Shown in pieces: positions 1 to 64,000 of a stretch of 64,000 nucleotides of DNA; positions within the stretch are counted from its first letter, which is position 1, and each line of letters begins with the position of its first letter. This DNA comes from Halolamina litorea. GTDB lineage: Archaea; Halobacteriota; Halobacteria; Halobacteriales; Haloferacaceae. A program made the translations under genes and the position numbers. The stretch is taken from assembly GCF_026616205.1 (NCBI RefSeq), contig NZ_JANHGR010000001.1:310001-374000 (forward strand), given 5' to 3'. Under the pieces are notes generated by a model, which did not search any database, was not told the DNA's origin, and saw nothing but the letters and a program-made list of their open reading frames with translations.

Positions 1-8
1 CGCTCGAC

Positions 9-36
9 CTTCCGAGAATGCCTCGGTTCTCGGAAG
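9..36 (-). terminator. Perfect 10-bp inverted repeat, likely terminator of the leftward genes
   Basis: Arms at 9-18 and 27-36 are perfectly complementary around an 8-base loop. The hairpin begins five bases beyond the stop codon of the leftward gene ending at 41, where a terminator or RNA 3'-end stabiliser would sit. No clear U-tract was seen, so it could instead be an operator. Confidence 0.5.
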
Positions 37-40
37 CGGG

Positions 41-142
41 TCACGCTACACCTCTCGCCGCGCCGTCGGCGTCGCCGGTGCAGAGCGGGCACTCGTCGTC
101 GCTGTTGCTGTAGCCGATCCGGTGGAGTGAACAGTAGTCCAT
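41..142 (-). CDS. Tiny CxxxH/CxxC zinc-binding protein (33 aa)
   Basis: This 33-residue frame begins MDYCSLHRIGYSN and has one Cys/His pair near the N-terminus and a CPLC pair in the middle, enough for a single zinc site. Its ATG overlaps the stop codon of the upstream AbrB-type gene, as expected of a translationally coupled viral operon. The function is unknown; such mini zinc fingers are common in haloviruses and may bind nucleic acid or protein. Confidence 0.6.
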   Translation of the reverse strand: MDYCSLHRIGYSNSDDECPLCTGDADGAARGVA

Positions 143-384
143 CAGTCCCACCCGTCGAAGTCCTCCGCCTCCCGAACACGGAACTCGTCGGCGCCGGCGT
201 CGTAGCCGATCTCGAGGTCGTCGCCCTTCTCCATGCCGAGCCGCTCGACCATCTCTTTCGGGAGTGAGACGGTGAAGGTGCCGTCGTTGGTGCCGAGGGT
301 CCGCTGACCGAGCGGGACCACATCGGAGTCGCTACCAGTCTTCGCTTCAGCCGCCGCCCGGCTGGGCCGAGATTTCGTCGCCAC
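142..384 (-). CDS. AbrB/SpoVT-type DNA-binding protein
   Basis: An 80-residue protein with a C-terminal swapped-hairpin signature (TFTVSLPKEMVERLGMEKGDDLEI, residues about 37-60) typical of AbrB/SpoVT/MazE-type transcription factors. The N-terminal 30 residues are basic and probably flexible. The GTG start at 384 was chosen because a TATA-like stretch (TATTTTAC on this strand) lies about 27 bases upstream, giving a leaderless transcript. It is transcribed away from the other AbrB-type gene at 715, so the two probably regulate the shared spacer. Likely a viral regulator. Confidence 0.75.
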   Translation of the reverse strand: MATKSRPSRAAAEAKTGSDSDVVPLGQRTLGTNDGTFTVSLPKEMVERLGMEKGDDLEIGYDAGADEFRVREAEDFDGWD

Positions 385-485
385 GGACTTCCTTGCGTGT
401 AGACTCGTAAAATACCTACGCGAGTATCTATGCCGGTATAAGGATCCCGAGCCGCCGAGTACGCCGACCCCGGAAAGCCGACCGC
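385..485. promoter_or_regulatory. Divergent promoter region between leftward and rightward viral genes
   Basis: This AT-richer spacer holds TATA-like stretches facing both ways: TATTTTAC for the leftward AbrB gene and tatctatg/ggtataagg for the rightward gene at 486. It is the only non-coding gap in this part of the provirus and is the natural target of the two flanking AbrB-type proteins. Confidence 0.5.
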
Positions 486-722
486 ATGGCAACAACGGTA
501 CACCGGAAGGAGCAGGGCGAGCAACGAAGCTACCTCGTCGCTCAAGCCACGGACGCGACCGGCCAACAGGTCGGAAGTCACGTCTTCCGCGTTGTCGACG
601 ACGCCGTCGACTACGTTGGCGAAGGCAACGCCGTCGGCGACTGGGAGCCCAACGAGGAGCTGACGAACGATGACGCACCGCAGTCCGCGCTCGATGCGGC
701 CCGCGAGGCCGCCGATGTCTGA
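486..722 (+). CDS. Hypothetical halovirus protein, acidic, 78 aa
   Basis: A short acidic protein of mixed predicted beta and helical character (SYLVAQATDATGQQVGSHVF, then a helical acidic tail) with no recognised domain. It is the first gene of the rightward operon, with a promoter in the spacer at 385-485. Its last codons overlap the ATG of the next gene by 8 bases, suggesting translational coupling. Function unknown. Confidence 0.65.
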   Translation: MATTVHRKEQGEQRSYLVAQATDATGQQVGSHVFRVVDDAVDYVGEGNAVGDWEPNEELTNDDAPQSALDAAREAADV

Positions 723-921
723 AGACGGCTATGCGGGCTCACGGAAGGTGCTGGAACGCGGTGGGAGTCTCACAGTGGGTATCCCGAAGGCGATTGTCGA
801 CCGCTACGGGATCGAGAAGGGCGACGACGTGTTCTGGAGCGACCGGGAAGGCGCCGATCGGCCCATGTTCATCCCGCCGGGGCGGGCAGAACTGGACCCG
901 GCGGGCGCAGGGGTGGCCTGA
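715..921 (+). CDS. AbrB/SpoVT-type DNA-binding protein
   Basis: A 68-residue protein with the pattern SRKVLERGGSLTVGIPKAIVDRYGIEKGDDVFW, a clear AbrB-like swapped hairpin. It shares the SLTV-IPK-V-RYGIEKGDD core with the divergent gene at 142-384, so the two are paralogous. The ATG at 715 was preferred because it overlaps the preceding stop; an upstream in-frame ATG at 670 would add a basic, arginine-rich extension. Probably a viral transcription factor. Confidence 0.75.
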   Translation: MSEDGYAGSRKVLERGGSLTVGIPKAIVDRYGIEKGDDVFWSDREGADRPMFIPPGRAELDPAGAGVA

Positions 922-1124
922 TGCACACCCACGAGCGCGGCGACGTGCTCGCCCTCCAAGCCGAAACGGAGGTCGAGCATCAAGCGCTGGTCCGCCTGTG
1001 CAGTATCCTCTCGCTCCCCGGGCTGCGCTTCCCGGCACCTGAGTGGCGACTCCCGTCGTGGGACGGCCTCGACCACGACAGCGACCGGGAGGCGCTGCTA
1101 CTCCCGGACGGAGGTGGTCGGTGA
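921..1124 (+). CDS. Hypothetical halovirus protein, 67 aa
   Basis: A small soluble protein whose ATG overlaps the stop of the preceding AbrB gene and whose stop overlaps the GTG of the next gene, so it sits inside a tightly coupled operon. It begins MHTHERGDVLALQAETEVEH and carries a WRLPSWDGLDHD segment. No domain recognised. Confidence 0.6.
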   Translation: MHTHERGDVLALQAETEVEHQALVRLCSILSLPGLRFPAPEWRLPSWDGLDHDSDREALLLPDGGGR

Positions 1125-1981
1125 GCTTCACCGTCGAGTTCGGGACGAAGAGCGGCGCCGACGCCGCTCGCGAGGAGCACGAGGAATACGTCTGCCCCGT
1201 CGACGACGACCGTCGGCTGAAGACCGTCGCGTTCATCGACGACACGCCCGAGGTCGTTCGCGATCAGCTCGAGGCCGGCGCCCAGACCGGCCGCGCCGAG
1301 CGCGACCAGGGCAGCGGGCAGGCCGATCTCACCGACGCCGAGAAGAACCGCGTCGGCCCGTTCGTCGAGGAGAACAACTACCTGAAAGCGGCCAGCGTGA
1401 AGGCGCTGCTCCGTGACAACGGCGTGAGCGACTGGGAAGCGTGGTACGACCCGGAACTCAGCGTCGACGAACACAAGTCCTCGATCCTCCCCGAAGCCCA
1501 GCAGGCCGGCGGGGGCGACCGGATCGAGAACGACGGACCCGATCGCGCCGCCGCCGCTCGCGCCGAGAAGGCAGCCGGTAGCCAGTGCGACCATGCTCAA
1601 GACCACTGCAAGCACGGTGATTCGGGCGCTTGCGAGTTCCTCCGGGAGTCCTGCGGGATGGACGACGACGAAGTCTCCGCGCTCCTATCTGACGAACCGA
1701 CTGCCGCCGATGATGAGATCACCGGCGACGCCGCCGGAGCCCTCGGCCGGGCGTGGCAGGGCTACAAGGCCGGCATCAGCCGGCTGGATCAGGAACTCTC
1801 CGACGCCGTGGAGGCGAAGGGCAACGCCGAGCAGGCGGCCGCCGCGATCAACGCGATTCGTGCCGACCACGGACAAGAGCCGATGGAGTTCAAGCGCCTC
1901 GAAGAGCTCAGCGACGAGCTCCAAGCGACTGGCCGCGACGCACACGACGCCCGGGGCCACGTCGAGGAGGCCAGCGCGTGA
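1121..1981 (+). CDS. Halovirus protein with a Cys/His-rich central motif, 286 aa
   Basis: The GTG start overlaps the upstream stop (GTGA). The sequence is acidic and mostly helical. A central cluster (CDHAQDHCKHGDSGACEFL, about residues 158-176, followed by a further Cys) could form a zinc site. The C-terminal third (GRAWQGYKAGISRLDQELSDAVE onward) looks like a coiled coil. It lies upstream of the packaging ATPase. The family is not recognised; roles in genome handling or virion assembly are possible but not shown. Confidence 0.65.
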   Translation: MSFTVEFGTKSGADAAREEHEEYVCPVDDDRRLKTVAFIDDTPEVVRDQLEAGAQTGRAERDQGSGQADLTDAEKNRVGPFVEENNYLKAASVKALLRDNGVSDWEAWYDPELSVDEHKSSILPEAQQAGGGDRIENDGPDRAAAARAEKAAGSQCDHAQDHCKHGDSGACEFLRESCGMDDDEVSALLSDEPTAADDEITGDAAGALGRAWQGYKAGISRLDQELSDAVEAKGNAEQAAAAINAIRADHGQEPMEFKRLEELSDELQATGRDAHDARGHVEEASA

Positions 1982-2622
1982 GCGACTACGAGTGTCCGGT
2001 CGACTGGTGTGATCACACCGGCAACCTCGACTCGGTGAGGGGCCACATCAACGGGTCGACCGACCCCGATCACGACTGGTCGGAACTGAAGGACCGGATC
2101 GAGACCCAGAACGACCAGCCGGAAGGGGGACCCTCGGAAGGGGTAGAACCCGGGGACGGCGCTGTTTCCGACCCCTCAGACGACGACCAAGCCGAAGAGG
2201 GGGATCTGACCAGCCACGAAGGGGGTGCTGAAGGGACCTCCGAAGGGGGTACGATGGCAACCGACGACGAGTACCAGAACCAGACCAACAGCGACCAGCA
2301 AGAATCGCCCGACGAGAGCCAGCCCGAGACCAGCAACGAAGGGGGTAACGACGACCCCTCTGAGGGGGGGTCGAGCCCCTCTGCAGGGACTGGCGCCGCC
2401 GCGGCAGGGGGTGCGACCGCCCTCATCGCCGGGCAATCGATGTGGGTCGTGGCGTCGATCGCCCTGCTCGCGCTGCTGGTCGTACTCCTGATCACCAGCG
2501 AAGGGGACGAACCGACCGAAGAGAGCGCGATGCAGACCAGCGACGGAGGGGGTATCGACGACCCCTCCGAGGGGGCCTCGGAGGGTGGTAGCGACGGCGA
2601 GACTGGAGGCCTGATCGACTGA
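1978..2622 (+). CDS. Zinc-finger, single-span membrane protein with Glu-Gly-rich repeats
   Basis: The GTG start overlaps the preceding stop. The N-terminus carries a C2H2-like finger (CPVDWC, then two histidines about 13 and 21 residues on). The middle is a low-complexity acidic region rich in EGG/SEGG repeats. A hydrophobic segment (VVASIALLALLVVLLI, about residues 156-171) spans the membrane, followed by a short acidic tail. It is probably a component of, or anchored to, the viral inner membrane. Its DNA has an unusual density of five-G tracts, described separately. Confidence 0.65.
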   Translation: MSDYECPVDWCDHTGNLDSVRGHINGSTDPDHDWSELKDRIETQNDQPEGGPSEGVEPGDGAVSDPSDDDQAEEGDLTSHEGGAEGTSEGGTMATDDEYQNQTNSDQQESPDESQPETSNEGGNDDPSEGGSSPSAGTGAAAAGGATALIAGQSMWVVASIALLALLVVLLITSEGDEPTEESAMQTSDGGGIDDPSEGASEGGSDGETGGLID

Positions 2623-2716
2623 TGCCCGACGACCAGCAAGAACCCACAGACGAGAGCGAGGTAGAGACCAGCCAAGAGGGGGCCCCTGGAGGGGGCGAAA
2701 GGGGTGGTAGCGACCA
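2119..2716 (+). repeat. Array of AGGGGGT-like G-tracts spanning two genes
   Basis: More than ten runs of four to seven G occur here, several in the shared context GAAGGGGGT (near 2219, 2242 and 2338) or its variants (near 2403 and 2544). The runs continue across the gene boundary at 2622 into an unrelated reading frame, so protein-level selection alone does not explain them. Whether they form G-quadruplexes or act as recognition sites is unknown. Confidence 0.55.
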
Positions 2717-3230
2717 GCCCGAGATCGACGCCGACGAGCAGGCCGACGTACCCGAGGGGCTCGCCGACATCGACCCCGAGGAAGCGGAGGAGGCCGCCGG
2801 CGTCGACGACGGCGACGACGATCCCGACGAAGAGGAGGTCGAGGACGAGCCGGCCGGCGCCGAGGGCGAGATTGCCGACCCCGACGGTTCCGGTGGAACA
2901 CCGCCCGACCCGAGCCCGGTCAAAGCCGGGAACCTCTACGTCTCGGTGGTCCAGTCGGTGACGAACGCCCAGATCGAGAAGTTCGGCGACGACGACGCCG
3001 AGGAACTGGGTGACGATCACTTCGAGCAGTACGACCTCGCCGGGCACTTCGACGCCACGATGGACTACATGGGGGTCGGCTCGGACATGGAGCCCCACGA
3101 GGCCCTGCTCATGGCGACCGTACTCTCGGTCGGTGACGGCCTCGTGAGCGAGACCGACGTGCTCGACAAGCAGGTGAGCCGCCTGATGGACAAGGCGATG
3201 AACGGCGAGAACGGGGGTGTCGCGGCATGA
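2622..3230 (+). CDS. Highly acidic halovirus protein, 202 aa
   Basis: The first half is low-complexity Glu/Asp/Gly (for example DDGDDDPDEEEVEDE). The second half (SPVKAGNLYVSVVQSVTNAQ onward) looks folded and helical. The ATG overlaps the upstream stop by one base, and the stop overlaps the next ATG. No family recognised. Its position just upstream of the ATPase suggests an assembly or packaging role, but that is inference. Confidence 0.6.
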   Translation: MPDDQQEPTDESEVETSQEGAPGGGERGGSDQPEIDADEQADVPEGLADIDPEEAEEAAGVDDGDDDPDEEEVEDEPAGAEGEIADPDGSGGTPPDPSPVKAGNLYVSVVQSVTNAQIEKFGDDDAEELGDDHFEQYDLAGHFDATMDYMGVGSDMEPHEALLMATVLSVGDGLVSETDVLDKQVSRLMDKAMNGENGGVAA

Positions 3231-3769
3231 TGGGCGGCATGAAGAAGCGGATGATGAACCAACTGCTCGACTCCGGGATGACCGAGCACCTCACCTCCGT
3301 GCTCGCACGGGCCGAGCACGAACTCCTCACCACCGCCAAGCGGATGGAGGACGCCCACGGCACCGAAACGCTGGGCGATCTCCCAACCGTCGAGGAGCGG
3401 CAGACCGCGCTGAAGGGACTGATCGAGGCCCTCGTCACCGACAGCGTCGACGAGGTCTGGATCAAGCAGGTCGCCCCCGCCCTACTCGACGCTCCCGAGA
3501 AGGCCGACTCCTACCTCGGCATGAGCGATGACGAGTGGACGGACCAGATGGCGAACTGGGCCGACTTCTACCGCGAGAACGGCGCCGAGGGAACCGACCG
3601 CGCTCTCGCCGAGCACCACGTTCAGAGCACGTTCGGCGTCGACCTCGACACGTTCGAGGACCGCGTCGTCAACTGGCAGCGCGGCGAGGAGGCCGAACGG
3701 ATCTTCGCCGGGAACTTCCGTGCCGTCCGGCGCTCGATGGAGAACGTCACCGAGGTGGCAGAGGAGTGA
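3227..3769 (+). CDS. Helical halovirus protein preceding the packaging ATPase, 180 aa
   Basis: A soluble, predominantly helical protein beginning MMGGMKKRMMNQLLDSGMTE, with overlapping starts and stops on both sides. The next gene (ATPase) begins four bases before this stop (GTGA), so the two are translationally coupled and may act together. No known domain. Confidence 0.6.
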   Translation: MMGGMKKRMMNQLLDSGMTEHLTSVLARAEHELLTTAKRMEDAHGTETLGDLPTVEERQTALKGLIEALVTDSVDEVWIKQVAPALLDAPEKADSYLGMSDDEWTDQMANWADFYRENGAEGTDRALAEHHVQSTFGVDLDTFEDRVVNWQRGEEAERIFAGNFRAVRRSMENVTEVAEE

Positions 3770-4551
3770 CCCGGCGCCTGCTGGCGGCGATGTCCGGCTG
3801 GGGGAAGTCGTGGTACGCCCAACTCCTCTTCGAGACGAACCTCCCCGAGTTCGACCTCGTCGCTATCTTCGACTACAAGGACGAGTACCGGGGGCTGGTG
3901 AAGGCCGGGCTGGCGAGCCACTACATCGTCGGCGATCGGGAGCGAGCGTGGTCCGTCGAGGACTGGGAGGCCTTCTTCGAGTCGAACCCGAAGGTCGTGC
4001 TCGCCCGCCACCGGCTCAAGCCCGAGGAGTGGCGCGAGGTCGTCGCGAAGGCCGTGCAGGCGCTCCGGAACCTCGCCGGACCGTCCCGGTCGGCGCTCGC
4101 GGGGATCGACGAGGCACACTTCGTCGCTCCCCAGACCGGGAAGATCCCCGACGCAATCGAGGGACTGTCGACGACCGGCCGCGGTGAGGGAGCGTCGAGT
4201 ATGTGGATCACGCAGCGACTCGCCAAGCTCGACGAAACTGTCGGCTCTCAGTGCGACGAGCGGATCATCGGCGGCTTCTCGGGCGACCGCGACCGAGGCA
4301 AGGTCGATCCCGAGTACCCCGAGGACGTACACAACCCGCAAGCTCGGAGCATCGCCCGACTCCCTGATGAACTCCGAGTCGATGGCGAGAGCATCGCTCT
4401 ACGCCGCTTCGAAGAAGACGGGAGTACCGTCGGCTCGGAGTGGGTCTACTCCAACAATAAGGGGGAGATGGAACGCCGCGACACCCGAGAACTGACCATG
4501 CAGACCACCCACTACGGCCCCGAGGGCCACCCGATTCACGACCCGAACTGA
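3766..4551 (+). CDS. FtsK/HerA-superfamily genome-packaging ATPase
   Basis: A 261-residue P-loop ATPase starting at GTG. Walker A is read as MSGWGKSW near residue 9, very close to the N-terminus, and Walker B as ALAGIDEAHF near residue 106. A polar TRGEGASSMWITQR stretch follows, like the sensor region of viral packaging ATPases. Size, motif spacing and placement one small gene before the capsid pair match the A32/FtsK-like ATPase of tailless membrane-containing haloviruses. It is expected to power DNA entry into preformed capsids. The lack of an N-terminal extension before Walker A is normal for this group. Confidence 0.85.
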   Translation: MTRRLLAAMSGWGKSWYAQLLFETNLPEFDLVAIFDYKDEYRGLVKAGLASHYIVGDRERAWSVEDWEAFFESNPKVVLARHRLKPEEWREVVAKAVQALRNLAGPSRSALAGIDEAHFVAPQTGKIPDAIEGLSTTGRGEGASSMWITQRLAKLDETVGSQCDERIIGGFSGDRDRGKVDPEYPEDVHNPQARSIARLPDELRVDGESIALRRFEEDGSTVGSEWVYSNNKGEMERRDTRELTMQTTHYGPEGHPIHDPN

Positions 4552-4745
4552 TGGCACGAACGCAAACCACCCTCCAAGGGGCTGACTCGGAGCGCTTTCA
4601 GGCTAACCTCGATCGAGTCGCCGACCTGCGCGGCGGCGCCGAACCATCGAACGCCGAACTCGTCCGCATGATGCTGGACCAGTTCGACCCAACCGAAGCC
4701 GTCAGAAACCCCGATGGCTCTGCCAAGAGAGGGGGTTTGCTGTAA
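4551..4745 (+). CDS. Small helical protein, possibly RHH-like, 64 aa
   Basis: The ATG overlaps the ATPase stop by one base. The sequence (SERFQANLDRVADLRGGAEPSNAELVRMMLDQF) has a helix-turn-helix spacing loosely like a ribbon-helix-helix protein, but the N-terminal strand is unclear. It ends the ATPase operon just before a strong hairpin. Function unknown. Confidence 0.55.
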   Translation: MARTQTTLQGADSERFQANLDRVADLRGGAEPSNAELVRMMLDQFDPTEAVRNPDGSAKRGGLL

Positions 4746-4747
4746 AA

Positions 4748-4775
4748 CGCTGCACGCTACAGCACCCGTGCAGCG
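4748..4775 (+). terminator. Perfect 9-bp hairpin between the ATPase and capsid operons
   Basis: Arms at 4748-4756 and 4767-4775 pair perfectly around a 10-base loop, three bases after the preceding stop codon and followed by ggcttt. It separates the ATPase block from the virion block and may end or process the upstream transcript. A TATA-like actatagg lies at about 4810, close to the next start. Confidence 0.5.
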
Positions 4776-4822
4776 GGCTTTCGTGGCCGGTTGAAGGGTC
4801 CGACAGCCCGACTATAGGGTGC

Positions 4823-5113
4823 ATGGCAGAAATGGCAGATGCGTTCGAGCAAGTGATCGAGTTCGACATGTGGGAACGAGTGCTGGCGATCCTCGCCGGC
4901 TTCTTCGCGCCCACGGTCCTACAGAACCTCGCCGGCGGGGTCATGCCGGCAGCGGTCGACCACCGCGAAGTCTACGGCCTCGCCGTCGTCGCCGGCGGAC
5001 AGATGTCTCCGAAGTACAGCACCGAACTGAGCCTCGGCGGCGGCGTCTACACGGCTGACGCGGCCGCAGAGCGCTTCGGCGTCAAGAGCACCATCGTCGA
5101 GGCGGGGGCGTAA
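4823..5113 (+). CDS. Small membrane-associated virion protein upstream of the capsid genes
   Basis: A 96-residue protein with a hydrophobic stretch (VLAILAGFFAPTVLQNLAGG, about residues 20-39) and a second weakly hydrophobic segment. It sits directly before the small capsid gene, the place taken in SH1-like viruses by a small membrane structural protein (VP12), so it is probably a virion membrane protein. Assignment is by position and hydrophobicity only. Confidence 0.6.
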   Translation: MAEMADAFEQVIEFDMWERVLAILAGFFAPTVLQNLAGGVMPAAVDHREVYGLAVVAGGQMSPKYSTELSLGGGVYTADAAAERFGVKSTIVEAGA

Positions 5114-5116
5114 ACG

Positions 5117-5590
5117 ATGGCTGAAACCCTCTCCAACCTCGGCACCCAGAAGGTCGAAGCGACCGAGAAGACCAACGTTCCCGGCCAGATGACCGACATT
5201 CTGGCCTTCTCGCCCATCGACAGCATCCTCCTGATCCTGTCGAACCGCGGCGGCGGTATCCCCTTCCGCTTCGACCTCCGCGACTCCAACAACGACCCCC
5301 TCCCACAGGACACCGAGCTCGAGATCGTCTACAACGCGCCGCACTTCCAGCGGCCCCAGACGGTCTCCGAGACGCTCGGGAACATCTCGACGTACAACCG
5401 CCTCTCAATCAAGGAGCAGCAGAACGAGGACTACATCGAGCAGACCCGAATCTCCCTGAACGGGAACCGACTGGAGGTCCGCGACATCGACACGGCCTCG
5501 GTCGCGATCAACTCCAGCGAACAGATCGACTGGTCCAACTCGCGGGCCTACGTCGACAAGGACAACGTCACGACCCGACAGGAGGCCTGA
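5117..5590 (+). CDS. Small major capsid protein candidate (SH1 VP7-like)
   Basis: A 157-residue, cysteine-free, beta-rich protein (DILAFSPIDSILLILSNRGG, then alternating polar strands) consistent with a single jelly roll. It lies immediately upstream of a larger beta-rich protein of about 244 residues. Paired small and large single-jelly-roll capsid proteins in this order, following a packaging ATPase, are the hallmark of SH1/SNJ1-type viruses. The identification rests on size, fold character and order; structure prediction would settle it. Confidence 0.75.
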   Translation: MAETLSNLGTQKVEATEKTNVPGQMTDILAFSPIDSILLILSNRGGGIPFRFDLRDSNNDPLPQDTELEIVYNAPHFQRPQTVSETLGNISTYNRLSIKEQQNEDYIEQTRISLNGNRLEVRDIDTASVAINSSEQIDWSNSRAYVDKDNVTTRQEA

Positions 5591-5591
5591 A

Positions 5592-6326
5592 ATGGTGGAG
5601 GACCGCATCCTGAAGGAACTCCGCGAGGCCGACACCTACAGCGACCACTTCAGCCGTGCGGACTTCGACCAGTTCGCCGGCGTCGCCGGGTCGAACGAAC
5701 TCGTCGCCGAGACGCAGGTCCGCCGGCCCCACGCGCTCGCCGAGGGCGTTCCGGTGGACGTGGCGATCATGGCCTACGAGGAGTTCACGGCCGACGGCAC
5801 GGCGGGCAACAGCGAGACGCTGAACCTCTCGCATGACCCCGTCGAGTCCACCGCAACCGCGGAGCCGATCGTCGTCTACGAGGATGACTCACGCCTTGCG
5901 ATCGACTCGCGGGACTACGAGAATGACACGGTGACCGTCACGCCGGCGAACGCCGACAGCACGCTGGGCGTGTTCTACGCTAGCGGCGAGCAGGCCCGCG
6001 TGGCTGTCCAGAAGACCGCGCCGGCGGCGAAGGCACAGGAGACGCTCTGGTCGGGCGACACCGGCCTGATCCATCTCCGTGACACGGCCCGCGAGCCGAT
6101 CACGCTAGAGTTCGGGAGTTCGCCGCTTCAGGCGGTCATCCCGACCGACTGGCGCCTCCAGGTGTACGTCGACGCACCGTACACGGCTCGCTTCGCCAAG
6201 GACATCGGCGGCGACGGGAACGAGGAGGTCGCGTCGAACTCCCTGCTCGGGTTCCAGTACCGCGCCACTCGTGACGAGATCGAGGGCCTGAAGACCGCTG
6301 TGGCGCAGGACTCCGCGGGGCGGTAG
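5592..6326 (+). CDS. Large major capsid protein candidate (SH1 VP4-like)
   Basis: A 244-residue beta-rich protein with no membrane segment, directly following the small capsid candidate after a one-base gap. The N-terminus is helical and acidic, and the body contains repeated strand-forming stretches (PVDVAIMAYEEFTADGTAGN; TVTVTPANADSTLGVFYASG). Size and order match the large single-jelly-roll capsid protein of SH1-like viruses, which pairs with the small one to build turreted capsomers. Confidence 0.75.
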   Translation: MVEDRILKELREADTYSDHFSRADFDQFAGVAGSNELVAETQVRRPHALAEGVPVDVAIMAYEEFTADGTAGNSETLNLSHDPVESTATAEPIVVYEDDSRLAIDSRDYENDTVTVTPANADSTLGVFYASGEQARVAVQKTAPAAKAQETLWSGDTGLIHLRDTAREPITLEFGSSPLQAVIPTDWRLQVYVDAPYTARFAKDIGGDGNEEVASNSLLGFQYRATRDEIEGLKTAVAQDSAGR

Positions 6327-6554
6327 ATGGCCGGGCTGATTCCCGAGGCTGACGGCGGCGAGGACGCTTCGACTCACGGGGGTGACCAGACGTTCTCGAC
6401 CGACGACGCGGCTTCGGAGAGCCCGCCTAGCGGCTCGCATCTCGACTCGTTCTTCGCCGGGTCGGGCTGGACGCGGGAGGACGTGATGCTCCTGCTCATG
6501 TTCGTACAGGCGTCGCTCCTGCTCGCGTGGTACGTGGGGGTCAGCGATGCCTAA
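6327..6554 (+). CDS. Single-span membrane virion protein, 75 aa
   Basis: It starts directly at the capsid gene stop. An acidic, flexible N-terminus is followed by one C-terminal transmembrane helix (VMLLLMFVQASLLLAWYVGV, about residues 52-71). In SH1-like genomes a small membrane structural protein (VP13) follows the large capsid protein, so that role is plausible here. It overlaps the next gene by 8 bases. Confidence 0.65.
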   Translation: MAGLIPEADGGEDASTHGGDQTFSTDDAASESPPSGSHLDSFFAGSGWTREDVMLLLMFVQASLLLAWYVGVSDA

Positions 6555-6687
6555 GGTCGATGACGAGGCCTGCACGGTCGACGAGATGACCGACGACGAG
6601 CTGGCGAAGGCCGTCGAGGACGCGATCGACGCGGGTGGCGACGCCGACTCCGAGGAGGTGATGGGCTTTGCCCCGCGTGATTCCTGA
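6547..6687 (+). CDS. Acidic 46-aa halovirus protein
   Basis: A very short acidic frame beginning MPKVDDEACTVDEMTDDELA, helical, overlapping both the preceding membrane protein and the following gene. Its 3' part contains GGAGGTGAT (6654-6662), an excellent match to the 16S rRNA 3' end, which serves the next gene. Nested small genes of this kind are usual in halovirus operons. Function unknown. Confidence 0.55.
   Translation: MPKVDDEACTVDEMTDDELAKAVEDAIDAGGDADSEEVMGFAPRDS
6654..6662 (+). promoter_or_regulatory. Strong Shine-Dalgarno site choosing a TTG start
   Basis: GGAGGTGAT matches the anti-Shine-Dalgarno sequence over nine bases and ends five bases before a TTG at 6668. This supports TTG rather than the GTG at 6677 as the start of the next protein, and shows that initiation inside this overlapping operon uses ribosome binding sites. 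Confidence 0.6.
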
Positions 6688-7033
6688 GCCAAGCCCCGAC
6701 GACACGCCGTTCTTGGAGCCGTTCACGATCAGCGTGCCGGCGGGCTCGAAGGGGACCGTGACGTTCGTTCCCGAAGAGTCAGGGTCGACGTTCTACCTCG
6801 CGTCGGTCGCCATCTCGAAGGAGGAACAGACCACCTACGAGATCCGCGACGACAGCACGCCGATGTACGGCCCGGCAGCGGTCCCGCCGACCGACATCGA
6901 CGACTCCGGGGTGACATGGGTTCCCTGCCAGAGCTTCGAGTCGTCGCTGAAGGTCATCATCAAGAACGTCTCCAGCACCCAGCGCACCTACACGGTGCTC
7001 CCGATGGGCTACGAGACCGTGGAGGGCGCCTGA
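6668..7033 (+). CDS. Beta-rich virion protein candidate, 121 aa
   Basis: A beta-sandwich-like protein (PFTISVPAGSKGTVTFVPEE; SLKVIIKNVSSTQRTYTVLP) of the kind used for capsid-associated or spike-base proteins. TTG at 6668 is favoured by the ribosome binding site at 6654-6662; GTG at 6677 is the alternative. It lies in the virion gene run. No family recognised. Confidence 0.6.
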   Translation: MPRVIPEPSPDDTPFLEPFTISVPAGSKGTVTFVPEESGSTFYLASVAISKEEQTTYEIRDDSTPMYGPAAVPPTDIDDSGVTWVPCQSFESSLKVIIKNVSSTQRTYTVLPMGYETVEGA

Positions 7034-7425
7034 TGGGGCTGTTCACGCTCGGGAAGATCGAACGGCTCCGCGGCGTCGTCGACCGCGCCGGCGACTTCCG
7101 GCCGGCGGCCAACGCCGACCTCCAGGAGAAGATCCGGGACTTCCTCGGCAACCGTGACGGGCTGACGCAGTTCGTCTACTCCACCGACGGGACTGCCGCC
7201 GAGGCGCTCGACTCGAAGAGCGTCCCCGGCGGCGTCGAGGCGCTTGTCGAGTACCAACAGGGCAACGACGGCGTCGTCTTCCTCGGCGACGAGAACGGCC
7301 AAGAGATCGCGCTCACTGCGACCGGGCAGGGCCGCAGCTTCCGCGTCAGCGACACTAGCGTCATCTACGTTCGGACGCCGACGGCTGGCGACAGCGTCGT
7401 CGTCACGTTCGAGGGTGGTGCCTGA
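7033..7425 (+). CDS. Virion protein candidate, 130 aa
   Basis: The ATG overlaps the previous stop. A helical N-terminal half (KIERLRGVVDRAGDFRPAAN) precedes a beta-rich second half (DGVVFLGDENGQEIALTATG). It ends one base into the start of the next gene. It is probably a structural or vertex-associated protein from its place between the capsid genes and the histidine-containing spike candidate; no homology was recognised. Confidence 0.55.
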   Translation: MGLFTLGKIERLRGVVDRAGDFRPAANADLQEKIRDFLGNRDGLTQFVYSTDGTAAEALDSKSVPGGVEALVEYQQGNDGVVFLGDENGQEIALTATGQGRSFRVSDTSVIYVRTPTAGDSVVVTFEGGA

Positions 7426-7961
7426 TGGTCGGGATTCAGGGCGGCTCCGGCGGCGCCGGGTTCGACTACGTTCAGGACCCGAGCCCACAGGACCCCGAAG
7501 AAGGTGAAGAGTGGTACGACACAGGAAGCGACCGTGCCTTCGTGTTCGACGGCGCAAACTGGATCGAGCAGACGATCGGCGACCACGGCCAGCTCTCCGG
7601 CATCGGTACTCACGACCACCACAGTCCACCGACGGGGACTCAGCCCAGCGCTGGATCCACGGCAGCGTGGTCGAACTGGGGGCAACTGATCGGCCAGCAC
7701 GTCTACGGACCGGTCGACAAGGTCGAGTACCGTATGCAGAATGGCTTCGGCAGCCAGACGGTGAACTTCTCCGTCACAGCGATCGACGGCACCACTTGGT
7801 CCGATTCTCTCTCCGACAGTTCGGGGACGTGGCAGTACGGGACGTTCGACATCGGCGGCGCCTACATTGTAGAGATGAGCTACGGCGGCGGGGACCAGTA
7901 TTCGAGTGAGACGATGCGCTGGAAGCCCCTCTCGTTCGCCGGGCACAGCCACTCGATCTAA
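7425..7961 (+). CDS. Gly/Ser/His-rich spike-like protein, 178 aa
   Basis: A Gly-rich N-terminus, a central GTHDHHSPPTGT motif and a beta-rich C-terminal half ending GHSHSI. Bacteriophage and halovirus receptor-binding tips often have such His-containing, beta-rich sequences, and the position downstream of the capsid genes fits a vertex spike component. That role is an inference; the histidines could bind metal. Confidence 0.5.
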   Translation: MVGIQGGSGGAGFDYVQDPSPQDPEEGEEWYDTGSDRAFVFDGANWIEQTIGDHGQLSGIGTHDHHSPPTGTQPSAGSTAAWSNWGQLIGQHVYGPVDKVEYRMQNGFGSQTVNFSVTAIDGTTWSDSLSDSSGTWQYGTFDIGGAYIVEMSYGGGDQYSSETMRWKPLSFAGHSHSI

Positions 7962-7963
7962 CC

Positions 7964-8374
7964 ATGTCGGCGAACTTCCCCGCCGACCTGGTCCCCGACG
8001 GCGCCGCACTCGCCCCGCATCACGTCTACATCGGCCTGCTGCTCGCGCTGCTGGCCGTTGCGATCGTGTGGGACGACGCGGCCGGTAAGGAGCCGTGGGT
8101 CGGCGCCGTTGCGCTCCTCCTCGCGAGTTTCGCGTTCGCGACGGTCTGGACGTACTACCCGGCGACGGGCGCGGTGCTCTCACTCGCCGGCGTCAGCCTC
8201 GCACTCGCGTCGACGGCGCTCCCGTTCTGGCAGTCCTACGCGTGGGTCGGGCCGCGGGGGGTACTCCTGCTCGGCGCGCTGGTCGCGCTCGACGACGTGG
8301 CTGAACACGCCTTCGGCGTCTGGACGCCGCTCGACGCGCTCTGGAAGGCACACCTCGTGCAGCACATCCACTAA
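7964..8374 (+). CDS. Four-span membrane protein, 136 aa
   Basis: Hydrophobic segments at about residues 20-39, 47-64, 68-85 and 93-110 make this a small polytopic membrane protein. It begins three bases after the preceding stop. In membrane-containing haloviruses such proteins reside in the internal lipid bilayer, which is the best guess here. Confidence 0.65.
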   Translation: MSANFPADLVPDGAALAPHHVYIGLLLALLAVAIVWDDAAGKEPWVGAVALLLASFAFATVWTYYPATGAVLSLAGVSLALASTALPFWQSYAWVGPRGVLLLGALVALDDVAEHAFGVWTPLDALWKAHLVQHIH

Positions 8375-8376
8375 CC

Positions 8377-8427
8377 ATGATCCGACACACTACCACGACC
8401 GACGTACAGCACGGAGCGAACGCATGA
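8377..8427 (+). CDS. Possible 16-aa leader peptide
   Basis: A 16-codon frame (MIRHTTTTDVQHGANA) starts two bases after the upstream stop and ends in an ATGA overlap with the next gene. It may couple translation across the gap or be fortuitous. Weak call. Confidence 0.25.
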   Translation: MIRHTTTTDVQHGANA

Positions 8428-9044
8428 TCCCGGGCGGACTGATCGGCGGCGCGCCGGACGATCTCGCCCCGGACATCCCCGACTCGCCCACGACGCCCGA
8501 CGACCCGGACCCCGATCCGGACCCGGGTGACAACCCGAACATCCCGGGTGGGATCGAGGACTCCGACAGCCCGGACAACAACAACGACTCGGGCTTCGGC
8601 GGCGGCACATCCCGCGGGGGCGGTGGGCTCGACACTGATCCCGACCCGCCCGAGCCCGACCCGGAGCCGGAGGACGACAGCGACGACGGTGGTAGTTCCG
8701 GCGGGCTGGTCGGGAACCCCGGCGACGTGGACGACATCCAGAACGAAGACGACTCGACGGATGGAAGCACGGGCGGTTTCGGCGACGGAACGAGCCGCTC
8801 GGGCGACAACTCCGGCAGCGGTGGCAACAGCGGCTCGGGCGCCGAGGACTCCCGTGGATCGGACGACGTGAGCCCCGACATGCCGCCCGGGCCGGATACG
8901 ACTCCCGCGCCAGGTGTTGTCGACGAGCCCGACAACGAACCGGACGACGGCGGTAGCAGCGGCGCCGAAGGGCTCGGCGAGAAAGTGAAGGTTGCCGCGG
9001 CGGCGCTGACCGTCGCCGGTGTACTCCTCGGCGGGGGTGACTGA
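8424..9044 (+). CDS. Low-complexity Asp/Pro/Gly/Ser-rich virion protein
   Basis: A 206-residue protein made mostly of DPDPDP, GGSSGG and DDSTDGSTGG-type repeats, ending with a hydrophobic C-terminal segment (VAAAALTVAGVLLGGG) that may anchor it in the viral membrane. SH1-like viruses have a long repeat-rich structural protein (VP2) in this part of the genome, and this may be its counterpart. Very strong acidity suits high-salt solubility. Confidence 0.55.
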   Translation: MIPGGLIGGAPDDLAPDIPDSPTTPDDPDPDPDPGDNPNIPGGIEDSDSPDNNNDSGFGGGTSRGGGGLDTDPDPPEPDPEPEDDSDDGGSSGGLVGNPGDVDDIQNEDDSTDGSTGGFGDGTSRSGDNSGSGGNSGSGAEDSRGSDDVSPDMPPGPDTTPAPGVVDEPDNEPDDGGSSGAEGLGEKVKVAAAALTVAGVLLGGGD

Positions 9045-9046
9045 TC

Positions 9047-9667
9047 GTGGCGACCGACCAGCCGACGACTAAGGGCGGGAACGTCATCCTACGTCGGGTG
9101 GATACGCCGAACCGCGTCTCGCCCGGCGAGGGCTACGAGGTCGACGTGAAGGTCAGCAACGGCGCTGCCTTCATCAATCCGCTCGACCCCGACTCCTGCG
9201 GCGATACGGACCCCGGCTACAAGCTCCGGGTCGTTCTGGAGGGGCCAAACGGGCAGACGTACACGCGGGGACCGACGTGCCACCTCGCCGCGCTGGTCGC
9301 AACGGGCGACGAGACGTACACGTTCGAGCTACAGGCACCCGAACAATCGGGGGAGCACGAGGTCTCGGCGCATGTGGAGATGGTCGGGTCTGGAAAGGCC
9401 ACCGGCTCGGAAACCTCGCGGTTCCTGGTCGACGCCAACGAGAGCGAGCAGGCGACTGATCCCGGTGGCAACGGCGGCGACGACCTGCCCGCCTACGGGG
9501 ACGCCGACGGCGACGGCACGCCGAACTTCCTCGACGAGGCGCCGAACGACCCCGACGTACCGGGCGGCGGGCTGGGGATCGGCGGACAGATGGACAAGCT
9601 GCTGCTGGTCGCCGGGCTGCTGGCGGTGGCGTGGCTGGCGAGTTCGGGTGCGGAGGTCGTTTCGTGA
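9047..9667 (+). CDS. Beta-sandwich virion protein with Ca-binding-like loop and C-terminal anchor
   Basis: It starts at GTG. Residues about 10-130 look like a beta-sandwich (GEGYEVDVKVSNGAAF; ETYTFELQAPEQSGEHEVSA). Near residue 150 there is a calcium-loop-like GDADGDGTPNFLD, resembling thrombospondin type 3 or dockerin-like DxDxDG loops. A C-terminal helix (LLLVAGLLAVAWLASSGAEV) would anchor it in a membrane. Two cysteines (near 47 and 75) could pair. A surface-exposed, membrane-anchored virion protein is likely. Confidence 0.6.
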   Translation: MATDQPTTKGGNVILRRVDTPNRVSPGEGYEVDVKVSNGAAFINPLDPDSCGDTDPGYKLRVVLEGPNGQTYTRGPTCHLAALVATGDETYTFELQAPEQSGEHEVSAHVEMVGSGKATGSETSRFLVDANESEQATDPGGNGGDDLPAYGDADGDGTPNFLDEAPNDPDVPGGGLGIGGQMDKLLLVAGLLAVAWLASSGAEVVS

Positions 9668-9870
9668 TGGCGGCGATCGTGCAGTACGTCATCGCGCTGT
9701 CCTCGGCGCTGACGGCCTCGATGCTGGTTTACATCGCCCGGGAGGCCCACATGGCTCGGAAGACGATCTCGGACAACGAGAAGCGGAGCATGGTCAACCG
9801 GGCGGTGCTCCGCCGCGAGGGGATGTACGTCCCGATCGACGACCAGCCGCCGACGGAGGGCGGGAGTTGA
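9667..9870 (+). CDS. Small single-span membrane protein, 67 aa
   Basis: The ATG overlaps the upstream stop. An N-terminal transmembrane helix (IVQYVIALSSALTASMLVYI) is followed by a basic then acidic cytoplasmic-type tail. It sits at the end of the virion operon. No family recognised. Confidence 0.6.
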   Translation: MAAIVQYVIALSSALTASMLVYIAREAHMARKTISDNEKRSMVNRAVLRREGMYVPIDDQPPTEGGS

Positions 9871-10052
9871 TGGCGGGCTTCAGCGTCCTCGGCATCACCG
9901 TCCAGCCGGCGATGGTCTCGCTGTTCATCCTCGCGTTCGTGATCGGGATGTGCGTCCCGTTCAAGTACGGAATCGAGCGGCTCCGTGGGTTCGGCCGGGC
10001 GGCGCTGTCGAAGCTGCCGTACAAGCCGCCTGAAGAAGAGACCGAGCAGTAG
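9870..10052 (+). CDS. Small single-span membrane protein, 60 aa
   Basis: The ATG overlaps the previous stop by one base. One hydrophobic helix (AMVSLFILAFVIGMCVPF) is followed by a basic juxtamembrane region and an acidic tail. It is the last rightward gene, converging with the leftward control block nine bases later. Confidence 0.6.
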   Translation: MAGFSVLGITVQPAMVSLFILAFVIGMCVPFKYGIERLRGFGRAALSKLPYKPPEEETEQ

Positions 10053-10061
10053 GCGCCGCGC

Positions 10062-10184
10062 CTACTCTTCAGTGCCGCCTACGGGCGGCTCGTCGTCGTC
10101 GAAGTGGTCAGGGCACCGTGCTCGCTGGTCCGTCCCGCGAACAGCCACGTTGAAACAGCCTTCTGTGGCACAGAAGTACTTCAT
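10062..10184 (-). CDS. 40-aa CxxxxC...CxxH zinc-finger protein
   Basis: MKYFCATEGCFNVAVRGTDQ followed by RARCPDHFDDDE gives a C-x4-C...C-x2-H zinc site. The frame follows the gene ending at 10209 on the same strand by 24 bases, consistent with an operon of small regulatory proteins. The pattern is unlikely by chance in a non-coding stretch, although the gene is tiny. Its role is unknown. Confidence 0.6.
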   Translation of the reverse strand: MKYFCATEGCFNVAVRGTDQRARCPDHFDDDEPPVGGTEE

Positions 10185-10208
10185 CGCTGGACCCCGGCGG
10201 TCTGTCGA

Positions 10209-10427
10209 TCACTCGGCATCGTTTCCCTCCTGAACGATTTTTGAGTAGACGCCCGATACAGTATCTGCCATTTCCATATCCTCTTCGCGGCCCGACATCC
10301 TCAGATCGTCTTCTCCACGGTCAAGCGCGTGGAACACCGCTTCCCTCTCCTCGGCGCTCAGGTTCAGCGTGAGCTTGCGGCCCGGCGTGAGTCGTTGCTG
10401 TTCTCCCACCGTCTCTTCTTCAGTCAT
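10209..10427 (-). CDS. Hypothetical helical protein of the viral control block, 72 aa
   Basis: A helical, polar protein (LTLNLSAEEREAVFHALDRG) whose ATG overlaps the end of the upstream ribbon-helix-helix gene by 8 bases. The strand-then-helix beginning is slightly reminiscent of an RHH fold. Probably co-regulated with it; function unknown. Confidence 0.6.
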   Translation of the reverse strand: MTEEETVGEQQRLTPGRKLTLNLSAEEREAVFHALDRGEDDLRMSGREEDMEMADTVSGVYSKIVQEGNDAE

Positions 10428-10875
10428 CGGCTGGTGCCCCCGTGGCTCCCGTCGTCGAGTGGATCGGCGTCGGCGGCCGAACGGTCACCCAGACGTTGCT
10501 CATGTCCGAATCGATCTGGACGAAGTCCGGCTTCAGCGGCCGGATGTACTTGCTCATCACGGCGTCCTTGGGCGTGCGGTTGTCGTAGAGCGCGTTCTTG
10601 GCCTCCTCGACGGTGAGCCGGAGGCCAGCACCCCGGATGCGCTCGTCGGCCACGTCGAGGAGCGTTCGGTAGGCATTCCGCAGCTCCTCGTCTTCCGGCA
10701 TGAACAGGTCGTCGCTAGTGTCGCGGCGCTCGGCGACCCGTTCGGCAACGAGTTCGCGCAGTAACGCCGATCGGCTGGTGTCCTCGTCCTCGGCGATCTC
10801 GTCGAGGATGTCGAGGTCGTCCTCGGGACAGCCGAAGGAGACGCGCTGGGTCGGGTTGTGGTCCATGCGCCCCAT
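10420..10875 (-). CDS. Ribbon-helix-helix (CopG-like) DNA-binding protein, 151 aa
   Basis: The N-terminal segment TQRVSFGCPEDDLDILDEIA, followed by a second helix (TSRSALLRELVAERVAERRD), is a classic RHH pattern. The remainder is an uncharacterised effector or oligomerisation domain. ATG at 10875 is supported by GGAGGTG five bases upstream; ATGs at 10866, 10893 and 10902 are alternatives. Inverted GGTGCATAC repeats just upstream suggest autoregulation. A viral regulator of lysogeny or replication is plausible. Confidence 0.7.
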   Translation of the reverse strand: MGRMDHNPTQRVSFGCPEDDLDILDEIAEDEDTSRSALLRELVAERVAERRDTSDDLFMPEDEELRNAYRTLLDVADERIRGAGLRLTVEEAKNALYDNRTPKDAVMSKYIRPLKPDFVQIDSDMSNVWVTVRPPTPIHSTTGATGAPADD

Positions 10876-10889
10876 CAGGCCACCTCCGT

Positions 10890-10958
10890 CCATACGGTGC
10901 ATACCGAGTGAATACGCAGACGGCGCTGCGAAAGGCAGTCCGTATGCACGGGGTATGG
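10890..10958. promoter_or_regulatory. Pair of inverted GTGCATAC motifs, candidate operator
   Basis: GGTGCATACC at 10896-10905 and CCGTATGCACGG at 10940-10951 are near-complementary copies of one motif, and each is accompanied by a further CCATAC or GTATGG. They lie in the 180-base gap upstream of the RHH gene. RHH repressors commonly bind such repeated short palindromes, but binding here is an inference. Confidence 0.4.
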
Positions 10959-11056
10959 GGAGTGCTGCGCGGCGGTCTCGCGTGCGGGCCCGTGTGCGCG
11001 TGTGCGAGGCCGCTGGCGCCGGCGTCGGCGCCCGTGGCGGGCGAGGGCGATCGCGT

Positions 11057-11494
11057 TCATCGGCGACCCCCAGTGGCGTCGGTGCGCTGTGCTCGCTCGA
11101 CGAAGCCACCGTCGGCGACGGCGCGCTCGTCGGCGCTGTGGGCGTCGAGGTCGAGGCGGGGGATCGTTACCGGCTCGTCCCGAGCGTCACTCACACCGGC
11201 GAACGCGGCCTTACGGATGACGCACAGGTGGGCACACGGTCCGTCGTGGTACTCCCACGCCTTGCAGTCGCAGGTGCCGACGTACTCGCCGGCGTCGATC
11301 GCGAGGGCGACGAGATGGCCCTCACCGCCCGGCAGCGTGACGCGGAACCCGTAGCGGCCCGTGCTCTCGATCAGGGCGGCCTCCGGATCGGCGCGCGACC
11401 AGCTCGTCTCCTCAGTGCCGGCGAGCCTGTCGAAGTCGAGGCGCTCACCCGGCGCGTGTTCGTCCGTCGACGGCGGCGCGAGGTCGGCGCTCAT
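11057..11494 (-). CDS. SWIM zinc-finger protein
   Basis: A 145-residue protein with the SWIM signature C-x-C then C-x-H (CDCKAWEYHDGPCAHLCVIR, residues about 77-96). SWIM domains bind DNA or proteins and are frequent in haloarchaeal mobile elements. The ATG overlaps the stop of the tiny upstream gene (ATGA), so the two are coupled. Likely function: nucleic-acid binding in viral regulation or replication. Confidence 0.8.
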   Translation of the reverse strand: MSADLAPPSTDEHAPGERLDFDRLAGTEETSWSRADPEAALIESTGRYGFRVTLPGGEGHLVALAIDAGEYVGTCDCKAWEYHDGPCAHLCVIRKAAFAGVSDARDEPVTIPRLDLDAHSADERAVADGGFVERAQRTDATGGRR

Positions 11495-11610
11495 GGCGCG
11501 CACACCCCGTCGTCGAGCGCAGGACACGCCTGATCGGTGTCGAGGATGTATCCGCCGCAGTAGTCACAGATCGGCGGCGAGTTGAACGCGAACGCGCTCT
11601 CGGTGCTCAT
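11491..11610 (-). CDS. 39-aa double-Cys zinc-ribbon peptide
   Basis: MSTESAFAFNSPPICDYCGG followed by YILDTDQACPALDDGVCAP has a CDYC knuckle and two later cysteines, forming a likely four-Cys zinc site. It is first in the leftward control operon and overlaps the SWIM gene start by four bases. Function unknown. Confidence 0.6.
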   Translation of the reverse strand: MSTESAFAFNSPPICDYCGGYILDTDQACPALDDGVCAP

Positions 11611-11635
11611 GCTGAGCACCCCGTAGAGCGGTCGC

Positions 11636-11648
11636 TACCTGTCAGGTA
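11636..11648. promoter_or_regulatory. Palindrome TACCTGTCAGGTA upstream of the control operon
   Basis: A perfect 5-bp inverted repeat with a 3-base spacer lies 26 bases upstream of the first leftward gene, near the expected core promoter, and 27 bases from the tRNA. It may be an operator; other roles such as part of the recombination site are possible. Confidence 0.35.
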
Positions 11649-11674
11649 ACCCTCCAAAGAGGATATGTAGAGAG

Positions 11675-11749
11675 TGGGTCGGCCAAGATTTGAACTTGGG
11701 GCCTGCTCCGTGTGAAGGAGCCGTCATAACCGGACTAGACCACCGACCC
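11675..11749 (-). tRNA. tRNA-Val (CAC)
   Basis: The minus strand folds as a 75-nt tRNA. The acceptor GGGTCGG pairs with CCGACCC, the T-arm reads GTTCAAATC, and the anticodon stem GCTCC/GGAGC holds the loop TTCACAC with anticodon CAC. No CCA is encoded. Its 3' end faces the provirus, the usual arrangement when a tRNA gene is the integration target. Confidence 0.93.
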
Positions 11750-11791
11750 TTCAGTTCGTGAAACGGCCAGGGCGGACTTAAGCGTACTGTC

Positions 11792-12055
11792 TCACTCCGA
11801 ACGCTTCTCGCGGTAGGCCGTCAGCCGCTCGCGGGCGGTCTCGACGGCCTCGCGGGCCTCGCCCTCGGCGCGTCCCTCCAACTCCTGCAGGTCCGCCTGC
11901 AGTTTCTCCAGTCGGCCCGGTTCCGGTTCCTTCTCGGTGCCGGTCAGCTTCCGGACCCGCTGTTCGACCGACTCCACCTCCTCTCTGACGCCGGCTTTGG
12001 CGTGGTCGACCGCCCGACCCATGTAGTAGCGTGCGTCCTCGAAGTGGCTGGCCAT
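11792..12055 (-). CDS. Short coiled-coil protein, 87 aa
   Basis: It is almost entirely charged amphipathic helix (RLEKLQADLQELEGRAEGEA), suggesting a dimeric coiled coil. ATG at 12055 is preferred to an upstream TTG. This type of small protein is common in haloarchaea and has no assigned role. It shares orientation with the adenosyltransferase gene but is separated from it by 43 bases. Confidence 0.65.
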   Translation of the reverse strand: MASHFEDARYYMGRAVDHAKAGVREEVESVEQRVRKLTGTEKEPEPGRLEKLQADLQELEGRAEGEAREAVETARERLTAYREKRSE

Positions 12056-12098
12056 ACTCAACGTTGGTCTCGCGAGGTCAAAAAGTCTTGTCGCCGGC

Positions 12099-12638
12099 TC
12101 AGTACGTCGGCGACTCCTCGGGGACGCCCTCGCGCTGGTTCACGAGGCGTGCAGCGGTGAACAGGTAGTCCGAGAGGCGGTTCAGGTAGCGAATCGCCTC
12201 CGCGTTGACCACTTCGCGCTCCTGTTCGCCGAGCGCGACGGCGCGGCGTTCGGCCCGGCGGGTGACCGCCCGCGCGTGGTGGAGACGCGCGCCGGCGTCG
12301 CCGCCGCCCGGGAGGACGAACGACGTGAGCGGCTCCAGTTCCTCGTCGGCCTCGTCGATCCAACCCTCCAACTCCGCCACGTCGTCGGCGTCGACCTGCG
12401 GGTCGCCCTCGCCGGTGTCGGGGTTGGCGAACTCCGCCTGCACGACGTGGAGGCAGTTCTGGACCTGCTTGAGGTGACCGTCCACGTCCTCGTGGCCCGT
12501 GGGTCGGACCCGGCCGACGAGCGTGTTGGCCTCGTCGACGGTGCCGTAGGCCTCGATGCGGTGGCTGGTCTTCGAGACGCGTTCGGCGTTCCCGAGGTCC
12601 GTTTCACCCTCGTCGCCGCGGCCGGTGTAGACCGTCAC
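12099..12638 (-). CDS. PduO-type ATP:cob(I)alamin adenosyltransferase
   Basis: A 179-residue protein transferring the adenosyl group of ATP to cob(I)alamin to make coenzyme B12. The N-terminal ATP-binding stretch VTVYTGRGDEGETDLGN, the RIEAYGTVDEAN motif and the C-terminal RYLNRLSDYLFTAARLVN are diagnostic of the PduO family, and the length is typical. The GTG start overlaps the stop of the upstream glutaredoxin gene (GTGA). It supports B12 salvage or synthesis, which haloarchaea need for ribonucleotide reductase and mutases. Confidence 0.93.
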   Translation of the reverse strand: MTVYTGRGDEGETDLGNAERVSKTSHRIEAYGTVDEANTLVGRVRPTGHEDVDGHLKQVQNCLHVVQAEFANPDTGEGDPQVDADDVAELEGWIDEADEELEPLTSFVLPGGGDAGARLHHARAVTRRAERRAVALGEQEREVVNAEAIRYLNRLSDYLFTAARLVNQREGVPEESPTY

Positions 12639-12874
12639 GCGAGGGTCCGCTCCACGTACTCGAGGATGTTCGCGCTCTCGGCCATCGTGACGCCGTGGGC
12701 CTCGTCGACGAGGACGGGCACCGCGCGCTGATTGCTCACGCGGGCGACCTCGTCCCGGTCGGAGTGGAGCGCGTCGACCCAGACGGTGTCGTACTCGATG
12801 CCGTGTTCCTCCAGCGCGTCGTGGACCTTCTCGCACCAGGGACAACCGTCCAGTGCGTACAGCGTGATGGACAT
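12635..12874 (-). CDS. Glutaredoxin-like protein
   Basis: A 79-residue thioredoxin-fold protein with the redox motif CPWC at residues 11-14 and the cis-proline region AVPVLVDEAHGVTMAES. It probably reduces protein disulfides or mixed thiols; haloarchaea use gamma-glutamylcysteine rather than glutathione. It is translationally coupled to the following adenosyltransferase gene, so a shared redox role in cobalt reduction is conceivable but unproven. Confidence 0.88.
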   Translation of the reverse strand: MSITLYALDGCPWCEKVHDALEEHGIEYDTVWVDALHSDRDEVARVSNQRAVPVLVDEAHGVTMAESANILEYVERTLA

Positions 12875-13027
12875 GGACGGTGGTTGGGCGGGCCGGGGCA
12901 AGTAGCTTGTTACGGCGGCGACCGGGGGCGGCCCTCGCGGTTTCGGGCCGGCGTCGATGGGGCGTCGACGCGCCGAGCGCTCCGGGGGAAAACTATGTGT
13001 TCTCTCGAAAACACGTATACTCTGATA

Positions 13028-13690
13028 ATGAGTGCTACCGACAGCTTCCGGTCCCGGTTCGGGTTCTCCGACACCTCCACGGCGGGCTTTGGCCTGACGT
13101 TGGCGGGCTTCATCGGCTTCATGGGGATCATCACGGCCGAAGTCCTCTACCCGGACTACTCGACCAGACAGGACATCAGCGACCTCGGCTCGACCCGCCC
13201 GCCGAACCCCGTGATCCACGAGCCCTCGGCGACGATCTTCAACAGCACCATGCTCCTGACGGGGGCGATGGTCGTCGTCTCCGCGTACTTCCTCTACCGC
13301 GCGGTCGACCGCCGTGGGTTTCCCCTCGCGCTCGGCGTGTTCGGGTTCGCCGCCTTCGGCGTCGGCGTGTTCCCGGGGAACATGGCCCCGTGGCACGGCT
13401 TGTTCGCCATGCTCACGTTCTTCAGCGGCGGGATCACCGCCGTCCTCTCTGCACGACTCGTCCCACGACCGATGTCGTTTCTCACCGCGCTGTTCGGCGG
13501 CATCTCCCTCCTCGTGCTCCTCAGCGTCTTCTTCTACGGGCTGGTGGTCGGTGGCCCCAGCCCCCTCGAACCCCTCGGGGCGGGGGGAATCGAGCGCTGG
13601 GTCGTCTACCCGATCATCCTCTGGCTCCCCGTCTTCGGCGGCTATCTGTTGGCCGAACCGACCGAGCCGTTCGTGAGCGCCCACGAGTAG
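13028..13690 (+). CDS. DUF998-family integral membrane protein
   Basis: A 220-residue protein with six or so hydrophobic segments and the pattern DYSTRQDISDLGSTRPPNPV followed by IFNSTMLLTG, typical of the DUF998 family. The start at 13028 follows an AT-rich stretch (acgtatactctgataatg) suiting a short-leader transcript. It is located in the cytoplasmic membrane; function unknown. Confidence 0.8.
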   Translation: MSATDSFRSRFGFSDTSTAGFGLTLAGFIGFMGIITAEVLYPDYSTRQDISDLGSTRPPNPVIHEPSATIFNSTMLLTGAMVVVSAYFLYRAVDRRGFPLALGVFGFAAFGVGVFPGNMAPWHGLFAMLTFFSGGITAVLSARLVPRPMSFLTALFGGISLLVLLSVFFYGLVVGGPSPLEPLGAGGIERWVVYPIILWLPVFGGYLLAEPTEPFVSAHE

Positions 13691-13753
13691 TCGACGGCCG
13701 CTGGGGCCGTCGAAACGATATCTTCAACAGGGAGACGGGCGAATCCCGGGGGT

Positions 13754-13921
13754 ATGAGCCTCGAAACCGAACACGAGTGTCCCGAGTGTGGCGGCACCCG
13801 GACGTTCTGGAAGGTCGCGGCGATGAACCTCCACCTCGGCAAGAAGGTCAAGTGGCACTGTGAGGACTGCGACTACGGCTACATCCAGATCGACGGGATC
13901 AGCACCGAACTGTCCGCCTGA
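13754..13921 (+). CDS. Two-CxxC zinc-ribbon protein, 55 aa
   Basis: CPECGG near residue 9 and CEDCDYGY near residue 36 form a four-Cys zinc ribbon in a 55-residue protein. It follows the DUF998 gene with its own AT-rich upstream stretch (cgatatcttcaacag). Haloarchaea have many such small zinc proteins of unknown function; they often act in regulation. Confidence 0.8.
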   Translation: MSLETEHECPECGGTRTFWKVAAMNLHLGKKVKWHCEDCDYGYIQIDGISTELSA

Positions 13922-13945
13922 AAGCGGCCGAGACGGTTTCCCGTA

Positions 13946-15376
13946 CTACTCCTCCAGCGCCTGCCACGAGAGCCGCGGGTCCCGCGCGGCGCTCGTCTGG
14001 TCGATGCGTTTTGCGGTCGTCCGGCTCGGGGCGTCGTGGCGCTCCTCGTCGGTCGAACCGAGCGCGGCGTCGAAGGCGGCCGCGAGTTCGTCGAGGGACT
14101 GCTTGCTCTCGATCTCGGTCGGCTCGGTGAGCATCGCCTCTGGCACCATCTCGGGCCAGTTCGTCGTCGGCGGGTGCACGCCGAAGTCGAGCATCCGCTT
14201 TGCCACGTCGGCGGCGGCGGCGTCGCCGGCCGTCGCGGCGAACTCGTGGTGGAACGGGCCGTAGGGCACCTCCAGATCGACCTGTTCGGCGAGGTAGTTC
14301 GCGTTCAACACGGCCTTCGCGCTCGCGTCGGCCAGCCCCGAGTCACCCAGTCGAGCGATGTAGGCGTAGGCCTTCACGAGCACGAGCCAGTTGCCCTGGA
14401 AGCCGTGGACGCGCTCGATGGCGTCCTCGCTCTCGCCGAACTCGTAGCCCGACTCGGTCTCCTCGATCCGGGGGTTCGGGAGGTAGGGTTCGAGTTCCTC
14501 GACGACGCCGACGGGGCCGGCGCCGGGACCGCCGCCGCCGTGGGGGGTGGCGAACGTCTTGTGGACGTTGTAGTGCATGATGTCGAAGCCCATGTCGCCC
14601 GGCCGGGCGCGGCCCAGCAGGGCGTTGAGGTTCGCGCCGTCGTAGTAGAGCAGGCCGCCGGCGTCGTGGACGACGTCGGCGATCTCCTCGATGTCGCGCT
14701 CGAACAGCCCCACCGTGTTGGGGTTGGTGAGCATCAGCGCCGCCGTGTCAGAAGAGACGGCGGCTTCCAGCGCTTCCATGTCGACGCGGCCGTCCTCGCC
14801 GGAGGGGAGTTCGACCACGTCGTAGCCCGCGAGCGCCGCCGTCGCGAAGTTGGTGCCGTGGGCGGAACTCGGGATCAGCACCTCGCTGCGGTCCTCGCCG
14901 TTGGCGCGGTGGTACGCCCGGGCAACGGCGATGCCGGTGAACTCGCCCGCGGCGCCGGCCGGCGGCTGGAGCGTCACCGCGTCCATGCCGCCGATGCGTG
15001 CGAGGTAGTCCTGCAGCCCCGCGAGCAGGCCGAGCGTCCCCTGCACCGACGACGCCGAGCGGTCGGGGTGGACCGCCGCGTTCGGGTCGGCGGCCACGTC
15101 CTCGGTCACCGGGGGGTTGTACTTCATCGTACACGAGCCCAGCGGGTAGGGCCCGGACTCGATGCTCCAGTTCATCTGAGAGAGCCGGGTGTAGTGCCGC
15201 GCTAGCTCCGGTTCCTCGGGGTTCGGGAGCGTCAGGTCGTCCCGGGTCAGGTCGTCGGGGAGCACGCCCTCGGACTCGACGGTCTCGCTGCGCTTCTCCG
15301 ACAGCAGCGGTTCGTTCTCCTCGTCGCTGACGGCGTAGACGGCCTGGTCGTAGGTTCGTGGTTCGTTCTCGCTCAT
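13946..15376 (-). CDS. gcvPB: Glycine dehydrogenase (decarboxylating) subunit 2
   Basis: The beta half of P-protein, 476 residues, forms with GcvPA the PLP enzyme that decarboxylates glycine and passes aminomethyl to lipoyl-GcvH. The PLP-lysine segment [20 protein letters not shown] and the N-terminal [20 protein letters not shown] are characteristic. Archaeal P-proteins are split in two, as here. The ATG overlaps the gcvPA stop, so the pair form one operon. Cytoplasmic. Confidence 0.96.
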
Positions 15377-16695
15377 GCTGCCACCTCCTCGAACGCGGCG
15401 ACGAGGTCGTCGGCCGCGTGGGCGTTCGCGTCGGTGATACAGACCTGCAGCCGATGGTCGCCGATCACGTGGACGGCGAAGCCTTCCTCCTCCAGATCGT
15501 CGGCGATGGCCTGCGCGGGCTGGTCGGTACCGACGACGAACTCGCGGAAGTGGTGACGGTCGTCGACGGGTGCCTGCAGCCCCGTCACGTCATCGATGTC
15601 AGCGGCGAGGTCACGGGCGAGCGTCACGCAGTCCTCCGCGAGGCCGACGAGGCCGTCGGCGCCGAGGTAGGCGGCGTGCATCGCCGCCCGCAGGGCCACC
15701 CACGCCTGATTTGTGCAGATGTTCGAGGTCGCGCGCTGCTTGCGGATGTGCTGTTCGCGGGTCTGGAGGGTGAGCGTGTAGGCCCGCGTGCCGTCGGCGT
15801 CCTCGCTGGCGCCGACGAGCCGGCCCGGCACCTGTCGGAGGAACTCCTCGTCACACGCGAAGAGGCCGAGCCCCATGCCGTAGGCGGCGGGGAGGCCGAG
15901 CACGCCGGCCTCGCCGACGACTACGTCGGCGCCGACGCTCGCGGGCTCCTCGAGGATCGACAGCGCGACCGGGTCCGAGCCGAGACAGAACATCGCGCCC
16001 TCGGCGTCGGCGATCTCGCCGATCTCGGCGAGGTTGGGCTCGATGCAGCCCCGGACCGTCGGGGTCTCGGCGTAGACGAACACGGTATCCTCGCCAACCG
16101 CGTCGTCGAGCGCGTCGACATCGGCGGTGCCGTTCTCGATCGGGTACGTCTCGATGCGGAGGTCCGAGCCGTCGACGTAGTTCGCGAGCACGGAACGCTT
16201 CCCCTCGCGGAGGTTCTCGGGGACGAGCACGACCTCGCCGTCGACGCTCCGGACGCGGTCGGCGAGCAGCGCGGCCTCGCCCAGCGCGGTGGCGGCGTCG
16301 TACATCGAGCAGTTGGCGATCCCGAGGCCGGTCAGTTCGACGAGCATCGACTGGTACTCGAACAGCGCCTGCAGGAACCCCTGCGTGATCTCGGGCTGGT
16401 ACTGGGTGTAGGACGTGAGGAACTCCGAGCGCGAGGAGAGGCTGTCGACGACGCTCGGGACGTAGTGCTCGTAGTGGCCGCGGCCGAGGAACTCCGTCAG
16501 GTCGTCGTTTCGGCCGAGCAGGTCGGCCATCTCCCGGCGCAGTTCCTGCTCGCTCCGGGGTTCGATCCCGAACTCGCCGTCGAACGCGACTGGCTCCGGG
16601 ATGTCGAACAGCGCGGCCTCGTCGGCGGCGCCGACGGCGTCGAGCATCGCGGCGGTTTCGGCGTCGGTGTGGGGGGCGTACGGGCTCCCGCTCAT
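15373..16695 (-). CDS. gcvPA: Glycine dehydrogenase (decarboxylating) subunit 1
   Basis: The alpha half of split P-protein, 440 residues from the ATG at 16695 ([20 protein letters not shown]); a longer frame to 16758 adds a basic stretch and is unlikely. [19 protein letters not shown] and the [20 protein letters not shown] region match the family. It pairs with GcvPB immediately downstream, and gcvH and gcvT lie nearby on the same strand. Confidence 0.95.
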
Positions 16696-16824
16696 CGTCC
16701 GCCTCCGTGGTGAGAACTGCCGTGCATCTATGGTTCGCGGGAGGGACTTGGGGGACAAAGACGTGCCGAATCCGGCCCGCGAGGGCGGGTAGCTGTGCAG
16801 GGACGTGCGAAAAAGCCGACGTGA

Positions 16825-17154
16825 TCAGTTACCGGCGCTCCCGCCCTCGAAGGAGGCGAAGTTCACGACGACGAACAGCGCCAACAGGGCGACGCCGACG
16901 GCGGCGAAGGCGACCGACGCCGTCCGGCAGCCCTCCGCTGACAGTTCGGTGTGTTCGACGGCCCACGGCGTGGCGAAGACCCCCGAGAGCAGTAGGCAGA
17001 GTCCCGAGACGGCCAGCCAGCCGCCGGCCAGCGGCGAGGCGAGGAAGGCGAAGGCGCCGTAGGCAAGCAGGACGACGCCGAGGGAGCCGACGACGACGGC
17101 GAGGAAGCCGGGACCGGACGGACGCTGGGTGGAGCGGGTACTCACGGTACTCAT
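16825..17154 (-). CDS. Small four-helix membrane protein, 109 aa
   Basis: Hydrophobic segments of about 20 residues (FLAVVVGSLGVVLLAYGAFA; WLAVSGLCLLLSGVFATPW; VAFAAVGVALLALFVVVNFA) give three or four spans. It lies between the gcvH-gcvT and gcvPA-gcvPB parts of the glycine cleavage cluster on the same strand but has no evident link to glycine metabolism. No family recognised. Confidence 0.65.
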   Translation of the reverse strand: MSTVSTRSTQRPSGPGFLAVVVGSLGVVLLAYGAFAFLASPLAGGWLAVSGLCLLLSGVFATPWAVEHTELSAEGCRTASVAFAAVGVALLALFVVVNFASFEGGSAGN

Positions 17155-17233
17155 GCGGGACTATCGGTCGCTCGGGAGATATTCGTTGCGGGCCGAGGGG
17201 TCGCACGGCGGAAAACCGCGGGTGGTGCCGAAC

Positions 17234-17614
17234 TCAGGCGATCTGCTCGCCGTACTCGTCGGCGTCCATCAGGTCCTCGAACTCGCTTTCGTCGCTCGGT
17301 TCGATCTCCAGCAGCCAGCCGTCGCCGTAGGGGTCCTCGTTGACCAGTTCGGGCTGGTCGCGGAGTTTCTCGTTGACGGCGACGACCTCGCCGGAAACCG
17401 GAGCGTAGAGGTCCGAGACGGCCTTGATGGACTCGACGACGCCGAACGCCTCGTCGTGGGTGATCGTGTCGCCCTCGTCGGGCAGTTCGACGAACACCAC
17501 GTCGCCGAGTTCGTCCTGTGCGAAGTCGGAGATGCCGACCCGCGTCGGCTCGTCGGTGGTCGCCCATTCGTGCGATGCGAGGTACTTCCGGTCGTCGGGA
17601 ACGTCGAAGCTCAT
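17234..17614 (-). CDS. gcvH: Glycine cleavage system H protein
   Basis: A 126-residue lipoyl-carrier protein. The lipoylated lysine lies in [20 protein letters not shown]. It shuttles the aminomethyl group between the P, T and L proteins. The ATG overlaps the gcvT stop by four bases, so the two are coupled. The N-terminus ([20 protein letters not shown]) matches the family's hybrid-motif start. Confidence 0.96.
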
Positions 17615-18720
17615 TTGTCGATGAAGGGGGGTGTGGTGACTGTCGCGCGTTTCTCGTCGCCGCGGACGACGACGCCGACCTCGGTGCCGTCGTCGGCCAG
17701 TTCCGTCGGGAGGTAGCCCAGCGCGATGGCCTCGTTCAGCGTCGGGCTCATCGTCCCGCTGGTGACCTCGCCGACGGGCTCGCCGTCGTGGGTGATCTCG
17801 TAGCCGTGGCGGGCGATCCCGCGCTCCTGTAGGACGAGCCCGGTGAACTGCTCCTCGACGCCGACCTCCTGCTGGGCGGCCAGCGCGTCGCGGCCGACGA
17901 ACTCGGTGTCGAGGTCCACCGCGAAGCCGATGCCGGCCTCGAAGGGCGTCCGGGGGTTCTCCTCGGGGTCGAAGTCCTGTCCGGAGAGGAGAAAGCCCAT
18001 CTCCATCCGGAGGGTGTCACGGGCGCCGAGCCCGCAGGGCTGGCAGTCGAACGCCGCCCAGACCGCCTCCGCGTCGTCGACGGGGCAGAGCACTTCGACG
18101 CCGTCCTCGCCGGTGTAGCCCGTGCGGGCCACCAGACAGTCCGCGCCGGCGACCGTCGCCTCGGTGATCGAGAACCGCCCGAGGTCGGCGATGTCGTCGC
18201 TCTCCTCGGCGAGTGGGGCGCCGACGGACTCGACGGCGTCGACGGTCAGGTCCATCGCTTCGGGGCCCTGAACCGCGAACATCGCCCAGTCCTCGGTCTC
18301 GTTCGTGACCCGAGCGTCGAGGTCGGTCTCGTCGCGGTAGTCGACCCAGTGCTGCTCGGCCTCCTCGTCGTGGCCGGCGTTCGGGACGAAGAGGTAGCTC
18401 CCGTCGGGGAGCGCGTAGGTCATCGTGTCGTCGTGGATGACGCCGTCCTCGTCGGTGATACAGCCGTACTGGGCGCCGCCGGGACCGAGCGAGGAGACGT
18501 CGTTGGTCGTGAGCCGCTGCATCAGGGTCTCGGCGTCGGGACCGTCGACGCGTATCTCACCCATGTGAGACACGTCGAAGATCCCGGCGGCCTCCCGAAC
18601 GGCGGCGTGTTCGGCCCGGATGGAGTCGAACTCCACGGGCATCTCCCAGCCGCCGAAGTCGGTGAACCCCGCACCGCGGTCCTCGTGGACCGGGTAGAGC
18701 GGTGGTCGCCGTGTGGCCAT
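17611..18720 (-). CDS. gcvT: Glycine cleavage system T protein (aminomethyltransferase)
   Basis: A 369-residue folate-dependent aminomethyltransferase that moves the C1 unit from H protein to tetrahydrofolate and releases ammonia. The N-terminal [39 protein letters not shown] and the later [20 protein letters not shown] are classic GcvT signatures. It is first gene of a gcvT-gcvH operon; its upstream region overlaps the divergent promoter of the gene at 18831. Confidence 0.95.
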
Positions 18721-18830
18721 GGTGGCCCCTTACGTGGCGGGAAGTAATGTCTTGCCATCCGCGCGACTCCTGAAACGTCGCTGATGTGTGGTCACAAGCG
18801 ATAACTGCTCGACGGACACAGACACGTGTC

Positions 18831-19118
18831 GTGCCGCCGCTCGTCGATCTCTTCCGGCTTGGCCAACTCCTCGTGCTCTCGGCGACGCTCCCCATCGCCG
18901 TCATCGCCGCCCGGGGCTACCGCGGGACGCCCTTCGGCCGTGTCGTCCTGCCGCTCGTTCCGATCACCGTCGCCTACCTCTCCATCGCGGCGACGAAGCT
19001 GGTGGCGCCGGCCGCGAGCGCCGACGCCAGTCGACTGCTCGGCACCGTTGCTGTCGCCCTCATGGCGTGGACCGCCGTGCAAGCGATCCTGCTGTTGAGC
19101 GGCCGGAGGCTGCTATGA
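18831..19118 (+). CDS. Haloarchaeal membrane protein (DUF7521-like)
   Basis: A 95-residue three-span membrane protein (LGQLLVLSATLPIAVIAARG; VLPLVPITVAYLSIAATKLV; LGTVAVALMAWTAVQAILLL). GTG at 18831 is assumed; an earlier GTG at 18786 would add a polar N-terminus. Its stop overlaps the next ATG. It is the first of three coupled genes that look like a haloarchaeal signalling or membrane module. The family label is from memory. Confidence 0.6.
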   Translation: MPPLVDLFRLGQLLVLSATLPIAVIAARGYRGTPFGRVVLPLVPITVAYLSIAATKLVAPAASADASRLLGTVAVALMAWTAVQAILLLSGRRLL

Positions 19119-19585
19119 GCACACACGCGCTAGTCTTGGTCCAGACGGCCCTGCTCGTCGGCATCTCGCTGGCGATCATCTACCCGGTCGTCGCCTACTC
19201 CCGATCGGTGCTCCACACTGAGGCCATCGTCACCCTCGCGGCGTCGATGCTCACGTTCACCGCGGGCGCGCTGATCGAGGAGGCGATGGGGATGGCCGTC
19301 GTCGCCGAGGGGGTGTACTTCCTCTCGGCGGTCTCGTTCGGCGGCTCGGTCTGGCTGTTCGCCCGGGAGTTCGTCAGCCCCGGGGAGTCGGGGTTCGGCG
19401 CCGACGACGGACCAGAACCGGGCGCCGGCCCGCGTTTCTCCGACGTGTCGGAGTCCCGCGCCGAAGGCGGGTTCGCCGAGGCGTCCGAGGCGGAACCGGC
19501 AGCGACCGAGGGCTTCTCAAGCGCGCCCGAGGACGACGTTTCGGGGGGCTTCGCCGGCGCCACGGAGGATGGGGATGGCGAGTAG
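19115..19585 (+). CDS. Membrane protein with acidic, disordered C-terminal tail
   Basis: A 156-residue protein: three hydrophobic segments in the first 95 residues (LLVGISLAIIYPVVAYSRSV; IVTLAASMLTFTAGALIEEA; VAEGVYFLSAVSFGGSVWLF), then about 60 residues of acidic Ala/Glu/Gly/Ser repeats. It overlaps both the preceding and following genes, so all three are likely made together. Function unknown. Confidence 0.65.
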   Translation: MSTHALVLVQTALLVGISLAIIYPVVAYSRSVLHTEAIVTLAASMLTFTAGALIEEAMGMAVVAEGVYFLSAVSFGGSVWLFAREFVSPGESGFGADDGPEPGAGPRFSDVSESRAEGGFAEASEAEPAATEGFSSAPEDDVSGGFAGATEDGDGE

Positions 19586-20117
19586 CGACGGCCGGCACGA
19601 GCCGGTCCCGGAGCTGTCGCTGGCGCCGAGCGAGGCCGCCTTGGCCGAGTTGCGGAACCGTGACAGCCCCGTTCCGTACCTCCCGCCGTCGGCGTACGAG
19701 AACCTGCTCGTCGTCACTGTCGACACCCCGGCGGCCGTCGAGGACGCCGTCCGGCGCGCTGGGGGCGACCCCAAGAACGTCGGCGTCGTCCCCGTCTCGG
19801 CGTCGCCAGTGACCTACGACGGCCCGTGTTGGACCGCCGACCGCGTCTCGCCGTCGGACCTGACGGGGATCAGTATCCAGTTCGCCCGCGGGGAGCGCTA
19901 CTTGCGCGACGGCGCGGGCTGGGTCGTCGTCGACGGCCTCGGGACGCTCCTGATGTACGCCGAGGGCGAGAAGCTCTACCGTCTGCTCTCCCACCTCGTC
20001 TCGCGGAGCCGCCAGCGCGAACTGCGCCACGTCACCGGAATCACGACGGCGACGGTGGCCCAGGAGACGCTCGCGCGGTTCCGTGGGCTCCACGACCGGG
20101 CCGTTCCCCTCGAGTAG
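19569..20117 (+). CDS. DUF7504-like haloarchaeal regulatory protein
   Basis: A 182-residue soluble protein ([52 protein letters not shown]...) with an alpha/beta P-loop-like order but no Walker A motif; it resembles inactive RecA-like proteins found in haloarchaea (family label from memory). It starts within the previous gene. A role in signalling with the two upstream membrane proteins is plausible. ATG at 19575 (MASSDGRHE) is an alternative start. Confidence 0.6.
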
Positions 20118-20165
20118 CTTCCACCGGATCGCGGCCTCCGCCGGCCGTTGGCGCCGTTCCAAACG

Positions 20166-20173
20166 GTTTATAC
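20166..20173 (+). promoter_or_regulatory. TATA box for leaderless aIF5A mRNA
   Basis: The gtttatac stretch is centred about 28 bases upstream of the aIF5A ATG, the spacing seen for leaderless haloarchaeal transcripts. No Shine-Dalgarno sequence lies before the start. Confidence 0.6.
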
Positions 20174-20196
20174 CCCTCACCCGGGAACTCGCAGGC

Positions 20197-20571
20197 ATGG
20201 CGAAAGAGCAGAAGCAGGTGCGTGAACTGCAGGAGGGTAGCTACGTGATGATGGACGAGTCCCCCTGCCAGATCAACCACTACAGCACCGCCAAGCCCGG
20301 GAAACACGGCAGCGCGAAGGCCCGTATCGAGGGGAAGGGCGTCTTCGACGAGAAGAAGCGCAGCCTCTCCCAGCCCGTCGACGCCAAGGTGTGGGTCCCG
20401 ATCGTCGAGCGGAAGGGTGGGCAGGTCGTCTCCGTCGACGGCAACGACGCGCAGGTCATGGACCTCGACACCTTCGAGACGTTCACGATGCGCATGCCCG
20501 AGGACGAGAGCCTCTCGCCGGACGACGAGATCGAGTACCTCGAGTACGAAGGCCAGCGAAAGATCGTATAG
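20197..20571 (+). CDS. Translation factor aIF5A (hypusine-containing)
   Basis: A 124-residue archaeal homologue of eIF5A/EF-P that rescues ribosomes stalled at difficult sequences. The modification loop [16 protein letters not shown] is present, with the expected hypusine or deoxyhypusine lysine at residue 36. The C-terminal OB domain ends [14 protein letters not shown]. The following agmatinase-like gene starts one base after its stop, matching the link between polyamine metabolism and its modification. Confidence 0.96.
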
Positions 20572-21426
20572 ATGGGGTTCCCCGGCGCCGTCGCCGACCT
20601 CGAGGCCGCCGACTACGCGGTCGTCGGCGCGCCACTCGACACGTCGACGACGTTCCAGCCGGGAACCCGGTTCGGCCCGGAGCGGATCCGGCGCTTCTCG
20701 CGGTCCTACGACGACTACGACCGCCTCACAGACCAGTACTTCTCCGACTGCGCCGTCCACGACGCCGGCGACGTGCGGGCGTGGGACGACGCGGTCGAGT
20801 ACCTCGAGTTCCTCGGCGGCAGCCTCGCCGACCACCACCGTGACGGCGCCGTGCCGCTCCTGTTGGGCGGCGAGCACACCGTCACGGCCGCCGGCGTCCG
20901 CGCGACCGACCCCGACGTGCTGGTCGTGCTCGACGCCCACCTCGACCTTCGTGACGACTACGACGGCAACCCGTGGAGCCACGCGGCCGTCGTCCGCCGT
21001 GCACTCGACGGCGACCCGGAGAGCGCGCCGCTCTCGACCGTCTCGGGTACCGCCGACCACGCGGTGATCATCGGCGCCCGCACCGGCTCGAAAGCCGAGT
21101 GGGAACGCGCCGAGCGCGACGACGTGACCGTCGTTTCCCCCGAGGACGCCGCCGACTGGGAGCCCGATTTCGCGGACGAGTCGGTCTACCTCTCGGTCGA
21201 CATCGACGGCGCCGACCCGGCGTTCGCGCCCGGAACCGGCACGATGGAGCCGTTCGGGCTCTCCCCTCGGGAGATGCGCGACGTGGTTCGCGCCGTCGCG
21301 CCCCACGCTGTCGGCTTCGACACCGTCGAGGTCAACGACCGCGACGACGGGCAGGCCGCCGCGCTGGCGGGCAAACTGCTCAAGGAGTTCGTCCTTTCGC
21401 ACGCCGACGGCTACCCGGAGGACTAA
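20572..21426 (+). CDS. speB: Agmatinase-like ureohydrolase
   Basis: A 284-residue ureohydrolase-fold enzyme with the binuclear manganese ligands in GGEHTVTAAG, VVLDAHLDLRDDYDGN and LSVDIDGADPAFAPGTGT. It hydrolyses agmatine, or an aminopropyl or modified derivative, releasing urea. Immediate coupling to aIF5A suggests it supplies or processes the aminobutyl donor for aIF5A modification; work in Haloferax has pointed to an agmatinase-like protein in that pathway (from memory). Substrate cannot be fixed from sequence. Confidence 0.88.
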   Translation: MGFPGAVADLEAADYAVVGAPLDTSTTFQPGTRFGPERIRRFSRSYDDYDRLTDQYFSDCAVHDAGDVRAWDDAVEYLEFLGGSLADHHRDGAVPLLLGGEHTVTAAGVRATDPDVLVVLDAHLDLRDDYDGNPWSHAAVVRRALDGDPESAPLSTVSGTADHAVIIGARTGSKAEWERAERDDVTVVSPEDAADWEPDFADESVYLSVDIDGADPAFAPGTGTMEPFGLSPREMRDVVRAVAPHAVGFDTVEVNDRDDGQAAALAGKLLKEFVLSHADGYPED

Positions 21427-21452
21427 GGCCTCTCCCCTCACCCCTTCGGCTG

Positions 21453-22274
21453 ATGCGCGTCACCCTCCTCGGGACGGGCGACACGACCGGAACGCCGACG
21501 GTCGGCTGTGACTGTGCCACCTGCGAGCGCGCCCGTAGCCGCGGGGTCGAGCGTTCGCGGTTCTCGGTCCACGTCGAGAACGAACGCACCGGCGAGTGCC
21601 TGCTGATCGACGCCTCGCCGGACTTCCGCCACCAGTTCGCCGAAACGGGCGCCGACCTCCCCGACGCCGCCGTCATCACCCACATCCACTTCGACCACCT
21701 CGACGGCCTGGGGAACTTCTACCGCCTGCTCGACGACCTGCCGGTCCACGCCGCCAGCGAGGTCGACCCCTTCACCGGCGAGAGCGTCGCCGCTTCGATC
21801 CGTGGGCGCTACGACTACCTCGACGTGGTCGAAGTCCACGGGGAGGAACCCCTGACGACCTTCTCTGCCTGTGGGTTCGACCTCACGCTCGTCCCCGTCG
21901 AACACCCGCCGATGGCCTGCTACGGGCTGGTCGTCGAGGACCCCGAGACCGGCGCGAAGCTCTCGCTCTCGGGCGACACGAGTTACGACATCCCCGAGGC
22001 GTCCCGGGAGGCCCTCCACGACCCGGACCTCCTGCTGGCCGACGCCATCGTCCCGGCGTCGCTGGCGTCGAAACACCCGATGGGCGGTTCGGACGTGGTG
22101 GACGGCGTCCCGATGACGTTCGGCACCAAGCACATGACCCGCGAGGGAGCGATCAGGCTCGGCGAGGACCTCGACGCCGGCGAGACGCGGCTGGTCCACC
22201 TCGCCCACTACTACCCCGTCACCGAGGCGTTCGAGGAGCCGTTGGCCGTCGACGGCGAACTGTACGAGCTCTAA
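21453..22274 (+). CDS. Metallo-beta-lactamase-fold hydrolase (PhnP-like)
   Basis: A 273-residue MBL-fold protein with the zinc motif THIHFDHLDG (HxHxDH) and a downstream SGDTSYDIP aspartate. The N-terminus MRVTLLGTGDTTGTPTVGCD with the CDCATCERA cysteine pair resembles PhnP-type phosphodiesterases. The likely reaction is hydrolysis of a cyclic nucleotide or phosphodiester; the substrate is unknown. It follows speB by 26 bases and may be cotranscribed. Confidence 0.85.
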   Translation: MRVTLLGTGDTTGTPTVGCDCATCERARSRGVERSRFSVHVENERTGECLLIDASPDFRHQFAETGADLPDAAVITHIHFDHLDGLGNFYRLLDDLPVHAASEVDPFTGESVAASIRGRYDYLDVVEVHGEEPLTTFSACGFDLTLVPVEHPPMACYGLVVEDPETGAKLSLSGDTSYDIPEASREALHDPDLLLADAIVPASLASKHPMGGSDVVDGVPMTFGTKHMTREGAIRLGEDLDAGETRLVHLAHYYPVTEAFEEPLAVDGELYEL

Positions 22275-22287
22275 CCGCACTAGGCGT

Positions 22288-23241
22288 CTAAAACTGATCC
22301 AGCCCGCTCTGTCGGCGCACGACGCCCGACGGGTCACGTACCCACGGGCTGCGCTCGTCACGCAGTTCCTCGTGGTCCACGTCGAGCACCTCCCCGGCCT
22401 CGTAGCCCGGACAGTCGGTGCTGCAGTCGCTGCCGGGGGCGATCAGGCGTTCGTGGAACGAACACTCGGGGACGCCGTCGTCAGTCGCCGAGCAGTTCAC
22501 ACAGCCCGGGAACCCGGCCGGGCGCCAGCCCTTCCCCCACGCCCGCTCGGCGATCCGGCGGCGACGGCGGGCCTTGGCGTCGGCGTCGATGATCGCCACG
22601 TCGGTCCGGAGCGGTTCCTCCCGGCGGATCTCGACGCCCGGCTCGTCGACGGCGAGCGGCGACGCTTCACGGACGACTTCGCGCTCGCCGGTCGCGGGGT
22701 CGAACCGCCAGACGCCGACGGCCTCGGGGATGCGATTCAGGTGCGCGCCGGTCACGTAGCTCTCGGTCGCGAGCCAGACTTCGTCGAACAGGGCGAGGGC
22801 GGCGTCGAAGCGGAGCTGGAAGTCCAGGTCGCCCGGCCGGCCGAGGTCGGGTTTGTTCTCGATGCCGACCAGCCGATCCACCCAGTCGGGGTAGCGTGCC
22901 GTCTGTCGGACGTAGGTGCGGCCGCCGCGGCGCCCGCGCTCGAAGAAGCCGATCTCGGCGGCGTGTTCGGCGACGCTTTCGGCGCGTTCGGGGCCGCAGT
23001 CGAGCGCGTCGGCGACGGGAACCGCCTCGCCGACGCCGACGTCGCCCTCGACGGCCAGCGGCGGGATCGTCTCGGGCGTGATCGCCGCGCGGTCGGTGAC
23101 TCCGTCGCTCGGCACGACGCCGACGAGGTCCATCACGCGGGCGCCCGGCTCGTCGACGGCGGCGCCGAGTTGGCGGGCGAGCAGCCAGTCAGTGGCTGTT
23201 TCGAGGTGTGCCGCCAGTGCGAGTTCGAACGCGACTTCCAC
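22288..23241 (-). CDS. Haloarchaeal DUF5787-like protein with ENK and Cys cluster
   Basis: A 317-residue protein. An N-terminal region of helix-turn-helix character is followed by [20 protein letters not shown] (about residues 125-145), resembling the E-x-K half of a PD-(D/E)XK nuclease core, then [13 protein letters not shown]. The C-terminus carries CVNC, C, C-x3-C-type cysteines (residues about 247-278) that could bind zinc or an iron-sulfur cluster, as in Cas4/AddB-like nucleases. Convergent with the MBL gene. The nuclease idea is an inference; the family name is from memory. Confidence 0.6.
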
Positions 23242-23371
23242 GGGGGGCGTGGGCGGGCGGCGGACAAAAGCCCGTCTCTCCGAGCGATCCGGGGGCCCTG
23301 AGGCCGGGAGAACAGCACCTTTATCAGTCGCTCGGGGCGAAATCAGGGTAGGATTCCTCTCAGGAGGTCAT

Positions 23372-24607
23372 ATGGTGACGGAGAACCCAACACAACCGGA
23401 GGTGAACATCGGACTGGTCGGCCACGTCGACCACGGGAAAACGACACTCGTGCAGGCGCTGAGTGGTTCGTGGACCGACAAGCACAGCGAAGAGATGAAA
23501 CGCGGGATCTCCATTCGCCTCGGCTACGCCGACGCTACGCTGCGTCGGTGTCCCGAGGAGGAGGCCCCGGACTGCTACACCGTCGAGGAGCACTGCGACG
23601 AGCACGACGTCGATACCGAGGTCGTCCGCGACGTGTCGTTCGTCGACGCCCCGGGTCACGAGACCCTCATGGCGACGATGCTCTCGGGTGCAGCGATCAT
23701 GGACGGTGCGGTGCTGGTCGTGAGCGCCACCGAGGACGTTCCGCAGGCCCAGACCGAGGAACACCTCATGGCACTCGACATCATCGGCATCGACAACGTC
23801 GTCATCGCCCAGAACAAGGTCGACCTCGTCGACAAGGACCGGGCGATGGAGAACTACCGCCAGATACAGGAGTTCGTCGAGGGGACGGTGGCCGAGGACG
23901 CCCCCGTGATCCCGATCAGCGCCCAGCAGGAGGTCAACATCGACCTGCTGATCGACGCGCTGGAGACGGAGATCCCGACGCCCGAACGGGACCCGACCGA
24001 CGACTCCCGGATGTTCGTGGCACGGAGTTTCGACATCAACAAGCCCGGCACGACGGCCGACGACCTGCTCGGCGGCGTCGTCGGCGGGTCGCTCGTTCAG
24101 GGCACCCTCTCGGAGGACGACGAGATCGAACTCCGACCCGGCCGCGAGGTCGAGGAAGGTGGCCAGAGCGAGTGGCAGCCCATGACGACTGACGTGCGCT
24201 CGATCCAGGCCGGCGGCAGCCCCATCACGGAGGCGACGCCGGGCGGGCTGCTCGGCGTCGGGACGGGGCTGGACCCGTCCTACACCAAGGGTGACGCGCT
24301 GGCGGGACAGGTCGCCGGCGAACCCGGCACCCTGCCGCCGACGCTCGAGGGCTTCGAGATGGACGTGGAGCTACTCGACCGCGTCGTCGGCGAGAACGAC
24401 GAGGTCGAGGAGATCTCGACGGGCGAGCCGCTGATGCTCACCGTCGGGACCGCGACGACCGTGGGCGCCGTCACCAGCGCCCGGAGCGGTGAGTGTGAGG
24501 TGTCGCTCAAGCGCCCCGTCTGTGCCGACCCCGGGGCGAAGATCGCGATCAACCGCCGCGTGGGCGCCCGCTGGCGACTCATCGGCATCGGCACCCTGAA
24601 GGAATGA
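23372..24607 (+). CDS. Translation initiation factor aIF2 gamma subunit
   Basis: A 411-residue GTPase of the initiator-tRNA-binding aIF2 complex. The G1 motif is GHVDHGKT (residues 17-24), G3 is DAPGHETL and G4 is NKVDLVD. A Cys-containing insertion ([18 protein letters not shown]) matches the zinc knuckle of aIF2 gamma. A good AGGAGGT site 5 bases before the ATG and a TATA-like ctttatca about 50 bases upstream indicate a short-leader mRNA. It begins a long information-processing cluster. Confidence 0.96.
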
Positions 24608-24990
24608 GCGCGACGGCGGTGCTCGACACCAACGCCCTGATGATGCCGGTCGAACTCGACGTGCGCGTGTTCGACGAACTCGACCGGCTGCTCGGGGCGT
24701 ACGAGCCCGTCACCACCGAAACGGTGCTCGCGGAGTTGGAGAAACTCCGTGCGGGCAACGGGACGGAGGGCACCGCCGCCGCCGTCGGCCGCGATTTGGC
24801 CGACCGCTGTCGTGTCGTGGAGACCGGAGAAGAGTACGCCGACGACGCCGTCGTCGCGGCCGCGCTGTCGGCCGACGGGACGGTGTACGCGGTGACGAAC
24901 GACCGCCCGCTGCGTGACCGCCTGCTCGCCGCGGGCGTTGACGTAATCGGTTTAAGGGGGCGGAACACACTGGCGATAACTGAAACCTAG
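24604..24990 (+). CDS. PIN-domain ribonuclease-like protein (Fcf1/Utp23-like)
   Basis: A 128-residue PIN domain. The acidic active-site residues are in [23 protein letters not shown], and [20 protein letters not shown] followed by [10 protein letters not shown]. Its ATG overlaps the aIF2 gamma stop, and this aif2g-PIN-rpoE order is conserved in archaea, which argues for a housekeeping RNA-processing role rather than a toxin. Confidence 0.88.
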
Positions 24991-24991
24991 C

Positions 24992-25558
24992 ATGTACAAA
25001 CGGGTACGACTCAAGGACACGGTCGAGGTCCCGCCGCGGAACCTGGCCGACGTGACGGAAGCGCGGGTGCGAGCCCTGCTACAGGACAAGCTGGAGGGAC
25101 GGATGGACGAGGACGTGGGGAGCGTCGTGAGCGTCGTCGAGGTCCACGAGATCGGCGACGGCGCCGTGCTCCCGAACCGACCGGGCGTCTACTACGAGGC
25201 CGAGTTCGACGCCATCACTTACGACCCGGACATGCAGGAGGTCGTCGACGGCACGGTCGTCGAAGTGGTCGAGTTCGGGGCGTTCGTCGGGATCGGCCCG
25301 ATCGACGGGCTGCTCCACGTCTCCCAGATCTCCAACGAGTACCTCGCCTACGACGGCGAGAACCAACAGCTCGCATCGGGCGAGTCGAACAAGACCCTCG
25401 GCGTCGACGACGCCGTCAGGGTGCGCATCGTCACGAAGAGCATCGACGAGCGCAACCCCCGGGACTCCAAGATCGGACTCACGGCCAAGCAGCCCGGACT
25501 GGGCAAGCACCAGTGGCTCGCCGAGGAGTACGAGGAGCGAACCGAGGAGGGCGTCTAG
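24992..25558 (+). CDS. rpoE1: RNA polymerase subunit Rpo7 (RpoE1)
   Basis: A 188-residue subunit of the archaeal RNA polymerase stalk. The N-terminal MYKRVRLKDTVEVPPRNLAD is the RNP-like domain; the second half (VVDGTVVEVVEFGAFVGIGP) is an S1/OB RNA-binding domain. It partners Rpo4 and lies next to spt4, as in most archaea. Confidence 0.96.
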   Translation: MYKRVRLKDTVEVPPRNLADVTEARVRALLQDKLEGRMDEDVGSVVSVVEVHEIGDGAVLPNRPGVYYEAEFDAITYDPDMQEVVDGTVVEVVEFGAFVGIGPIDGLLHVSQISNEYLAYDGENQQLASGESNKTLGVDDAVRVRIVTKSIDERNPRDSKIGLTAKQPGLGKHQWLAEEYEERTEEGV

Positions 25559-25756
25559 ATGGCCAAGCCGCGACTGGCGTGTCGGGAGTGCCACTACGTC
25601 AACGAGCCCGACAGCCAGAGCTGTGACTACTGTGGCTCCTCCAGCCTCACCGAGGACTGGGCGGGCTACGTGATCATCACCCACCCCGAGCAGAGCCAGG
25701 TGGCCGACGAGATGGAAGTCACCGAACCCGGCAGCTACGCGCTGAAGGTCCGGTAA
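25559..25756 (+). CDS. spt4: Transcription elongation factor Spt4 (RpoE2)
   Basis: A 65-residue zinc protein with CRECHYVNEPDSQSCDYCGS (two CxxC knuckles). It forms the Spt4-Spt5 processivity clamp on RNA polymerase. It starts directly after the rpoE1 stop. Confidence 0.95.
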   Translation: MAKPRLACRECHYVNEPDSQSCDYCGSSSLTEDWAGYVIITHPEQSQVADEMEVTEPGSYALKVR

Positions 25757-25757
25757 G

Positions 25758-26288
25758 GTGCTGACGCTCCCCCCGGAGCTCCGCGAGGCGTTCAAGGAGC
25801 CGTTCGGCCCGCTGTTTACCGACGTCGAGCAACTGCTCTCGGAAGCGGAGACGCCCATCATCGCCGTCGGCGACATGGTCACCTACCACCTCCGACAGGC
25901 CGGTCACGAGCCACACGTCGCCGTCGTCGACGGGCTGACCGAGCGCGACGCGATTCCCGACGAGGTGCGTGCCGGACTCGAAGGGGCCGGTGACCGGCAG
26001 GTCGAACTGGTCAACGAGCCCGCAGCGCTCTCGCGTGACCTGCTGGTGGCGCTCCGCGACGCCGTCGACGCCGAGGAGCGCACGCTGCTGGTCGTCGAGG
26101 GCGAGGAGGACCTCGCCACGCTCCCGGCCGTGCTGGTGGCGCCGCTGGGTTCGAGCGTGGTCTACGGCCAACCCGGCGAGGGGATGGTGCTGATCCGCGT
26201 CACCGAGGCTGCCCGCGCCGAGATGCGGGACCTGTTGGTCCGGTTCGACGGCGACGCCGACGCGGCGTTGGCGACGCTGGGCGTGTAA
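25758..26288 (+). CDS. GTP-dependent dephospho-CoA kinase
   Basis: A 176-residue DUF359-family enzyme that performs the last step of coenzyme A synthesis in archaea with GTP. The signature IIAVGDMVTYHLRQAGHEPH and VVEGEEDLATLPAVLVAPLG, then VVYGQPGEGMVLI, are family-defining. GTG start at 25758, one base after spt4, so it is in the same operon. Confidence 0.93.
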   Translation: MLTLPPELREAFKEPFGPLFTDVEQLLSEAETPIIAVGDMVTYHLRQAGHEPHVAVVDGLTERDAIPDEVRAGLEGAGDRQVELVNEPAALSRDLLVALRDAVDAEERTLLVVEGEEDLATLPAVLVAPLGSSVVYGQPGEGMVLIRVTEAARAEMRDLLVRFDGDADAALATLGV

Positions 26289-26382
26289 CGGGACCGATCA
26301 ACCCCGCCCGACACCCAACAGGCCGACAGTAGCCCTTCGAAATCCTTTTGCCGTTTTCCGGCGCATCTTCGGGCAACTGACC

Positions 26383-26700
26383 ATGGAGATCGAAATCATC
26401 GCCGAGGAGGAGAACCCGATGTTGCACCGTACCGACGTTCGCTTCGAGCTGACCCACGAGGAAGCCACGCCCTCGCGCCTGCAGGTCCGCGACAGCCTCG
26501 CGGCGACGCTGGACAAGGGGTCCGATGAGGTCGTGATCCGTAAGCTCGACACGAAGTTCGGGATGCGAAAGACCGTCGGCGACGCGAAGGTGTACGAGTC
26601 GGCCGACGACGCCCGCGACGTCGAGCAGGACCACATGCTCGAGCGAAACAAGATCGAGGCCGACGCGGACGCCGAAGAAGCGGCTGCGGACGGCGAGTAA
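26383..26700 (+). CDS. rps24e: Ribosomal protein S24e
   Basis: A 105-residue small-subunit ribosomal protein. MEIEIIAEEENPMLHRTDVR at the N-terminus and VVIRKLDTKFGMRKTVGDAK in the centre are typical; the acidic C-terminal tail is a haloarchaeal addition. An AT-rich ccttttgccgttttc stretch upstream may be its promoter. The small S27ae gene that often follows in archaea is not present before kae1 here. Confidence 0.95.
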   Translation: MEIEIIAEEENPMLHRTDVRFELTHEEATPSRLQVRDSLAATLDKGSDEVVIRKLDTKFGMRKTVGDAKVYESADDARDVEQDHMLERNKIEADADAEEAAADGE

Positions 26701-26706
26701 CGCCGG

Positions 26707-28290
26707 ATGCGGGTTCTCGGTGTCGAGGGCACGGCGTGGTGTGCGAGTGCCGCCGTCCACGACACCGAGACCGACGAGACCCTTATCGAGTCAGACGCCT
26801 ACGAACCGGAGAGCGGCGGCATTCACCCGCGCGAGGCCGCCGAACACATGGGCGACGCCATCCCGCGCGTGATCGAGACCGCCCTCGACCGATCCGGCGG
26901 CGACATCGACGCCGTCGCGTTCTCCCGCGGTCCGGGGCTCGGGCCGTGCCTGCGCGTCGCCGGCACCGCCGCGCGCGCGCTCGCCGGCACCCTCGACGTG
27001 CCACTCGTCGGCGTCAACCACATGGTGGCCCACCTCGAAATCGGCCGCCACGAGGCCGGCTTCGACTCGCCGGTCTGTCTGAACGCCTCCGGAGCCAACG
27101 CGCACCTGTTGGGCTTCCACGACGGCCGCTACCGCGTGCTCGGCGAGACGATGGACACCGGCGTCGGCAACGCCATCGACAAGTTCACGCGCCATCTCGG
27201 CTGGAGCCACCCCGGCGGGCCGAAAGTCGAGGAAGCCGCCAAGGACGGCGAGTACGTGGACCTACCCTACGTCGTCAAGGGGATGGACTTCTCCTTCTCG
27301 GGGCTGATGAGCGCTGCGAAGGACGCCGTCGACTGTGGGGAGCCGGTCGAGAACGTCTGTTTCTCCCTGCAGGAGCACGTCTTCGCCATGCTCACGGAAG
27401 TCAGCGAGCGCGCGCTCTCGCTGACGGGCAGCGACGAACTCGTCCTCGGTGGCGGCGTCGGCCAGAACGCCCGGCTTCGGGAGATGCTCGCGGAGATGTG
27501 CGAACAGCGCGGCGCCGAGTTCTACGCGCCCGAGCCGCGATTCCTCCGGGACAACGCCGGGATGATCGCCGTGCTGGGCGCCGAGATGGCCGCTGCGGGC
27601 GACACGATTCCGATCGCCGAGAGCGCAATCGACCCGAACTTCCGGCCCGATCAGGTGCCGGTGACGTGGCGCGAGGGCGAGTCCGTCGCCGTCGGCCGCG
27701 GCGTGTCGGCGGGCGGTCTCAGCGGCGACCGGCGCGGCGCCGAGGCCGTCGTCGACGTGCTCGACGACGAGGTGGTGAAACGCCGGATCCCGAAGAGCTA
27801 CCGCCACCCAGAACTGGACGCGACGCTTCGTCGGGACCGGACCGTCTTGGAGGCGCGCCTCCTGAACGAGGCCCGGAAGGCTGGTGTGCCGACGCCGTTG
27901 GTCCACGACGCCGACGTGGCCGAGTCGACGCTGCGGCTCCAGCGTGTCGGCGAGTCCGACCTCGCTGAGGCGCTCACGCCCGAACGGGCTCGCGAACTCG
28001 GCGGACTGCTCGCCCGACTCCACGGCGCCGGGGTGGTTCACGGCGACCCGACGACGCGGAACGTCCGGGTCGGAGACCGGCTGTTCCTGATCGATTTCGG
28101 CTTGGGTTACCACTCGGGCCACCCCGAGGACCACGCGATGGACCTCCACGTGTTCGAGGGCTCCGTCGAGGGGACCGCGGCTGACCCCGAACCGATCTGT
28201 CGGGCGTTCGAGGCCGGCTACGCCGAGTTCGGGGAACCGGCGGTGCTCGAACGGCTCGCCGAAGTCCGGGACCGCGGGCGCTACCAGTAG
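26707..28290 (+). CDS. kae1-bud32: Kae1-Bud32 fusion (KEOPS tRNA t6A synthesis and kinase)
   Basis: A 527-residue fusion. Kae1 occupies about residues 1-325, with the metal-binding histidines in NHMVAHLEIGRHE (H105, H109) and FSRGPGLGPCLRVAGTAARA. Bud32, a small kinase/ATPase, follows from about 340, with VVHGDPTTRNVRV (near 445) and LIDFGLGYHS (near 462). It transfers threonylcarbamoyl to A37 of ANN-decoding tRNAs within KEOPS. Such fusions are known in euryarchaea. It follows rps24e by six bases. Confidence 0.96.
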   Translation: MRVLGVEGTAWCASAAVHDTETDETLIESDAYEPESGGIHPREAAEHMGDAIPRVIETALDRSGGDIDAVAFSRGPGLGPCLRVAGTAARALAGTLDVPLVGVNHMVAHLEIGRHEAGFDSPVCLNASGANAHLLGFHDGRYRVLGETMDTGVGNAIDKFTRHLGWSHPGGPKVEEAAKDGEYVDLPYVVKGMDFSFSGLMSAAKDAVDCGEPVENVCFSLQEHVFAMLTEVSERALSLTGSDELVLGGGVGQNARLREMLAEMCEQRGAEFYAPEPRFLRDNAGMIAVLGAEMAAAGDTIPIAESAIDPNFRPDQVPVTWREGESVAVGRGVSAGGLSGDRRGAEAVVDVLDDEVVKRRIPKSYRHPELDATLRRDRTVLEARLLNEARKAGVPTPLVHDADVAESTLRLQRVGESDLAEALTPERARELGGLLARLHGAGVVHGDPTTRNVRVGDRLFLIDFGLGYHSGHPEDHAMDLHVFEGSVEGTAADPEPICRAFEAGYAEFGEPAVLERLAEVRDRGRYQ

Positions 28291-28338
28291 CCGGACTCGG
28301 TCCAAAACGATTTATCGGCTCCGCTCCACGTTCCGGGT

Positions 28339-28626
28339 ATGTCCGACAACGAGAGCGGCAAGCCCCAGTCCGGCGAGCTCTTCGGCATCCCGTACAACTT
28401 CGATCGACCGAGCATCGGCCGGATGCTCTCGGCGTACTGGCAGCCCGACAAGGGGATGCTGGTCGAGAAGCCCTTCGGCGTCGGCTACACGCTCAACCTC
28501 GCCAACTGGCGTTCCTGGATCGTCGTGCTCGTCGCCGGCGGCCTGCTCTGGCAGGAGACCCAGAAAGGCCGAGGGGGCGAGGTCAGCGACGAGGAACCGG
28601 TCGAAGTCATCGTGGACGACGACTGA
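28339..28626 (+). CDS. DUF5808-like small membrane protein, 95 aa
   Basis: It begins with a soluble region (GELFGIPYNFDRPSIGRMLS) like the DUF5808 motif, then has one membrane helix (WIVVLVAGGLLWQ) and an acidic tail. A TATA-like gatttatc lies about 27 bases upstream, giving a leaderless transcript. Its last codons fall inside the first unit of a 38-bp tandem repeat. Function unknown. Confidence 0.75.
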   Translation: MSDNESGKPQSGELFGIPYNFDRPSIGRMLSAYWQPDKGMLVEKPFGVGYTLNLANWRSWIVVLVAGGLLWQETQKGRGGEVSDEEPVEVIVDDD

Positions 28627-28701
28627 AGCGCGGCGACGGTCGGCCGCAGTTCTGTGACGACTGAAGCGCGGCGACGGTCGGCCGCAGTTCCCTGACGACT
28701 G
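28618..28701 (+). repeat. 38-bp tandem repeat, two copies plus 8 bases
   Basis: Units at 28618-28655 and 28656-28693 differ only in a few bases near the right end, and a third copy begins (GACGACTG). The repeat starts within the last codons of the upstream gene, so the duplication copied the gene's 3' end. It may be slippage; a regulatory role is not shown. Confidence 0.75.
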
Positions 28702-28771
28702 CGCCGCGCCGGCCCCGTCGTCGACGCCCGAACCGCACCCTTCTTTCCGGAACCACCCCCAGCCCCGGTAG

Positions 28772-29395
28772 ATGCTGCGATACGTCACCACCAACGCCGG
28801 CAAGGTCCGCGAGGCCGAGGAGTACCTCGGCGACGGGATCTCCCAACTCGACTACGACTACACCGAGATCCAGAGCGACGACCTCGGAACCATCGCCGCT
28901 CGCGGCGCGCGCGAGGCCTACCGCCACGCCGGCGAACCGACCCTCGTCGACGACGCGGGCCTGTTCGTCCGCGCGCTCGACGGTTTCCCCGGGCCGTACT
29001 CCTCCTACGCCGAGGACACCATCGGCGTCGAACGCACGTGGGAGCTCGCCAGCCGCGAGGAGGACCGCGGCGCCTCGTTCCGCTGCGTGCTCGCGTACTG
29101 CGACGGCGAGGGGTTCGACGCCTCACCCGACCCTGTGGACAAGGACGACCGCGTCGCCGCTGCGGCGGCGGGTCCCGACGCGGACGGCGAGGCCGAGGCG
29201 CTGCCCGTGAAGCTCTTCGAGGGTCGCGTGCGCGGGACGCTCGTCGAACCGCGCGGCGAGGGCGGGTTCGGCTTCGACCCTATCTTCGAACACGAGGGGA
29301 CGACGTTCGCCGAGATGGACGAAGCGGAGAAGAACGCCATCTCCCACCGCGGGCGGGCGCTGGCCAAGTTCGGGGAGTGGTACGCCGAGCGGTAG
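28772..29395 (+). CDS. rdgB: XTP/dITP pyrophosphatase (RdgB/HAM1 family)
   Basis: A 207-residue house-cleaning enzyme that hydrolyses non-canonical purine nucleotides. TTNAGKVREAEEYLGD is the substrate-binding start, with VDDAGLFVRALDGFPGPYSS and GGFGFDPIFEHEGTTFAEMD further on, all diagnostic. A glycine/alanine-rich insert (AAAAAGPDADGEAEALPV) is a local expansion. Cytoplasmic. Confidence 0.95.
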   Translation: MLRYVTTNAGKVREAEEYLGDGISQLDYDYTEIQSDDLGTIAARGAREAYRHAGEPTLVDDAGLFVRALDGFPGPYSSYAEDTIGVERTWELASREEDRGASFRCVLAYCDGEGFDASPDPVDKDDRVAAAAAGPDADGEAEALPVKLFEGRVRGTLVEPRGEGGFGFDPIFEHEGTTFAEMDEAEKNAISHRGRALAKFGEWYAER

Positions 29396-29430
29396 TGGTC
29401 AGCGTGAGGCTGTGGTACGCCGAGCGGTAG
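29378..29430 (+). repeat. Direct repeat of the rdgB 3' end
   Basis: TGGTACGCCGAGCGGTAG, the last codons and stop of rdgB (29378-29395), is repeated perfectly at 29413-29430 after a 17-base spacer. This is the second gene in 1 kb whose 3' end is duplicated, suggesting a common local duplication process. Confidence 0.7.
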
Positions 29431-29454
29431 CCAAGAAACCAGAACGACCGAACT

Positions 29455-29928
29455 CTACGCCCGCGGGTCCCGGTCCGGTCCGGGGTACTCTCCGTCGCCG
29501 ACTTCGGGGTAGAGCTTCGCCGGGTCGAACAGCGCCGTGAAGGCCTCAGGCGTGCGGACGGCCACCTCGAAGCGGTCCCGGACCATCGTGTTCCCTTTCG
29601 CTCCCGTGAGTCGCTCGTCGAAGGAGAGCACGTGCATCGCGCCGCCGTGGTACGCTGACGCCAGCGCCGGGTGGTCGCCCTCGGGCTGGTCGACCGGCTC
29701 GCGTCGTTCCTCGATCCGCTCGCGCCAGTCGGCGGCGAGGTGGGCATCAGCGAGGCGTTCGATCACCGCCTCGGCGTCGTCGAGCAGCGGGTCGCTGGCC
29801 ACGAGGGTGAGCCACGAGTGCGCCCGGACGTGGTCCAGACAGTCCCGCGCGGCCCCGCCGACCAGGAGGTCCGCGGCGAGCACGTCGCTGTCGGCGACGA
29901 TCCGCGCCGGCGACGGCTCCTCACTCAT
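29455..29928 (-). CDS. PIN-domain protein (VapC-like)
   Basis: A 157-residue PIN domain with acidic residues in RIVADSDVLAADLLVGG near the N-terminus and ALASAYHGGAMHVLSFDERL in the C-terminal half. PIN proteins are Mg-dependent RNases, often toxins. The upstream 32-residue frame overlaps its start, as in toxin-antitoxin pairs, but some haloarchaeal PIN proteins are housekeeping. Confidence 0.75.
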   Translation of the reverse strand: MSEEPSPARIVADSDVLAADLLVGGAARDCLDHVRAHSWLTLVASDPLLDDAEAVIERLADAHLAADWRERIEERREPVDQPEGDHPALASAYHGGAMHVLSFDERLTGAKGNTMVRDRFEVAVRTPEAFTALFDPAKLYPEVGDGEYPGPDRDPRA

Positions 29929-30019
29929 CCCTGACCTCCGCGAGCGCGTCGCGGACCGCGGCCACGTCGGTGTCGTACTCGGCAGCACGAGCGAACAGCG
30001 ACTCCCAGCGTTCGGACAT
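29921..30019 (-). CDS. 32-aa helical partner of the PIN protein
   Basis: A short acidic helical peptide (MSERWESLFARAAEYDTDVA, then AVRDALAEVRDE) whose stop lies just inside the start of the PIN gene. Overlap and constant orientation suggest coupled expression. It could be an antitoxin, but it has no DNA-binding domain and is very short. Confidence 0.5.
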   Translation of the reverse strand: MSERWESLFARAAEYDTDVAAVRDALAEVRDE

Positions 30020-30304
30020 AGCCCACCGCTCGGCCCCGCGGAGTATCGGTGTTTGGATCGGTCCCCGAACCGGCCGCCGACGGTGGGTCATCGGCGCGTC
30101 TGACGCGGGTTTAAGGCGACCGAAGCGGTCTATCGGGGCGGGCGCGGTATCCCGTCATCGCCGTGCGCCCGACACGACTCCCATCGACGACGCCCCGCCG
30201 TTGCTCGTTCCCCATCTCCCCCGGTGGCAGCTCCGGGCGTCGTCGAGTTTCCCCACCCCCACCAGCGTGAGCGTTATCCGCCGTGAGCGCCTATCTCTTG
30301 TACG

Positions 30305-30916
30305 ATGATGGTCACTACCCACGCGCTGGCAGGCCTCCTGCTGGCGATCCCGGTCGCGTTTATCACGCCGGAGTTCGCCGGTGTGGCTGCCGTCGCTGCG
30401 CTCGCGGGTGGGGTGTTCCCCGATCTGGACATGCCCGGTGCACACCGGCGGACGCTCCACTTCCCGGTGTACTACTCGCTCGCCGCCGTCGCCGCCATCG
30501 CCGTCGCGCTGGTGGCGCCGGCCCCCTGGAGCGTCGGCGCCGCGCTCTTCCTCGCCGCGGCGGCGCTGCACGCTGTCGGCGACGTAGCCGGCGGCGGCCT
30601 CGAACTCCGGCCGTGGGAGGCGACCGGCGAACGTGCGGTCTACAGCCACTACCACGGTCGCTGGTGGCGGCCGCGCCGGTGGATCCGCTACGACGGCGCC
30701 CCCGAGGACGCCGTCGCCACCCTCGCGCTGGCGGTTCCGGGGATCCTCGTCTACGAGGGGCGCGTCGAAGCCGCCGTCTTCGGCGCCGTGGCTATCGGCC
30801 TCGGCTACGCGGCGATCCGACGGCCGATGATCGACTGGACCGAACGCATCGTCGAGAAGCTCCCGCCGGAGCTGCTCGACCGACTCCCCGGCTCGCTGCT
30901 CACGGACTTCCGCTGA
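30305..30916 (+). CDS. YdjM/LexA-regulated-type membrane metal-dependent hydrolase
   Basis: A 203-residue polytopic membrane protein. THALAGLLLAIPVAF, then GGVFPDLDMPGAHRRTLHFP and LHAVGDVAGGGLELRPWEA place histidine and aspartate residues as in the YdjM family of predicted membrane-bound metal-dependent hydrolases. Substrate unknown; possibly phospholipid. ATGs at 30305 and 30308 are equivalent choices. Confidence 0.8.
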   Translation: MMVTTHALAGLLLAIPVAFITPEFAGVAAVAALAGGVFPDLDMPGAHRRTLHFPVYYSLAAVAAIAVALVAPAPWSVGAALFLAAAALHAVGDVAGGGLELRPWEATGERAVYSHYHGRWWRPRRWIRYDGAPEDAVATLALAVPGILVYEGRVEAAVFGAVAIGLGYAAIRRPMIDWTERIVEKLPPELLDRLPGSLLTDFR

Positions 30917-30956
30917 GCGGCGACGCGCTTTTCGCCCCACGACACCGCCTTTCCGC

Positions 30957-31325
30957 ATGGACGTCGTCGACATCGACGCGGCCTTCGAGCGCTTCGAGGA
31001 GACGTGGTCGCCGCGACTCGCCGCCTCGCTCAACGGTCAGGAACTGAAAGTCGCCAAACTGGAGGGGGCGTTCGTCTGGCACAGCCACCCCGACGCCGAC
31101 GAACTGTTCTGGGTCATCGAGGGCGACCTCACCATCGAACTCCGGGAGGAGCCGGACCGACACCTCAGCGCCGGCCAACTCGGCGTCGTCCCGGCCGGCG
31201 TCGAACACCGCCCCGTCGCCGACGGGCTGGCGAAGGTGGTACTCTTCGAGCCCGCGGGCACCGAGAACACCGGCGACGCCGAGGGGACGGGCCGGACACG
31301 CGAGGTCGAGTCGCTGGAGGACTGA
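30957..31325 (+). CDS. Cupin-domain protein, 122 aa
   Basis: A small beta-barrel protein with the first cupin motif VWHSHPDADELFWVIEGDLT and the second GQLGVVPAGVEHRPVADG. The histidines and glutamate would bind a metal ion. Reaction unknown. It is convergent with the next gene. Confidence 0.9.
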   Translation: MDVVDIDAAFERFEETWSPRLAASLNGQELKVAKLEGAFVWHSHPDADELFWVIEGDLTIELREEPDRHLSAGQLGVVPAGVEHRPVADGLAKVVLFEPAGTENTGDAEGTGRTREVESLED

Positions 31326-31337
31326 TCAGCGCTCGCG

Positions 31338-31907
31338 TCAGCCGCGTCGGCGGACGACGAACGCACCGGCGAGCACGACGCCAGCCACGAGCAGGCCGCC
31401 CAACGCCTCGTCGACGCTGTGTGCGCCCGTTGCGATCCGGCTCCAGACGAGCAGCGGGGCGACGGCGAGCAACGGCGCGAACCGGCGGTCGATCCCGGTC
31501 AGCGCGCCTGCAGGGACGGCGGCGTAGATGACGTGACTCGACGTGTTCCAGAGCGGGACGACGACGAGGTGGAGCAGTGACGTACCGATCAGGAGCGCCG
31601 CGTACGGCGCCACGAGTGGCCCCCAGCGACGGCGGCGCCAGACGGCACCGATCCCGGCGAAGGCGAGGACCAGCGCCAGCGCCGCGAAGAAGTCGTCGCC
31701 GCCGGGCACTCCCGTGCCGACGAGGGAGAGACCGCCGCGGTAGACGGCGAACGCGACGACCCACGCGGCCCCGACGACGCCGACGCGGGCGGTCAGCGGC
31801 TTCCACGCGAGGTCCCGGCGGCGTTCGTAGCCCACGAGGAGAAGCGTCGAGAGCAGGACGAACAGCTCGGGGGTGAACACGGTCGAGAGGGCCGCCGCGA
31901 CGCGCAT
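31338..31907 (-). CDS. PAP2-like membrane phosphatase homologue
   Basis: A 189-residue six-span membrane protein. Near the C-terminus VWSRIATGAHSVDEALGG matches the third PAP2 motif (SRxxxxxHxxxD), and NTSSHVIYAAVPA replaces the usual PSGH. The N-terminal KxxxxxxRP motif is not recognisable, so activity on lipid phosphates is uncertain. ATG at 31907 is preferred to the upstream GTG-like start at 31931. Confidence 0.7.
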   Translation of the reverse strand: MRVAAALSTVFTPELFVLLSTLLLVGYERRRDLAWKPLTARVGVVGAAWVVAFAVYRGGLSLVGTGVPGGDDFFAALALVLAFAGIGAVWRRRRWGPLVAPYAALLIGTSLLHLVVVPLWNTSSHVIYAAVPAGALTGIDRRFAPLLAVAPLLVWSRIATGAHSVDEALGGLLVAGVVLAGAFVVRRRG

Positions 31908-31957
31908 ACTCCGTGGCTGGCGCGATCCCAAAAAGGCGTTTCGTCACGGCGTCAGGG

Positions 31958-33019
31958 TCACTCCCTCCCGAACGAGTCGCCGTCCCCCGCGGAGTCCGTG
32001 TCGTCGCCCTCCGAGGAATCCGTGTCGGCGAGTGAGTCCGTCCCCGTCGAGTCAGCGACCCTGCTCATCCAGCCGTCGATGTTCTCGGCGACGTACTCCT
32101 GCCCGCCGAGGCCGACGGCGATGCCGATACCGATCGCCAGCGCCAGCGCCAGCGCGCCGAAGAAGGCCACGACGAACCCGGTAAAGAGGTTCGTCAGCAG
32201 CGTGATCTCGAACCCGATCGTCGCCAGCGCGATCGTCACCGCGAGGTAGTAGATGAACACCTTCACCGCGACGGCGGCGAGGTCGGTCGCGCGGGAGTCA
32301 CCGGCGTCGGCCACGAGGTCGGCGACGCGCTCGGCGACCCAGATCCCCACCAGTAACACGATCAGCCCGCCCACCAGGGCCGGCAGGTAGGCGACGACCT
32401 CGTCGAGGAACGTCGACAGCGCGCCCACGTTCAGGATGTCGGCGACGGCCAGCAGCGTCAAGAGGTAGATGTAGTAGGCGACGGCGGTCCCGACGAGTCG
32501 GCCGAACTCGCCCTCCTGGTCGCCCATGCGTTCGAGCGGCGTTCCGCTGAGGTACTTCCCGACCGCGAACCCGCCCACGATGTCGGCCACGACGTCGCCG
32601 ACGAACCGACCGATGACGAACCCGAGTACCAGGACGATCAACGCCCCGAGCAGGACGGGGAGGTACGCCCCGAGATCGGTTAGTAACCCGGTGAGCATGT
32701 CGATATCGAGTACGTCCGCGGCGGCGACGATCGCCACGAAGTAGACGTAGTACGAGACCAGCATCCCGAGCCCTCTGGCGATACTGTCCCTGCCACCGAC
32801 GTTCTCCACGGCCGTCCCCTCGGAGTACCGGTCGACGCCGAGGCCACGAACGACCCGGGTGACGAGACCGCCGAGTATCCGGCCGACGATGTACCCCACG
32901 ACGAGGATCAGGAGCACCCCGAGGACGGTCGGGAGGAACTCGATCACGTCGGCGATCGTTTGGCTGATCGTTTCCGAGATCGTTCCCTGGAGCGGATCGA
33001 CGGGAATTGGTAGCATCAT
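31958..33019 (-). CDS. CmpX/TM-helix repeat channel-like protein
   Basis: A 353-residue membrane protein with four repeats of a conserved MscS-related TM-helix unit (for example LPTVLGVLLILVVGYIVGRI and LPVLLGALIVLVLGFVIGRF), each about 70-90 residues. CmpX-type proteins resemble mechanosensitive-channel pore helices. The C-terminal 35 residues are disordered and acidic. Its promoter region is the 260-base gap ending at the island's left boundary. Confidence 0.85.
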   Translation of the reverse strand: MMLPIPVDPLQGTISETISQTIADVIEFLPTVLGVLLILVVGYIVGRILGGLVTRVVRGLGVDRYSEGTAVENVGGRDSIARGLGMLVSYYVYFVAIVAAADVLDIDMLTGLLTDLGAYLPVLLGALIVLVLGFVIGRFVGDVVADIVGGFAVGKYLSGTPLERMGDQEGEFGRLVGTAVAYYIYLLTLLAVADILNVGALSTFLDEVVAYLPALVGGLIVLLVGIWVAERVADLVADAGDSRATDLAAVAVKVFIYYLAVTIALATIGFEITLLTNLFTGFVVAFFGALALALAIGIGIAVGLGGQEYVAENIDGWMSRVADSTGTDSLADTDSSEGDDTDSAGDGDSFGRE

Positions 33020-33279
33020 GTGACTGTACGTTCTCCCCAACTGACTTTCGTTATAGAGGCTATACGACGTGACCCGCGATACGTGGGCATAGAGGGGCTA
33101 TTTCACCCGATTTCAAGCCGGAGACGCGCGCGGTTGCTCACCGCTACCGATACACGTCAGTCGAACGGGACGGGCTGGCTGGACCAAGCCAACGGGAAGC
33201 GGGACTACAGGGTGTGGGTACTGCCGGAACGTCGACCCGAACTGACCAATCGGCGCCGCTGTCGGATCGGGTTCGTAGA
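33020..33279. other. Gene-free chromosomal DNA left of the island
   Basis: This region holds the promoter of the leftward CmpX gene (TATA-like ttatagaggctatac, near 33050-33066) and otherwise shows no convincing frame. Its right end abuts attL; before integration it would have been contiguous with the tRNA-Thr region now at 52880. Confidence 0.5.
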
Positions 33280-33295
33280 AAGCCTAGGCCGGGAT
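33280..33295 (+). repeat. attL: 16-bp copy of the tRNA-Thr 3' end
   Basis: AAGCCTAGGCCGGGAT here is identical to 52864-52879, which is the 3' end of tRNA-Thr(GGT) read on the plus strand plus one flanking base. The copies are direct repeats, 19,584 bases apart, and the left one lies 48 bases before the integrase gene. This is the pattern left by tyrosine-recombinase integration into a tRNA gene. Confidence 0.9.
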
Positions 33296-33342
33296 GTGTA
33301 CATGGGGTTCATAATCTCAGCTATTATATTGAAGTTATCGGC

Positions 33343-34587
33343 ATGACCGACACCAGAGCCAAAGTCGAGTCCCTCCGCGAACGCATCCAGGACTCCAGCG
33401 ACCTCAGCGACGACGACTGCGCCGCTCTCCTTGAGTTCAGCAACACTCTGTATCTCCTGAAGTCGGAGTACACCGACTACCGTCACGAGAAGCTCCTGCG
33501 CCACTGTACGATCATGGCTGAGACCGTCGGCGGTCTCGCGGAATCTCTCCACGATAAGGAATCCGCGGAGGACCTCGTCCGATGGATCAACGTCACCTAC
33601 GAGAACGAGAACACCAACCACGACTACCGGACTGCTCTGCGGGTCTTCGGTAACCGTGTAACCGAAGAGGAAGGGATTCCGGACAGCCTTGAGTGGATCC
33701 CTTCGGGTACCTCCAACAGCCACAACCCCGTCCCGAACCCGGCCGATATGCTCGAGTGGGAAACCGACGTTATTCCGATGATCGAAGCCTGTCGGAATTC
33801 CCGGGATAAGGCTCTCCTCGCCGTCGCGTTCGACTCCGGCGCACGGAGCGGAGAACTCCAAGATCTCACCGTCGGGGACGTGAACGATCACCGACACGGC
33901 CTCCAGGTCATGGTCGACGGGAAGACGGGACAGCGCTCTGTCTCGCTCATCCCGAGCGTCCCCTACCTCCAGCGGTGGATGAGCGACCACCCGGATTCGA
34001 CCGACGGGAACGCTCCCCTCTGGTCGAAGCTCGATGACGCCGAGGAAGTTTCCTACCGGTGCTACCTCAACATCTTCAAGCGGGCGGGAAGGAAGGCCGG
34101 TATCTCGAAGCCGACGACACCGACCAACTTCCGTAAGTCGAACGCCACCTACCTCGCCGAGAAGGGGATGAACGAGTCGTACATCAACGACCGACAGGGC
34201 CGGACACGAGGGAGTAAGGCGACCGCGCACTACGTGGCGAAGTTCGGCGGTCGAGCCGAGGACGAGTACGCCCGCCTGCAGGGACTCGAAGTCGACGAGG
34301 AAGAACCGGAACCGATTGGTCCGGTCAAGTGCCCTCGATGCGGGAACGACACTCCCCGCCACGAGCCCGCTTGTGTTCACTGCCAGCAGGCGCTCAGTCA
34401 CGAAGGAGCTGAATCCATCGAAGAGGAAGAGCGAGAGGTCCGAGACGTATTCTTCCGATTCGCTCAGGAGAACCCCGGTGTCTTGGAGGACTACCAGAGA
34501 TCTCGGGACTTCACGGAACTTCTCGAAGAGAATCCGGAGCTCTTCGAAGACGCACAGTCGTTCGTTGAAGCGCTCGCGGATCAGTAG
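33343..34587 (+). CDS. Tyrosine recombinase/integrase with C-terminal zinc ribbon
   Basis: A 414-residue integrase. An N-terminal core-binding domain (about 1-110) precedes a catalytic domain with GARSGELQDL (Arg168), TNFRKSNATYLAEKG (Arg264) and HYVAKFG (Tyr297). The usual HxxR box reads T-x-x-R, an oddity. A CPRC...CVHC zinc ribbon (about 328-345) follows, common in haloarchaeal integrases, and a coiled acidic C-terminus. It would recombine the attL/attR sites found at the island ends. Confidence 0.9.
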   Translation: MTDTRAKVESLRERIQDSSDLSDDDCAALLEFSNTLYLLKSEYTDYRHEKLLRHCTIMAETVGGLAESLHDKESAEDLVRWINVTYENENTNHDYRTALRVFGNRVTEEEGIPDSLEWIPSGTSNSHNPVPNPADMLEWETDVIPMIEACRNSRDKALLAVAFDSGARSGELQDLTVGDVNDHRHGLQVMVDGKTGQRSVSLIPSVPYLQRWMSDHPDSTDGNAPLWSKLDDAEEVSYRCYLNIFKRAGRKAGISKPTTPTNFRKSNATYLAEKGMNESYINDRQGRTRGSKATAHYVAKFGGRAEDEYARLQGLEVDEEEPEPIGPVKCPRCGNDTPRHEPACVHCQQALSHEGAESIEEEEREVRDVFFRFAQENPGVLEDYQRSRDFTELLEENPELFEDAQSFVEALADQ

Positions 34588-34593
34588 CATCGC

Positions 34594-34779
34594 CTAGCGA
34601 ACTTTCAGCTTGAGCCGGTCCAGCTCTCCTTGAACGTCTTCCAGCCCTTGGGTATCCTCTGCGTTCGCGAGGAGAGCCAGAGCGTACGCCCGCGCTTCGT
34701 CGTTACCGCAGGCGAGGATCCGGCTGAGCATGTCGCCGTTCTGTGCGACGTACTCTTGGATGTCGTCCGCAGCGCTCAC
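34594..34779 (-). CDS. Small helical island protein, 61 aa
   Basis: An Ala/Leu-rich helical protein (SAADDIQEYVAQNGDMLSRI) ending in a heptad-like DVQGELDRLKLKV. Its start overlaps the stop of the next upstream gene by four bases. Function unknown; the two may form a small complex. Confidence 0.55.
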   Translation of the reverse strand: MSAADDIQEYVAQNGDMLSRILACGNDEARAYALALLANAEDTQGLEDVQGELDRLKLKVR

Positions 34780-35048
34780 TTCAGTTCCTCCAGCATCTGC
34801 AGAGTCGCCAGGGACCGGCGAAGGGACTCGCTCACTTCGAGGGCCGTGTTGATGTAGGCCGACGAGATCGGTTGGACGAACTCCCCCTCGCCGTTGGTGG
34901 ACTCGTCGTGGAGGTCTTCGATGACCGCCATCGAGGACTCGATCTCGCGAGTAGCCGATTGGTATATCTCCGTCTCGGACCTCGTGAGCCAGACCGGGGT
35001 CAGAGAGTTGCGTACGTTACTTGCTTTGTCGAAGGTGTTGTCTTCCAT
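34776..35048 (-). CDS. Helical island protein, 90 aa
   Basis: A helical polar protein (MEDNTFDKASNVRNSLTPVW; SSMAVIEDLHDESTNGEGEF) coupled to the 61-residue gene. ATG at 35048 was chosen; a TTG at 35096 has a better-placed TATA-like taataatac about 25 bases upstream but would add an arginine-rich extension. No domain recognised. Confidence 0.55.
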   Translation of the reverse strand: MEDNTFDKASNVRNSLTPVWLTRSETEIYQSATREIESSMAVIEDLHDESTNGEGEFVQPISSAYINTALEVSESLRRSLATLQMLEELK

Positions 35049-35404
35049 CTGGATTCTTCGTCGTGCTCGTTCCCGGCCGAGCACGTCGACGAGCAAGCGC
35101 GACCGACCAGCGAAGTATTATTACGAACCCCTCCAACGTGTGGAGTAGGATCGTCGGCTTCGCCGATATCCTGCTCGTCGTGCCGTCGTTCGGACCCGGG
35201 CATACGTTTGGACCCGTTCACCCAGGTCGGTCGTTTCTCCGGCACGACGTAACCACGTCGCCACCGGCTGGTTCTATCGTATTCCGGGTATACCATAACT
35301 GTAAGCTTCTCCCAAACTTGCCGCTATTTTCGGAGCAAAACCGACAGACAGCGGCGGGTAATTGGTGGGGTGATGTTTATGTACTCGGCCGGGACCTGTT
35401 CTTG
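35049..35404. other. Gene-poor AT-richer spacer in the island
   Basis: About 350 bases without a convincing gene. It holds a TATA-like stretch (tattattac near 35117) for the leftward pair and CGGACCCG/TTGGACCCG near-repeats around 35190-35215. Frames through it have unusual composition and are probably spurious. Confidence 0.4.
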
Positions 35405-35671
35405 CTACCCCGACAGATTCAAATCGAGATCCCGGCTCGGGTCGTAGACCGGCTTCTTTGAGCCGGGCGTTCGTCCGTTCTCTCTTCGGGGCCGACTTCG
35501 ATCCTTCTCCGAATTGGTCGGTCGCAGGGAGACCCCGTCCGGGTCCTCTTCGAGGTAGTGGCGGATCGCCCGGCGAACGATGTCTGACCGAACTGTGCTT
35601 TCTGCCGTTGCCGCCGCATCGACGCGTTCCCCGAGGTCACGCGGAAGGCGGCAGGAGACGTGTGTTGTCAC
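35405..35671 (-). CDS. CopG/RHH-type DNA-binding protein, 88 aa
   Basis: HVSCRLPRDLGERVDAAATA followed by ESTVRSDIVRRAIRHYLEED is a textbook ribbon-helix-helix domain. The C-terminal 40 residues are basic and disordered. GTG start at 35671 with TATA-like sequence about 25 bases upstream (leaderless). It may regulate the element. Confidence 0.8.
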   Translation of the reverse strand: MTTHVSCRLPRDLGERVDAAATAESTVRSDIVRRAIRHYLEEDPDGVSLRPTNSEKDRSRPRRENGRTPGSKKPVYDPSRDLDLNLSG

Positions 35672-35774
35672 CGGATATACGAAGGAATACGAAGGTATTG
35701 TAGATTAGTGAGAATTGGTGATTGGTGGGATGCCCACCTCGACCCGTTGCGTAGTTTTATCATTTCTCTCAGAA

Positions 35775-36299
35775 ATGTACCTCCTTGTGTACTTCTGTGA
35801 CGACTGTGGGAGCATGATAACCCCACAGAACGGGAGTGGCGAGTGTGGTACCTGCGGCGCGGAGTACGAGATAGAGGGGGTAGAGTCCGAATCCCTTGAG
35901 AGCGAAACTGACGAGGATCGGGGCCTCGCCGACGGCGGGAAGACTATGAAAACGGAACTAGAGACCCTGCCGACGACCAAATCGGGGAACATTCCGAAAT
36001 CAGAAGCCATGGACTGGCTTGAGAACCGGGACCGCCCGTCGGGAGCCGAAATGAGGCGAGCGACAATAGAGAAGCCGAGCGGCTTCAAGGGGAGTACCTA
36101 CCCGACGGATATCTCGAATATCAGGGTCACCGGTGATCCCCAGTTCATCGAAACGATCGCGGGGCTGTTCCGCTGGATCGTCGACATGGAGGACTACAGC
36201 CGGCGAGTCGAGATTAACCTGAAAGAGACCGAGGACCGGGAAACGGGAGAGAAAACGGGGAACTACGCTTTGTACCTCTCTGTGGCTGAGAGAGGATAG
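35775..36299 (+). CDS. Zinc-ribbon protein resembling the TFS/RPB9 N-terminus, 174 aa
   Basis: The N-terminus YFCDDCGSMITPQNGSGECG, continuing to a further CGAEYE, is a four-Cys zinc ribbon like the start of RPB9/TFS. The rest is unlike TFS: an acidic linker, then a folded C-terminal domain (YPTDISNIRVTGDPQFIETI). ATG at 35775 follows gttttatcatttc at TATA distance. It is the only rightward gene before the ATPase cluster and its function is unknown. Confidence 0.65.
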   Translation: MYLLVYFCDDCGSMITPQNGSGECGTCGAEYEIEGVESESLESETDEDRGLADGGKTMKTELETLPTTKSGNIPKSEAMDWLENRDRPSGAEMRRATIEKPSGFKGSTYPTDISNIRVTGDPQFIETIAGLFRWIVDMEDYSRRVEINLKETEDRETGEKTGNYALYLSVAERG

Positions 36300-36343
36300 C
36301 TCACCTCGCTCCTTGCAGTCCGAATTAGTAGCGAGAGGAAGAA

Positions 36344-37075
36344 CTACGCTTCCCGTTTCGCTTCCTCGTCTTCTCGAATTCGTCTAATCTGACGTTCTAA
36401 ATCTTCTCGTGAGCGGTCTTCCAGTTGATACATCGTTAGCGCTTTCTTGAACCGGGTCGTCGTCTCGCTGATCACGTCGTTGTGTGAGCGGTAGAGTTCC
36501 TCGGCACAGACCGCCGACGCATACCGATACCGCCGGAACGAACGATCCAAGACGAAGTTCGCTAGACGCTGTTTGTTGTAGAGGCGGTGTGCGTTCGTCA
36601 GATCGGCATCCTCTGGAGCTGCGTCGTACGGCACCTTGGTCAGCTCTGCGCCCCACCAGAGCCGACCCAGTGCGTTGGTGTACGGGTTCCGCCCCGCTCC
36701 GAGGAACTTCTCTTCGATGTCCTCGTTGTCTCCCCAACGATCTCGAACGAAGTCCGGATACTTGACGCTCGCGAGGTAGTGCCAGACGCCGGGCATCGCT
36801 GCCACACGATCCGGTATGTCGACTGCGAGACGGATCGTGGGTGCGACTGCTGAGTCAGCGATTGTCCCCCCAGACTGTGAACCAAAGTCTACGTGCTCCC
36901 TCACCGCCTCGATACGACGGTCTAGTAGATCTGTGTCTACGGTCCCGTCGACGTCCTCTCGTACGTGCTTCGAGATACCGTCTAGGGGGAACTCGTCGTA
37001 TGCCCCGGCGCGGATCTTCGATTGGACCTTGTTGTACCCTTCGTCGGTCAGCCGTTTGATTGGTTCAGTACTCAT
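36344..37075 (-). CDS. GHKL-operon partner 2 (LWW/KFLGAG family), operon A
   Basis: A 243-residue helical protein, third gene of operon A; it overlaps the previous gene by four bases. Two blocks are shared with the operon B gene at 45416: PGVWHYLASVKYPDFVRDRW (about 95-115) and EKFLGAGRNPYTNALGRLWW (about 122-141), then a conserved Arg/Cys helix (DRSFRRYRYASAVCAEEL). It resembles a bacterial family catalogued as DUF6339 (from memory). It has no recognisable nuclease motif. Confidence 0.75.
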   Translation of the reverse strand: MSTEPIKRLTDEGYNKVQSKIRAGAYDEFPLDGISKHVREDVDGTVDTDLLDRRIEAVREHVDFGSQSGGTIADSAVAPTIRLAVDIPDRVAAMPGVWHYLASVKYPDFVRDRWGDNEDIEEKFLGAGRNPYTNALGRLWWGAELTKVPYDAAPEDADLTNAHRLYNKQRLANFVLDRSFRRYRYASAVCAEELYRSHNDVISETTTRFKKALTMYQLEDRSREDLERQIRRIREDEEAKREA

Positions 37076-38091
37076 GGGCCGTCAAGTCGGATGTGGCCGT
37101 TCAGGTGGCTGCTCTGCTTGGTGTAGAGCTGAATAGCTTGGTTCAGATGGTCGGAGAACTCGCGGAGGTTCTCGGGTTGGACCGCATCGCTTAGCTTCGT
37201 CTCAGTCTCTTCTACATCCAAATCGGGATACAGATAGTCGTCGAGCTCGACTAGAAGTCCCTTCTGCCAGTCGTGTTCACACTCGCCGTTCTCAGCGACT
37301 GTGCCGGCGGTGTGGAGGACTAGTTGGACGTAGGTCATCGTCGATATCTCCGCCCCCACGATTTTCCGCATCCGCGGTCGGAAACCACCACCACGCCCAC
37401 TTTCGAGAACGTCAACGATCTCGTCGTGGTGACTATTGACGACGACTTTCGGATCCTGTCGGGATCCCTGTAGGGCGTGCACGAGCTCTTTGTTGAGCTC
37501 GTGGTCGTCATCGGAGAAGTCCTGATACATACTCGGGAACCCTTCTCCTTCGGTATCCATACTGTCAACTTTGACGACCCACGGCTTTCCAGCAGCTACC
37601 TGCATCCCGGCGGACGGTGCATAGGGAAGCCCTTCGTCACAGTCGTCTGTGCGGACGAGACGAGGCTCAAGTAGCACCTCGCCGTGGACGTTCTCACGGG
37701 CGAACGTGTGCTCGAAGTCGAAAGACCGAATCTTCCCGTTCTCGATCTCGTCGAGTGGCCCCCTCTTGACGACGTTCGGGAGCCTTCGCTGGGTGTCTAG
37801 CGTGTCGATTTTGACGATCACCTTGAGCGGTGGTTCGTCGTACTCGTCTTCGGGGACGAGAGTTTTAAGAGTGGACTCGTCGACGTTCACGTCGCCGACG
37901 ATCGTCACTTCTTCCCAACTCCCGTATCCAGTAACGTCTACGATTCGTTCGTCGTAATCCGGGGACCCGAGGCTGTCTCTGTCCCCGTTGAGGCCGAACC
38001 CCTCGATTCCGAGGTCCAACCCGGACTCGTCGTAGTGGTACGGCTGGCCCGCTTTACTCGTCGTCGACTCGCGTTGGTTCGAGCGTGGCAT
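37072..38091 (-). CDS. GHKL-operon partner 1, operon A
   Basis: A 339-residue protein, second gene of operon A, three bases after the ATPase stop. It is beta-rich in the first 150 residues and helical later. Blocks shared with its paralogue at 44391 include GKPWVVKVD (versus GEPWTVVVD), the PKVVVNSHHDEIVDVL stretch (versus PKLWINSDHSRIVDIL) and RMRKIVGAEISTMTYVQLVL. The conserved NS-x-H and Asp residues could be catalytic, but no known family was recognised. Confidence 0.75.
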   Translation of the reverse strand: MPRSNQRESTTSKAGQPYHYDESGLDLGIEGFGLNGDRDSLGSPDYDERIVDVTGYGSWEEVTIVGDVNVDESTLKTLVPEDEYDEPPLKVIVKIDTLDTQRRLPNVVKRGPLDEIENGKIRSFDFEHTFARENVHGEVLLEPRLVRTDDCDEGLPYAPSAGMQVAAGKPWVVKVDSMDTEGEGFPSMYQDFSDDDHELNKELVHALQGSRQDPKVVVNSHHDEIVDVLESGRGGGFRPRMRKIVGAEISTMTYVQLVLHTAGTVAENGECEHDWQKGLLVELDDYLYPDLDVEETETKLSDAVQPENLREFSDHLNQAIQLYTKQSSHLNGHIRLDGP

Positions 38092-38094
38092 CCT

Positions 38095-40083
38095 CTAATC
38101 GTCCTCCTCGTCGATCTCACCAGCAGGATTTCCTATCCCGCGGATCTTTGCTTTTGTACGGCTCAAAACACCGGTTTCGAAGTCCTTGTCCGGGACTGGG
38201 ACAGATTCCGCCTCGATCGACACGGAGTCGACGTCGGCCTCGATTGTGACGTGAATCTCGCCGTCGACTACCTCTCTCGAGATGCCGTGGACGTCCGGAC
38301 TCACGTAGATCCGGTCGATATCTACCTGATCCACCTCTTTTTCGTCGTCGTCTAGTTCGACGAGTTTCCCACGGATGTCCCATCGGTCGAATTCCTCGGT
38401 TGGCTCCACGGTAGCATCGAAACTCCACCGTTCCCCGTCGAAGGTCGGATTGGGTTGGGTAGGCCAATCGAACGCTGCCTTCACGGACGGTCCCGGACTC
38501 CCACTTTCGTCCACTCCTTCGTCGAAGGACGGCATGAACTCGTCGAGCGCTTTGACCCGTCTATCCGGATCGTCGCTGTCACGGACGACACCCTCGATCG
38601 CAGCCATGAGCCGTTCGCCCCCCAAGTTCCGAATCTCCTTGACGATCGTGCCGGAGTAGTGCTTCTTGAGGTAGTCGTTTCCACTCCCGATCCAGTCGTC
38701 GTGTTGCGTCGGCTCCGAACGCTTGAGGAACTGCTCAAGCGCCGCCTGCTCGGGCGTCGGGTCTGTCCCCGGCTCCGCCTGTGCTTCCCCACAGACGAGG
38801 AGAGCGATGAAGTCTCGGTCCCGGCTCGCTGCACGTTCCGCGGAGACGTAATCGACGACCATCTGCGCTCCACGGAACCGTGCGACTGTATTCAACCCGA
38901 TCCCCTCCTCAAGAATATCGTGTTCGGCAGGCGTGACTTGTCGGACGAAGAGATCGGCTGAGGTCTCTATTTCTCCGTGGGGAGATTCGACCGCCTCCGA
39001 GTTCTCCTTCGGGATCGTGACATCGACCGTCGTATGTACGATGTCGCCGGGTTCTTCGAGGACGTCAGACTCCTCCACGGAGAACTGCTCTTCGTAGGTC
39101 TGCATGAACGGCGCGACGCTTGGTGCCGCGTCGGAGTCCACTTTCTCCTGGCCCGACTCGGGAGTCTCCACGTAGACCTCCAACTCGTCTCGGGACATCG
39201 CTGGCCAGAAATACGTCGCCGCAGCCTCCCGGATCTCCTCGGACACCTCTTCTAAGTCAGGGTTGATGGATTCTCCGGGAATACGGAAGCCAACGATACC
39301 GATACTAGTGCCAGTAGCGCCCGTCTCTCGGTCAACGTGAAGCTTCTCCGCGAGCGACGAAGAGCCGTCGTCGTCCCAGATCGAGGGTGGTCTACCGAGC
39401 CGGTCGATCTCACCGACGTGGTCCAGCCCGAACCATCCCTCGTTGGTGTACGAGAGGTTGTCGTCCGTTTCATGATCCCGAGCAGGCAGAACAGATCGGC
39501 CGACGAGCCGAGGCGGGGTCTGACCGTGCTCCGGTGTCGTCCGTGGTTTAGAATTGAAAAGAACGGTCGAGACGCCGGAGAAGGCCCACAAGACCGTCTT
39601 TCCGACTCCGTGGCTCCCGCCGGAGCTCTCGTCCGGCTTGTTGGTGCCACCGAAGTCCTTGACGAGAGAGCCGTAGGGCTTCGACTCGTCGGTCTCAGCA
39701 CCTTCTAGGCCGGTCGTGTTCCGGTCTTCGATAGTGAGTATCACGAGCTCGTCACCGTCGAACTCGTTGAGGAACTGTTGGAGTCCGGGATCCCGAACCT
39801 GCTCGTTCTCGGTTGCCAGTTGGAGCTGCTTTCGGAGCTTCGACTCCCACTGGAGAGTCTCAAGGTACTCTCGGAGATCGTCACCGGTCAGGCGCTGGAA
39901 CCTGAAGAAGACCTGAGCGGGCTGGGTGTCGCTGATTCCCTGGTCGTTGGCGTTCTGTAGGACCTCTCTGACGAACGTTGAGAGCTCACTATCAAACGCC
40001 TTCTCCGTCGGAATCGTGTGGTAGCTCGTTCGGCCAGATTTCTGCGTGGGGAACTTCCACGTGCTACTCACGTCACCGGTCAC
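38095..40083 (-). CDS. GHKL (MutL/MORC-like) ATPase, operon A
   Basis: A 662-residue protein. The N-terminal Bergerat-fold signals are STFVREVLQNANDQG (Glu40, Asn44), VILTIEDRNTTGL (Asp120 of a modified D-x-G box) and GGSHGVGKTVLWAFSG (about 155-170). The C-terminal 450 residues are unassigned and should hold transducer and effector regions. GTG at 40083 or 40071 could be the start. It heads an operon with two partner genes and has its own promoter at about 40150. ATP-driven clamping on DNA is expected by analogy to MutL/MORC. Confidence 0.85.
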   Translation of the reverse strand: MTGDVSSTWKFPTQKSGRTSYHTIPTEKAFDSELSTFVREVLQNANDQGISDTQPAQVFFRFQRLTGDDLREYLETLQWESKLRKQLQLATENEQVRDPGLQQFLNEFDGDELVILTIEDRNTTGLEGAETDESKPYGSLVKDFGGTNKPDESSGGSHGVGKTVLWAFSGVSTVLFNSKPRTTPEHGQTPPRLVGRSVLPARDHETDDNLSYTNEGWFGLDHVGEIDRLGRPPSIWDDDGSSSLAEKLHVDRETGATGTSIGIVGFRIPGESINPDLEEVSEEIREAAATYFWPAMSRDELEVYVETPESGQEKVDSDAAPSVAPFMQTYEEQFSVEESDVLEEPGDIVHTTVDVTIPKENSEAVESPHGEIETSADLFVRQVTPAEHDILEEGIGLNTVARFRGAQMVVDYVSAERAASRDRDFIALLVCGEAQAEPGTDPTPEQAALEQFLKRSEPTQHDDWIGSGNDYLKKHYSGTIVKEIRNLGGERLMAAIEGVVRDSDDPDRRVKALDEFMPSFDEGVDESGSPGPSVKAAFDWPTQPNPTFDGERWSFDATVEPTEEFDRWDIRGKLVELDDDEKEVDQVDIDRIYVSPDVHGISREVVDGEIHVTIEADVDSVSIEAESVPVPDKDFETGVLSRTKAKIRGIGNPAGEIDEEDD

Positions 40084-40143
40084 CTCTAGGGAAGACTATC
40101 TCCTTGCGAGTAGAGTTCACAACACCACATGAATGGGACTAGT

Positions 40144-40155
40144 TAAATAAATTTG
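40144..40155 (-). promoter_or_regulatory. TATA box for operon A
   Basis: An AT-only stretch (AAATTTATTTAA on the minus strand) lies about 60-70 bases before the ATPase start. A purine-rich AAGGAGAT follows in the leader. Operon A therefore has its own promoter and is not simply read through from the methyltransferase genes. Confidence 0.55.
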
Positions 40156-40224
40156 TCAAGGGATAATTGTTGTGAGCCACCACGTTTAGCGCTCGAGCTG
40201 CAGTTTCGAACTTCAGGTATACTC

Positions 40225-41007
40225 TCAGAACTCGTCGAGTTGTGTGTTTTTATTCTCTCGACGCTCTGTTTCCATACGTTCGTCATAATCGGAGTAGTCT
40301 ACCCGCCCCTCAGAGATTCCCTGCTCCTCCTCGTACGCACGCAACCACGCCCTAACCAAGTATTGGATAAACGGTGCGGGAATCGTGTTCTTAGCGAGAT
40401 GCTGTTTCGCGTACGGTCGAGGATCGTATCCCTTCGTCGATGCCCACCACTCCTTCGAACGCTCCGAGAAGAAGAACGACGACGTTTCTGTCGTGTCGGA
40501 CGGGCCTTCCGTGGTCAAGAACGACATCTCTCGAGGCGGCTGCGGAACATGGAACGACGTCTCGAACGCCCGCTCGTACTCAATCGGGAGCCCGAACATC
40601 CGCCCGTTGAGAACTGTCGGCTCGTGGAGAGGGGCCTTCGGAACGTTCTCGATAACGTGATGTTCACAGTAATCCTGAGCGATCGACCGCGCACTCGGAA
40701 TCATGTTCTCGTGGTCGTCGGGATCACCGCCGATACTCGTCGTCGCCGCCCACTTGGTGCAGACAGGGTGGAAAACTCCGAGATCGAACGTGACATCCTC
40801 CTTGATCGGGAAGCCCCATCCTTTATCCTCGTCTCCTTCGGGTAAGAGATGTGCGTCCGCAGCGATAGGCTCACTCTCGTTCCTGTCTCGTGGATCGATA
40901 CTCACGCGAACGACATCGCCGAAGTTCGAGAGTACTTCTGACTCTGTCCCCTCATCGGCGAAGCAATGGAGGATGGTCGGCCGGTTGTCGTCCCCGTAGC
41001 TACTCAT
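40225..41007 (-). CDS. Divergent cytosine-5 DNA methyltransferase-like protein
   Basis: A 260-residue protein. Motif I is altered (TILHCFADEGTESEV), motif II-like VVRVSIDP follows, the catalytic loop reads FHPVCTKWA (Cys83) instead of PPC, and VIENVPKAPLHEPTVLNGRM then FGLPIEYERAFETSF matches motifs VI and VIII of phage-type C5 methylases. It is short and has no obvious target-recognition domain. A Shine-Dalgarno-like AGGTGA lies 5 bases before the ATG. Activity may be altered or need the neighbouring enzyme. Confidence 0.7.
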   Translation of the reverse strand: MSSYGDDNRPTILHCFADEGTESEVLSNFGDVVRVSIDPRDRNESEPIAADAHLLPEGDEDKGWGFPIKEDVTFDLGVFHPVCTKWAATTSIGGDPDDHENMIPSARSIAQDYCEHHVIENVPKAPLHEPTVLNGRMFGLPIEYERAFETSFHVPQPPREMSFLTTEGPSDTTETSSFFFSERSKEWWASTKGYDPRPYAKQHLAKNTIPAPFIQYLVRAWLRAYEEEQGISEGRVDYSDYDERMETERRENKNTQLDEF

Positions 41008-41154
41008 AGTTCACCTGAAGAAGAATAGAAGAGTCAATTAGCGAACGAGCAGAAGATAGTTGCTCGTGGTTCAGAGATTCCGTACCAGACATCTTACCCT
41101 GACTCTGAGCGGCGCGGATATATTTCCCTCGCAAGGAGTCGGAGAGACTCGGGG

Positions 41155-42261
41155 TTAGTCAGCGATCGACGGCTCCGGTGCGGACTCGGCTTCGGTGTCG
41201 TAGTGTGAGAGGATCGCTTCACCGACACGCTGACCGAGTAGCGGCGGTACGGCGTTCCCGATCATCCTTCCGAGGTGGGTAATCGACGCCTCGTCCCAGT
41301 CTTCGACGAACTCGTAGTCCTCGGGGAACGTCTGGATCATCGCTCCCTCGAGCAGCGAGAGCGCACGGTCTTGGTCGGTGTCGTAGTGTCCGAATCGACC
41401 GCTCCCGTAGTTGTAGAACTGCGTCGTCATCGTCGGCGCCGGTTCGTCGGGCGACATGCGGCCGTACGGCGCCCTGTAGCTCCGGCCGCTGGCTTTCTTG
41501 TGGCAGTCGAGGAGGAGATGTTCTTTCCCCTCCTCCTCCCAGACTGTCCAGTCCTCCCCGGGTCTCATGTTCCGGATTCGCTCTACGTTCAGTTCGGAGA
41601 GGTCACGGGCTTGGTGCAGCTTTCGACTGGAATCTTCTTCGCCGTTGTCGAGAGCCGGCAAGTGGCCGATAGCGTCGCGGACGGTCGGATACTCCGATTC
41701 GTCTCCCCTCTCCGGCTCCCCAAGTTCGATCGTCCCGTCTCGAGAGGCGATCAGGACCCACCGTTTGCGCTTCTGTGGGATTCCGTACTCCGGGCAGTAG
41801 ACGTTCTTGTCGTCGTCGCTGTTCACCGAGTAGCCCATTCGCTCCAGAGTCTCTTCGAAGATCTCGTACGGTCGGTGGTTCCTGACCTCGAAGACGTTCT
41901 CCATCACCACCACGTCGGGGCGAACGTACTCGACGATGTCACGGAATTCGCCCAGCATCCCGTACTTGTCGTGCTGGCTACTGTCCCCGCCGTGGTTTAG
42001 TGGGGAGAACGGCTGACACGGTGCACAGCCGGCGAGCACTCGCACGTCGGCGTCCCGTTCGAACTGTGCGGCGACTCGCTCGGGGTTCTTCGCGAGCGGA
42101 CGGATATCTGTCAGGCGGAAGTCCGCGTCGTTGTTCTCCTCGTACGGGTACTTGCACGCGGGATCGACGTCGATCCCGACAGAGACGTCGACGCCGGCGT
42201 CTTCGAGGCCCCTCGTGAGGCCGCCGGCGCCACAGAAGAGATCGACGGCGGATACTTTCAT
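41155..42261 (-). CDS. Cytosine-5 DNA methyltransferase (Dcm family)
   Basis: A 368-residue C5 methylase with all core motifs: I DLFCGAGGLTRG (7-18), IV GCAPCQPFSP (Cys82), VI VMENV (119-123), VIII GIPQKRKRWVLIASR and X GRMIGNAVPP. The target-recognition region lies between VIII and X. TATA-like GATTTAAC about 30 bases upstream gives a short leader. It should protect host DNA at the sequence recognised by the associated system. Confidence 0.95.
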   Translation of the reverse strand: MKVSAVDLFCGAGGLTRGLEDAGVDVSVGIDVDPACKYPYEENNDADFRLTDIRPLAKNPERVAAQFERDADVRVLAGCAPCQPFSPLNHGGDSSQHDKYGMLGEFRDIVEYVRPDVVVMENVFEVRNHRPYEIFEETLERMGYSVNSDDDKNVYCPEYGIPQKRKRWVLIASRDGTIELGEPERGDESEYPTVRDAIGHLPALDNGEEDSSRKLHQARDLSELNVERIRNMRPGEDWTVWEEEGKEHLLLDCHKKASGRSYRAPYGRMSPDEPAPTMTTQFYNYGSGRFGHYDTDQDRALSLLEGAMIQTFPEDYEFVEDWDEASITHLGRMIGNAVPPLLGQRVGEAILSHYDTEAESAPEPSIAD

Positions 42262-42498
42262 GCACTATTCTGCTCGAGGGAGACGTTAAATCTTCTGTGC
42301 GACTTCCCCGGCACGCGAACTGCAGCGAGGGAAGAGTCATCTCGTCGACTCGAACCGACGCGGTAAAACCACCCACGGTATATTCGTTGTATAAGACATG
42401 AGTGGTCAATATAGGTCTCGCCACCGAGATGGCCGTCCCACCGAAGGACATCGGGCGGTTACGGTGAGTCGGAGGCTGTCGAGCCGAGGTGGTGGCTC
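42262..42498. promoter_or_regulatory. Divergent promoter region between the methylase and operon B
   Basis: This 237-base gap contains GATTTAAC for the leftward methylase, and cggtaaaacc, ggtatattcg and ttgtataag (42361-42394) facing operon B. A small basic 34-codon frame (42398-42502) ends in an ATGA overlap with the ATPase start; it may be a leader peptide or chance. Confidence 0.5.
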
Positions 42499-44391
42499 AT
42501 GAGCCCCGAAAACGTCGCACAGGAAGTGGGGTGGCACTTCTACGACGGCGGCCAGAGCGCCCCTCGCTTCGGTGGAGACCCGACGAAACACGCAGTCGAC
42601 CACGACACGGGGAGCTTCGTCCGAGAGGTACTCCAGAACGCGAACGATCAAGCCCTGCCGAACGAGATGCCGGTCGAGGTGACGTTTCGACTGATCGAGC
42701 TCTCGGGCGACGAGCTCCGCGAGTTCTTGGACGCCATCCGTTGGGGAACCGAACTACGAGAGCGGATCGGGGCAGTAGCCGAATCCGACAGAGGACGAGG
42801 GTTCAAACAGTTTCGGGAACAGTTAGAGAGCGACGATCCCTCTCTCCGGCTGCTCGTCGTCGAGGACCGAAACACGACGGGCCTCACCGGGGACTGGGAC
42901 GAGGACTCGAACTACGCCGCCCTCGTGCGGGACGAACTCTACAGTCAGAAGCAAGACGAGACGGCGGGTGGCTCCTACGGCCTCGGGAAATCCGTCCTCT
43001 GGACGTTCTCCGGAGCCTCCACAGTCGTATTCAACTCGTTCCTGAGCGAACCTTCCGAACGGGGGGAGCGCCAACGTCTCATCGCCCGAACCAAGCTTCC
43101 GACACACAGCTTGAGTGGCGACGAAACGGAGTATCAAGGGGCAGGTTGGCTCTGTACTATCGACGACTCCGAAGAGGACCCGAAGCCGCAGTCCTTGTGG
43201 GGATCGACGGCAGAATCACTGGCCGAGCGGCTCGGCGTCGGCCGGCCGGCTACTCCCGGAACGAGTGCGATGGTCGTCGGGTTCCGCGATCCGGCGAGGG
43301 ACCACACTCCGAGTCTGGACAGGCTCGGCCGCGAGCTCGTCGACGCCGCCGCGAAGTACTTCTGGCCCGCGATGTACCGCGACGACCTCGTGGTGAAAGT
43401 GCAAGTCGGCTCCGAGACGACCGAGGTGGACGTAGACGACCACTCCGCGGTCCAGCCGTTCGTCGACGCGTACGCGAACCGTTACAACGGCGAGACACAG
43501 CTCGAGACACCCGGAGACGTGGCCGGTCGAGACATCAAGGTGAACCTCCCGAAGAACGACGACGGGACGGAGACCGAGAGTGGCCCCGTCCGGCTCGCCG
43601 CACGTCTCGCCTCTCCCGTCGACGACCCGACGCTCCGGAACCACGTCGCGATGTTCAGAGGGGCGGGGATGGTCGTGAAGTACTACGACCAGAGTCGGGT
43701 ATCCTTCGGGGATCGGAACTTCTTCGGAGTCCTCGCCGCAGGCACCGCTCGATCTACCGGTGCCCCTCGGACGTCGGACGAAGAGATCGACCGGTTCCTT
43801 CGATTCGCCGAGCCGCCCGAGCACGACGACTGGCGTTCGACGGAGAACTTGAAACAGCAGTACAAGCAGGGGTACCGGAAGGCGATCGTCAACCTCGAAG
43901 CAGACATCCGAGAAGAGCTTCGGAACCTCGTCTCTCGGAGCGGACGAGGCGAACGAGACCTCCCGGAGAACGTGTTGAAGAAGTTCCCAATCCACGGTCA
44001 GGGGCGCCAGAGTAGTTCGCCGGCCAGCGCCCGATCGTTCGAACTCGACGGGACGGCGTTCTTCGAACGGGACCGGTGGCGGTTCAGCGGAAGCGTCGAG
44101 CCGGAGGCAGACGACCACTCCGGCTGGACGGCCGAAATATCCCTCACCGGAGTCGGGGAAGACGGGACGAAGTATCGACAGGTCCCGGTAGCGTCGGTCG
44201 ATATCGATGTGGAAGGTGTCGATATAGTGGAAGAGGACGGTGCGATGGTCCTGAGAGCTTCGCCGAGTGTTGGAAGAGTAGAGTTCCGTGGAGAGTCACG
44301 ACCGATCGGTCACGTGGACTTCTTCGACGGATCTGTCGGTGAGACTCGCCTGGAGATCGACGCGGAAGTCCGACTCGGGGGTGACGACTGA
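42499..44391 (+). CDS. GHKL (MutL/MORC-like) ATPase, operon B
   Basis: A 630-residue paralogue of the operon A ATPase. Key residues: SFVREVLQNANDQA (Glu43, Asn47), LLVVEDRNTTGL (Asp123) and AGGSYGLGKSVLWTFSG (about 156-172). The two ATPases also share TYFWPAMSRDEL/KYFWPAMYRDDL and RFRGAQMVVDYV/MFRGAGMVVKYY, so the unknown C-terminal half is conserved as well. It starts operon B, transcribed away from operon A, and overlaps the next gene by one base. Confidence 0.85.
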   Translation: MSPENVAQEVGWHFYDGGQSAPRFGGDPTKHAVDHDTGSFVREVLQNANDQALPNEMPVEVTFRLIELSGDELREFLDAIRWGTELRERIGAVAESDRGRGFKQFREQLESDDPSLRLLVVEDRNTTGLTGDWDEDSNYAALVRDELYSQKQDETAGGSYGLGKSVLWTFSGASTVVFNSFLSEPSERGERQRLIARTKLPTHSLSGDETEYQGAGWLCTIDDSEEDPKPQSLWGSTAESLAERLGVGRPATPGTSAMVVGFRDPARDHTPSLDRLGRELVDAAAKYFWPAMYRDDLVVKVQVGSETTEVDVDDHSAVQPFVDAYANRYNGETQLETPGDVAGRDIKVNLPKNDDGTETESGPVRLAARLASPVDDPTLRNHVAMFRGAGMVVKYYDQSRVSFGDRNFFGVLAAGTARSTGAPRTSDEEIDRFLRFAEPPEHDDWRSTENLKQQYKQGYRKAIVNLEADIREELRNLVSRSGRGERDLPENVLKKFPIHGQGRQSSSPASARSFELDGTAFFERDRWRFSGSVEPEADDHSGWTAEISLTGVGEDGTKYRQVPVASVDIDVEGVDIVEEDGAMVLRASPSVGRVEFRGESRPIGHVDFFDGSVGETRLEIDAEVRLGGDD

Positions 44392-45416
44392 TGGTGGACT
44401 CGAAGAGCCAGAAGCTACGACAGACGGCTCTGCCGTACCCCTACCGCGAGAACGGGCTCTCACTGGAGCTTCGCGGGTACCAGATCGACGACGAACAGTC
44501 GGTCGAGTTCGACGAGGAGAGCGAGAGCACGACCGTCGATCTGGCGGTCGACGAGAGCGACCCGTGGGAACGCGCGACTCTCCGAGGGACAGTAAATTTC
44601 CCCGAGGAAGTCGTGGAGTCCGTCTACCCACCGGACGAGCGCTCGTCCCCGCCGGGGAAACTCTACGTGGCCGTTCGCTGCCCGGACGCGATCTACCGTG
44701 ACCGAGTAGACGTAGACTCCGCTGGTACGGGAGACGACATCGATGTCGGCGTGCACGAGGTAGAGATCCCCCTCAGGAGTGACTATCTCCGCGGTGAAGT
44801 TCAGCTACAGCCCTTCCTCGTTCGTTCCTCGGAAGGAGAGAGCGACGAAACCTTCGCGACGACGCCGAACGTTCGGCTTGCGAGCGGGGAGCCGTGGACC
44901 GTCGTCGTCGACGAGGAGGAAGGGAGCGGGAACAGCCTCATCGACGGCGAGGAAGCAGAGTTCAGCGAGCACGACCACCTCCCCGGCGAGAAGCGGCTGT
45001 ACCACTTGGACTTCAGGAACGCCGAGAGTCCGAAGCTCTGGATCAACAGCGACCACAGCCGGATCGTCGACATCCTCCACGCGAACGGCTCCGTCGGGGC
45101 GGAGGCCCGAATGCGGGACGTGGTTCTCGACCAAATCCAGCAGGGTGTCTGGACACAGCTCGTGGTACGGGCGATCTCCGACGTTGACGAAGAGGGCGAG
45201 CCACGACACGACTGGGAACAGGCGGTCCTCAACATCTTCGCACGAGATCTCACCGACCAAGACGACGTGACGGAGGCGTCACTTCGGCTCCGCGAAGAAC
45301 TGGACGATCCAGAGGGTGTCGCCGTTCTCATGGAGCGTCTGGATGGATCGATCCAAGACTACGTCGACCCGCGAGACCAACTGATCGACCTCGTCGAAGA
45401 AGGACTTCAGATATAA
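44391..45416 (+). CDS. GHKL-operon partner 1, operon B
   Basis: A 341-residue paralogue of 37072-38091. The N-terminal half is beta-rich; the conserved core is GEPWTVVVD, LYHLDFRNAESPKLWINSDH, SRIVDILHANGSVGAEARMR and QLVVRAISDV. Start and stop overlap both neighbours, showing strict stoichiometric coupling with the ATPase. Function unknown; a nuclease, adaptor or DNA-recognition role is possible. Confidence 0.75.
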   Translation: MVDSKSQKLRQTALPYPYRENGLSLELRGYQIDDEQSVEFDEESESTTVDLAVDESDPWERATLRGTVNFPEEVVESVYPPDERSSPPGKLYVAVRCPDAIYRDRVDVDSAGTGDDIDVGVHEVEIPLRSDYLRGEVQLQPFLVRSSEGESDETFATTPNVRLASGEPWTVVVDEEEGSGNSLIDGEEAEFSEHDHLPGEKRLYHLDFRNAESPKLWINSDHSRIVDILHANGSVGAEARMRDVVLDQIQQGVWTQLVVRAISDVDEEGEPRHDWEQAVLNIFARDLTDQDDVTEASLRLREELDDPEGVAVLMERLDGSIQDYVDPRDQLIDLVEEGLQI

Positions 45417-46108
45417 TGAGCGAACAACGATTGCGACGGTTGACCGCCGACGGACGCCGACTGATCGGAGAAGGGTTCCTCAAGGGAGAGGAGGACGCGA
45501 TCGCCGGCGAAGAGCTCGAGGAGTACCTCGAACTGGAGCCGTCCGGGGAACGAGTCCGGCTCGGCGAGTTAGACAGCGAGCTTGAGTCGATAATGGATTC
45601 ACACCGTCGGTTCGACACGGCGATCGACGCTGCGGCAGCACCTGCAGTCAGGGACTCGCTGACGATGTCTCGTCGCGTCGCGGCAGATCCCGGAGTCTGG
45701 CACTACCTCGCGACGGTCCGTTACCCAGACTTCGTCCGCCACCGATGGGAGTTCACTAGCAAGAAAGCGATGACCGAGAAGTTCCTCGGCGCGGGAACGG
45801 ACATCTACTCGAACGCACTCCACCGTCTCTGGTGGATCGCCGAACTCACCCGCGAGGGTGACGATTACACGCTGACCGAAGAAGTGCTCTCGAACCAGAC
45901 CCTGGCGAACAAGATATTCGACCGCTGGTTCGCCCGCTACGAGCCGGCTGCGAAGGTCTGTTCGGAGAAGCTACTCGGGGAACCGTCGGGTGTCGTCGAC
46001 GAGGCGACCCGTCGGTTCAACCACGCACTCACCAACCTCCAACTAGAGGGGCTGGACGAAGACGACGTAGAGCGGGTGTTGGACCGGATACTCGACGACG
46101 TCGAGTGA
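45416..46108 (+). CDS. GHKL-operon partner 2 (LWW/KFLGAG family), operon B
   Basis: A 230-residue helical paralogue of 36344-37075. It keeps DPGVWHYLATVRYPDFVRHR, EKFLGAGTDIYSNALHRLWW and the DRWFARYEPAAKVCSEKL helix, while the N-terminal 80 residues diverge. Conservation of Trp, Tyr, His and Arg in the first block suggests a ligand or nucleic-acid site. It is the last gene of operon B, convergent with the glycosylase gene 10 bases beyond. Confidence 0.75.
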   Translation: MSEQRLRRLTADGRRLIGEGFLKGEEDAIAGEELEEYLELEPSGERVRLGELDSELESIMDSHRRFDTAIDAAAAPAVRDSLTMSRRVAADPGVWHYLATVRYPDFVRHRWEFTSKKAMTEKFLGAGTDIYSNALHRLWWIAELTREGDDYTLTEEVLSNQTLANKIFDRWFARYEPAAKVCSEKLLGEPSGVVDEATRRFNHALTNLQLEGLDEDDVERVLDRILDDVE

Positions 46109-46118
46109 GAGCGGTCCA

Positions 46119-46820
46119 CTACCCACTAGTAGCGTAGACGCAGTACTCGGAGGCGAAGCAGTCGTCGAACCTCGGGCTCTCTTTGGTACATACGATCGCT
46201 CCGAAGTCGAGCAGTCCGAGATTGTACCGTCTAACGTCGGCCGGGTCCTCTGGCAGCATCTCGGTACAGAAATCCTCCCTATCTGAACGGCTGTCCGGGA
46301 ACCGATCGCCGAATACGCGGCTGTAAACCCGTTCGACGTTGCGGTCCAAGATAGGGAGCTTGGAGCGGTCTGCGAAACAGAGAGTCGCGTTCGCGACGTA
46401 GGGACCGACTCGTTCGAGTTCTCGGAGTTGCCCGGTAGTGTCCGGTAGATCGTCTACTGACCTAGCGATCGACTTCAACGCCCGAGCACGCATACGCTGG
46501 AAGCCGAGTGGATCGATCACCGACACGAGATCTTCCTCGTCGGCCTCCTCGATCGCCTCTAGGGACGGGTACCGGTCGACGAACTCCGGATACACGTCTG
46601 CAACGTTGTCCGCAGGCGTCTGAGTCAGAAAGAACTCTGCGACGAACACCTCGTAGCGCGACCGTTCCTGCTCTCGCCACGGGTACTCCCGGACGTTCTC
46701 GGTCGCCCACTGGAGCAGCGAGTCACGGAACGCACTAGCCGCCTTGGGGAGACGCATGGTCGTCACTCGGTATAGTTGCTCGCCGTGAGTTAAGAAATCG
46801 GGCTCTGTCGGGAGGCTCAA
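46119..46820 (-). CDS. HhH-GPD mismatch DNA glycosylase (Mig/MutY-like)
   Basis: A 233-residue protein with the helix-hairpin-helix ELERVGPYVANATLCF (Tyr in the MutY/Mig position rather than Lys as in endonuclease III) and catalytic-Asp segment LPILDRNVERVYSRVFG. PWREQERSRYEVFVAEFFLT matches MutY/Mig. The cluster loop has only C211-x9-C221-x5-C227, one cysteine fewer than the usual [4Fe-4S] motif. Next to C5 methylases, its likely job is to repair T:G mismatches from deaminated 5-methylcytosine, as with Mig.Mth. Confidence 0.8.
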   Translation of the reverse strand: MSLPTEPDFLTHGEQLYRVTTMRLPKAASAFRDSLLQWATENVREYPWREQERSRYEVFVAEFFLTQTPADNVADVYPEFVDRYPSLEAIEEADEEDLVSVIDPLGFQRMRARALKSIARSVDDLPDTTGQLRELERVGPYVANATLCFADRSKLPILDRNVERVYSRVFGDRFPDSRSDREDFCTEMLPEDPADVRRYNLGLLDFGAIVCTKESPRFDDCFASEYCVYATSG

Positions 46821-46924
46821 CGGCTAACAGGAGTGGGATTACATCTCGTGAAGTGCAGTGGAACGGCACACTAGTTAGGAAGCGAGTTGCTTGATGGAAA
46901 CTGCGGATATGTGCCTGTTCCCAG

Positions 46925-47182
46925 CTAGACGGTCTGAGTTTCTCCGCAGTGGGGGCACGTCACCCACTTGCTGTCTACCATGTGTCCTGCCGCTGCCCCG
47001 GCTATACCTCCGGGAACAGTACCTGCGATAGCACCAAGTGGACCACCCGCAATTCCGAAACCAGAACCGATGGCGGCCCCGGACCCTGCGGCTGCGATAG
47101 TTATGGCCCTCTTCGACGCGGGATTCTTCTTGGGGTTGAACTCGCCGGAACAGCCCTCACAGGAAGTTTTCACTTCACCCAT
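46925..47182 (-). CDS. Zinc-ribbon/glycine-zipper membrane protein, 85 aa
   Basis: CEGC near the N-terminus and CPHCGE near the C-terminus make a split four-Cys zinc ribbon. Between them lies a glycine-zipper helix (GAAIGSGFGIAGGPLGAIAG, then TVPGGIAGAAAGHM) that could insert in a membrane. ATG at 47182 is preferred to TTG at 47191. It lies among defence-type genes; membrane disruption is one possible activity, not demonstrated. Confidence 0.7.
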   Translation of the reverse strand: MGEVKTSCEGCSGEFNPKKNPASKRAITIAAAGSGAAIGSGFGIAGGPLGAIAGTVPGGIAGAAAGHMVDSKWVTCPHCGETQTV

Positions 47183-47300
47183 GCCAGTCAATCTCTAGGT
47201 TTGAACTTAACCTTTGGGTGATGTATTCGAAAGAGTAGCCCAGCAGTTCTCACTTCGTGATCAACATCTGAGTCAGAAAGCGAGGTTCAACGTAGACGGG

Positions 47301-47441
47301 TCACTCCGACACTTCAATTACGGCCACGGTCACCTCTTCATCGGCGTACTCTGATCCAAGTGTAATCCTGCCACGGGAGTCGGTCTTTTTCGTCACGATG
47401 TCGCGGGGGATTACTACCCGGGTATCTTCGGCTTCCTTCAT
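47301..47441 (-). CDS. 46-aa AbrB/SpoVT-like protein
   Basis: MKEAEDTRVVIPRDIVTKKT followed by DSRGRITLGSEYADEEVTVA matches a compact swapped-hairpin AbrB domain. The ATG overlaps the stop of the 107-residue upstream gene by four bases. The pair has toxin-antitoxin-like architecture, with this as the possible antitoxin. Confidence 0.65.
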   Translation of the reverse strand: MKEAEDTRVVIPRDIVTKKTDSRGRITLGSEYADEEVTVAVIEVSE

Positions 47442-47761
47442 TCGTCGCCACCGAGCCTCTCCATCATTTCGATAGCAGTCTTGAGACAGTCCTCTTCTCC
47501 GTCACAGGGCTCACTCTCCACGTCTCCGACCCGTCGCCACATCCGCGGGTTCTTCTCGTCGCTATCTCCTTCGAAGGACACCTCTTCGGCACCTACGACA
47601 GAGGGATCGTCGATAGAGTACCCGACACGGAGCTCCTTCTCGGGATGTACCCACTCGCGAGCAAACAGATTCCCGCCGGTGTGGGCCAGTTCGCCACCCG
47701 CCCATCCAGCGGGTGCGACGTTCACCTCGTCGCCGTGTTCGCTGATCTCGTCGGCGTTCAC
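47438..47761 (-). CDS. Acidic island protein coupled to an AbrB-like gene, 107 aa
   Basis: A small acidic protein (VAPAGWAGGELAHTGGNLFA; REWVHPEKELRVGYSIDDPS) with a C-terminal Cys pair and helix. No family recognised. Overlap with the AbrB-like gene suggests a functional pair. Confidence 0.6.
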   Translation of the reverse strand: MNADEISEHGDEVNVAPAGWAGGELAHTGGNLFAREWVHPEKELRVGYSIDDPSVVGAEEVSFEGDSDEKNPRMWRRVGDVESEPCDGEEDCLKTAIEMMERLGGDE

Positions 47762-47846
47762 ATCTTCGGTCTACTACCCACACCTACTTAGCTACTTCCC
47801 ATATTTGCCCACACCTGTCCGAGTGGTGGCAGCACTACTTCGGGGG

Positions 47847-50093
47847 CTACGAAAAGTCGTCGAGGCTGGTTCCCCTAGTATAACCGCCGTCAGAACCGGG
47901 CTCGTCGTTGACCGTAGTCACTCCTTCATCGTCTGTTTCCAGATATTCGTCCTCAACCGATTGATCACTAACGAACTCCTCAATCCGGTTTGCAGTCCGT
48001 TTCCCGATACCTGGAACGTTTCCGTCTAACGTATCCACGAAGAAATCTGGGTTATCCAGTTCGTCGTAGAAAGCCGTCAGCTTCTCCCAAAGGGATCCGT
48101 CTGGTAGCTGATCGACTCCGGGAATATCGGGTCGGTCGAGATACTCTCGAAGGTTCCGAACACGGTGGCGGCCTACCCCTCTGATGTTCTCGACGAGCGG
48201 GACTTCGTCGCGACGAACGCCGCGCTCGATTCGGAACGTCATGATGTTTAGCCACTCCGGTCGGTGAATCTCCGGGGAGGCATCGATGAGGTATTTCGTC
48301 GCGTCAAGTGTATCCGCGACACGCCTCGCATCAGAGGAAATGTACGCGCCGTCGATGTCCGTCCGTTTCTCGATCTCCCGAGTATCGAGGTTCTTGACCC
48401 AGTACCAGCGGAGAATCCCGGCCGTGATACCGTATTCGTCGACAGGTAGTTCGTGCTCCTGTAGTAAGCCTTCCAGCTCGTCAGAACAGCTACTGTCGAT
48501 TTTTCGGTCGGCGAGGATGGTTGTCTGGTAGACGAGGTTGAGCCGAGTGAGGTTTCCCGTACCCAGGTCTTCGAGCCAGTCGTAGAAACTTCGAATTGCC
48601 GCCAACGTCGCGTTGCTGAACGAGTTGAAGGAAAATTCGATGGTCCCCTCGCCGAGCGGAGTCGGTTGGAACTGTCGGGCCGTGTCCTTCTCGGTGATGA
48701 ACTCTAGATCTAGGAGCCAGTCGGCGGCTTCTCTGAGCCGCTCGTTGAGCCGCTCGTCTCTCGAGGAGTGCTCCCTTCCCCACGCACCGACCTGTTTCAT
48801 CTGCTGCCAGTACAGCATCTCTTTGACGAAGGCCTCGATCTCGTGGGGAGTGTCCCAGCCGGTCGTGACCAGCTCCAGCAGAAGCCACCGGAAGCGCTCG
48901 TCGTTCTCGATGTGGGTCGTTACTGGCTCCAGTTCTCTGTGGGGTTCGAAGTACCGCTCGATCGTCTCCGCTGGATCATCGGTTAGAGTGAACGCGTAGC
49001 CCTCGTCGTAGCCGTAGCCCGGTCTGGCTGCTCGGCCGATCCACTGAACGTACTCGTACACTCCGACGAACTCCGGACCTCGCTTGATGTCGGCGACGAT
49101 GACCGACTGAACCGGCGCATCGAAGCCGTAGGCGATTGTCGTCGTAGCGAATAGGCACTTGATTTCCCCCTCTTCGTAGAGGTCGACGATCCACACCTTC
49201 ACGTCCTGCGGGAGATCGCTGTGGTGAAACGCCACCCCAGCGTCCATCATCCGAGCCAGATCTTCGAGCGTGCTGGTCAACTCTCCCTGGCTCTTTCGCT
49301 CCATTTCCTCCAAGAAATTCCGGTTAGAGACGTCGGCGAATATTCGAGTCTTCGCCACTGCTTCCGCTCGGGACTCTGTCCACGATTTGGCGTAGTTGAA
49401 GACCAGGAAGGGTGCTTTGTCGCGTTCTGAGCGGATGAAGCTGGTCAGGGCGTCTTTCTTCTCTTGGGGACCGACGTTGACTACCTCCTCCTGAATTTCG
49501 ATCTCACGCCCTTCTGGACTCACCGTAAGGTCGGCGTCCATCCAGTCAGCGAGTTCCTGTGGGTTCCCGAGAGTGGCACTCATCGAGAAGAGCTCGATTC
49601 CTTCATACATCGCGGCGGCGATCGCTTTCTCGATACCTGGGCCGCGAAAGCCGCCGTATATCTCGTGGAAGTCGTCGAGGACCACTAGATCGAGATTTCG
49701 AGCGCTACCCTTGTCCCGAAGAATTGCCCGGTAGAACGAATCGAACGTCGCGACGATTACGTCGCCGGACTGGTACGCACCCGGCCCCGAATGGATCTGG
49801 TACTCGTCGCTACCCCACTCCTGCATCGACTCTCGCTTGTCTCGAACCAGCTGGCGCGACGGAACCAAATACGCGACACGGCCTTCTCGGTCTAGGTGTT
49901 TCTTCGTGACCGCCTCGGCACAGAGAGTTTTCCCGTTCCCTGTCTCTGCGACCAGAAGATGGTTTCCGGACTCCAGTATCCCGTCCTCGAAGGCCAACCG
50001 CTGGGTCTCCTTGAGCGACTCGTACCCGTGGGCGCTCATTACCTCGTCGACGATCTCGGTATCGTCGTCCGGTAGGTCAGCTATCTCGCTCAT
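47847..50093 (-). CDS. Ski2/Hel308-like superfamily 2 helicase
   Basis: A 748-residue helicase. Walker A is VAETGNGKT (about 48-56), motif II reads LDDFHE (140-143, DDFH in place of DExH), motif III is SATL (172-175), and FATTTIAYGFDAP with QWIGRAARPGYG form motifs V and VI. A Hel308-like winged-helix region follows, and two helix-hairpin-helix elements (RGVGRHRVRNL; VPGIGKRTANRI) near the C-terminus bind DNA. The following exonuclease gene upstream overlaps its start by four bases, so the two are coupled. A defence or repair role is likely. Confidence 0.85.
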   Translation of the reverse strand: MSEIADLPDDDTEIVDEVMSAHGYESLKETQRLAFEDGILESGNHLLVAETGNGKTLCAEAVTKKHLDREGRVAYLVPSRQLVRDKRESMQEWGSDEYQIHSGPGAYQSGDVIVATFDSFYRAILRDKGSARNLDLVVLDDFHEIYGGFRGPGIEKAIAAAMYEGIELFSMSATLGNPQELADWMDADLTVSPEGREIEIQEEVVNVGPQEKKDALTSFIRSERDKAPFLVFNYAKSWTESRAEAVAKTRIFADVSNRNFLEEMERKSQGELTSTLEDLARMMDAGVAFHHSDLPQDVKVWIVDLYEEGEIKCLFATTTIAYGFDAPVQSVIVADIKRGPEFVGVYEYVQWIGRAARPGYGYDEGYAFTLTDDPAETIERYFEPHRELEPVTTHIENDERFRWLLLELVTTGWDTPHEIEAFVKEMLYWQQMKQVGAWGREHSSRDERLNERLREAADWLLDLEFITEKDTARQFQPTPLGEGTIEFSFNSFSNATLAAIRSFYDWLEDLGTGNLTRLNLVYQTTILADRKIDSSCSDELEGLLQEHELPVDEYGITAGILRWYWVKNLDTREIEKRTDIDGAYISSDARRVADTLDATKYLIDASPEIHRPEWLNIMTFRIERGVRRDEVPLVENIRGVGRHRVRNLREYLDRPDIPGVDQLPDGSLWEKLTAFYDELDNPDFFVDTLDGNVPGIGKRTANRIEEFVSDQSVEDEYLETDDEGVTTVNDEPGSDGGYTRGTSLDDFS

Positions 50094-50839
50094 CGATCGA
50101 TTTCGTCGATCGGATAGTGGAACTCACGGTCCAACTGCTCACCACCGAGTGAGTCATAGAGGGCGAATAAGTCGGCGATATCGCTGATGCTGTAGTCGTA
50201 GAGGAGTCGCTTAAGCTCTCTGTGTGTCTTCGTTTCTTCTATTCCGGCCTGTACGCCGTCGACGTACGTTTCACCGAGGACCCGACCCACGTGTCCTCCT
50301 TTGACGAACTTGTCCTCGATTCCTAACCCGTCCCAGTAGTCGTCGTGGAAATCGTAGTCGTTGTACCAGACACTGTCGTTATCGATGTCCTCAAGCTTGT
50401 ACGCCAGCCAGTCGGGAAGTACGGGTTGGTCTTCCTGAAGTTCGTCTTCGTGACGTGCAGCGGCGGCCTTCGCAAGGTCAATGTGGTTCGGGAGTGCCGA
50501 TTGCAGATCTGATGAGAGACCGGTCACATCTCCAGATTGGTCGAGTTCTTCTGCCCAGTTCATCAGATGCTTCAGGTCGAAGTAGGCGCCGTTGTAGGTC
50601 AGCGTCCGTTCCACGTCCTTCCCGTGGCACCACTCGATCATCCTGTGGAATAGATCAACCGTGTACTTCGCTTCCCACCCACCACGGCGGAAGAGGACAG
50701 TAGTGTCCGGCTCTTCGAGTGTCCCGTCCCTGTAGGCCAGTCCGACAGAAATCCATTCGTAGTACCGGGTGTCGTTATCGTCACGACCGGGTTCCTCAAA
50801 CGGGCTCGCCGTCTCGATGTCTAGTGCTAAGTCCCCCAT
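50090..50839 (-). CDS. DEDD-family 3'-5' exonuclease (RNase H fold)
   Basis: A 249-residue protein with LALDIETASPFEE (Asp7, Glu9), LTYNGAYFDLKHLMNW (central Asp) and a C-terminal YSISDIADLFALYD, the pattern of RNase-H-like DnaQ/DEDD exonucleases. It is first in the operon with the helicase; a TATA-like GTTTTATC about 30 bases upstream implies a leaderless or short-leader mRNA. Together they could unwind and degrade invading DNA or RNA. Confidence 0.78.
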   Translation of the reverse strand: MGDLALDIETASPFEEPGRDDNDTRYYEWISVGLAYRDGTLEEPDTTVLFRRGGWEAKYTVDLFHRMIEWCHGKDVERTLTYNGAYFDLKHLMNWAEELDQSGDVTGLSSDLQSALPNHIDLAKAAAARHEDELQEDQPVLPDWLAYKLEDIDNDSVWYNDYDFHDDYWDGLGIEDKFVKGGHVGRVLGETYVDGVQAGIEETKTHRELKRLLYDYSISDIADLFALYDSLGGEQLDREFHYPIDEIDR

Positions 50840-51136
50840 ATATGTCGACCATTCCGATAGGAAACATGATAAAACTCTCGGACAACCCGGATCGTCTACC
50901 CGCGTTTCGAGTGGAGGTGGGTGGAAACCGGAGCGGAGTATTTTGATTTCGTGCCCTTAGGCACACCCCTAACGGGAATCAAAACCCCTCGGGTTGAATT
51001 CCCGTGAGACGCCAATCAAGCACGACCAAGATCGTCTGTCTCGAGAGCACAAGACCAGCCGCTCAACGGCCTATTACGAGCAGAATTCCCCTCAAAACGA
51101 GTGCTCAGATAGTGTTGCCACTCACCAGCCGACTCG
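50840..51136. other. 297-base spacer with two consecutive hairpins
   Basis: It contains the leftward helicase operon promoter at its left end and two hairpins: GTGCC/GGCAC at 50951-50964 and ACGGGAAT/ATTCCCGT at 50972-51005 with an inner CAA..CCC/GGGTTG stem. These could be a terminator for the gene to the right, which ends at 51137 reading leftward, or a small RNA. No gene is seen. Confidence 0.45.
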
Positions 51137-52780
51137 CTATCCGGTGTTCAGATATCGCCAGGCGTCCGCGATCCCGCCGTTACGGAACTGAATCTGCGCC
51201 GTTCGGAAGCGCTCTTCGGGGAGCCCAGCCTCTTTCCAGATACGGAACCCCTCTTTGATCCCTCGGCGTGTCTGCTTTCCGGGCTCACGGACTCGAAGCT
51301 TCATGCGCGCCTCGCGCTGATTCAGAGCGTCGTCGACATCAATTCCGTGGCGTGCCGCCCAGGCGATGAAGACGCTCATCGTCTCTTTCATCCCTTTCTC
51401 GGCAGCCCGGATGGCCTTCGCCCCGGTCTCTGCGGCCCGCTTGACGGCTTCCTCTGCCTCCTGCACAGCGTCGTGGACCAGTTCGGCGACGTAGTTCGAC
51501 CGAAGGCTGACCTTCGCGTACTCGCGGACGACGAGATCGTCGATACCGCGCAGTGCCCGTCTGACGCTCTCAACGTGGCGGCCGTGCTCGTCTGCGATAT
51601 CCGCCGGCGAAACGACACCGCCGTCGGTCACGAGCGTCCGTAGGCTCTCCCACTGGACCGGACTGAGGCCGTCGGCTAGGTGCCGAATGACGACGCTCTC
51701 CTGAGTGCTCTTGATGCGCGTCATGTCCAGCTCGATCGGGTCGGGTCCTCTCTCGGTCGTCTCGACCTCGAAGTACGCGTCCTGAACGAACGGACCGGGC
51801 CCTCGCGACGGGGCAACGTCGAGACCAGCATCGGCGAGCACGGACAGGACCGTCTGGTTGAGTTCGCGCTCCAACTGGGCCAACTCTTCGGGGGTAACTC
51901 CCAGCTTCCCGTCCCACCGACTGACTTGGTACGACGCACCGACCTTCGGATGGGCGAGAGGCGAGTCGGTGCCCTGATTGAGGGCTTCTCTCGCGTAGTA
52001 GTGCTTGACCTCCTTCGGGATCAAGTGATCCGGGAACGCCTCTCGGATACGACGAGGACCGAGTGTGACGGTGTGGTAGTACCCGGGCAGGTTCCGACCG
52101 TGATCGTCGTCGTCGTTCTGCACGACCTTCCGGTAGCCTTGCCGGTCGGATTCGAGTAGGTGGCCCATCGACGCTATCGGTCCTTCGCGCGCGTGCACCG
52201 GCCCACTGGCGTCCCGATGAACGCGGACGTACCGCTCAGCGTCCTGTATATTGCTGTATTCGTGCGGTTCCTCGAAGTAGTCGGCTCGGATACCGACCGC
52301 CAACGCAGCCGACTGAAGGAGCGGCAGATAACGGTGGAAGTCGATGTTCGACCCCTGAATCTTCACGTTGACCGCCTCGTGAATCCCGTCCGGGACCGAG
52401 TACTCGGAAACCGACCCGTCACGTTTCTCGACCTTCATCCCCTGCCACCGGGGCGTGATATGGACGTTGAAGCTCTGCTCTCCGACCGGGTCCTCCTCCC
52501 CGTGCCGGCCGACCTTCAACCGGAACTCGCGCATCTCGTCGAGGCGCCACTCCGTGCCGGTCGGAAGCCGGGGGCCGGGGTGAACGACGTTGCCCTCCTG
52601 GTAGTACAGCGTGACCGTCCACCGCTCGCCCCGGTCGTGGAATTCGGCACGCTGGCTGCCGCCACCGGCCTTCACTCGCGAGTCAGCAGCGAAGAACGGA
52701 GCCAACCCCTTCGCGTCGAAGAGGTAGTTCGCCGCGAACTCGTGGGGCGCCGGCTTGACGTAGCCGGTCACGCGCACCAC
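51137..52780 (-). CDS. Haloarchaeal mobile-element protein (DUF7845-like), 547 aa
   Basis: A large protein with a conserved KPAPHEFAANYLFDAKGLAP start, beta-rich first half, a winged-helix-like segment (VVSPADIADEHGRHVESVRR, about 400-420) and a helical C-terminus. It sits beside the tRNA attachment site, as similar proteins do in other haloarchaeal elements (family label from memory). GTGs at 52780, 52777 or 52771 could be the start. A role in replication, maintenance or excision is possible. Confidence 0.65.
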   Translation of the reverse strand: MVRVTGYVKPAPHEFAANYLFDAKGLAPFFAADSRVKAGGGSQRAEFHDRGERWTVTLYYQEGNVVHPGPRLPTGTEWRLDEMREFRLKVGRHGEEDPVGEQSFNVHITPRWQGMKVEKRDGSVSEYSVPDGIHEAVNVKIQGSNIDFHRYLPLLQSAALAVGIRADYFEEPHEYSNIQDAERYVRVHRDASGPVHAREGPIASMGHLLESDRQGYRKVVQNDDDDHGRNLPGYYHTVTLGPRRIREAFPDHLIPKEVKHYYAREALNQGTDSPLAHPKVGASYQVSRWDGKLGVTPEELAQLERELNQTVLSVLADAGLDVAPSRGPGPFVQDAYFEVETTERGPDPIELDMTRIKSTQESVVIRHLADGLSPVQWESLRTLVTDGGVVSPADIADEHGRHVESVRRALRGIDDLVVREYAKVSLRSNYVAELVHDAVQEAEEAVKRAAETGAKAIRAAEKGMKETMSVFIAWAARHGIDVDDALNQREARMKLRVREPGKQTRRGIKEGFRIWKEAGLPEERFRTAQIQFRNGGIADAWRYLNTG

Positions 52781-52863
52781 CTCGCAGGTCGCGCGCGGAC
52801 CAATTGATTGGCGGTATTCCCGTGTCTACGGAAGGTAAAAACGGGATGTGAAGGAAACGCTTC

Positions 52864-52879
52864 AAGCCTAGGCCGGGAT
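52864..52879 (+). repeat. attR: 16-bp repeat within the tRNA-Thr 3' end
   Basis: It is identical to 33280-33295. It covers the tRNA's 3' acceptor strand and part of the T-arm, so the tRNA stays functional after integration. Excision between the two copies would release a 19,584-bp circle. Confidence 0.9.
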
Positions 52880-52936
52880 TTGAACCCGGGCTCTCGTCCT
52901 TACCAAGGACGCGCTTTACCGCTAAGCTACCCAGGC
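52865..52936 (-). tRNA. tRNA-Thr (GGT), island attachment site
   Basis: The minus strand folds as a 72-nt tRNA. Acceptor GCCTGGG pairs with CCTAGGC, allowing one G-U. The anticodon stem CGTCC/GGACG closes the loop TTGGTAA with anticodon GGT, and the T-arm is GTTCAAATC. No CCA is encoded. The 3' half lies in the island attachment repeat. Confidence 0.93.
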
Positions 52937-52990
52937 GCGCATGCCTCTTTACTGCGGATTCGTCTTTAGGGGTTTCGATTCGCTACGGGG

Positions 52991-53656
52991 TTAGTGATCC
53001 GTTCCCGTGCCTCGTGCTGCCGGTTCGACGCTGTCGTCGGCGAACCGCGAGAGCCGGTCGATCGTTGGCTGCGTGAGCAGCTCCGTCGCCGGCGGGAGCG
53101 CACCCTCGTAGGAGTGTGCGAGGTCGGCCACGAACGCCAGCAGCCCCTCGGAGGCCGTCTCGTCGGCGGCGGCGACGCCGGCGACGGTCGCGAGTTCGAA
53201 CACGTCGGCCTCGAGATTCCGGTCGATGTCGGCGGGGTCCTCGGCGGTCTCGCGGGCGGTCTGGTCTCTCCCGAAGGTCCGAACCGTCTCGACGGCGCGC
53301 TCGGCGGCCCGCGTGCGGGCCAGCAGCGAGAACCCACGCGAGACGAGCACGTCGGCGGCTACGACCGCGAGGTCCGCCTCAATGTCGCTATCGGGGTCGC
53401 TCGCCCACGGCTCCTCGTGAGCCAACTGGCGGGTGAGTGAGAGTCCCTCGTAGATGAGTTGGACGCCGGCGGCGAGTTCGCCGAGCGTCCGCACGTCGAT
53501 CCGTCCGTCGAACGCGCGGGCGCTCGACAGTGTCAGCGCGCCGGGAGCCATCGACGCCGTCGCCAGCCGCTCGTCGAGTGTCTCGCGGAGGGGCTCCGGC
53601 TCGATCTCCCCCAGTGCGTCCCGGGCCGAACGGCGGGCCACGGCGGCATCGTCCAT
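52991..53656 (-). CDS. Haloarchaeal helical protein (DUF7114-like), 221 aa
   Basis: An all-helical protein, Ala-rich (MDDAAVARRSARDALGEIEP) with LGELAAGVQLIYEGLSLTRQ and VVAADVLVSRGFSLLARTRA. The helical order recalls isoprenoid-synthase-like folds, but Asp-rich motifs are absent. ATG at 53656. Divergent from the next gene. Function unknown. Confidence 0.65.
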   Translation of the reverse strand: MDDAAVARRSARDALGEIEPEPLRETLDERLATASMAPGALTLSSARAFDGRIDVRTLGELAAGVQLIYEGLSLTRQLAHEEPWASDPDSDIEADLAVVAADVLVSRGFSLLARTRAAERAVETVRTFGRDQTARETAEDPADIDRNLEADVFELATVAGVAAADETASEGLLAFVADLAHSYEGALPPATELLTQPTIDRLSRFADDSVEPAARGTGTDH

Positions 53657-53801
53657 CGTGTTGGATACAGCCGGGGCGGAGCCAAAGGCCTTTGGAAAGC
53701 CCCCGAGAGCGCCACGAACGCCGGTCACGTTCCGACGCGCGCTCGTGTCGGCCGACCGTCCGATAGCGAAGGGTTATGGGCGACCGGAGCCGACCCACCG
53801 T

Positions 53802-54521
53802 ATGGTCGAGTGTGAGTACTGCGGGGCGGCCTTCGACGACGAGGAGGCCCACCTCGAACACCTCGGCGCGGAACACGCCGGGGAGCTCGGGCCGATAGAC
53901 GAACGACGCGTCGCCGCCGCAACCGAAGGGGAGAGCGACGGGGTCCCGGTCGCCGGCCTGCTTTCGGGAGTCGCGGCACTGGTGGTGCTGGTCGTCGCGA
54001 TCTGGTTTTTCTTCCTGAGCGGCAGCGGGAGCGCCGGCGAACAGGCGACCGGCCTCGAGGACGACCCGCTGAACGAGCGCGGCGACGACGAGTGGATCTC
54101 GCAGGTCGAGACCTTCGAGGACAACGGCCGCCAGCACGTCGCCCGCGGCGAGACGAACTACGAGCGCATCCCGCCGCTCTCGGGTGACCACTGGGGCGGC
54201 GCGATCAGCGCCGGGTTCTACGAGGAGATGCCCGAACTCCCGCCGCTCGTTCACTCGCTCGAACACGGTGCGGTCGTGATCTACTACGACGAGGCGAACC
54301 TGACCGACGAGAGCGAGGCCAGCCTCCGTGCGTGGGCCGGCCAGAAGGACGGCCGCTGGCAGAGCATCATCGTCGCCCCTAACCCCAACGAGGACCCGCG
54401 CGGTGACTACGTCCTGACCGCGTGGACCCACCAACTCGTGCTGGAGGACTACGACGCCGAGGCGGTGTACGCGTTCGCGTCGGAGTACCTCGGCCGCGGC
54501 CCGGAGAACCCGGTCCGGTAG
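53802..54521 (+). CDS. C2H2 zinc finger-DUF3105 membrane-anchored protein
   Basis: A 239-residue protein. An N-terminal C2H2 finger (CEYCGAAFDDEEAHLEHLGA, then a second His) is followed by one membrane helix (VAALVVLVVAIWFFFLS, about 54-70) and a DUF3105 domain with RIPPLSGDHWG and LVHSLEHGAVVIYYD. DUF3105 is probably extracellular. The combination is seen in haloarchaea; function unknown. Confidence 0.82.
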   Translation: MVECEYCGAAFDDEEAHLEHLGAEHAGELGPIDERRVAAATEGESDGVPVAGLLSGVAALVVLVVAIWFFFLSGSGSAGEQATGLEDDPLNERGDDEWISQVETFEDNGRQHVARGETNYERIPPLSGDHWGGAISAGFYEEMPELPPLVHSLEHGAVVIYYDEANLTDESEASLRAWAGQKDGRWQSIIVAPNPNEDPRGDYVLTAWTHQLVLEDYDAEAVYAFASEYLGRGPENPVR

Positions 54522-54550
54522 GCCGCCGCTCTTTCTCGCCGCGACTGGCG

Positions 54551-55384
54551 TTACTCCCTGACCGAGAGCCCCGGCACCGGCGGCATCGAGCGCTTGTGGG
54601 CGCTGCCCTCGACCAGTTCGACCACGCGGTCGACGTGGTCCTCGGTGATGCCGTCGACGTACCGGATCGTCGCGGCCTTCGACAGCGGGCCGTCGACGTG
54701 GAGCGCGAGCACGGCGTCGAGGTGGTCGTAGTTCAGCCCCATCTCCTCCTCGTCGGTCTGGTCTTCCCACATTTCGGCGGTCGGGGTCTGCATCACCAGT
54801 TCGTGGGGGACGCCGACGTGGGCGGCGAGCTGTCGGACCTGCTGTTTGTAGAGGTCGCCGATGGGGTTGCAGTCGACGGCCTGATCGCCGTACTTCGTGA
54901 AGTACCCCGTCATCGCCTCGCTGCGGTTCCCGGTCCCGAGGACGATCCGGTTCTCGGTGTTGGCGACGTAGTAGTTGAGCACGCCCCGCGTGCGCACTCG
55001 GACGTTGCCCGCGGCGGTCGTGTCCTCAACGCCCTCGGGGAACGCCTTGTCGAACTGTTCGGCGATGGGTTCGATCTCGATCAGGTCGTAGGTGATCCCC
55101 AACGACTCCGCGACGGCTTCGGCGTCGCTCATCAGGTCGTCGTCGCTCACCCGTGCGGGCATCGTGAGCCCGTGGAGCCCCTCCTCGCCCAGCGCTTCCA
55201 CGGCGAGGTAGGCGGTCAACGTCGAGTCGATCCCGCCCGAGAGGCCCAGCACGGCCCCCTCGGCGCCGGCGGCGTCGACGGTCTCGCGGATGAACGAGAC
55301 GATCTCCTCACGGACGGTTTCGAGTTCCCCCTCCGAGAAGCGGATGTCGAGCGGTGCGTTCTCCGTCAGCACGTCTTCGGGCAT
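54551..55384 (-). CDS. nadE: Ammonia-dependent NAD synthetase
   Basis: A 277-residue N-type ATP pyrophosphatase that amidates deamido-NAD. LGLSGGIDSTLTAYLA is the P-loop, with VLGTGNRSEAMTGYFTKYGD and GDLYKQQVRQLAAHVGVPHE downstream, all typical. No glutaminase domain, so ammonia is the donor. Starts at ATG 55384. Confidence 0.95.
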   Translation of the reverse strand: MPEDVLTENAPLDIRFSEGELETVREEIVSFIRETVDAAGAEGAVLGLSGGIDSTLTAYLAVEALGEEGLHGLTMPARVSDDDLMSDAEAVAESLGITYDLIEIEPIAEQFDKAFPEGVEDTTAAGNVRVRTRGVLNYYVANTENRIVLGTGNRSEAMTGYFTKYGDQAVDCNPIGDLYKQQVRQLAAHVGVPHELVMQTPTAEMWEDQTDEEEMGLNYDHLDAVLALHVDGPLSKAATIRYVDGITEDHVDRVVELVEGSAHKRSMPPVPGLSVRE

Positions 55385-55532
55385 GTCCAACGGTTCTGTC
55401 GCGGGAGGCAAATAGGCACTCCCCAATCCACGGACATGGACGCGTGTCCGGTTCCGGCGCCGTCGACGCAGCCGGGGTGGTTGATTCCGAAACCGACTTA
55501 CCGGAGGCTGGCGTCAGTCAGGACGCAGGCAC

Positions 55533-55603
55533 GCGCCGTTGGTCCAGTGGTAGGACAGTAGCTTCCCAAGCTACCGGCCCGGGTTCGATTCCCGGACGGC
55601 GCA
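55533..55603 (+). tRNA. tRNA-Gly (CCC)
   Basis: A 71-nt cloverleaf: acceptor GCGCCGT pairs with ACGGCGC, anticodon stem GTAGC/GCTAC closes the loop TTCCCAA with anticodon CCC, and the T-arm is GTTCGATTC. Discriminator A, no encoded CCA. Twelve bases of its 3' end recur after the TnpB gene. Confidence 0.94.
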
Positions 55604-55774
55604 CTTTTTGCCTTCTCTCGCACTCCCACCTTCGGGGCCCCGACCACGGGTTTTCGCACAAGTGAAACTCCCACTTATTCGGTAATGCGGAGTCTTCCCT
55701 CCTAAATTACTGAGTGAGTAGGCAGCAGTACGTTCGGGCAGAAACCTAAGTAGCAACACGCACCCAATGAGACT

Positions 55775-57031
55775 GTGGCAGACGACTACGTGCGTCGGAC
55801 AGCAATCACTCGCCTCCAACTGACGGGCGAGCAGTGCGAGTCCCTCGAAGAGACTATTTCCAACTGGAAGCGGGGTTGCCAAATCGCCACGGACATGGCG
55901 TGGGGTAAGTGCAACGCGAAAAGCGATGTACAGCCCCTCGCCTACGACGACGTACGCGACAAAACCGACCTCGGTAGTCAGCACGCGGTTCTCGCTACTC
56001 ACCAGGCTGCACAAGCCATCACCGGCTGTCTCGAACGCCAATCCAAAGGTAAGGAGGTCAGTAAGCCGACGTTCACCGCACCGACGGTGAAGTACGACAC
56101 CCGGACGATGACGCTGTTTGACGACGACACTGTGTCGCTCTCCACAACGGGGAGTCGCGTCCGATGCGATCTCGCTCTGTCCGATTCCGACGATGGGTAC
56201 CAACGGCAGTACTTCGACTCTGATGAATGGGGTGTCACGGAAAGTACGCTCACCGCCCGTGACGGCGATTACTTCCTGCACATCGGCTTCCGCCGGCCTA
56301 AGAACGATACTGAGCGGAACACCGCCGAGGACGGAACGGTTCTCGGGGTTGACCTCGGTATAGACAATCTCGCTGTCACCAGTACGGCCTCCTTCTTCAG
56401 CGGACGGGAGTTAACCCACAACCTTCGTGAGTTCGAGAAGGTACGTGCGGGACTCCAACAGACCGGAACACGAAGCGCCCACCGAACGCTTGAACAGTCG
56501 AGTGGCCGTGAACTCCGCTACGTTCGCGATGTGCTACACCGAGCGTCGAACGCCATCGTTGCGGAAGCTTTCCGATTCGAATGCGACGTGATAGCGTTCG
56601 AGGACCTAACCCACATCCGCGACAGCACGGGAGCGTCGTGGGGGCACAAGTGGGCGTTCCGAACGCTGTACGAGCAAGTAGAGTACAAAGCCGAAGCGGA
56701 AGGTATCTTGGTGAAGCAAGTTGGATCAGCGTACACGTCGAAGCGGTGCGCCGAGTGCGGATTCACGGCGGATGAGAATCGTCCGTCTCGAGATGACTTT
56801 CGGTGTGTAGAGTGCGAATCGGAAGCGAATGCGGACTACAACGCGGCAAAGAATATCGGTATGCGGTATGTCCGTCAGGGCCAACAGTCGTCTCGACGGA
56901 CGGGCAACAGTCAGCTTGCCCTAAAGTCTGGAACGGTGACGCCGAGCGGCGGATTTACCGCCCACCCGAACGGGTTCGAAGCTGAGTTCATGGACAAGCC
57001 CCATCCTCCAAAAGCGAACCCGTCAGGGTGA
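55775..57031 (+). CDS. tnpB: TnpB RNA-guided endonuclease of a solo IS1341-type element
   Basis: A 418-residue TnpB with RuvC-like acidic residues in VLGVDLGIDNLAV, VIAFEDLTHI and NADYNAAKNIG, and a CAECGF...CVECES zinc ribbon in between. TnpB uses an RNA made from the element's 3' end to cut DNA at the excision site and maintain the transposon. No tnpA is nearby, so it would need a transposase in trans. GTG start at 55775. Confidence 0.92.
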   Translation: MADDYVRRTAITRLQLTGEQCESLEETISNWKRGCQIATDMAWGKCNAKSDVQPLAYDDVRDKTDLGSQHAVLATHQAAQAITGCLERQSKGKEVSKPTFTAPTVKYDTRTMTLFDDDTVSLSTTGSRVRCDLALSDSDDGYQRQYFDSDEWGVTESTLTARDGDYFLHIGFRRPKNDTERNTAEDGTVLGVDLGIDNLAVTSTASFFSGRELTHNLREFEKVRAGLQQTGTRSAHRTLEQSSGRELRYVRDVLHRASNAIVAEAFRFECDVIAFEDLTHIRDSTGASWGHKWAFRTLYEQVEYKAEAEGILVKQVGSAYTSKRCAECGFTADENRPSRDDFRCVECESEANADYNAAKNIGMRYVRQGQQSSRRTGNSQLALKSGTVTPSGGFTAHPNGFEAEFMDKPHPPKANPSG

Positions 57032-57047
57032 GCGAAGTAGGATGGGG
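56999..57047 (+). ncRNA. 3' hairpin of the tnpB element, omega-RNA end candidate
   Basis: CCCCATCCT at 56999-57007 is complementary to AGGATGGGG at 57039-57047, around the tnpB stop codon. This overlap of the reading-frame end with a stem near the element's right end is typical of the guide RNA scaffold of IS1341-type TnpB. The guide would be the sequence just right of 57048. Confidence 0.55.
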
Positions 57048-57048
57048 T

Positions 57049-57993
57049 AGTTGATTTCCCGGACGGCTCATGGTCTTCACTTCTCAGTAATCCGGAGTCA
57101 CTGCTGCCCACTCCTTGCGTTTGCTCTCCAGGCGACTTGACGTTCGCAGAGATTTTGCCGCCGACAGTCGGATAGCTGACAGCACGCAGTAGAAACACAG
57201 AATCGGTTCTGAAAAGCCCAAACCCGCAGACTGAAACCGATTATGAAGATATCTGCCCCCTGTTTCGGGTCTGTGGCGCCATCATAATCGGTCCAAATCC
57301 CCGCAAGTACCCCCTGTATTGTGGAGAAAAACTGAGTATGACTCGGCGCCGTCGCACCCCCGAATCGGTTGAAAACGTCGGCTAAAAGCGTTCTCGCCCC
57401 GTCGACGCCGTCACCGTCGAGACCGAAGCGGGCTTCTAGTGGGGTAGAGACTCTCCATAATCGGTTTCCCTCTTGCGATTAGTCGGTTCGGATACTCCAT
57501 CGGTGTCTCTACGAAACCACCGAATTTGGCGGTTTTGACCATCGACGACCTGATCGACGCCGTCGACAGCGATGCGGTGAGCAAAATCAGTCATACTCGA
57601 TTCCCCGTATTCCACAGGGACACCCCTTGCGGGGGCCGAATCCGATTATGAAACCCGCGAGCCGACCAGGGACTAGCCGCTGAGGTGATATCGAGGGGAA
57701 TTCTGAGTATGACTCGCACTTGTGAGCATACACGCCAGTCCCGGTGGCGGCCCTCGCCGAACAGGTTTAGCGAGCGACTCCCACCTGAAGCCGGTCGGCG
57801 GCCGCGCAGAACGAGTCACCGAACCCACCGTTTTCGAGGTTCGCGGGTGTCGTTGACCCCGTCCTCAGGGCGCACCTCATCCTCTGGATCGACCGATCGA
57901 TGCGGACTGGGGGTTCCTGGATGGCTTCGTCGATCGCCATTACCGACGCTTTACACCGAATACACGAAGGTGCCCCATTGCGTACTCGCTTTC
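57049..57993. other. Gene-free region with recurring short motifs
   Basis: About 940 bases without a convincing gene. CCGATTATGA or its complement occurs at 57237, 57282, 57456 (partial) and 57642; GAGTATGACT at 57334, 57589 (complement) and 57705. AATCGGTT-type words recur at further points. The tRNA-like 12-mer and repeats described with tnpB are at its left end. The stretch upstream of 57994 carries a TATA-like ctttacacc. Confidence 0.5.
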
Positions 57994-58323
57994 GTGCACA
58001 CTGTTTTCCACGTCTCGGGCGTCGACGCCTACCGCACCGCCGAGGCGAAAGTACGGAACCTCCTCGACGACGAAACAGTCGATATCGAGGCCGTTGCGGT
58101 CGTCGTCGACCGACCGACGGTCATCGACGCCGCAGCGATGGACTGCCGAGCGACGACCGACGTGCTGGTCGAGATGGGCGCAACTGTCAAACTCTGCTCG
58201 AACGCTGCACGGGGCGCCGAGGCTGGCGAGAGTGACTTCGGCGAGGGCGTCGAGTTCGTCTCGTCGGGAGTCGGCGAACTGACGCGGCTGCAGGATGCTG
58301 GCTGGGCGTATATCCGGCTGTAG
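57994..58323 (+). CDS. DsrE-family protein, 109 aa
   Basis: A small alpha/beta protein (TVFHVSGVDAYRTAEAKVRN; IEAVAVVVDRPTVIDAAAMD; LVEMGATVKLCSNAARGAEA) matching the DsrE/DsrF-like fold. The single Cys in LCSNAA is at the place of the conserved catalytic cysteine in some sulfur-relay proteins. GTG at 57994 is assumed; GTG at 57970 would extend it by 8 residues. Confidence 0.75.
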   Translation: MHTVFHVSGVDAYRTAEAKVRNLLDDETVDIEAVAVVVDRPTVIDAAAMDCRATTDVLVEMGATVKLCSNAARGAEAGESDFGEGVEFVSSGVGELTRLQDAGWAYIRL

Positions 58324-58351
58324 CACCGAAACCGACAACGGGTCGAACGAT

Positions 58352-58564
58352 TCAGCCCGTGTCCTGCGGGTCGAAGAAGTAGTAGGCGGCAGCCATCAAG
58401 GTCCCCATCACCACCGCGTCGGTAATCGTCGACTCGTTCGTCAACGCGCCAAACGCGAGGACGGCGAGAGCCGACACGAAGCCAACGCGAACGGCGAATC
58501 CGGAACGGGAGCCGCTTTGCCCCCGGCCCTTGATCCACCGGTACGCTCGTCGGAGGCTGTTCAT
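58352..58564 (-). CDS. Small two-span membrane protein, 70 aa
   Basis: A basic N-terminus (RRAYRWIKGRGQSGSRSGFA) is followed by two hydrophobic stretches (VGFVSALAVLAFGAL; ITDAVVMGTLMAAAYYFF). Function unknown. It follows the acyltransferase gene in the same direction. Confidence 0.6.
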   Translation of the reverse strand: MNSLRRAYRWIKGRGQSGSRSGFAVRVGFVSALAVLAFGALTNESTITDAVVMGTLMAAAYYFFDPQDTG

Positions 58565-58571
58565 GGCGGAT

Positions 58572-59477
58572 TTACTGCGCGTCCGGCGGCTGCAGGTCGC
58601 GCTGGAACTCGTCGAACACGTCCAAATCGCCGGATAGCTCGTAGTCGATCCGTCGCTCCTCCTTGTTCCGCGCCAAGCGGTCCTCCATCGGCGCCGCCAC
58701 CGACTCCCAGCCCGGCTTGACCCGCACCGATTTGGCGGGCTGGCCGACCGCGACGTGGTGGGCCGGCACGTCGCCGTCGACGATGGCCTTGGCGCCGACG
58801 ACGGAGTTCTCGCCGAGCTTCGAGCCCGCGCGGACCAGCGTGTCGTAGGTCAGGCGAACGTCGTCCTCGATGATCGTCCGGTAGTTCACGACCTCGGTCT
58901 GGTCGACGATGTCGTGGTCGTGGCTCAGGACCTGCGCGGAGTCCGAAATCGAGACCCGGTCGCCGATCTCCAGCGCGCCGCGGTCGTCGAGGTGGACGTC
59001 GTCGTGGACGACGACGTTGTCGCCGACGCTGATGTTGTGGCCGTAGGTGAAGCTGATCCCCTTGAAGAAGCGGCAGTTCTCCCCCACCTCGTCGAAGAGG
59101 TGTTCGGCGAGCATCTGGCGGAAGCGCAGCGCGAAGGCGACGTTGTCGGCCATCGGCGTGTCGTCGAACTGCCGCCAGAGCCACTGGAGATGCTTCGAGC
59201 GCTGGAAGCGGTCCTCGTCCTTCTCGGCGTAGTACTCCGACTCCAGTGTGGCGTTACAGGGGTCGTACCCCTGCAGGCGGACGCGTTCGGCCGGGCTCAC
59301 GTCGCCGCCGTCCTGCCAGCGTTCGTAGGCCTCGCGGTCGCCGAACAGGTCGACGAGGGTGTCCTGTACCACGTCGCAGGTCTCCTCCTCGGAAGCGAGC
59401 CGCTCGTCGACCTCCTCGATGAAGGCGTCAACCCCTGCCTCGGCGTCCGGCGGGAGCGAGGCGTGGCGTTTGGTCAT
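58572..59477 (-). CDS. Left-handed beta-helix acyltransferase (hexapeptide repeat)
   Basis: A 301-residue protein. The N-terminal 120 residues are helical and unusual; the C-terminal half is hexapeptide repeats (VGDNVVVHDDVHLDDRGALEI; VVGAKAIVDGDVPAHHVAVG), ending in a DapH/MaaA-like AVGQPAKSVRVKPGW. The likely histidine base lies in SHDHDIVDQ. Acceptor unknown (sugar, amino acid or lipid). Confidence 0.85.
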   Translation of the reverse strand: MTKRHASLPPDAEAGVDAFIEEVDERLASEEETCDVVQDTLVDLFGDREAYERWQDGGDVSPAERVRLQGYDPCNATLESEYYAEKDEDRFQRSKHLQWLWRQFDDTPMADNVAFALRFRQMLAEHLFDEVGENCRFFKGISFTYGHNISVGDNVVVHDDVHLDDRGALEIGDRVSISDSAQVLSHDHDIVDQTEVVNYRTIIEDDVRLTYDTLVRAGSKLGENSVVGAKAIVDGDVPAHHVAVGQPAKSVRVKPGWESVAAPMEDRLARNKEERRIDYELSGDLDVFDEFQRDLQPPDAQ

Positions 59478-59587
59478 AGTGGACGGTGGATTGGCGCGGG
59501 CATATGGGTTCGGGTGTTCACACGTCGTGCAACACCTCCCCGCGGTCGGGTCGCATCTATTTGGCACTCGCGGGTGTTGCTGGGCCA

Positions 59588-59791
59588 ATGGCCACGTACG
59601 AACTGCGGGTCACGGGCATGACCTGTGGGAGCTGTGAGTCCATCATCGAACAGCGCGTCGGCGGCCTCGACGGCGTCGAGTCGGTCGATGCCGACGCCGG
59701 CACCGAGTCGGTCGTCGTCGACGGTGAGCCGGGGCTCGAGAAGACTATCGCCAACCGCATCGAGAACACCGGCTACGACGTCGTCGACTGA
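59588..59791 (+). CDS. HMA-domain heavy-metal (copper) binding protein
   Basis: A 67-residue ferredoxin-like protein with the metal motif GMTCGSCESII (CxxC at about 13-16). Such proteins deliver copper to P-type ATPases. ATG at 59588; a longer frame upstream lacks support. Confidence 0.9.
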   Translation: MATYELRVTGMTCGSCESIIEQRVGGLDGVESVDADAGTESVVVDGEPGLEKTIANRIENTGYDVVD

Positions 59792-59903
59792 CCGCAAACG
59801 CGTTTTTCGACGCCACAGCAGTGCCGAGCGACGCCGCGGTTTCGGCGTCGGCGACGACGCCGGTCGTTCAGAAAACGATGGACGTGTTCGCGCGGTACTG
59901 TGT

Positions 59904-61388
59904 CTACGCCAGGAAGACGTGTCGCGGCCGGTCGGCGAGCACGTCACGCCCCCACTGGACCGTGTTGCGGAACGCGTCCGAGCGGAAGAACGCCATCGCG
60001 TCCTCGCGGGCCCGCCACTGGCTCGCGATGAACATGTCGTTCTCGTCCTCGCGGTTGACCATCAGGTCGGTCTCCTGGTGGCCGTCCATGTCCTCCAGCA
60101 GGCCGCCGACGGTGTCGAACTTCTCGACGAAGTCCTCGCGTGAGTCGGGCTTGACGGTGTAGAACATCCCCATCGTCCCGAAGCCGGACTCCTCGCCCGC
60201 ACGAGAGACGACGCCCGGCAGGTCCGAGAGGAACCCTGCGGCCGTCTCGGCGGCGCTGGCGGTGTCCCAAATGCTCACGACCGCGACGCGGTCGGTGTAG
60301 GAGCCCTCGTAGACGGCGGTCTTGACGTGGGTATCGTAGTGCTCGAAGTTCCCGCGGAGGCCGTCGACCTCCTCGCTGATCTCCTCGGGGTCGGCCTCGC
60401 TGTAGAGCACCGTCGCGTAGACGTCCTCGCCGTGGGGCTGGCCGGCGTAGATGTCGAGGTCCTCCAGCGCGCCACGGATGTCGTCTTCGTCCTCCTCGTC
60501 CTCGGCGTCGCCGTCGTCGTGGTGGCTCTCACCATCGTGGTGAGCGTCGCCACCTTCGCCGTGGTGGTGGCCCTCGCTCTCGCCGTGGTGGTGACCACCC
60601 TCCTCCCCGGTCGGGACCGTCTCGCCGTTGAGGTACGCTCCCAGATCCGTCGGCGGGAAGCGTCGGCCGATGAAGAAGGAGCCGAACTCGCCGTACTTCG
60701 AGGTCGCGTCGTCGAAACGGAGTTCGTAGACGATGTCCTTGATGTCGACGGCGTCGCCGGCGAACAGCGTCACGCCCCACTCGAAGTCGTCGAAGCCGAG
60801 CGAGGAGGAGATGATCTGGTCGACCTTCCCGCCCCACTTGCGGGCGGTCTGGCCGTGGCCCTTCATCAGGTCGGCGCGCTCGTCGAAGGGGAGGTCGTAC
60901 CAGTTGACCTCCTCGCCGCGGCGCTTGTCCATCGGGTAGAAGCAGACGTACTCGTCGTCGGGGATCTCCGGCTTGATCTTCCCCTCGATGTACTGCTTGA
61001 GCCCCTCGTCGACCTCCTCCTCGTCCTCGGCGAAGTAGGCGTCGGAGACGTAGCCCGATACTTCCGTCACGGAGACGTAGGAGGTCGCCTGTTCGGTCAC
61101 CGCCCCGAGTGGTGTCCGCTCGAACTGCCGTTCGGCCGTCGAGAGGTGATCGAGGGTCGGTCGCAGGTGCATGATCAGCAGGTCGGCCTTGTCGCCGACG
61201 ACGCTGAACACCGCGGAGGTCCCCTCGTCGGCGTCGACGACGGCCTCGTGGTCCTGCAGGTACTCCACGCCCTCCGAGATCGCCCGCTCGCGCTCCCGTT
61301 CGGGGGCGTCGCGCCAGGCGTCCCAGTCGACGTTCCGGAAGTCGTGGAGGACGAACCATCCCTCGTCGGTCTGCGGCGGCTCGGTCAT
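59904..61388 (-). CDS. pitA: PitA: HemQ (chlorite dismutase-like)-monooxygenase fusion
   Basis: A 494-residue fusion. The N-terminal chlorite-dismutase/HemQ domain (about 1-250) carries MKGHGQTARKWGGKV with the haem-binding His. A histidine-rich linker (HHHGESEGHHHGEGGDAHHD, about 265-290) and acidic stretch lead to a C-terminal ABM-type domain. The HemQ part should decarboxylate coproheme to haem. Haloferax PitA has this architecture. The linker may buffer metal ions. Confidence 0.93.
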   Translation of the reverse strand: MTEPPQTDEGWFVLHDFRNVDWDAWRDAPERERERAISEGVEYLQDHEAVVDADEGTSAVFSVVGDKADLLIMHLRPTLDHLSTAERQFERTPLGAVTEQATSYVSVTEVSGYVSDAYFAEDEEEVDEGLKQYIEGKIKPEIPDDEYVCFYPMDKRRGEEVNWYDLPFDERADLMKGHGQTARKWGGKVDQIISSSLGFDDFEWGVTLFAGDAVDIKDIVYELRFDDATSKYGEFGSFFIGRRFPPTDLGAYLNGETVPTGEEGGHHHGESEGHHHGEGGDAHHDGESHHDDGDAEDEEDEDDIRGALEDLDIYAGQPHGEDVYATVLYSEADPEEISEEVDGLRGNFEHYDTHVKTAVYEGSYTDRVAVVSIWDTASAAETAAGFLSDLPGVVSRAGEESGFGTMGMFYTVKPDSREDFVEKFDTVGGLLEDMDGHQETDLMVNREDENDMFIASQWRAREDAMAFFRSDAFRNTVQWGRDVLADRPRHVFLA

Positions 61389-61542
61389 ACGTTCAGTTCG
61401 GGACCCGGGGGGCTTGGGCGTTGCGTGTCGAGTCGCTCGCCGCTCCCCCCGCCGCCGCCGCCAACGACCCCGATTCTCGCATTCTCAGCCCGTTTCAGCG
61501 GGACCGAAACCCTTTCGGAGAGTCCCCCCCGTACGCTGTACG

Positions 61543-62067
61543 ATGCGGAAGAGCGGCCCACCGAAAGGCCTCATCTCGTACATCGTGCTCGAACTCCTGG
61601 AGGAGAAACCGCGCTACGGCTACGAGATCCTCAAAGAGATCGGCGACATCAGCGGCGGCCACTGGGAGCCCTCCTACGGATCGGTCTACCCGATCCTCTA
61701 CAAGTTCGAGGACAACGGCTGGGCCCAGCGGATCGAACGCGAGGACGAGCCCGACCGGAAGTACTTCGAACTGACTCCCGACGGCGAGGAGGAACTCGCC
61801 GAGAAGCGCGTCGAGACCGGCGGCAAGGCCCGGGAGTTCGCCGACGTGATCCTCGGGTTCTACCACGTCTACGTCGCTTTCGCCACCGACGACCGCTTCG
61901 AGGTCCGCCAGCCCGATTCGGCCTGGCGCTTCGACGAGCAGTTCTCGGCGTGGATCTGTGAGCAGGTGGTCCGCCACCACGAGTACTACTTCGACGACTT
62001 CGAGCGCATCGAGGACACCCCCGAAGAGTTCTACGAGCGGATGGGTGTCGACCGGGACGACGAGTGA
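61543..62067 (+). CDS. PadR-family transcriptional regulator
   Basis: A 174-residue protein with an N-terminal winged helix (KGLISYIVLELLEEKPRYGY; SYGSVYPILYKFEDNGWAQR, with the PadR wing EREDEPDRKYFELTPDGEEE) and a C-terminal dimerisation helix. It probably represses a nearby gene such as the divergent pitA, separated by 154 bases. ATG at 61543. Confidence 0.9.
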   Translation: MRKSGPPKGLISYIVLELLEEKPRYGYEILKEIGDISGGHWEPSYGSVYPILYKFEDNGWAQRIEREDEPDRKYFELTPDGEEELAEKRVETGGKAREFADVILGFYHVYVAFATDDRFEVRQPDSAWRFDEQFSAWICEQVVRHHEYYFDDFERIEDTPEEFYERMGVDRDDE

Positions 62068-62147
62068 CCCGTCGCCCTCAGTCGAGGTAGAGTAATGTAC
62101 CTCGTTCTCGAACGAGTGACGGTGTACCGGCGACGACGGAGGGAGCT

Positions 62148-63011
62148 GTGAGCGTCCAGTCGACGTTCGTCGACGTCGTCGGGACCGATCCGGTCGTTCA
62201 GGGGTTGGCCGGCGGGCTGTTCATCGCGTTGCTCAACGCCCTCGGCGCCGCCATCGTACTGGTCTGGCGGAACCCGACCCGGAAGTGGCTCGACGGCTCG
62301 CTCGGCTTCGCGGCCGGCGTGATGGTGTCTGCGAGCTACACCAGCCTGCTCATCCCCGGGATCGAGTTCGCCGCGGACGCAGACTACCGAGCCGTCGGAC
62401 TCGGCCCGGTCGAACTGTCGGGGATCACGCCCGTGATAATCGGTTTCGCCCTCGGCGTGCTGTTGCTCGACAGCGGCGACCGCTGGGCGCACTACCTGGG
62501 CTTCCTCGTCAGCTCCCGGCTGACGGGGGGTGGCTCCGACGACGACTCGCCCGAAAACGAGGCCCGGCTCATGTCGGTCCTCCTGTTCACCTTGGCGATC
62601 ACCATCCACAACATGCCCGAGGCGCTCGCCGTCGGCGTCGGCTTCGGCGGCGGCGACGTGGCCGAGGGGCTCTCGCTGATGATCGCCATCGGGATCCAGA
62701 ACATCCCCGAAGGGCTCGCTGTCTCGGTCGCGGCGATCAACGCCGGCCTCGGCCGCCGGTGGTACGCCACCATCGCCGGCATCCGTGCCGGACTCGTCGA
62801 GGTCCCGCTCGCACTCCTTGGAGCGTGGGCCGTCGTCGTCGCCGCGCCGCTGCTGCCCTACGCGATGGGGTTCGCCGCTGGCGGAATGCTCTACGTCATC
62901 GTCGACGACATCGTTCCGTCGACGCAGGAGCACGGTAACGAGCGGGTCGCCTCGCTCGGCCTGATGGTCGGCGCCGCCGTGATGCTCACGCTCGACGTGG
63001 TGCTCGGTTGA
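62148..63011 (+). CDS. ZIP-family divalent metal transporter
   Basis: A 287-residue membrane protein, eight spans. The metal-site helices carry HNMPEALAVGVGFGGG and QNIPEGLAVSVAAINAG, and YVIVDDIVPSTQEHG is near the C-terminus. It imports Zn or other divalent cations. GTG at 62148. Confidence 0.93.
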   Translation: MSVQSTFVDVVGTDPVVQGLAGGLFIALLNALGAAIVLVWRNPTRKWLDGSLGFAAGVMVSASYTSLLIPGIEFAADADYRAVGLGPVELSGITPVIIGFALGVLLLDSGDRWAHYLGFLVSSRLTGGGSDDDSPENEARLMSVLLFTLAITIHNMPEALAVGVGFGGGDVAEGLSLMIAIGIQNIPEGLAVSVAAINAGLGRRWYATIAGIRAGLVEVPLALLGAWAVVVAAPLLPYAMGFAAGGMLYVIVDDIVPSTQEHGNERVASLGLMVGAAVMLTLDVVLG

Positions 63012-63048
63012 GACGGACGGGCGGGAGGCTACCGAGGTCCCGCCCCGA

Positions 63049-64000
63049 TCAGTTGAGGTACTGCGGGCCGAACACGACCAGCAGCAGGCAGGCGAGCATC
63101 GCCAGCCCCACGCTGGTGGTCACCGCCCGAGTGGCGGTGTGTTTGTCCTCGATGGGGAGCCGGGAGACGACGGCCTCGACGCTGGCCCGGAGGATGCGCC
63201 CGCCGTCGAGCGGGTACGCCGGGATGCAGTTGAAGATAGCGAGGTTGAGGTTGATCCAGCCGGTCCAAAAGAGGAGGTTCGCCAGCAGGAACACCCCGCC
63301 ACCGAGCGGTTCGAGCGGCCCGGCGATCTCGTAGAAGCCGCGGTTGATCCCGACGAAGCCGGCGAAGTTGTAGCCGGCACCGCCGACGGCGCCGATGAAC
63401 GGCAGGAGCAACACGACCAACACCAGCGCGAGCGCCGATCCGGCCCCGATACCCATGCTGCCATCGCCGCTCAGCAGCGACAGGAAGCCGGCGGCCGGGT
63501 AGTAATCCACGCCGAGGCTACTGGCGCCGATGCCGCCGTAGCCCGACAGCGGCGAGATGCCGAGGTAGCCACCCGACTCGCCCTCGCGGTAGTCCGCGGC
63601 GAGCGTGACGGTCGCCGTCCGGCGTTCCCCGTCGACGACGGCGACGACTTCGACTGACGTGCCCGCTGCCTTCCCGTCGAGCGCCGCGGTCACGTCGGCC
63701 GGGGTCAGCGTCCGCTGGCCGTCGATGCTGAGCACGGTGAACGGCTCACGGCCGGGGAAGCCCGCCGAGTAGTTCAGCGGGTGGTCGGCGGGGTCGGAGG
63801 CGCCGGCTGTCGTGTTCGGCGTGCTGGCGAGTGCGAGTACGCCCATCGGCGCCGTCGTCGTCTCGCCGTCGTCAGTCGTGACGGCGACGGTCGTGCGGTC
63901 GCCGATGGCTTCTCGGAGGCCCTGTTCGGTGCGGACCTCGGTGCCGTTGATGGCGGTGACGGTGTCGTTCACGTCGACGCCGGCAGCGCCTTCGCGGTCG
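63049..64000 (-). CDS. Site-2 protease (M50) with PDZ domain, N-terminus outside window
   Basis: Partial: the frame runs off the right edge. A PDZ-like region (FTVLSIDGQRTLTPADVTAA) is followed by membrane helices and the second M50 motif NCIPAYPLDGGRILRASVEA near 63205. The HExxH motif lies beyond the edge. It cleaves membrane-bound regulators within the bilayer. Confidence 0.88.
   Translation of the reverse strand, partial: DREGAAGVDVNDTVTAINGTEVRTEQGLREAIGDRTTVAVTTDDGETTTAPMGVLALASTPNTTAGASDPADHPLNYSAGFPGREPFTVLSIDGQRTLTPADVTAALDGKAAGTSVEVVAVVDGERRTATVTLAADYREGESGGYLGISPLSGYGGIGASSLGVDYYPAAGFLSLLSGDGSMGIGAGSALALVLVVLLLPFIGAVGGAGYNFAGFVGINRGFYEIAGPLEPLGGGVFLLANLLFWTGWINLNLAIFNCIPAYPLDGGRILRASVEAVVSRLPIEDKHTATRAVTTSVGLAMLACLLLVVFGPQYLN

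What the first reader, a model, noticed from the sequence alone, without database searches (positions are those of the whole stretch)
47847..50839. Coupled Hel308-like helicase with DDFH motif and DEDD exonuclease
The helicase has DDFH rather than DExH in motif II and two C-terminal helix-hairpin-helix elements, and its start overlaps a DEDD exonuclease. Located in a defence island, this two-gene unit could be a separate unwinding-and-degradation system.
Basis: partly seen in the sequence, partly recalled or inferred. Interest (0 to 1): 0.65.

Follow-up and report, generated by a model that had tools for sequence, protein, structure and literature searches.

The report
Mobile archaeal helicase–exonuclease gene pair
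A salt-loving archaeon carries, on a small mobile DNA island packed with likely antivirus genes, an overlapping gene pair for a DNA-unwinding enzyme and a DNA-trimming enzyme that also travels as a unit in six related genomes, so it is probably an undescribed defence module, though nobody has tested it.

Summary
The 748-aa helicase (47847-50093, -) has the Hel308 fold and motif II DDFH. The 249-aa gene before it (50090-50839, -) overlaps its start by 4 nt (ATGA) and encodes a DEDDy exonuclease with a DnaQ/PolB-proofreading-like fold. DDFH is not peculiar to this copy: it is invariant in all 26 family members, paired or not. The two HhH elements are ordinary Hel308 features. The pair is real and conserved: nuclease beside helicase in 7 of 7 genomes with helicase identity >=62%, across at least four families. 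More distant relatives (19, <=55%) lack the nuclease and are often plasmid-borne. In the paired set the helicases fit one clade, but the nucleases do not (AU p 5e-53), so the slot was refilled with divergent members. All seven pairs lie beside restriction, BREX or defence-like genes. Here the pair sits on a 19.6-kb integrative island (integrase, att repeat in tRNA-Thr) that is absent at the same site in three congeners. In four pairs a DUF7845 gene precedes the nuclease. Best reading: a mobile helicase-exonuclease defence module, working somewhat like Hachiman or MrfAB but a member of neither. Function is inferred only; repair or mobile-element replication remain open.

The parts
47847..50093 (-). 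Hel308-like SF2 helicase, 748 aa, DDFH subfamily
49665..49676 (-). Motif II DDFH codons (residues 140-143)
   Evidence: invariant in 26/26 family members; DEVH in own canonical Hel308; coordinates computed from the ORF
48138..48212 (-). First C-terminal HhH (residues 628-652), Hel308 domain 5 type
   Evidence: model helices; aligned to own Hel308 VRGVGRKRARRL
47964..48050 (-). Second C-terminal HhH (residues 682-710)
   Evidence: model helices; sequence GIGKRTANRI
47853..47864 (-). Conserved C-terminal LxxF tail (LDDF, residues 744-747), PIP-box-like
   Evidence: conserved in every family member with an intact C-terminus; own Hel308 ends QASLGDF; P. furiosus Hjm has a C-terminal PIP box (PMC2636818)
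50090..50839 (-). DEDDy 3'-5' exonuclease-like protein, 249 aa, PolB/DnaQ fold
50813..50821 (-). Exo I DIE (D7, E9)
   Evidence: invariant in 22 sequences
50576..50578 (-). Exo II Asp (D88, in YNGxxFD)
   Evidence: invariant; aligns with PolB Exo II
50180..50194 (-). Exo III YxxxD (Y216-D220)
   Evidence: invariant Y216 and D220
50090..50093 (-). ATGA stop/start overlap of nuclease and helicase
   Evidence: 4-nt overlap in 5 of 7 pairs; gaps of 3 and 39 nt in the other two
51137..52780 (-). DUF7845 (PF25227) protein with a weak HTH match; frequent third gene
   Evidence: PF25227 directly upstream of the pair in 4 of 7 loci
33343..34587 (+). Tyrosine integrase of the island
   Evidence: PF00589 E 1e-14
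33280..33295 (+). Putative att repeat, integrase side (AAGCCTAGGCCGGGAT)
52864..52879 (+). Putative att repeat at the 3' end of tRNA-Thr (tRNA 52865-52936, -)
42499..46108 (+). PDC-M33-like candidate defence operon, copy 1 (630, 341, 230 aa)
   Evidence: PADLOC PDC-M33A E 2e-26, M33C E 2e-12; middle gene by position only
36344..40083 (-). PDC-M33-like candidate defence operon, copy 2 (662, 339, 243 aa)
   Evidence: PADLOC PDC-M33A E 1e-23, M33C E 6e-6; middle gene by position only
41155..42261 (-). C5-cytosine methyltransferase, DrmMII-like
   Evidence: Pfam E 5e-45; PADLOC 523 bits

Best explanation
It is a mobile two-gene defence module, often with a DUF7845 gene as a third. A Hel308-type helicase, presumably moving 3' to 5' like Hel308, loads on forks, D-loops or 3' ends of replicating or damaged invader DNA, perhaps held at the clamp by its PIP-like tail, and exposes single strands. 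The DEDDy exonuclease encoded just upstream in an overlapping frame digests them from 3' ends. Shown here: both folds, catalytic residues, overlapping genes (which suggest translational coupling), co-inheritance, nuclease replacement, defence-rich surroundings and mobility. Inferred: a shared transcript, physical partnership, polarity, substrate, antiviral outcome, and the role of DUF7845 (possibly regulation).
For: Nuclease beside helicase in 7/7 genomes of one clade; ATGA overlap in 5/7; paired helicases compatible with one clade (p 0.35) while the nucleases reject one (p 5e-53), so the slot has been refilled; defence-type neighbours in all seven loci: PDC-M33 x2 and methyltransferase, type IIG, BREX A/B/C, SNF2 helicase plus methyltransferase-like genes, type I RM, MkoA-like helicase plus PD-(D/E)XK; island with integrase and tRNA att repeat, empty in three congeners; intact motifs I, III, V, VI; Hel308 fold; PolB-like exonuclease fold.
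Against: No experiment. Helicase relatives at <=55% identity lack the nuclease and often sit on plasmids, some near orc1/cdc6 genes, so the helicase has a life of its own. DDFH puts Asp where Hel308 has the catalytic Glu, and the Hel308 ratchet Trp is missing, so activity could be weak or altered. Gene neighbourhood is indirect evidence, and no random-locus control was run beyond one Hel308 locus.
Confidence: 0.55

Rival explanations
1. A DNA-repair unit comparable to bacterial MrfAB (3'-5' helicase plus 3'-5' exonuclease for mitomycin damage), carried as accessory cargo on islands.
For: Same two activities in one operon; MrfAB works in nucleotide excision repair in B. subtilis (PMC12458937, PMC11194089); H. 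volcanii Hel308 mutants are sensitive to cross-linkers (PMC7776575).
Against: Rare (6 of 394 genomes), on a mobile island here with an empty site in congeners, beside restriction and BREX genes; the cell already has its own Hel308.
Confidence: 0.2
2. A mobile-element maintenance function: the helicase helps plasmids or integrative elements replicate, and the nuclease was added in one lineage.
For: DDFH relatives occur on several haloarchaeal plasmids, some near orc1/cdc6 and parA.
Against: The paired clade lies beside restriction-type genes rather than replication genes; no relatives in IMG/VR.
Confidence: 0.15
3. The nuclease and helicase are merely neighbours; each is a separate accessory gene and the nuclease works alone or with other ATPases.
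For: The nuclease family occurs in 92 of 394 genomes, mostly away from this helicase and beside other genes, such as a 462-aa protein, pAgo or YprA-type helicases.
Against: 7/7 adjacency in one helicase clade, overlapping reading frames, and retention of a family nuclease through replacement.
Confidence: 0.1

Closest known systems
Archaeal Hel308/Hjm
   Same: All five domains align full length; same fold; domain 5 HhH and a C-terminal LxxF tail; motifs I, III, VI comparable.
   Different: Far below NCBIfam cut-offs (window helicase 172 vs 1200 and 183 vs 887 bits; own Hel308 1173 bits to the latter model); DDFH not DExH; motif V YGFD; ratchet Trp absent; accessory and mobile; paired with a nuclease.
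Hachiman (HamAB)
   Same: Two-gene nuclease and Ski2/Hel308-like helicase defence system; HamB is functionally close to Hel308 (PMC12278908).
   Different: HamA is a DUF1837 D-E(X)K nuclease, here a DEDDy exonuclease; HamB model matches cover only the helicase core, and the cell's own Hel308 scores higher to them (175 vs 63 bits).
MrfAB (YprA/YprB)
   Same: 3'-5' helicase plus DnaQ-superfamily exonuclease in one operon.
   Different: MrfA is a YprA-family helicase (weak match); MrfB is DEDDh, here DEDDy; different helicase family.
Family B polymerase proofreading domain
   Same: DIE, YNGxxFD and YxxxD motifs, fold.
   Different: Stand-alone 249 aa, no polymerase domain; Pfam PF03104 not matched.

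Membership tests
Hel308 helicase | Five-domain Hel308 fold | tested here: met
   Foldseek top hits Hel308/Hjm; hhalign over domains 1-5
Hel308 helicase | NCBIfam Hel308 equivalog score | tested here: not met
   172 bits vs 1200 and 183 vs 887; own Hel308 passes the latter at 1173
Hel308 helicase | DExH motif II | tested here: not met
   DDFH in 26/26
Hel308 helicase | Ratchet-helix Trp in domain 4 | tested here: not met
   absent in the aligned region of all members that cover it; alignment-based
Hel308 helicase | 3'-5' DNA unwinding at forks | not testable with these tools
   needs protein
Hachiman | HamA DUF1837 nuclease | tested here: not met
   no PADLOC hit for the nuclease; DEDDy fold instead
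Hachiman | HamB helicase | tested here: not met
   core-only hits, weaker than those of the cell's own Hel308
MrfAB | YprA-family helicase | tested here: not met
   Hel308/Ski2 hits far stronger than YprA
MrfAB | DnaQ-superfamily 3'-5' exonuclease partner | tested here: met
   DnaQ-like fold, but DEDDy rather than DEDDh
DEDDy exonuclease (PolB/DnaQ superfamily) | DxE, Exo II Asp and YxxxD on an RNase H-like fold | tested here: met
Antiviral defence system | Protection against virus or plasmid | not testable with these tools
   context only
Integrative genomic island | Integrase, att repeat in tRNA, empty site in relatives | tested here: met

The most novel reading that the evidence does not exclude
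An undescribed archaeal defence system in which a Hel308-derived, clamp-tethered sensor helicase with an Asp in place of the catalytic Glu works with an interchangeable DEDDy exonuclease, showing that the Hel308/HELQ repair lineage was recruited to immunity in archaea separately from Hachiman.
Probability: 0.3. Interest if true: 0.78.

Novelty: new variant of a known kind. Interest (0 to 1): 0.58.

Why it matters
Helicase-nuclease pairs are a recurring plan in prokaryotic immunity, and the Hachiman authors proposed a link between HamB and the repair helicase Hel308. A Hel308-type helicase that is really part of a mobile defence cassette in archaea would make that link testable in Haloferax volcanii. 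The invariant DDFH motif gives a natural experiment on the catalytic Glu of SF2 helicases, and the replaceable nuclease slot shows modular assembly.

Tried and rejected
DDFH as a mark of the paired unit: rejected, invariant in unpaired relatives too. Two HhH elements as unusual: rejected, Hel308 trait. PADLOC HamB hits as evidence for Hachiman: rejected, the own Hel308 scores higher. Virus-borne origin: no relatives in IMG/VR; phage hits of the helicase are weak helicase-core matches and the nuclease has none. hhalign of the nuclease to the own PolB exonuclease single sequence was weak (one search used the wrong strand); the profile search against PDB PolB was significant. DUF7845 as a strict third component: not claimed, it is in 241/394 genomes and beside only 4/7 pairs. 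Literature searches found no description of the pair, but the library is partial. No relatives outside the order among 295 genomes of the phylum at E<=1e-90.

Full report
Observation. The two ORFs exist exactly as described. The nuclease stop and helicase start overlap by ATGA. The helicase has PDB Hel308/Hjm matches (E 2e-46) and aligns full length with the same genome's own Hel308 (hhalign probability 100, E 2e-49). Its AlphaFold model (pLDDT 83) has Hel308/Hjm as its best eight PDB matches. It scores far below the NCBIfam Hel308 equivalog cut-offs (172 vs 1200; 183 vs 887 bits), whereas the own Hel308 passes one of them (1173 bits). It is therefore a Hel308-derived paralogue.

Sequence signatures. 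Across 26 family members motif II is always DDFH and motif V reads YGFD; motif I is TGNGKT in all 25 that cover it. The Trp of the Hel308 ratchet helix has no counterpart in the aligned region. Every member with an intact C-terminus ends with an LxxF tail. The own Hel308 ends QASLGDF, and P. furiosus Hjm carries a C-terminal PIP box needed for PCNA binding (PMC2636818). The tail is thus a plausible but degenerate PCNA motif. The two HhH elements are in the own Hel308 as well, so they are not distinctive.

Nuclease. No Pfam or NCBIfam family covers it (the one weak Pfam match is below its cut-off). An alignment of 22 relatives leaves D7, E9, D88, D121, Y216 and D220 invariant. The model is confident (pLDDT 94) and matches DnaQ and archaeal PolB exonuclease domains. 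A profile search finds the PolB Exo II motif (E 1e-4). This is a stand-alone DEDDy 3'-5' exonuclease by fold and motif; activity is inferred.

Conservation of the pair. Among 394 genomes of the order, the nuclease family occurs in 92 and helicases at E<=1e-60 in 16. All six genomes with a helicase at >=62% identity have the nuclease immediately upstream on the same strand. A seventh, Salinadaptatus halalkaliphilus, came from the genome-contig scan. Named carriers also include Halorientalis salina and Halomicrobium katesii. Relatives at 55% and below, 19 in the tree set, are not paired. Trees: the seven paired helicases are compatible with one clade (AU p 0.35), but their nucleases are not (p 5e-53). 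The nuclease partner has been exchanged, or the pair assembled more than once, while the arrangement was kept.

Surroundings. The window pair lies in a low-GC stretch bounded by a 16-nt repeat, AAGCCTAGGCCGGGAT, next to an integrase at 33280 and at the 3' end of tRNA-Thr at 52864. Three congeners have the flanking genes joined at that tRNA with no island; two others carry a different insertion of about 13 kb there, and in a third no left-flank gene lies within the stretch read. Neighbours include two PDC-M33-like operons and a methyltransferase. The other six pairs have a type IIG-like enzyme, BREX BrxA/B/C, SNF2 helicase with methyltransferase-like genes (two loci), type I restriction, or an MkoA-like helicase with a PD-(D/E)XK nuclease. 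In two other loci the cassette also ends close to a tRNA-Ala gene. A DUF7845 gene directly precedes the nuclease in four of seven loci; DUF7845 is common in the order (241/394), so its role is open. The own Hel308 locus gave no comparable defence cluster, a control of one.

Mechanism. Hel308 unwinds 3' to 5' with a preference for forks and D-loops (PMC7776575). I infer that this helicase opens such DNA on invaders and that the coupled exonuclease removes 3'-ended strands. Hachiman shows that a Hel308-like helicase can license a separate nuclease (PMC12278908). Whether the pair attacks invader DNA, repairs DNA, or serves a mobile element cannot be decided from sequence.

Verdict. Real, conserved and mobile; a new variant of the helicase-nuclease kind; function not shown.

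Noticed in passing
window 36344-46108: Two PDC-M33-like three-gene operons in opposite directions flank a DrmMII-like cytosine methyltransferase and a 260-aa ORF on the same island.
   Followed up: partly
window 33280-52879; L162-L167: tRNA-Thr integration hot spot: empty in three congeners, a different roughly 13-kb insertion in two, and no left-flank genes within reach in a third.
   Followed up: partly
L071, L072, L074, L007, L008, L093: The same nuclease family forms another close unit with a 462-464-aa protein (annotated ATP-binding in L007, no Pfam hit for the L074 copy), in two of these loci (L007, L093) followed by a pAgo-family gene.
   Followed up: partly
L079 9595-17414: The nuclease lies beside a YprA-type helicase, a 515-aa protein and a pAgo (1153 bits to PADLOC pAgo).
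   Followed up: no
L010/L098: A divergent nuclease relative (25%) lies between a plasmid cluster of two DEAD/DEAH helicases, an RNase H-like protein and a tyrosyl-DNA phosphodiesterase-like gene on one side and UvrD-type and PD-(D/E)XK genes on the other.
   Followed up: no
window 46119-46820: A short MutY/HhH-GPD glycosylase-like gene (MutY 136 bits vs cut-off 287) sits on the island.
   Followed up: no
L107, L108, L109: Unpaired DDFH helicases (45-47% identity) sit in a syntenic block of mostly small same-strand genes in three genera, possibly an integrated element.
   Followed up: no
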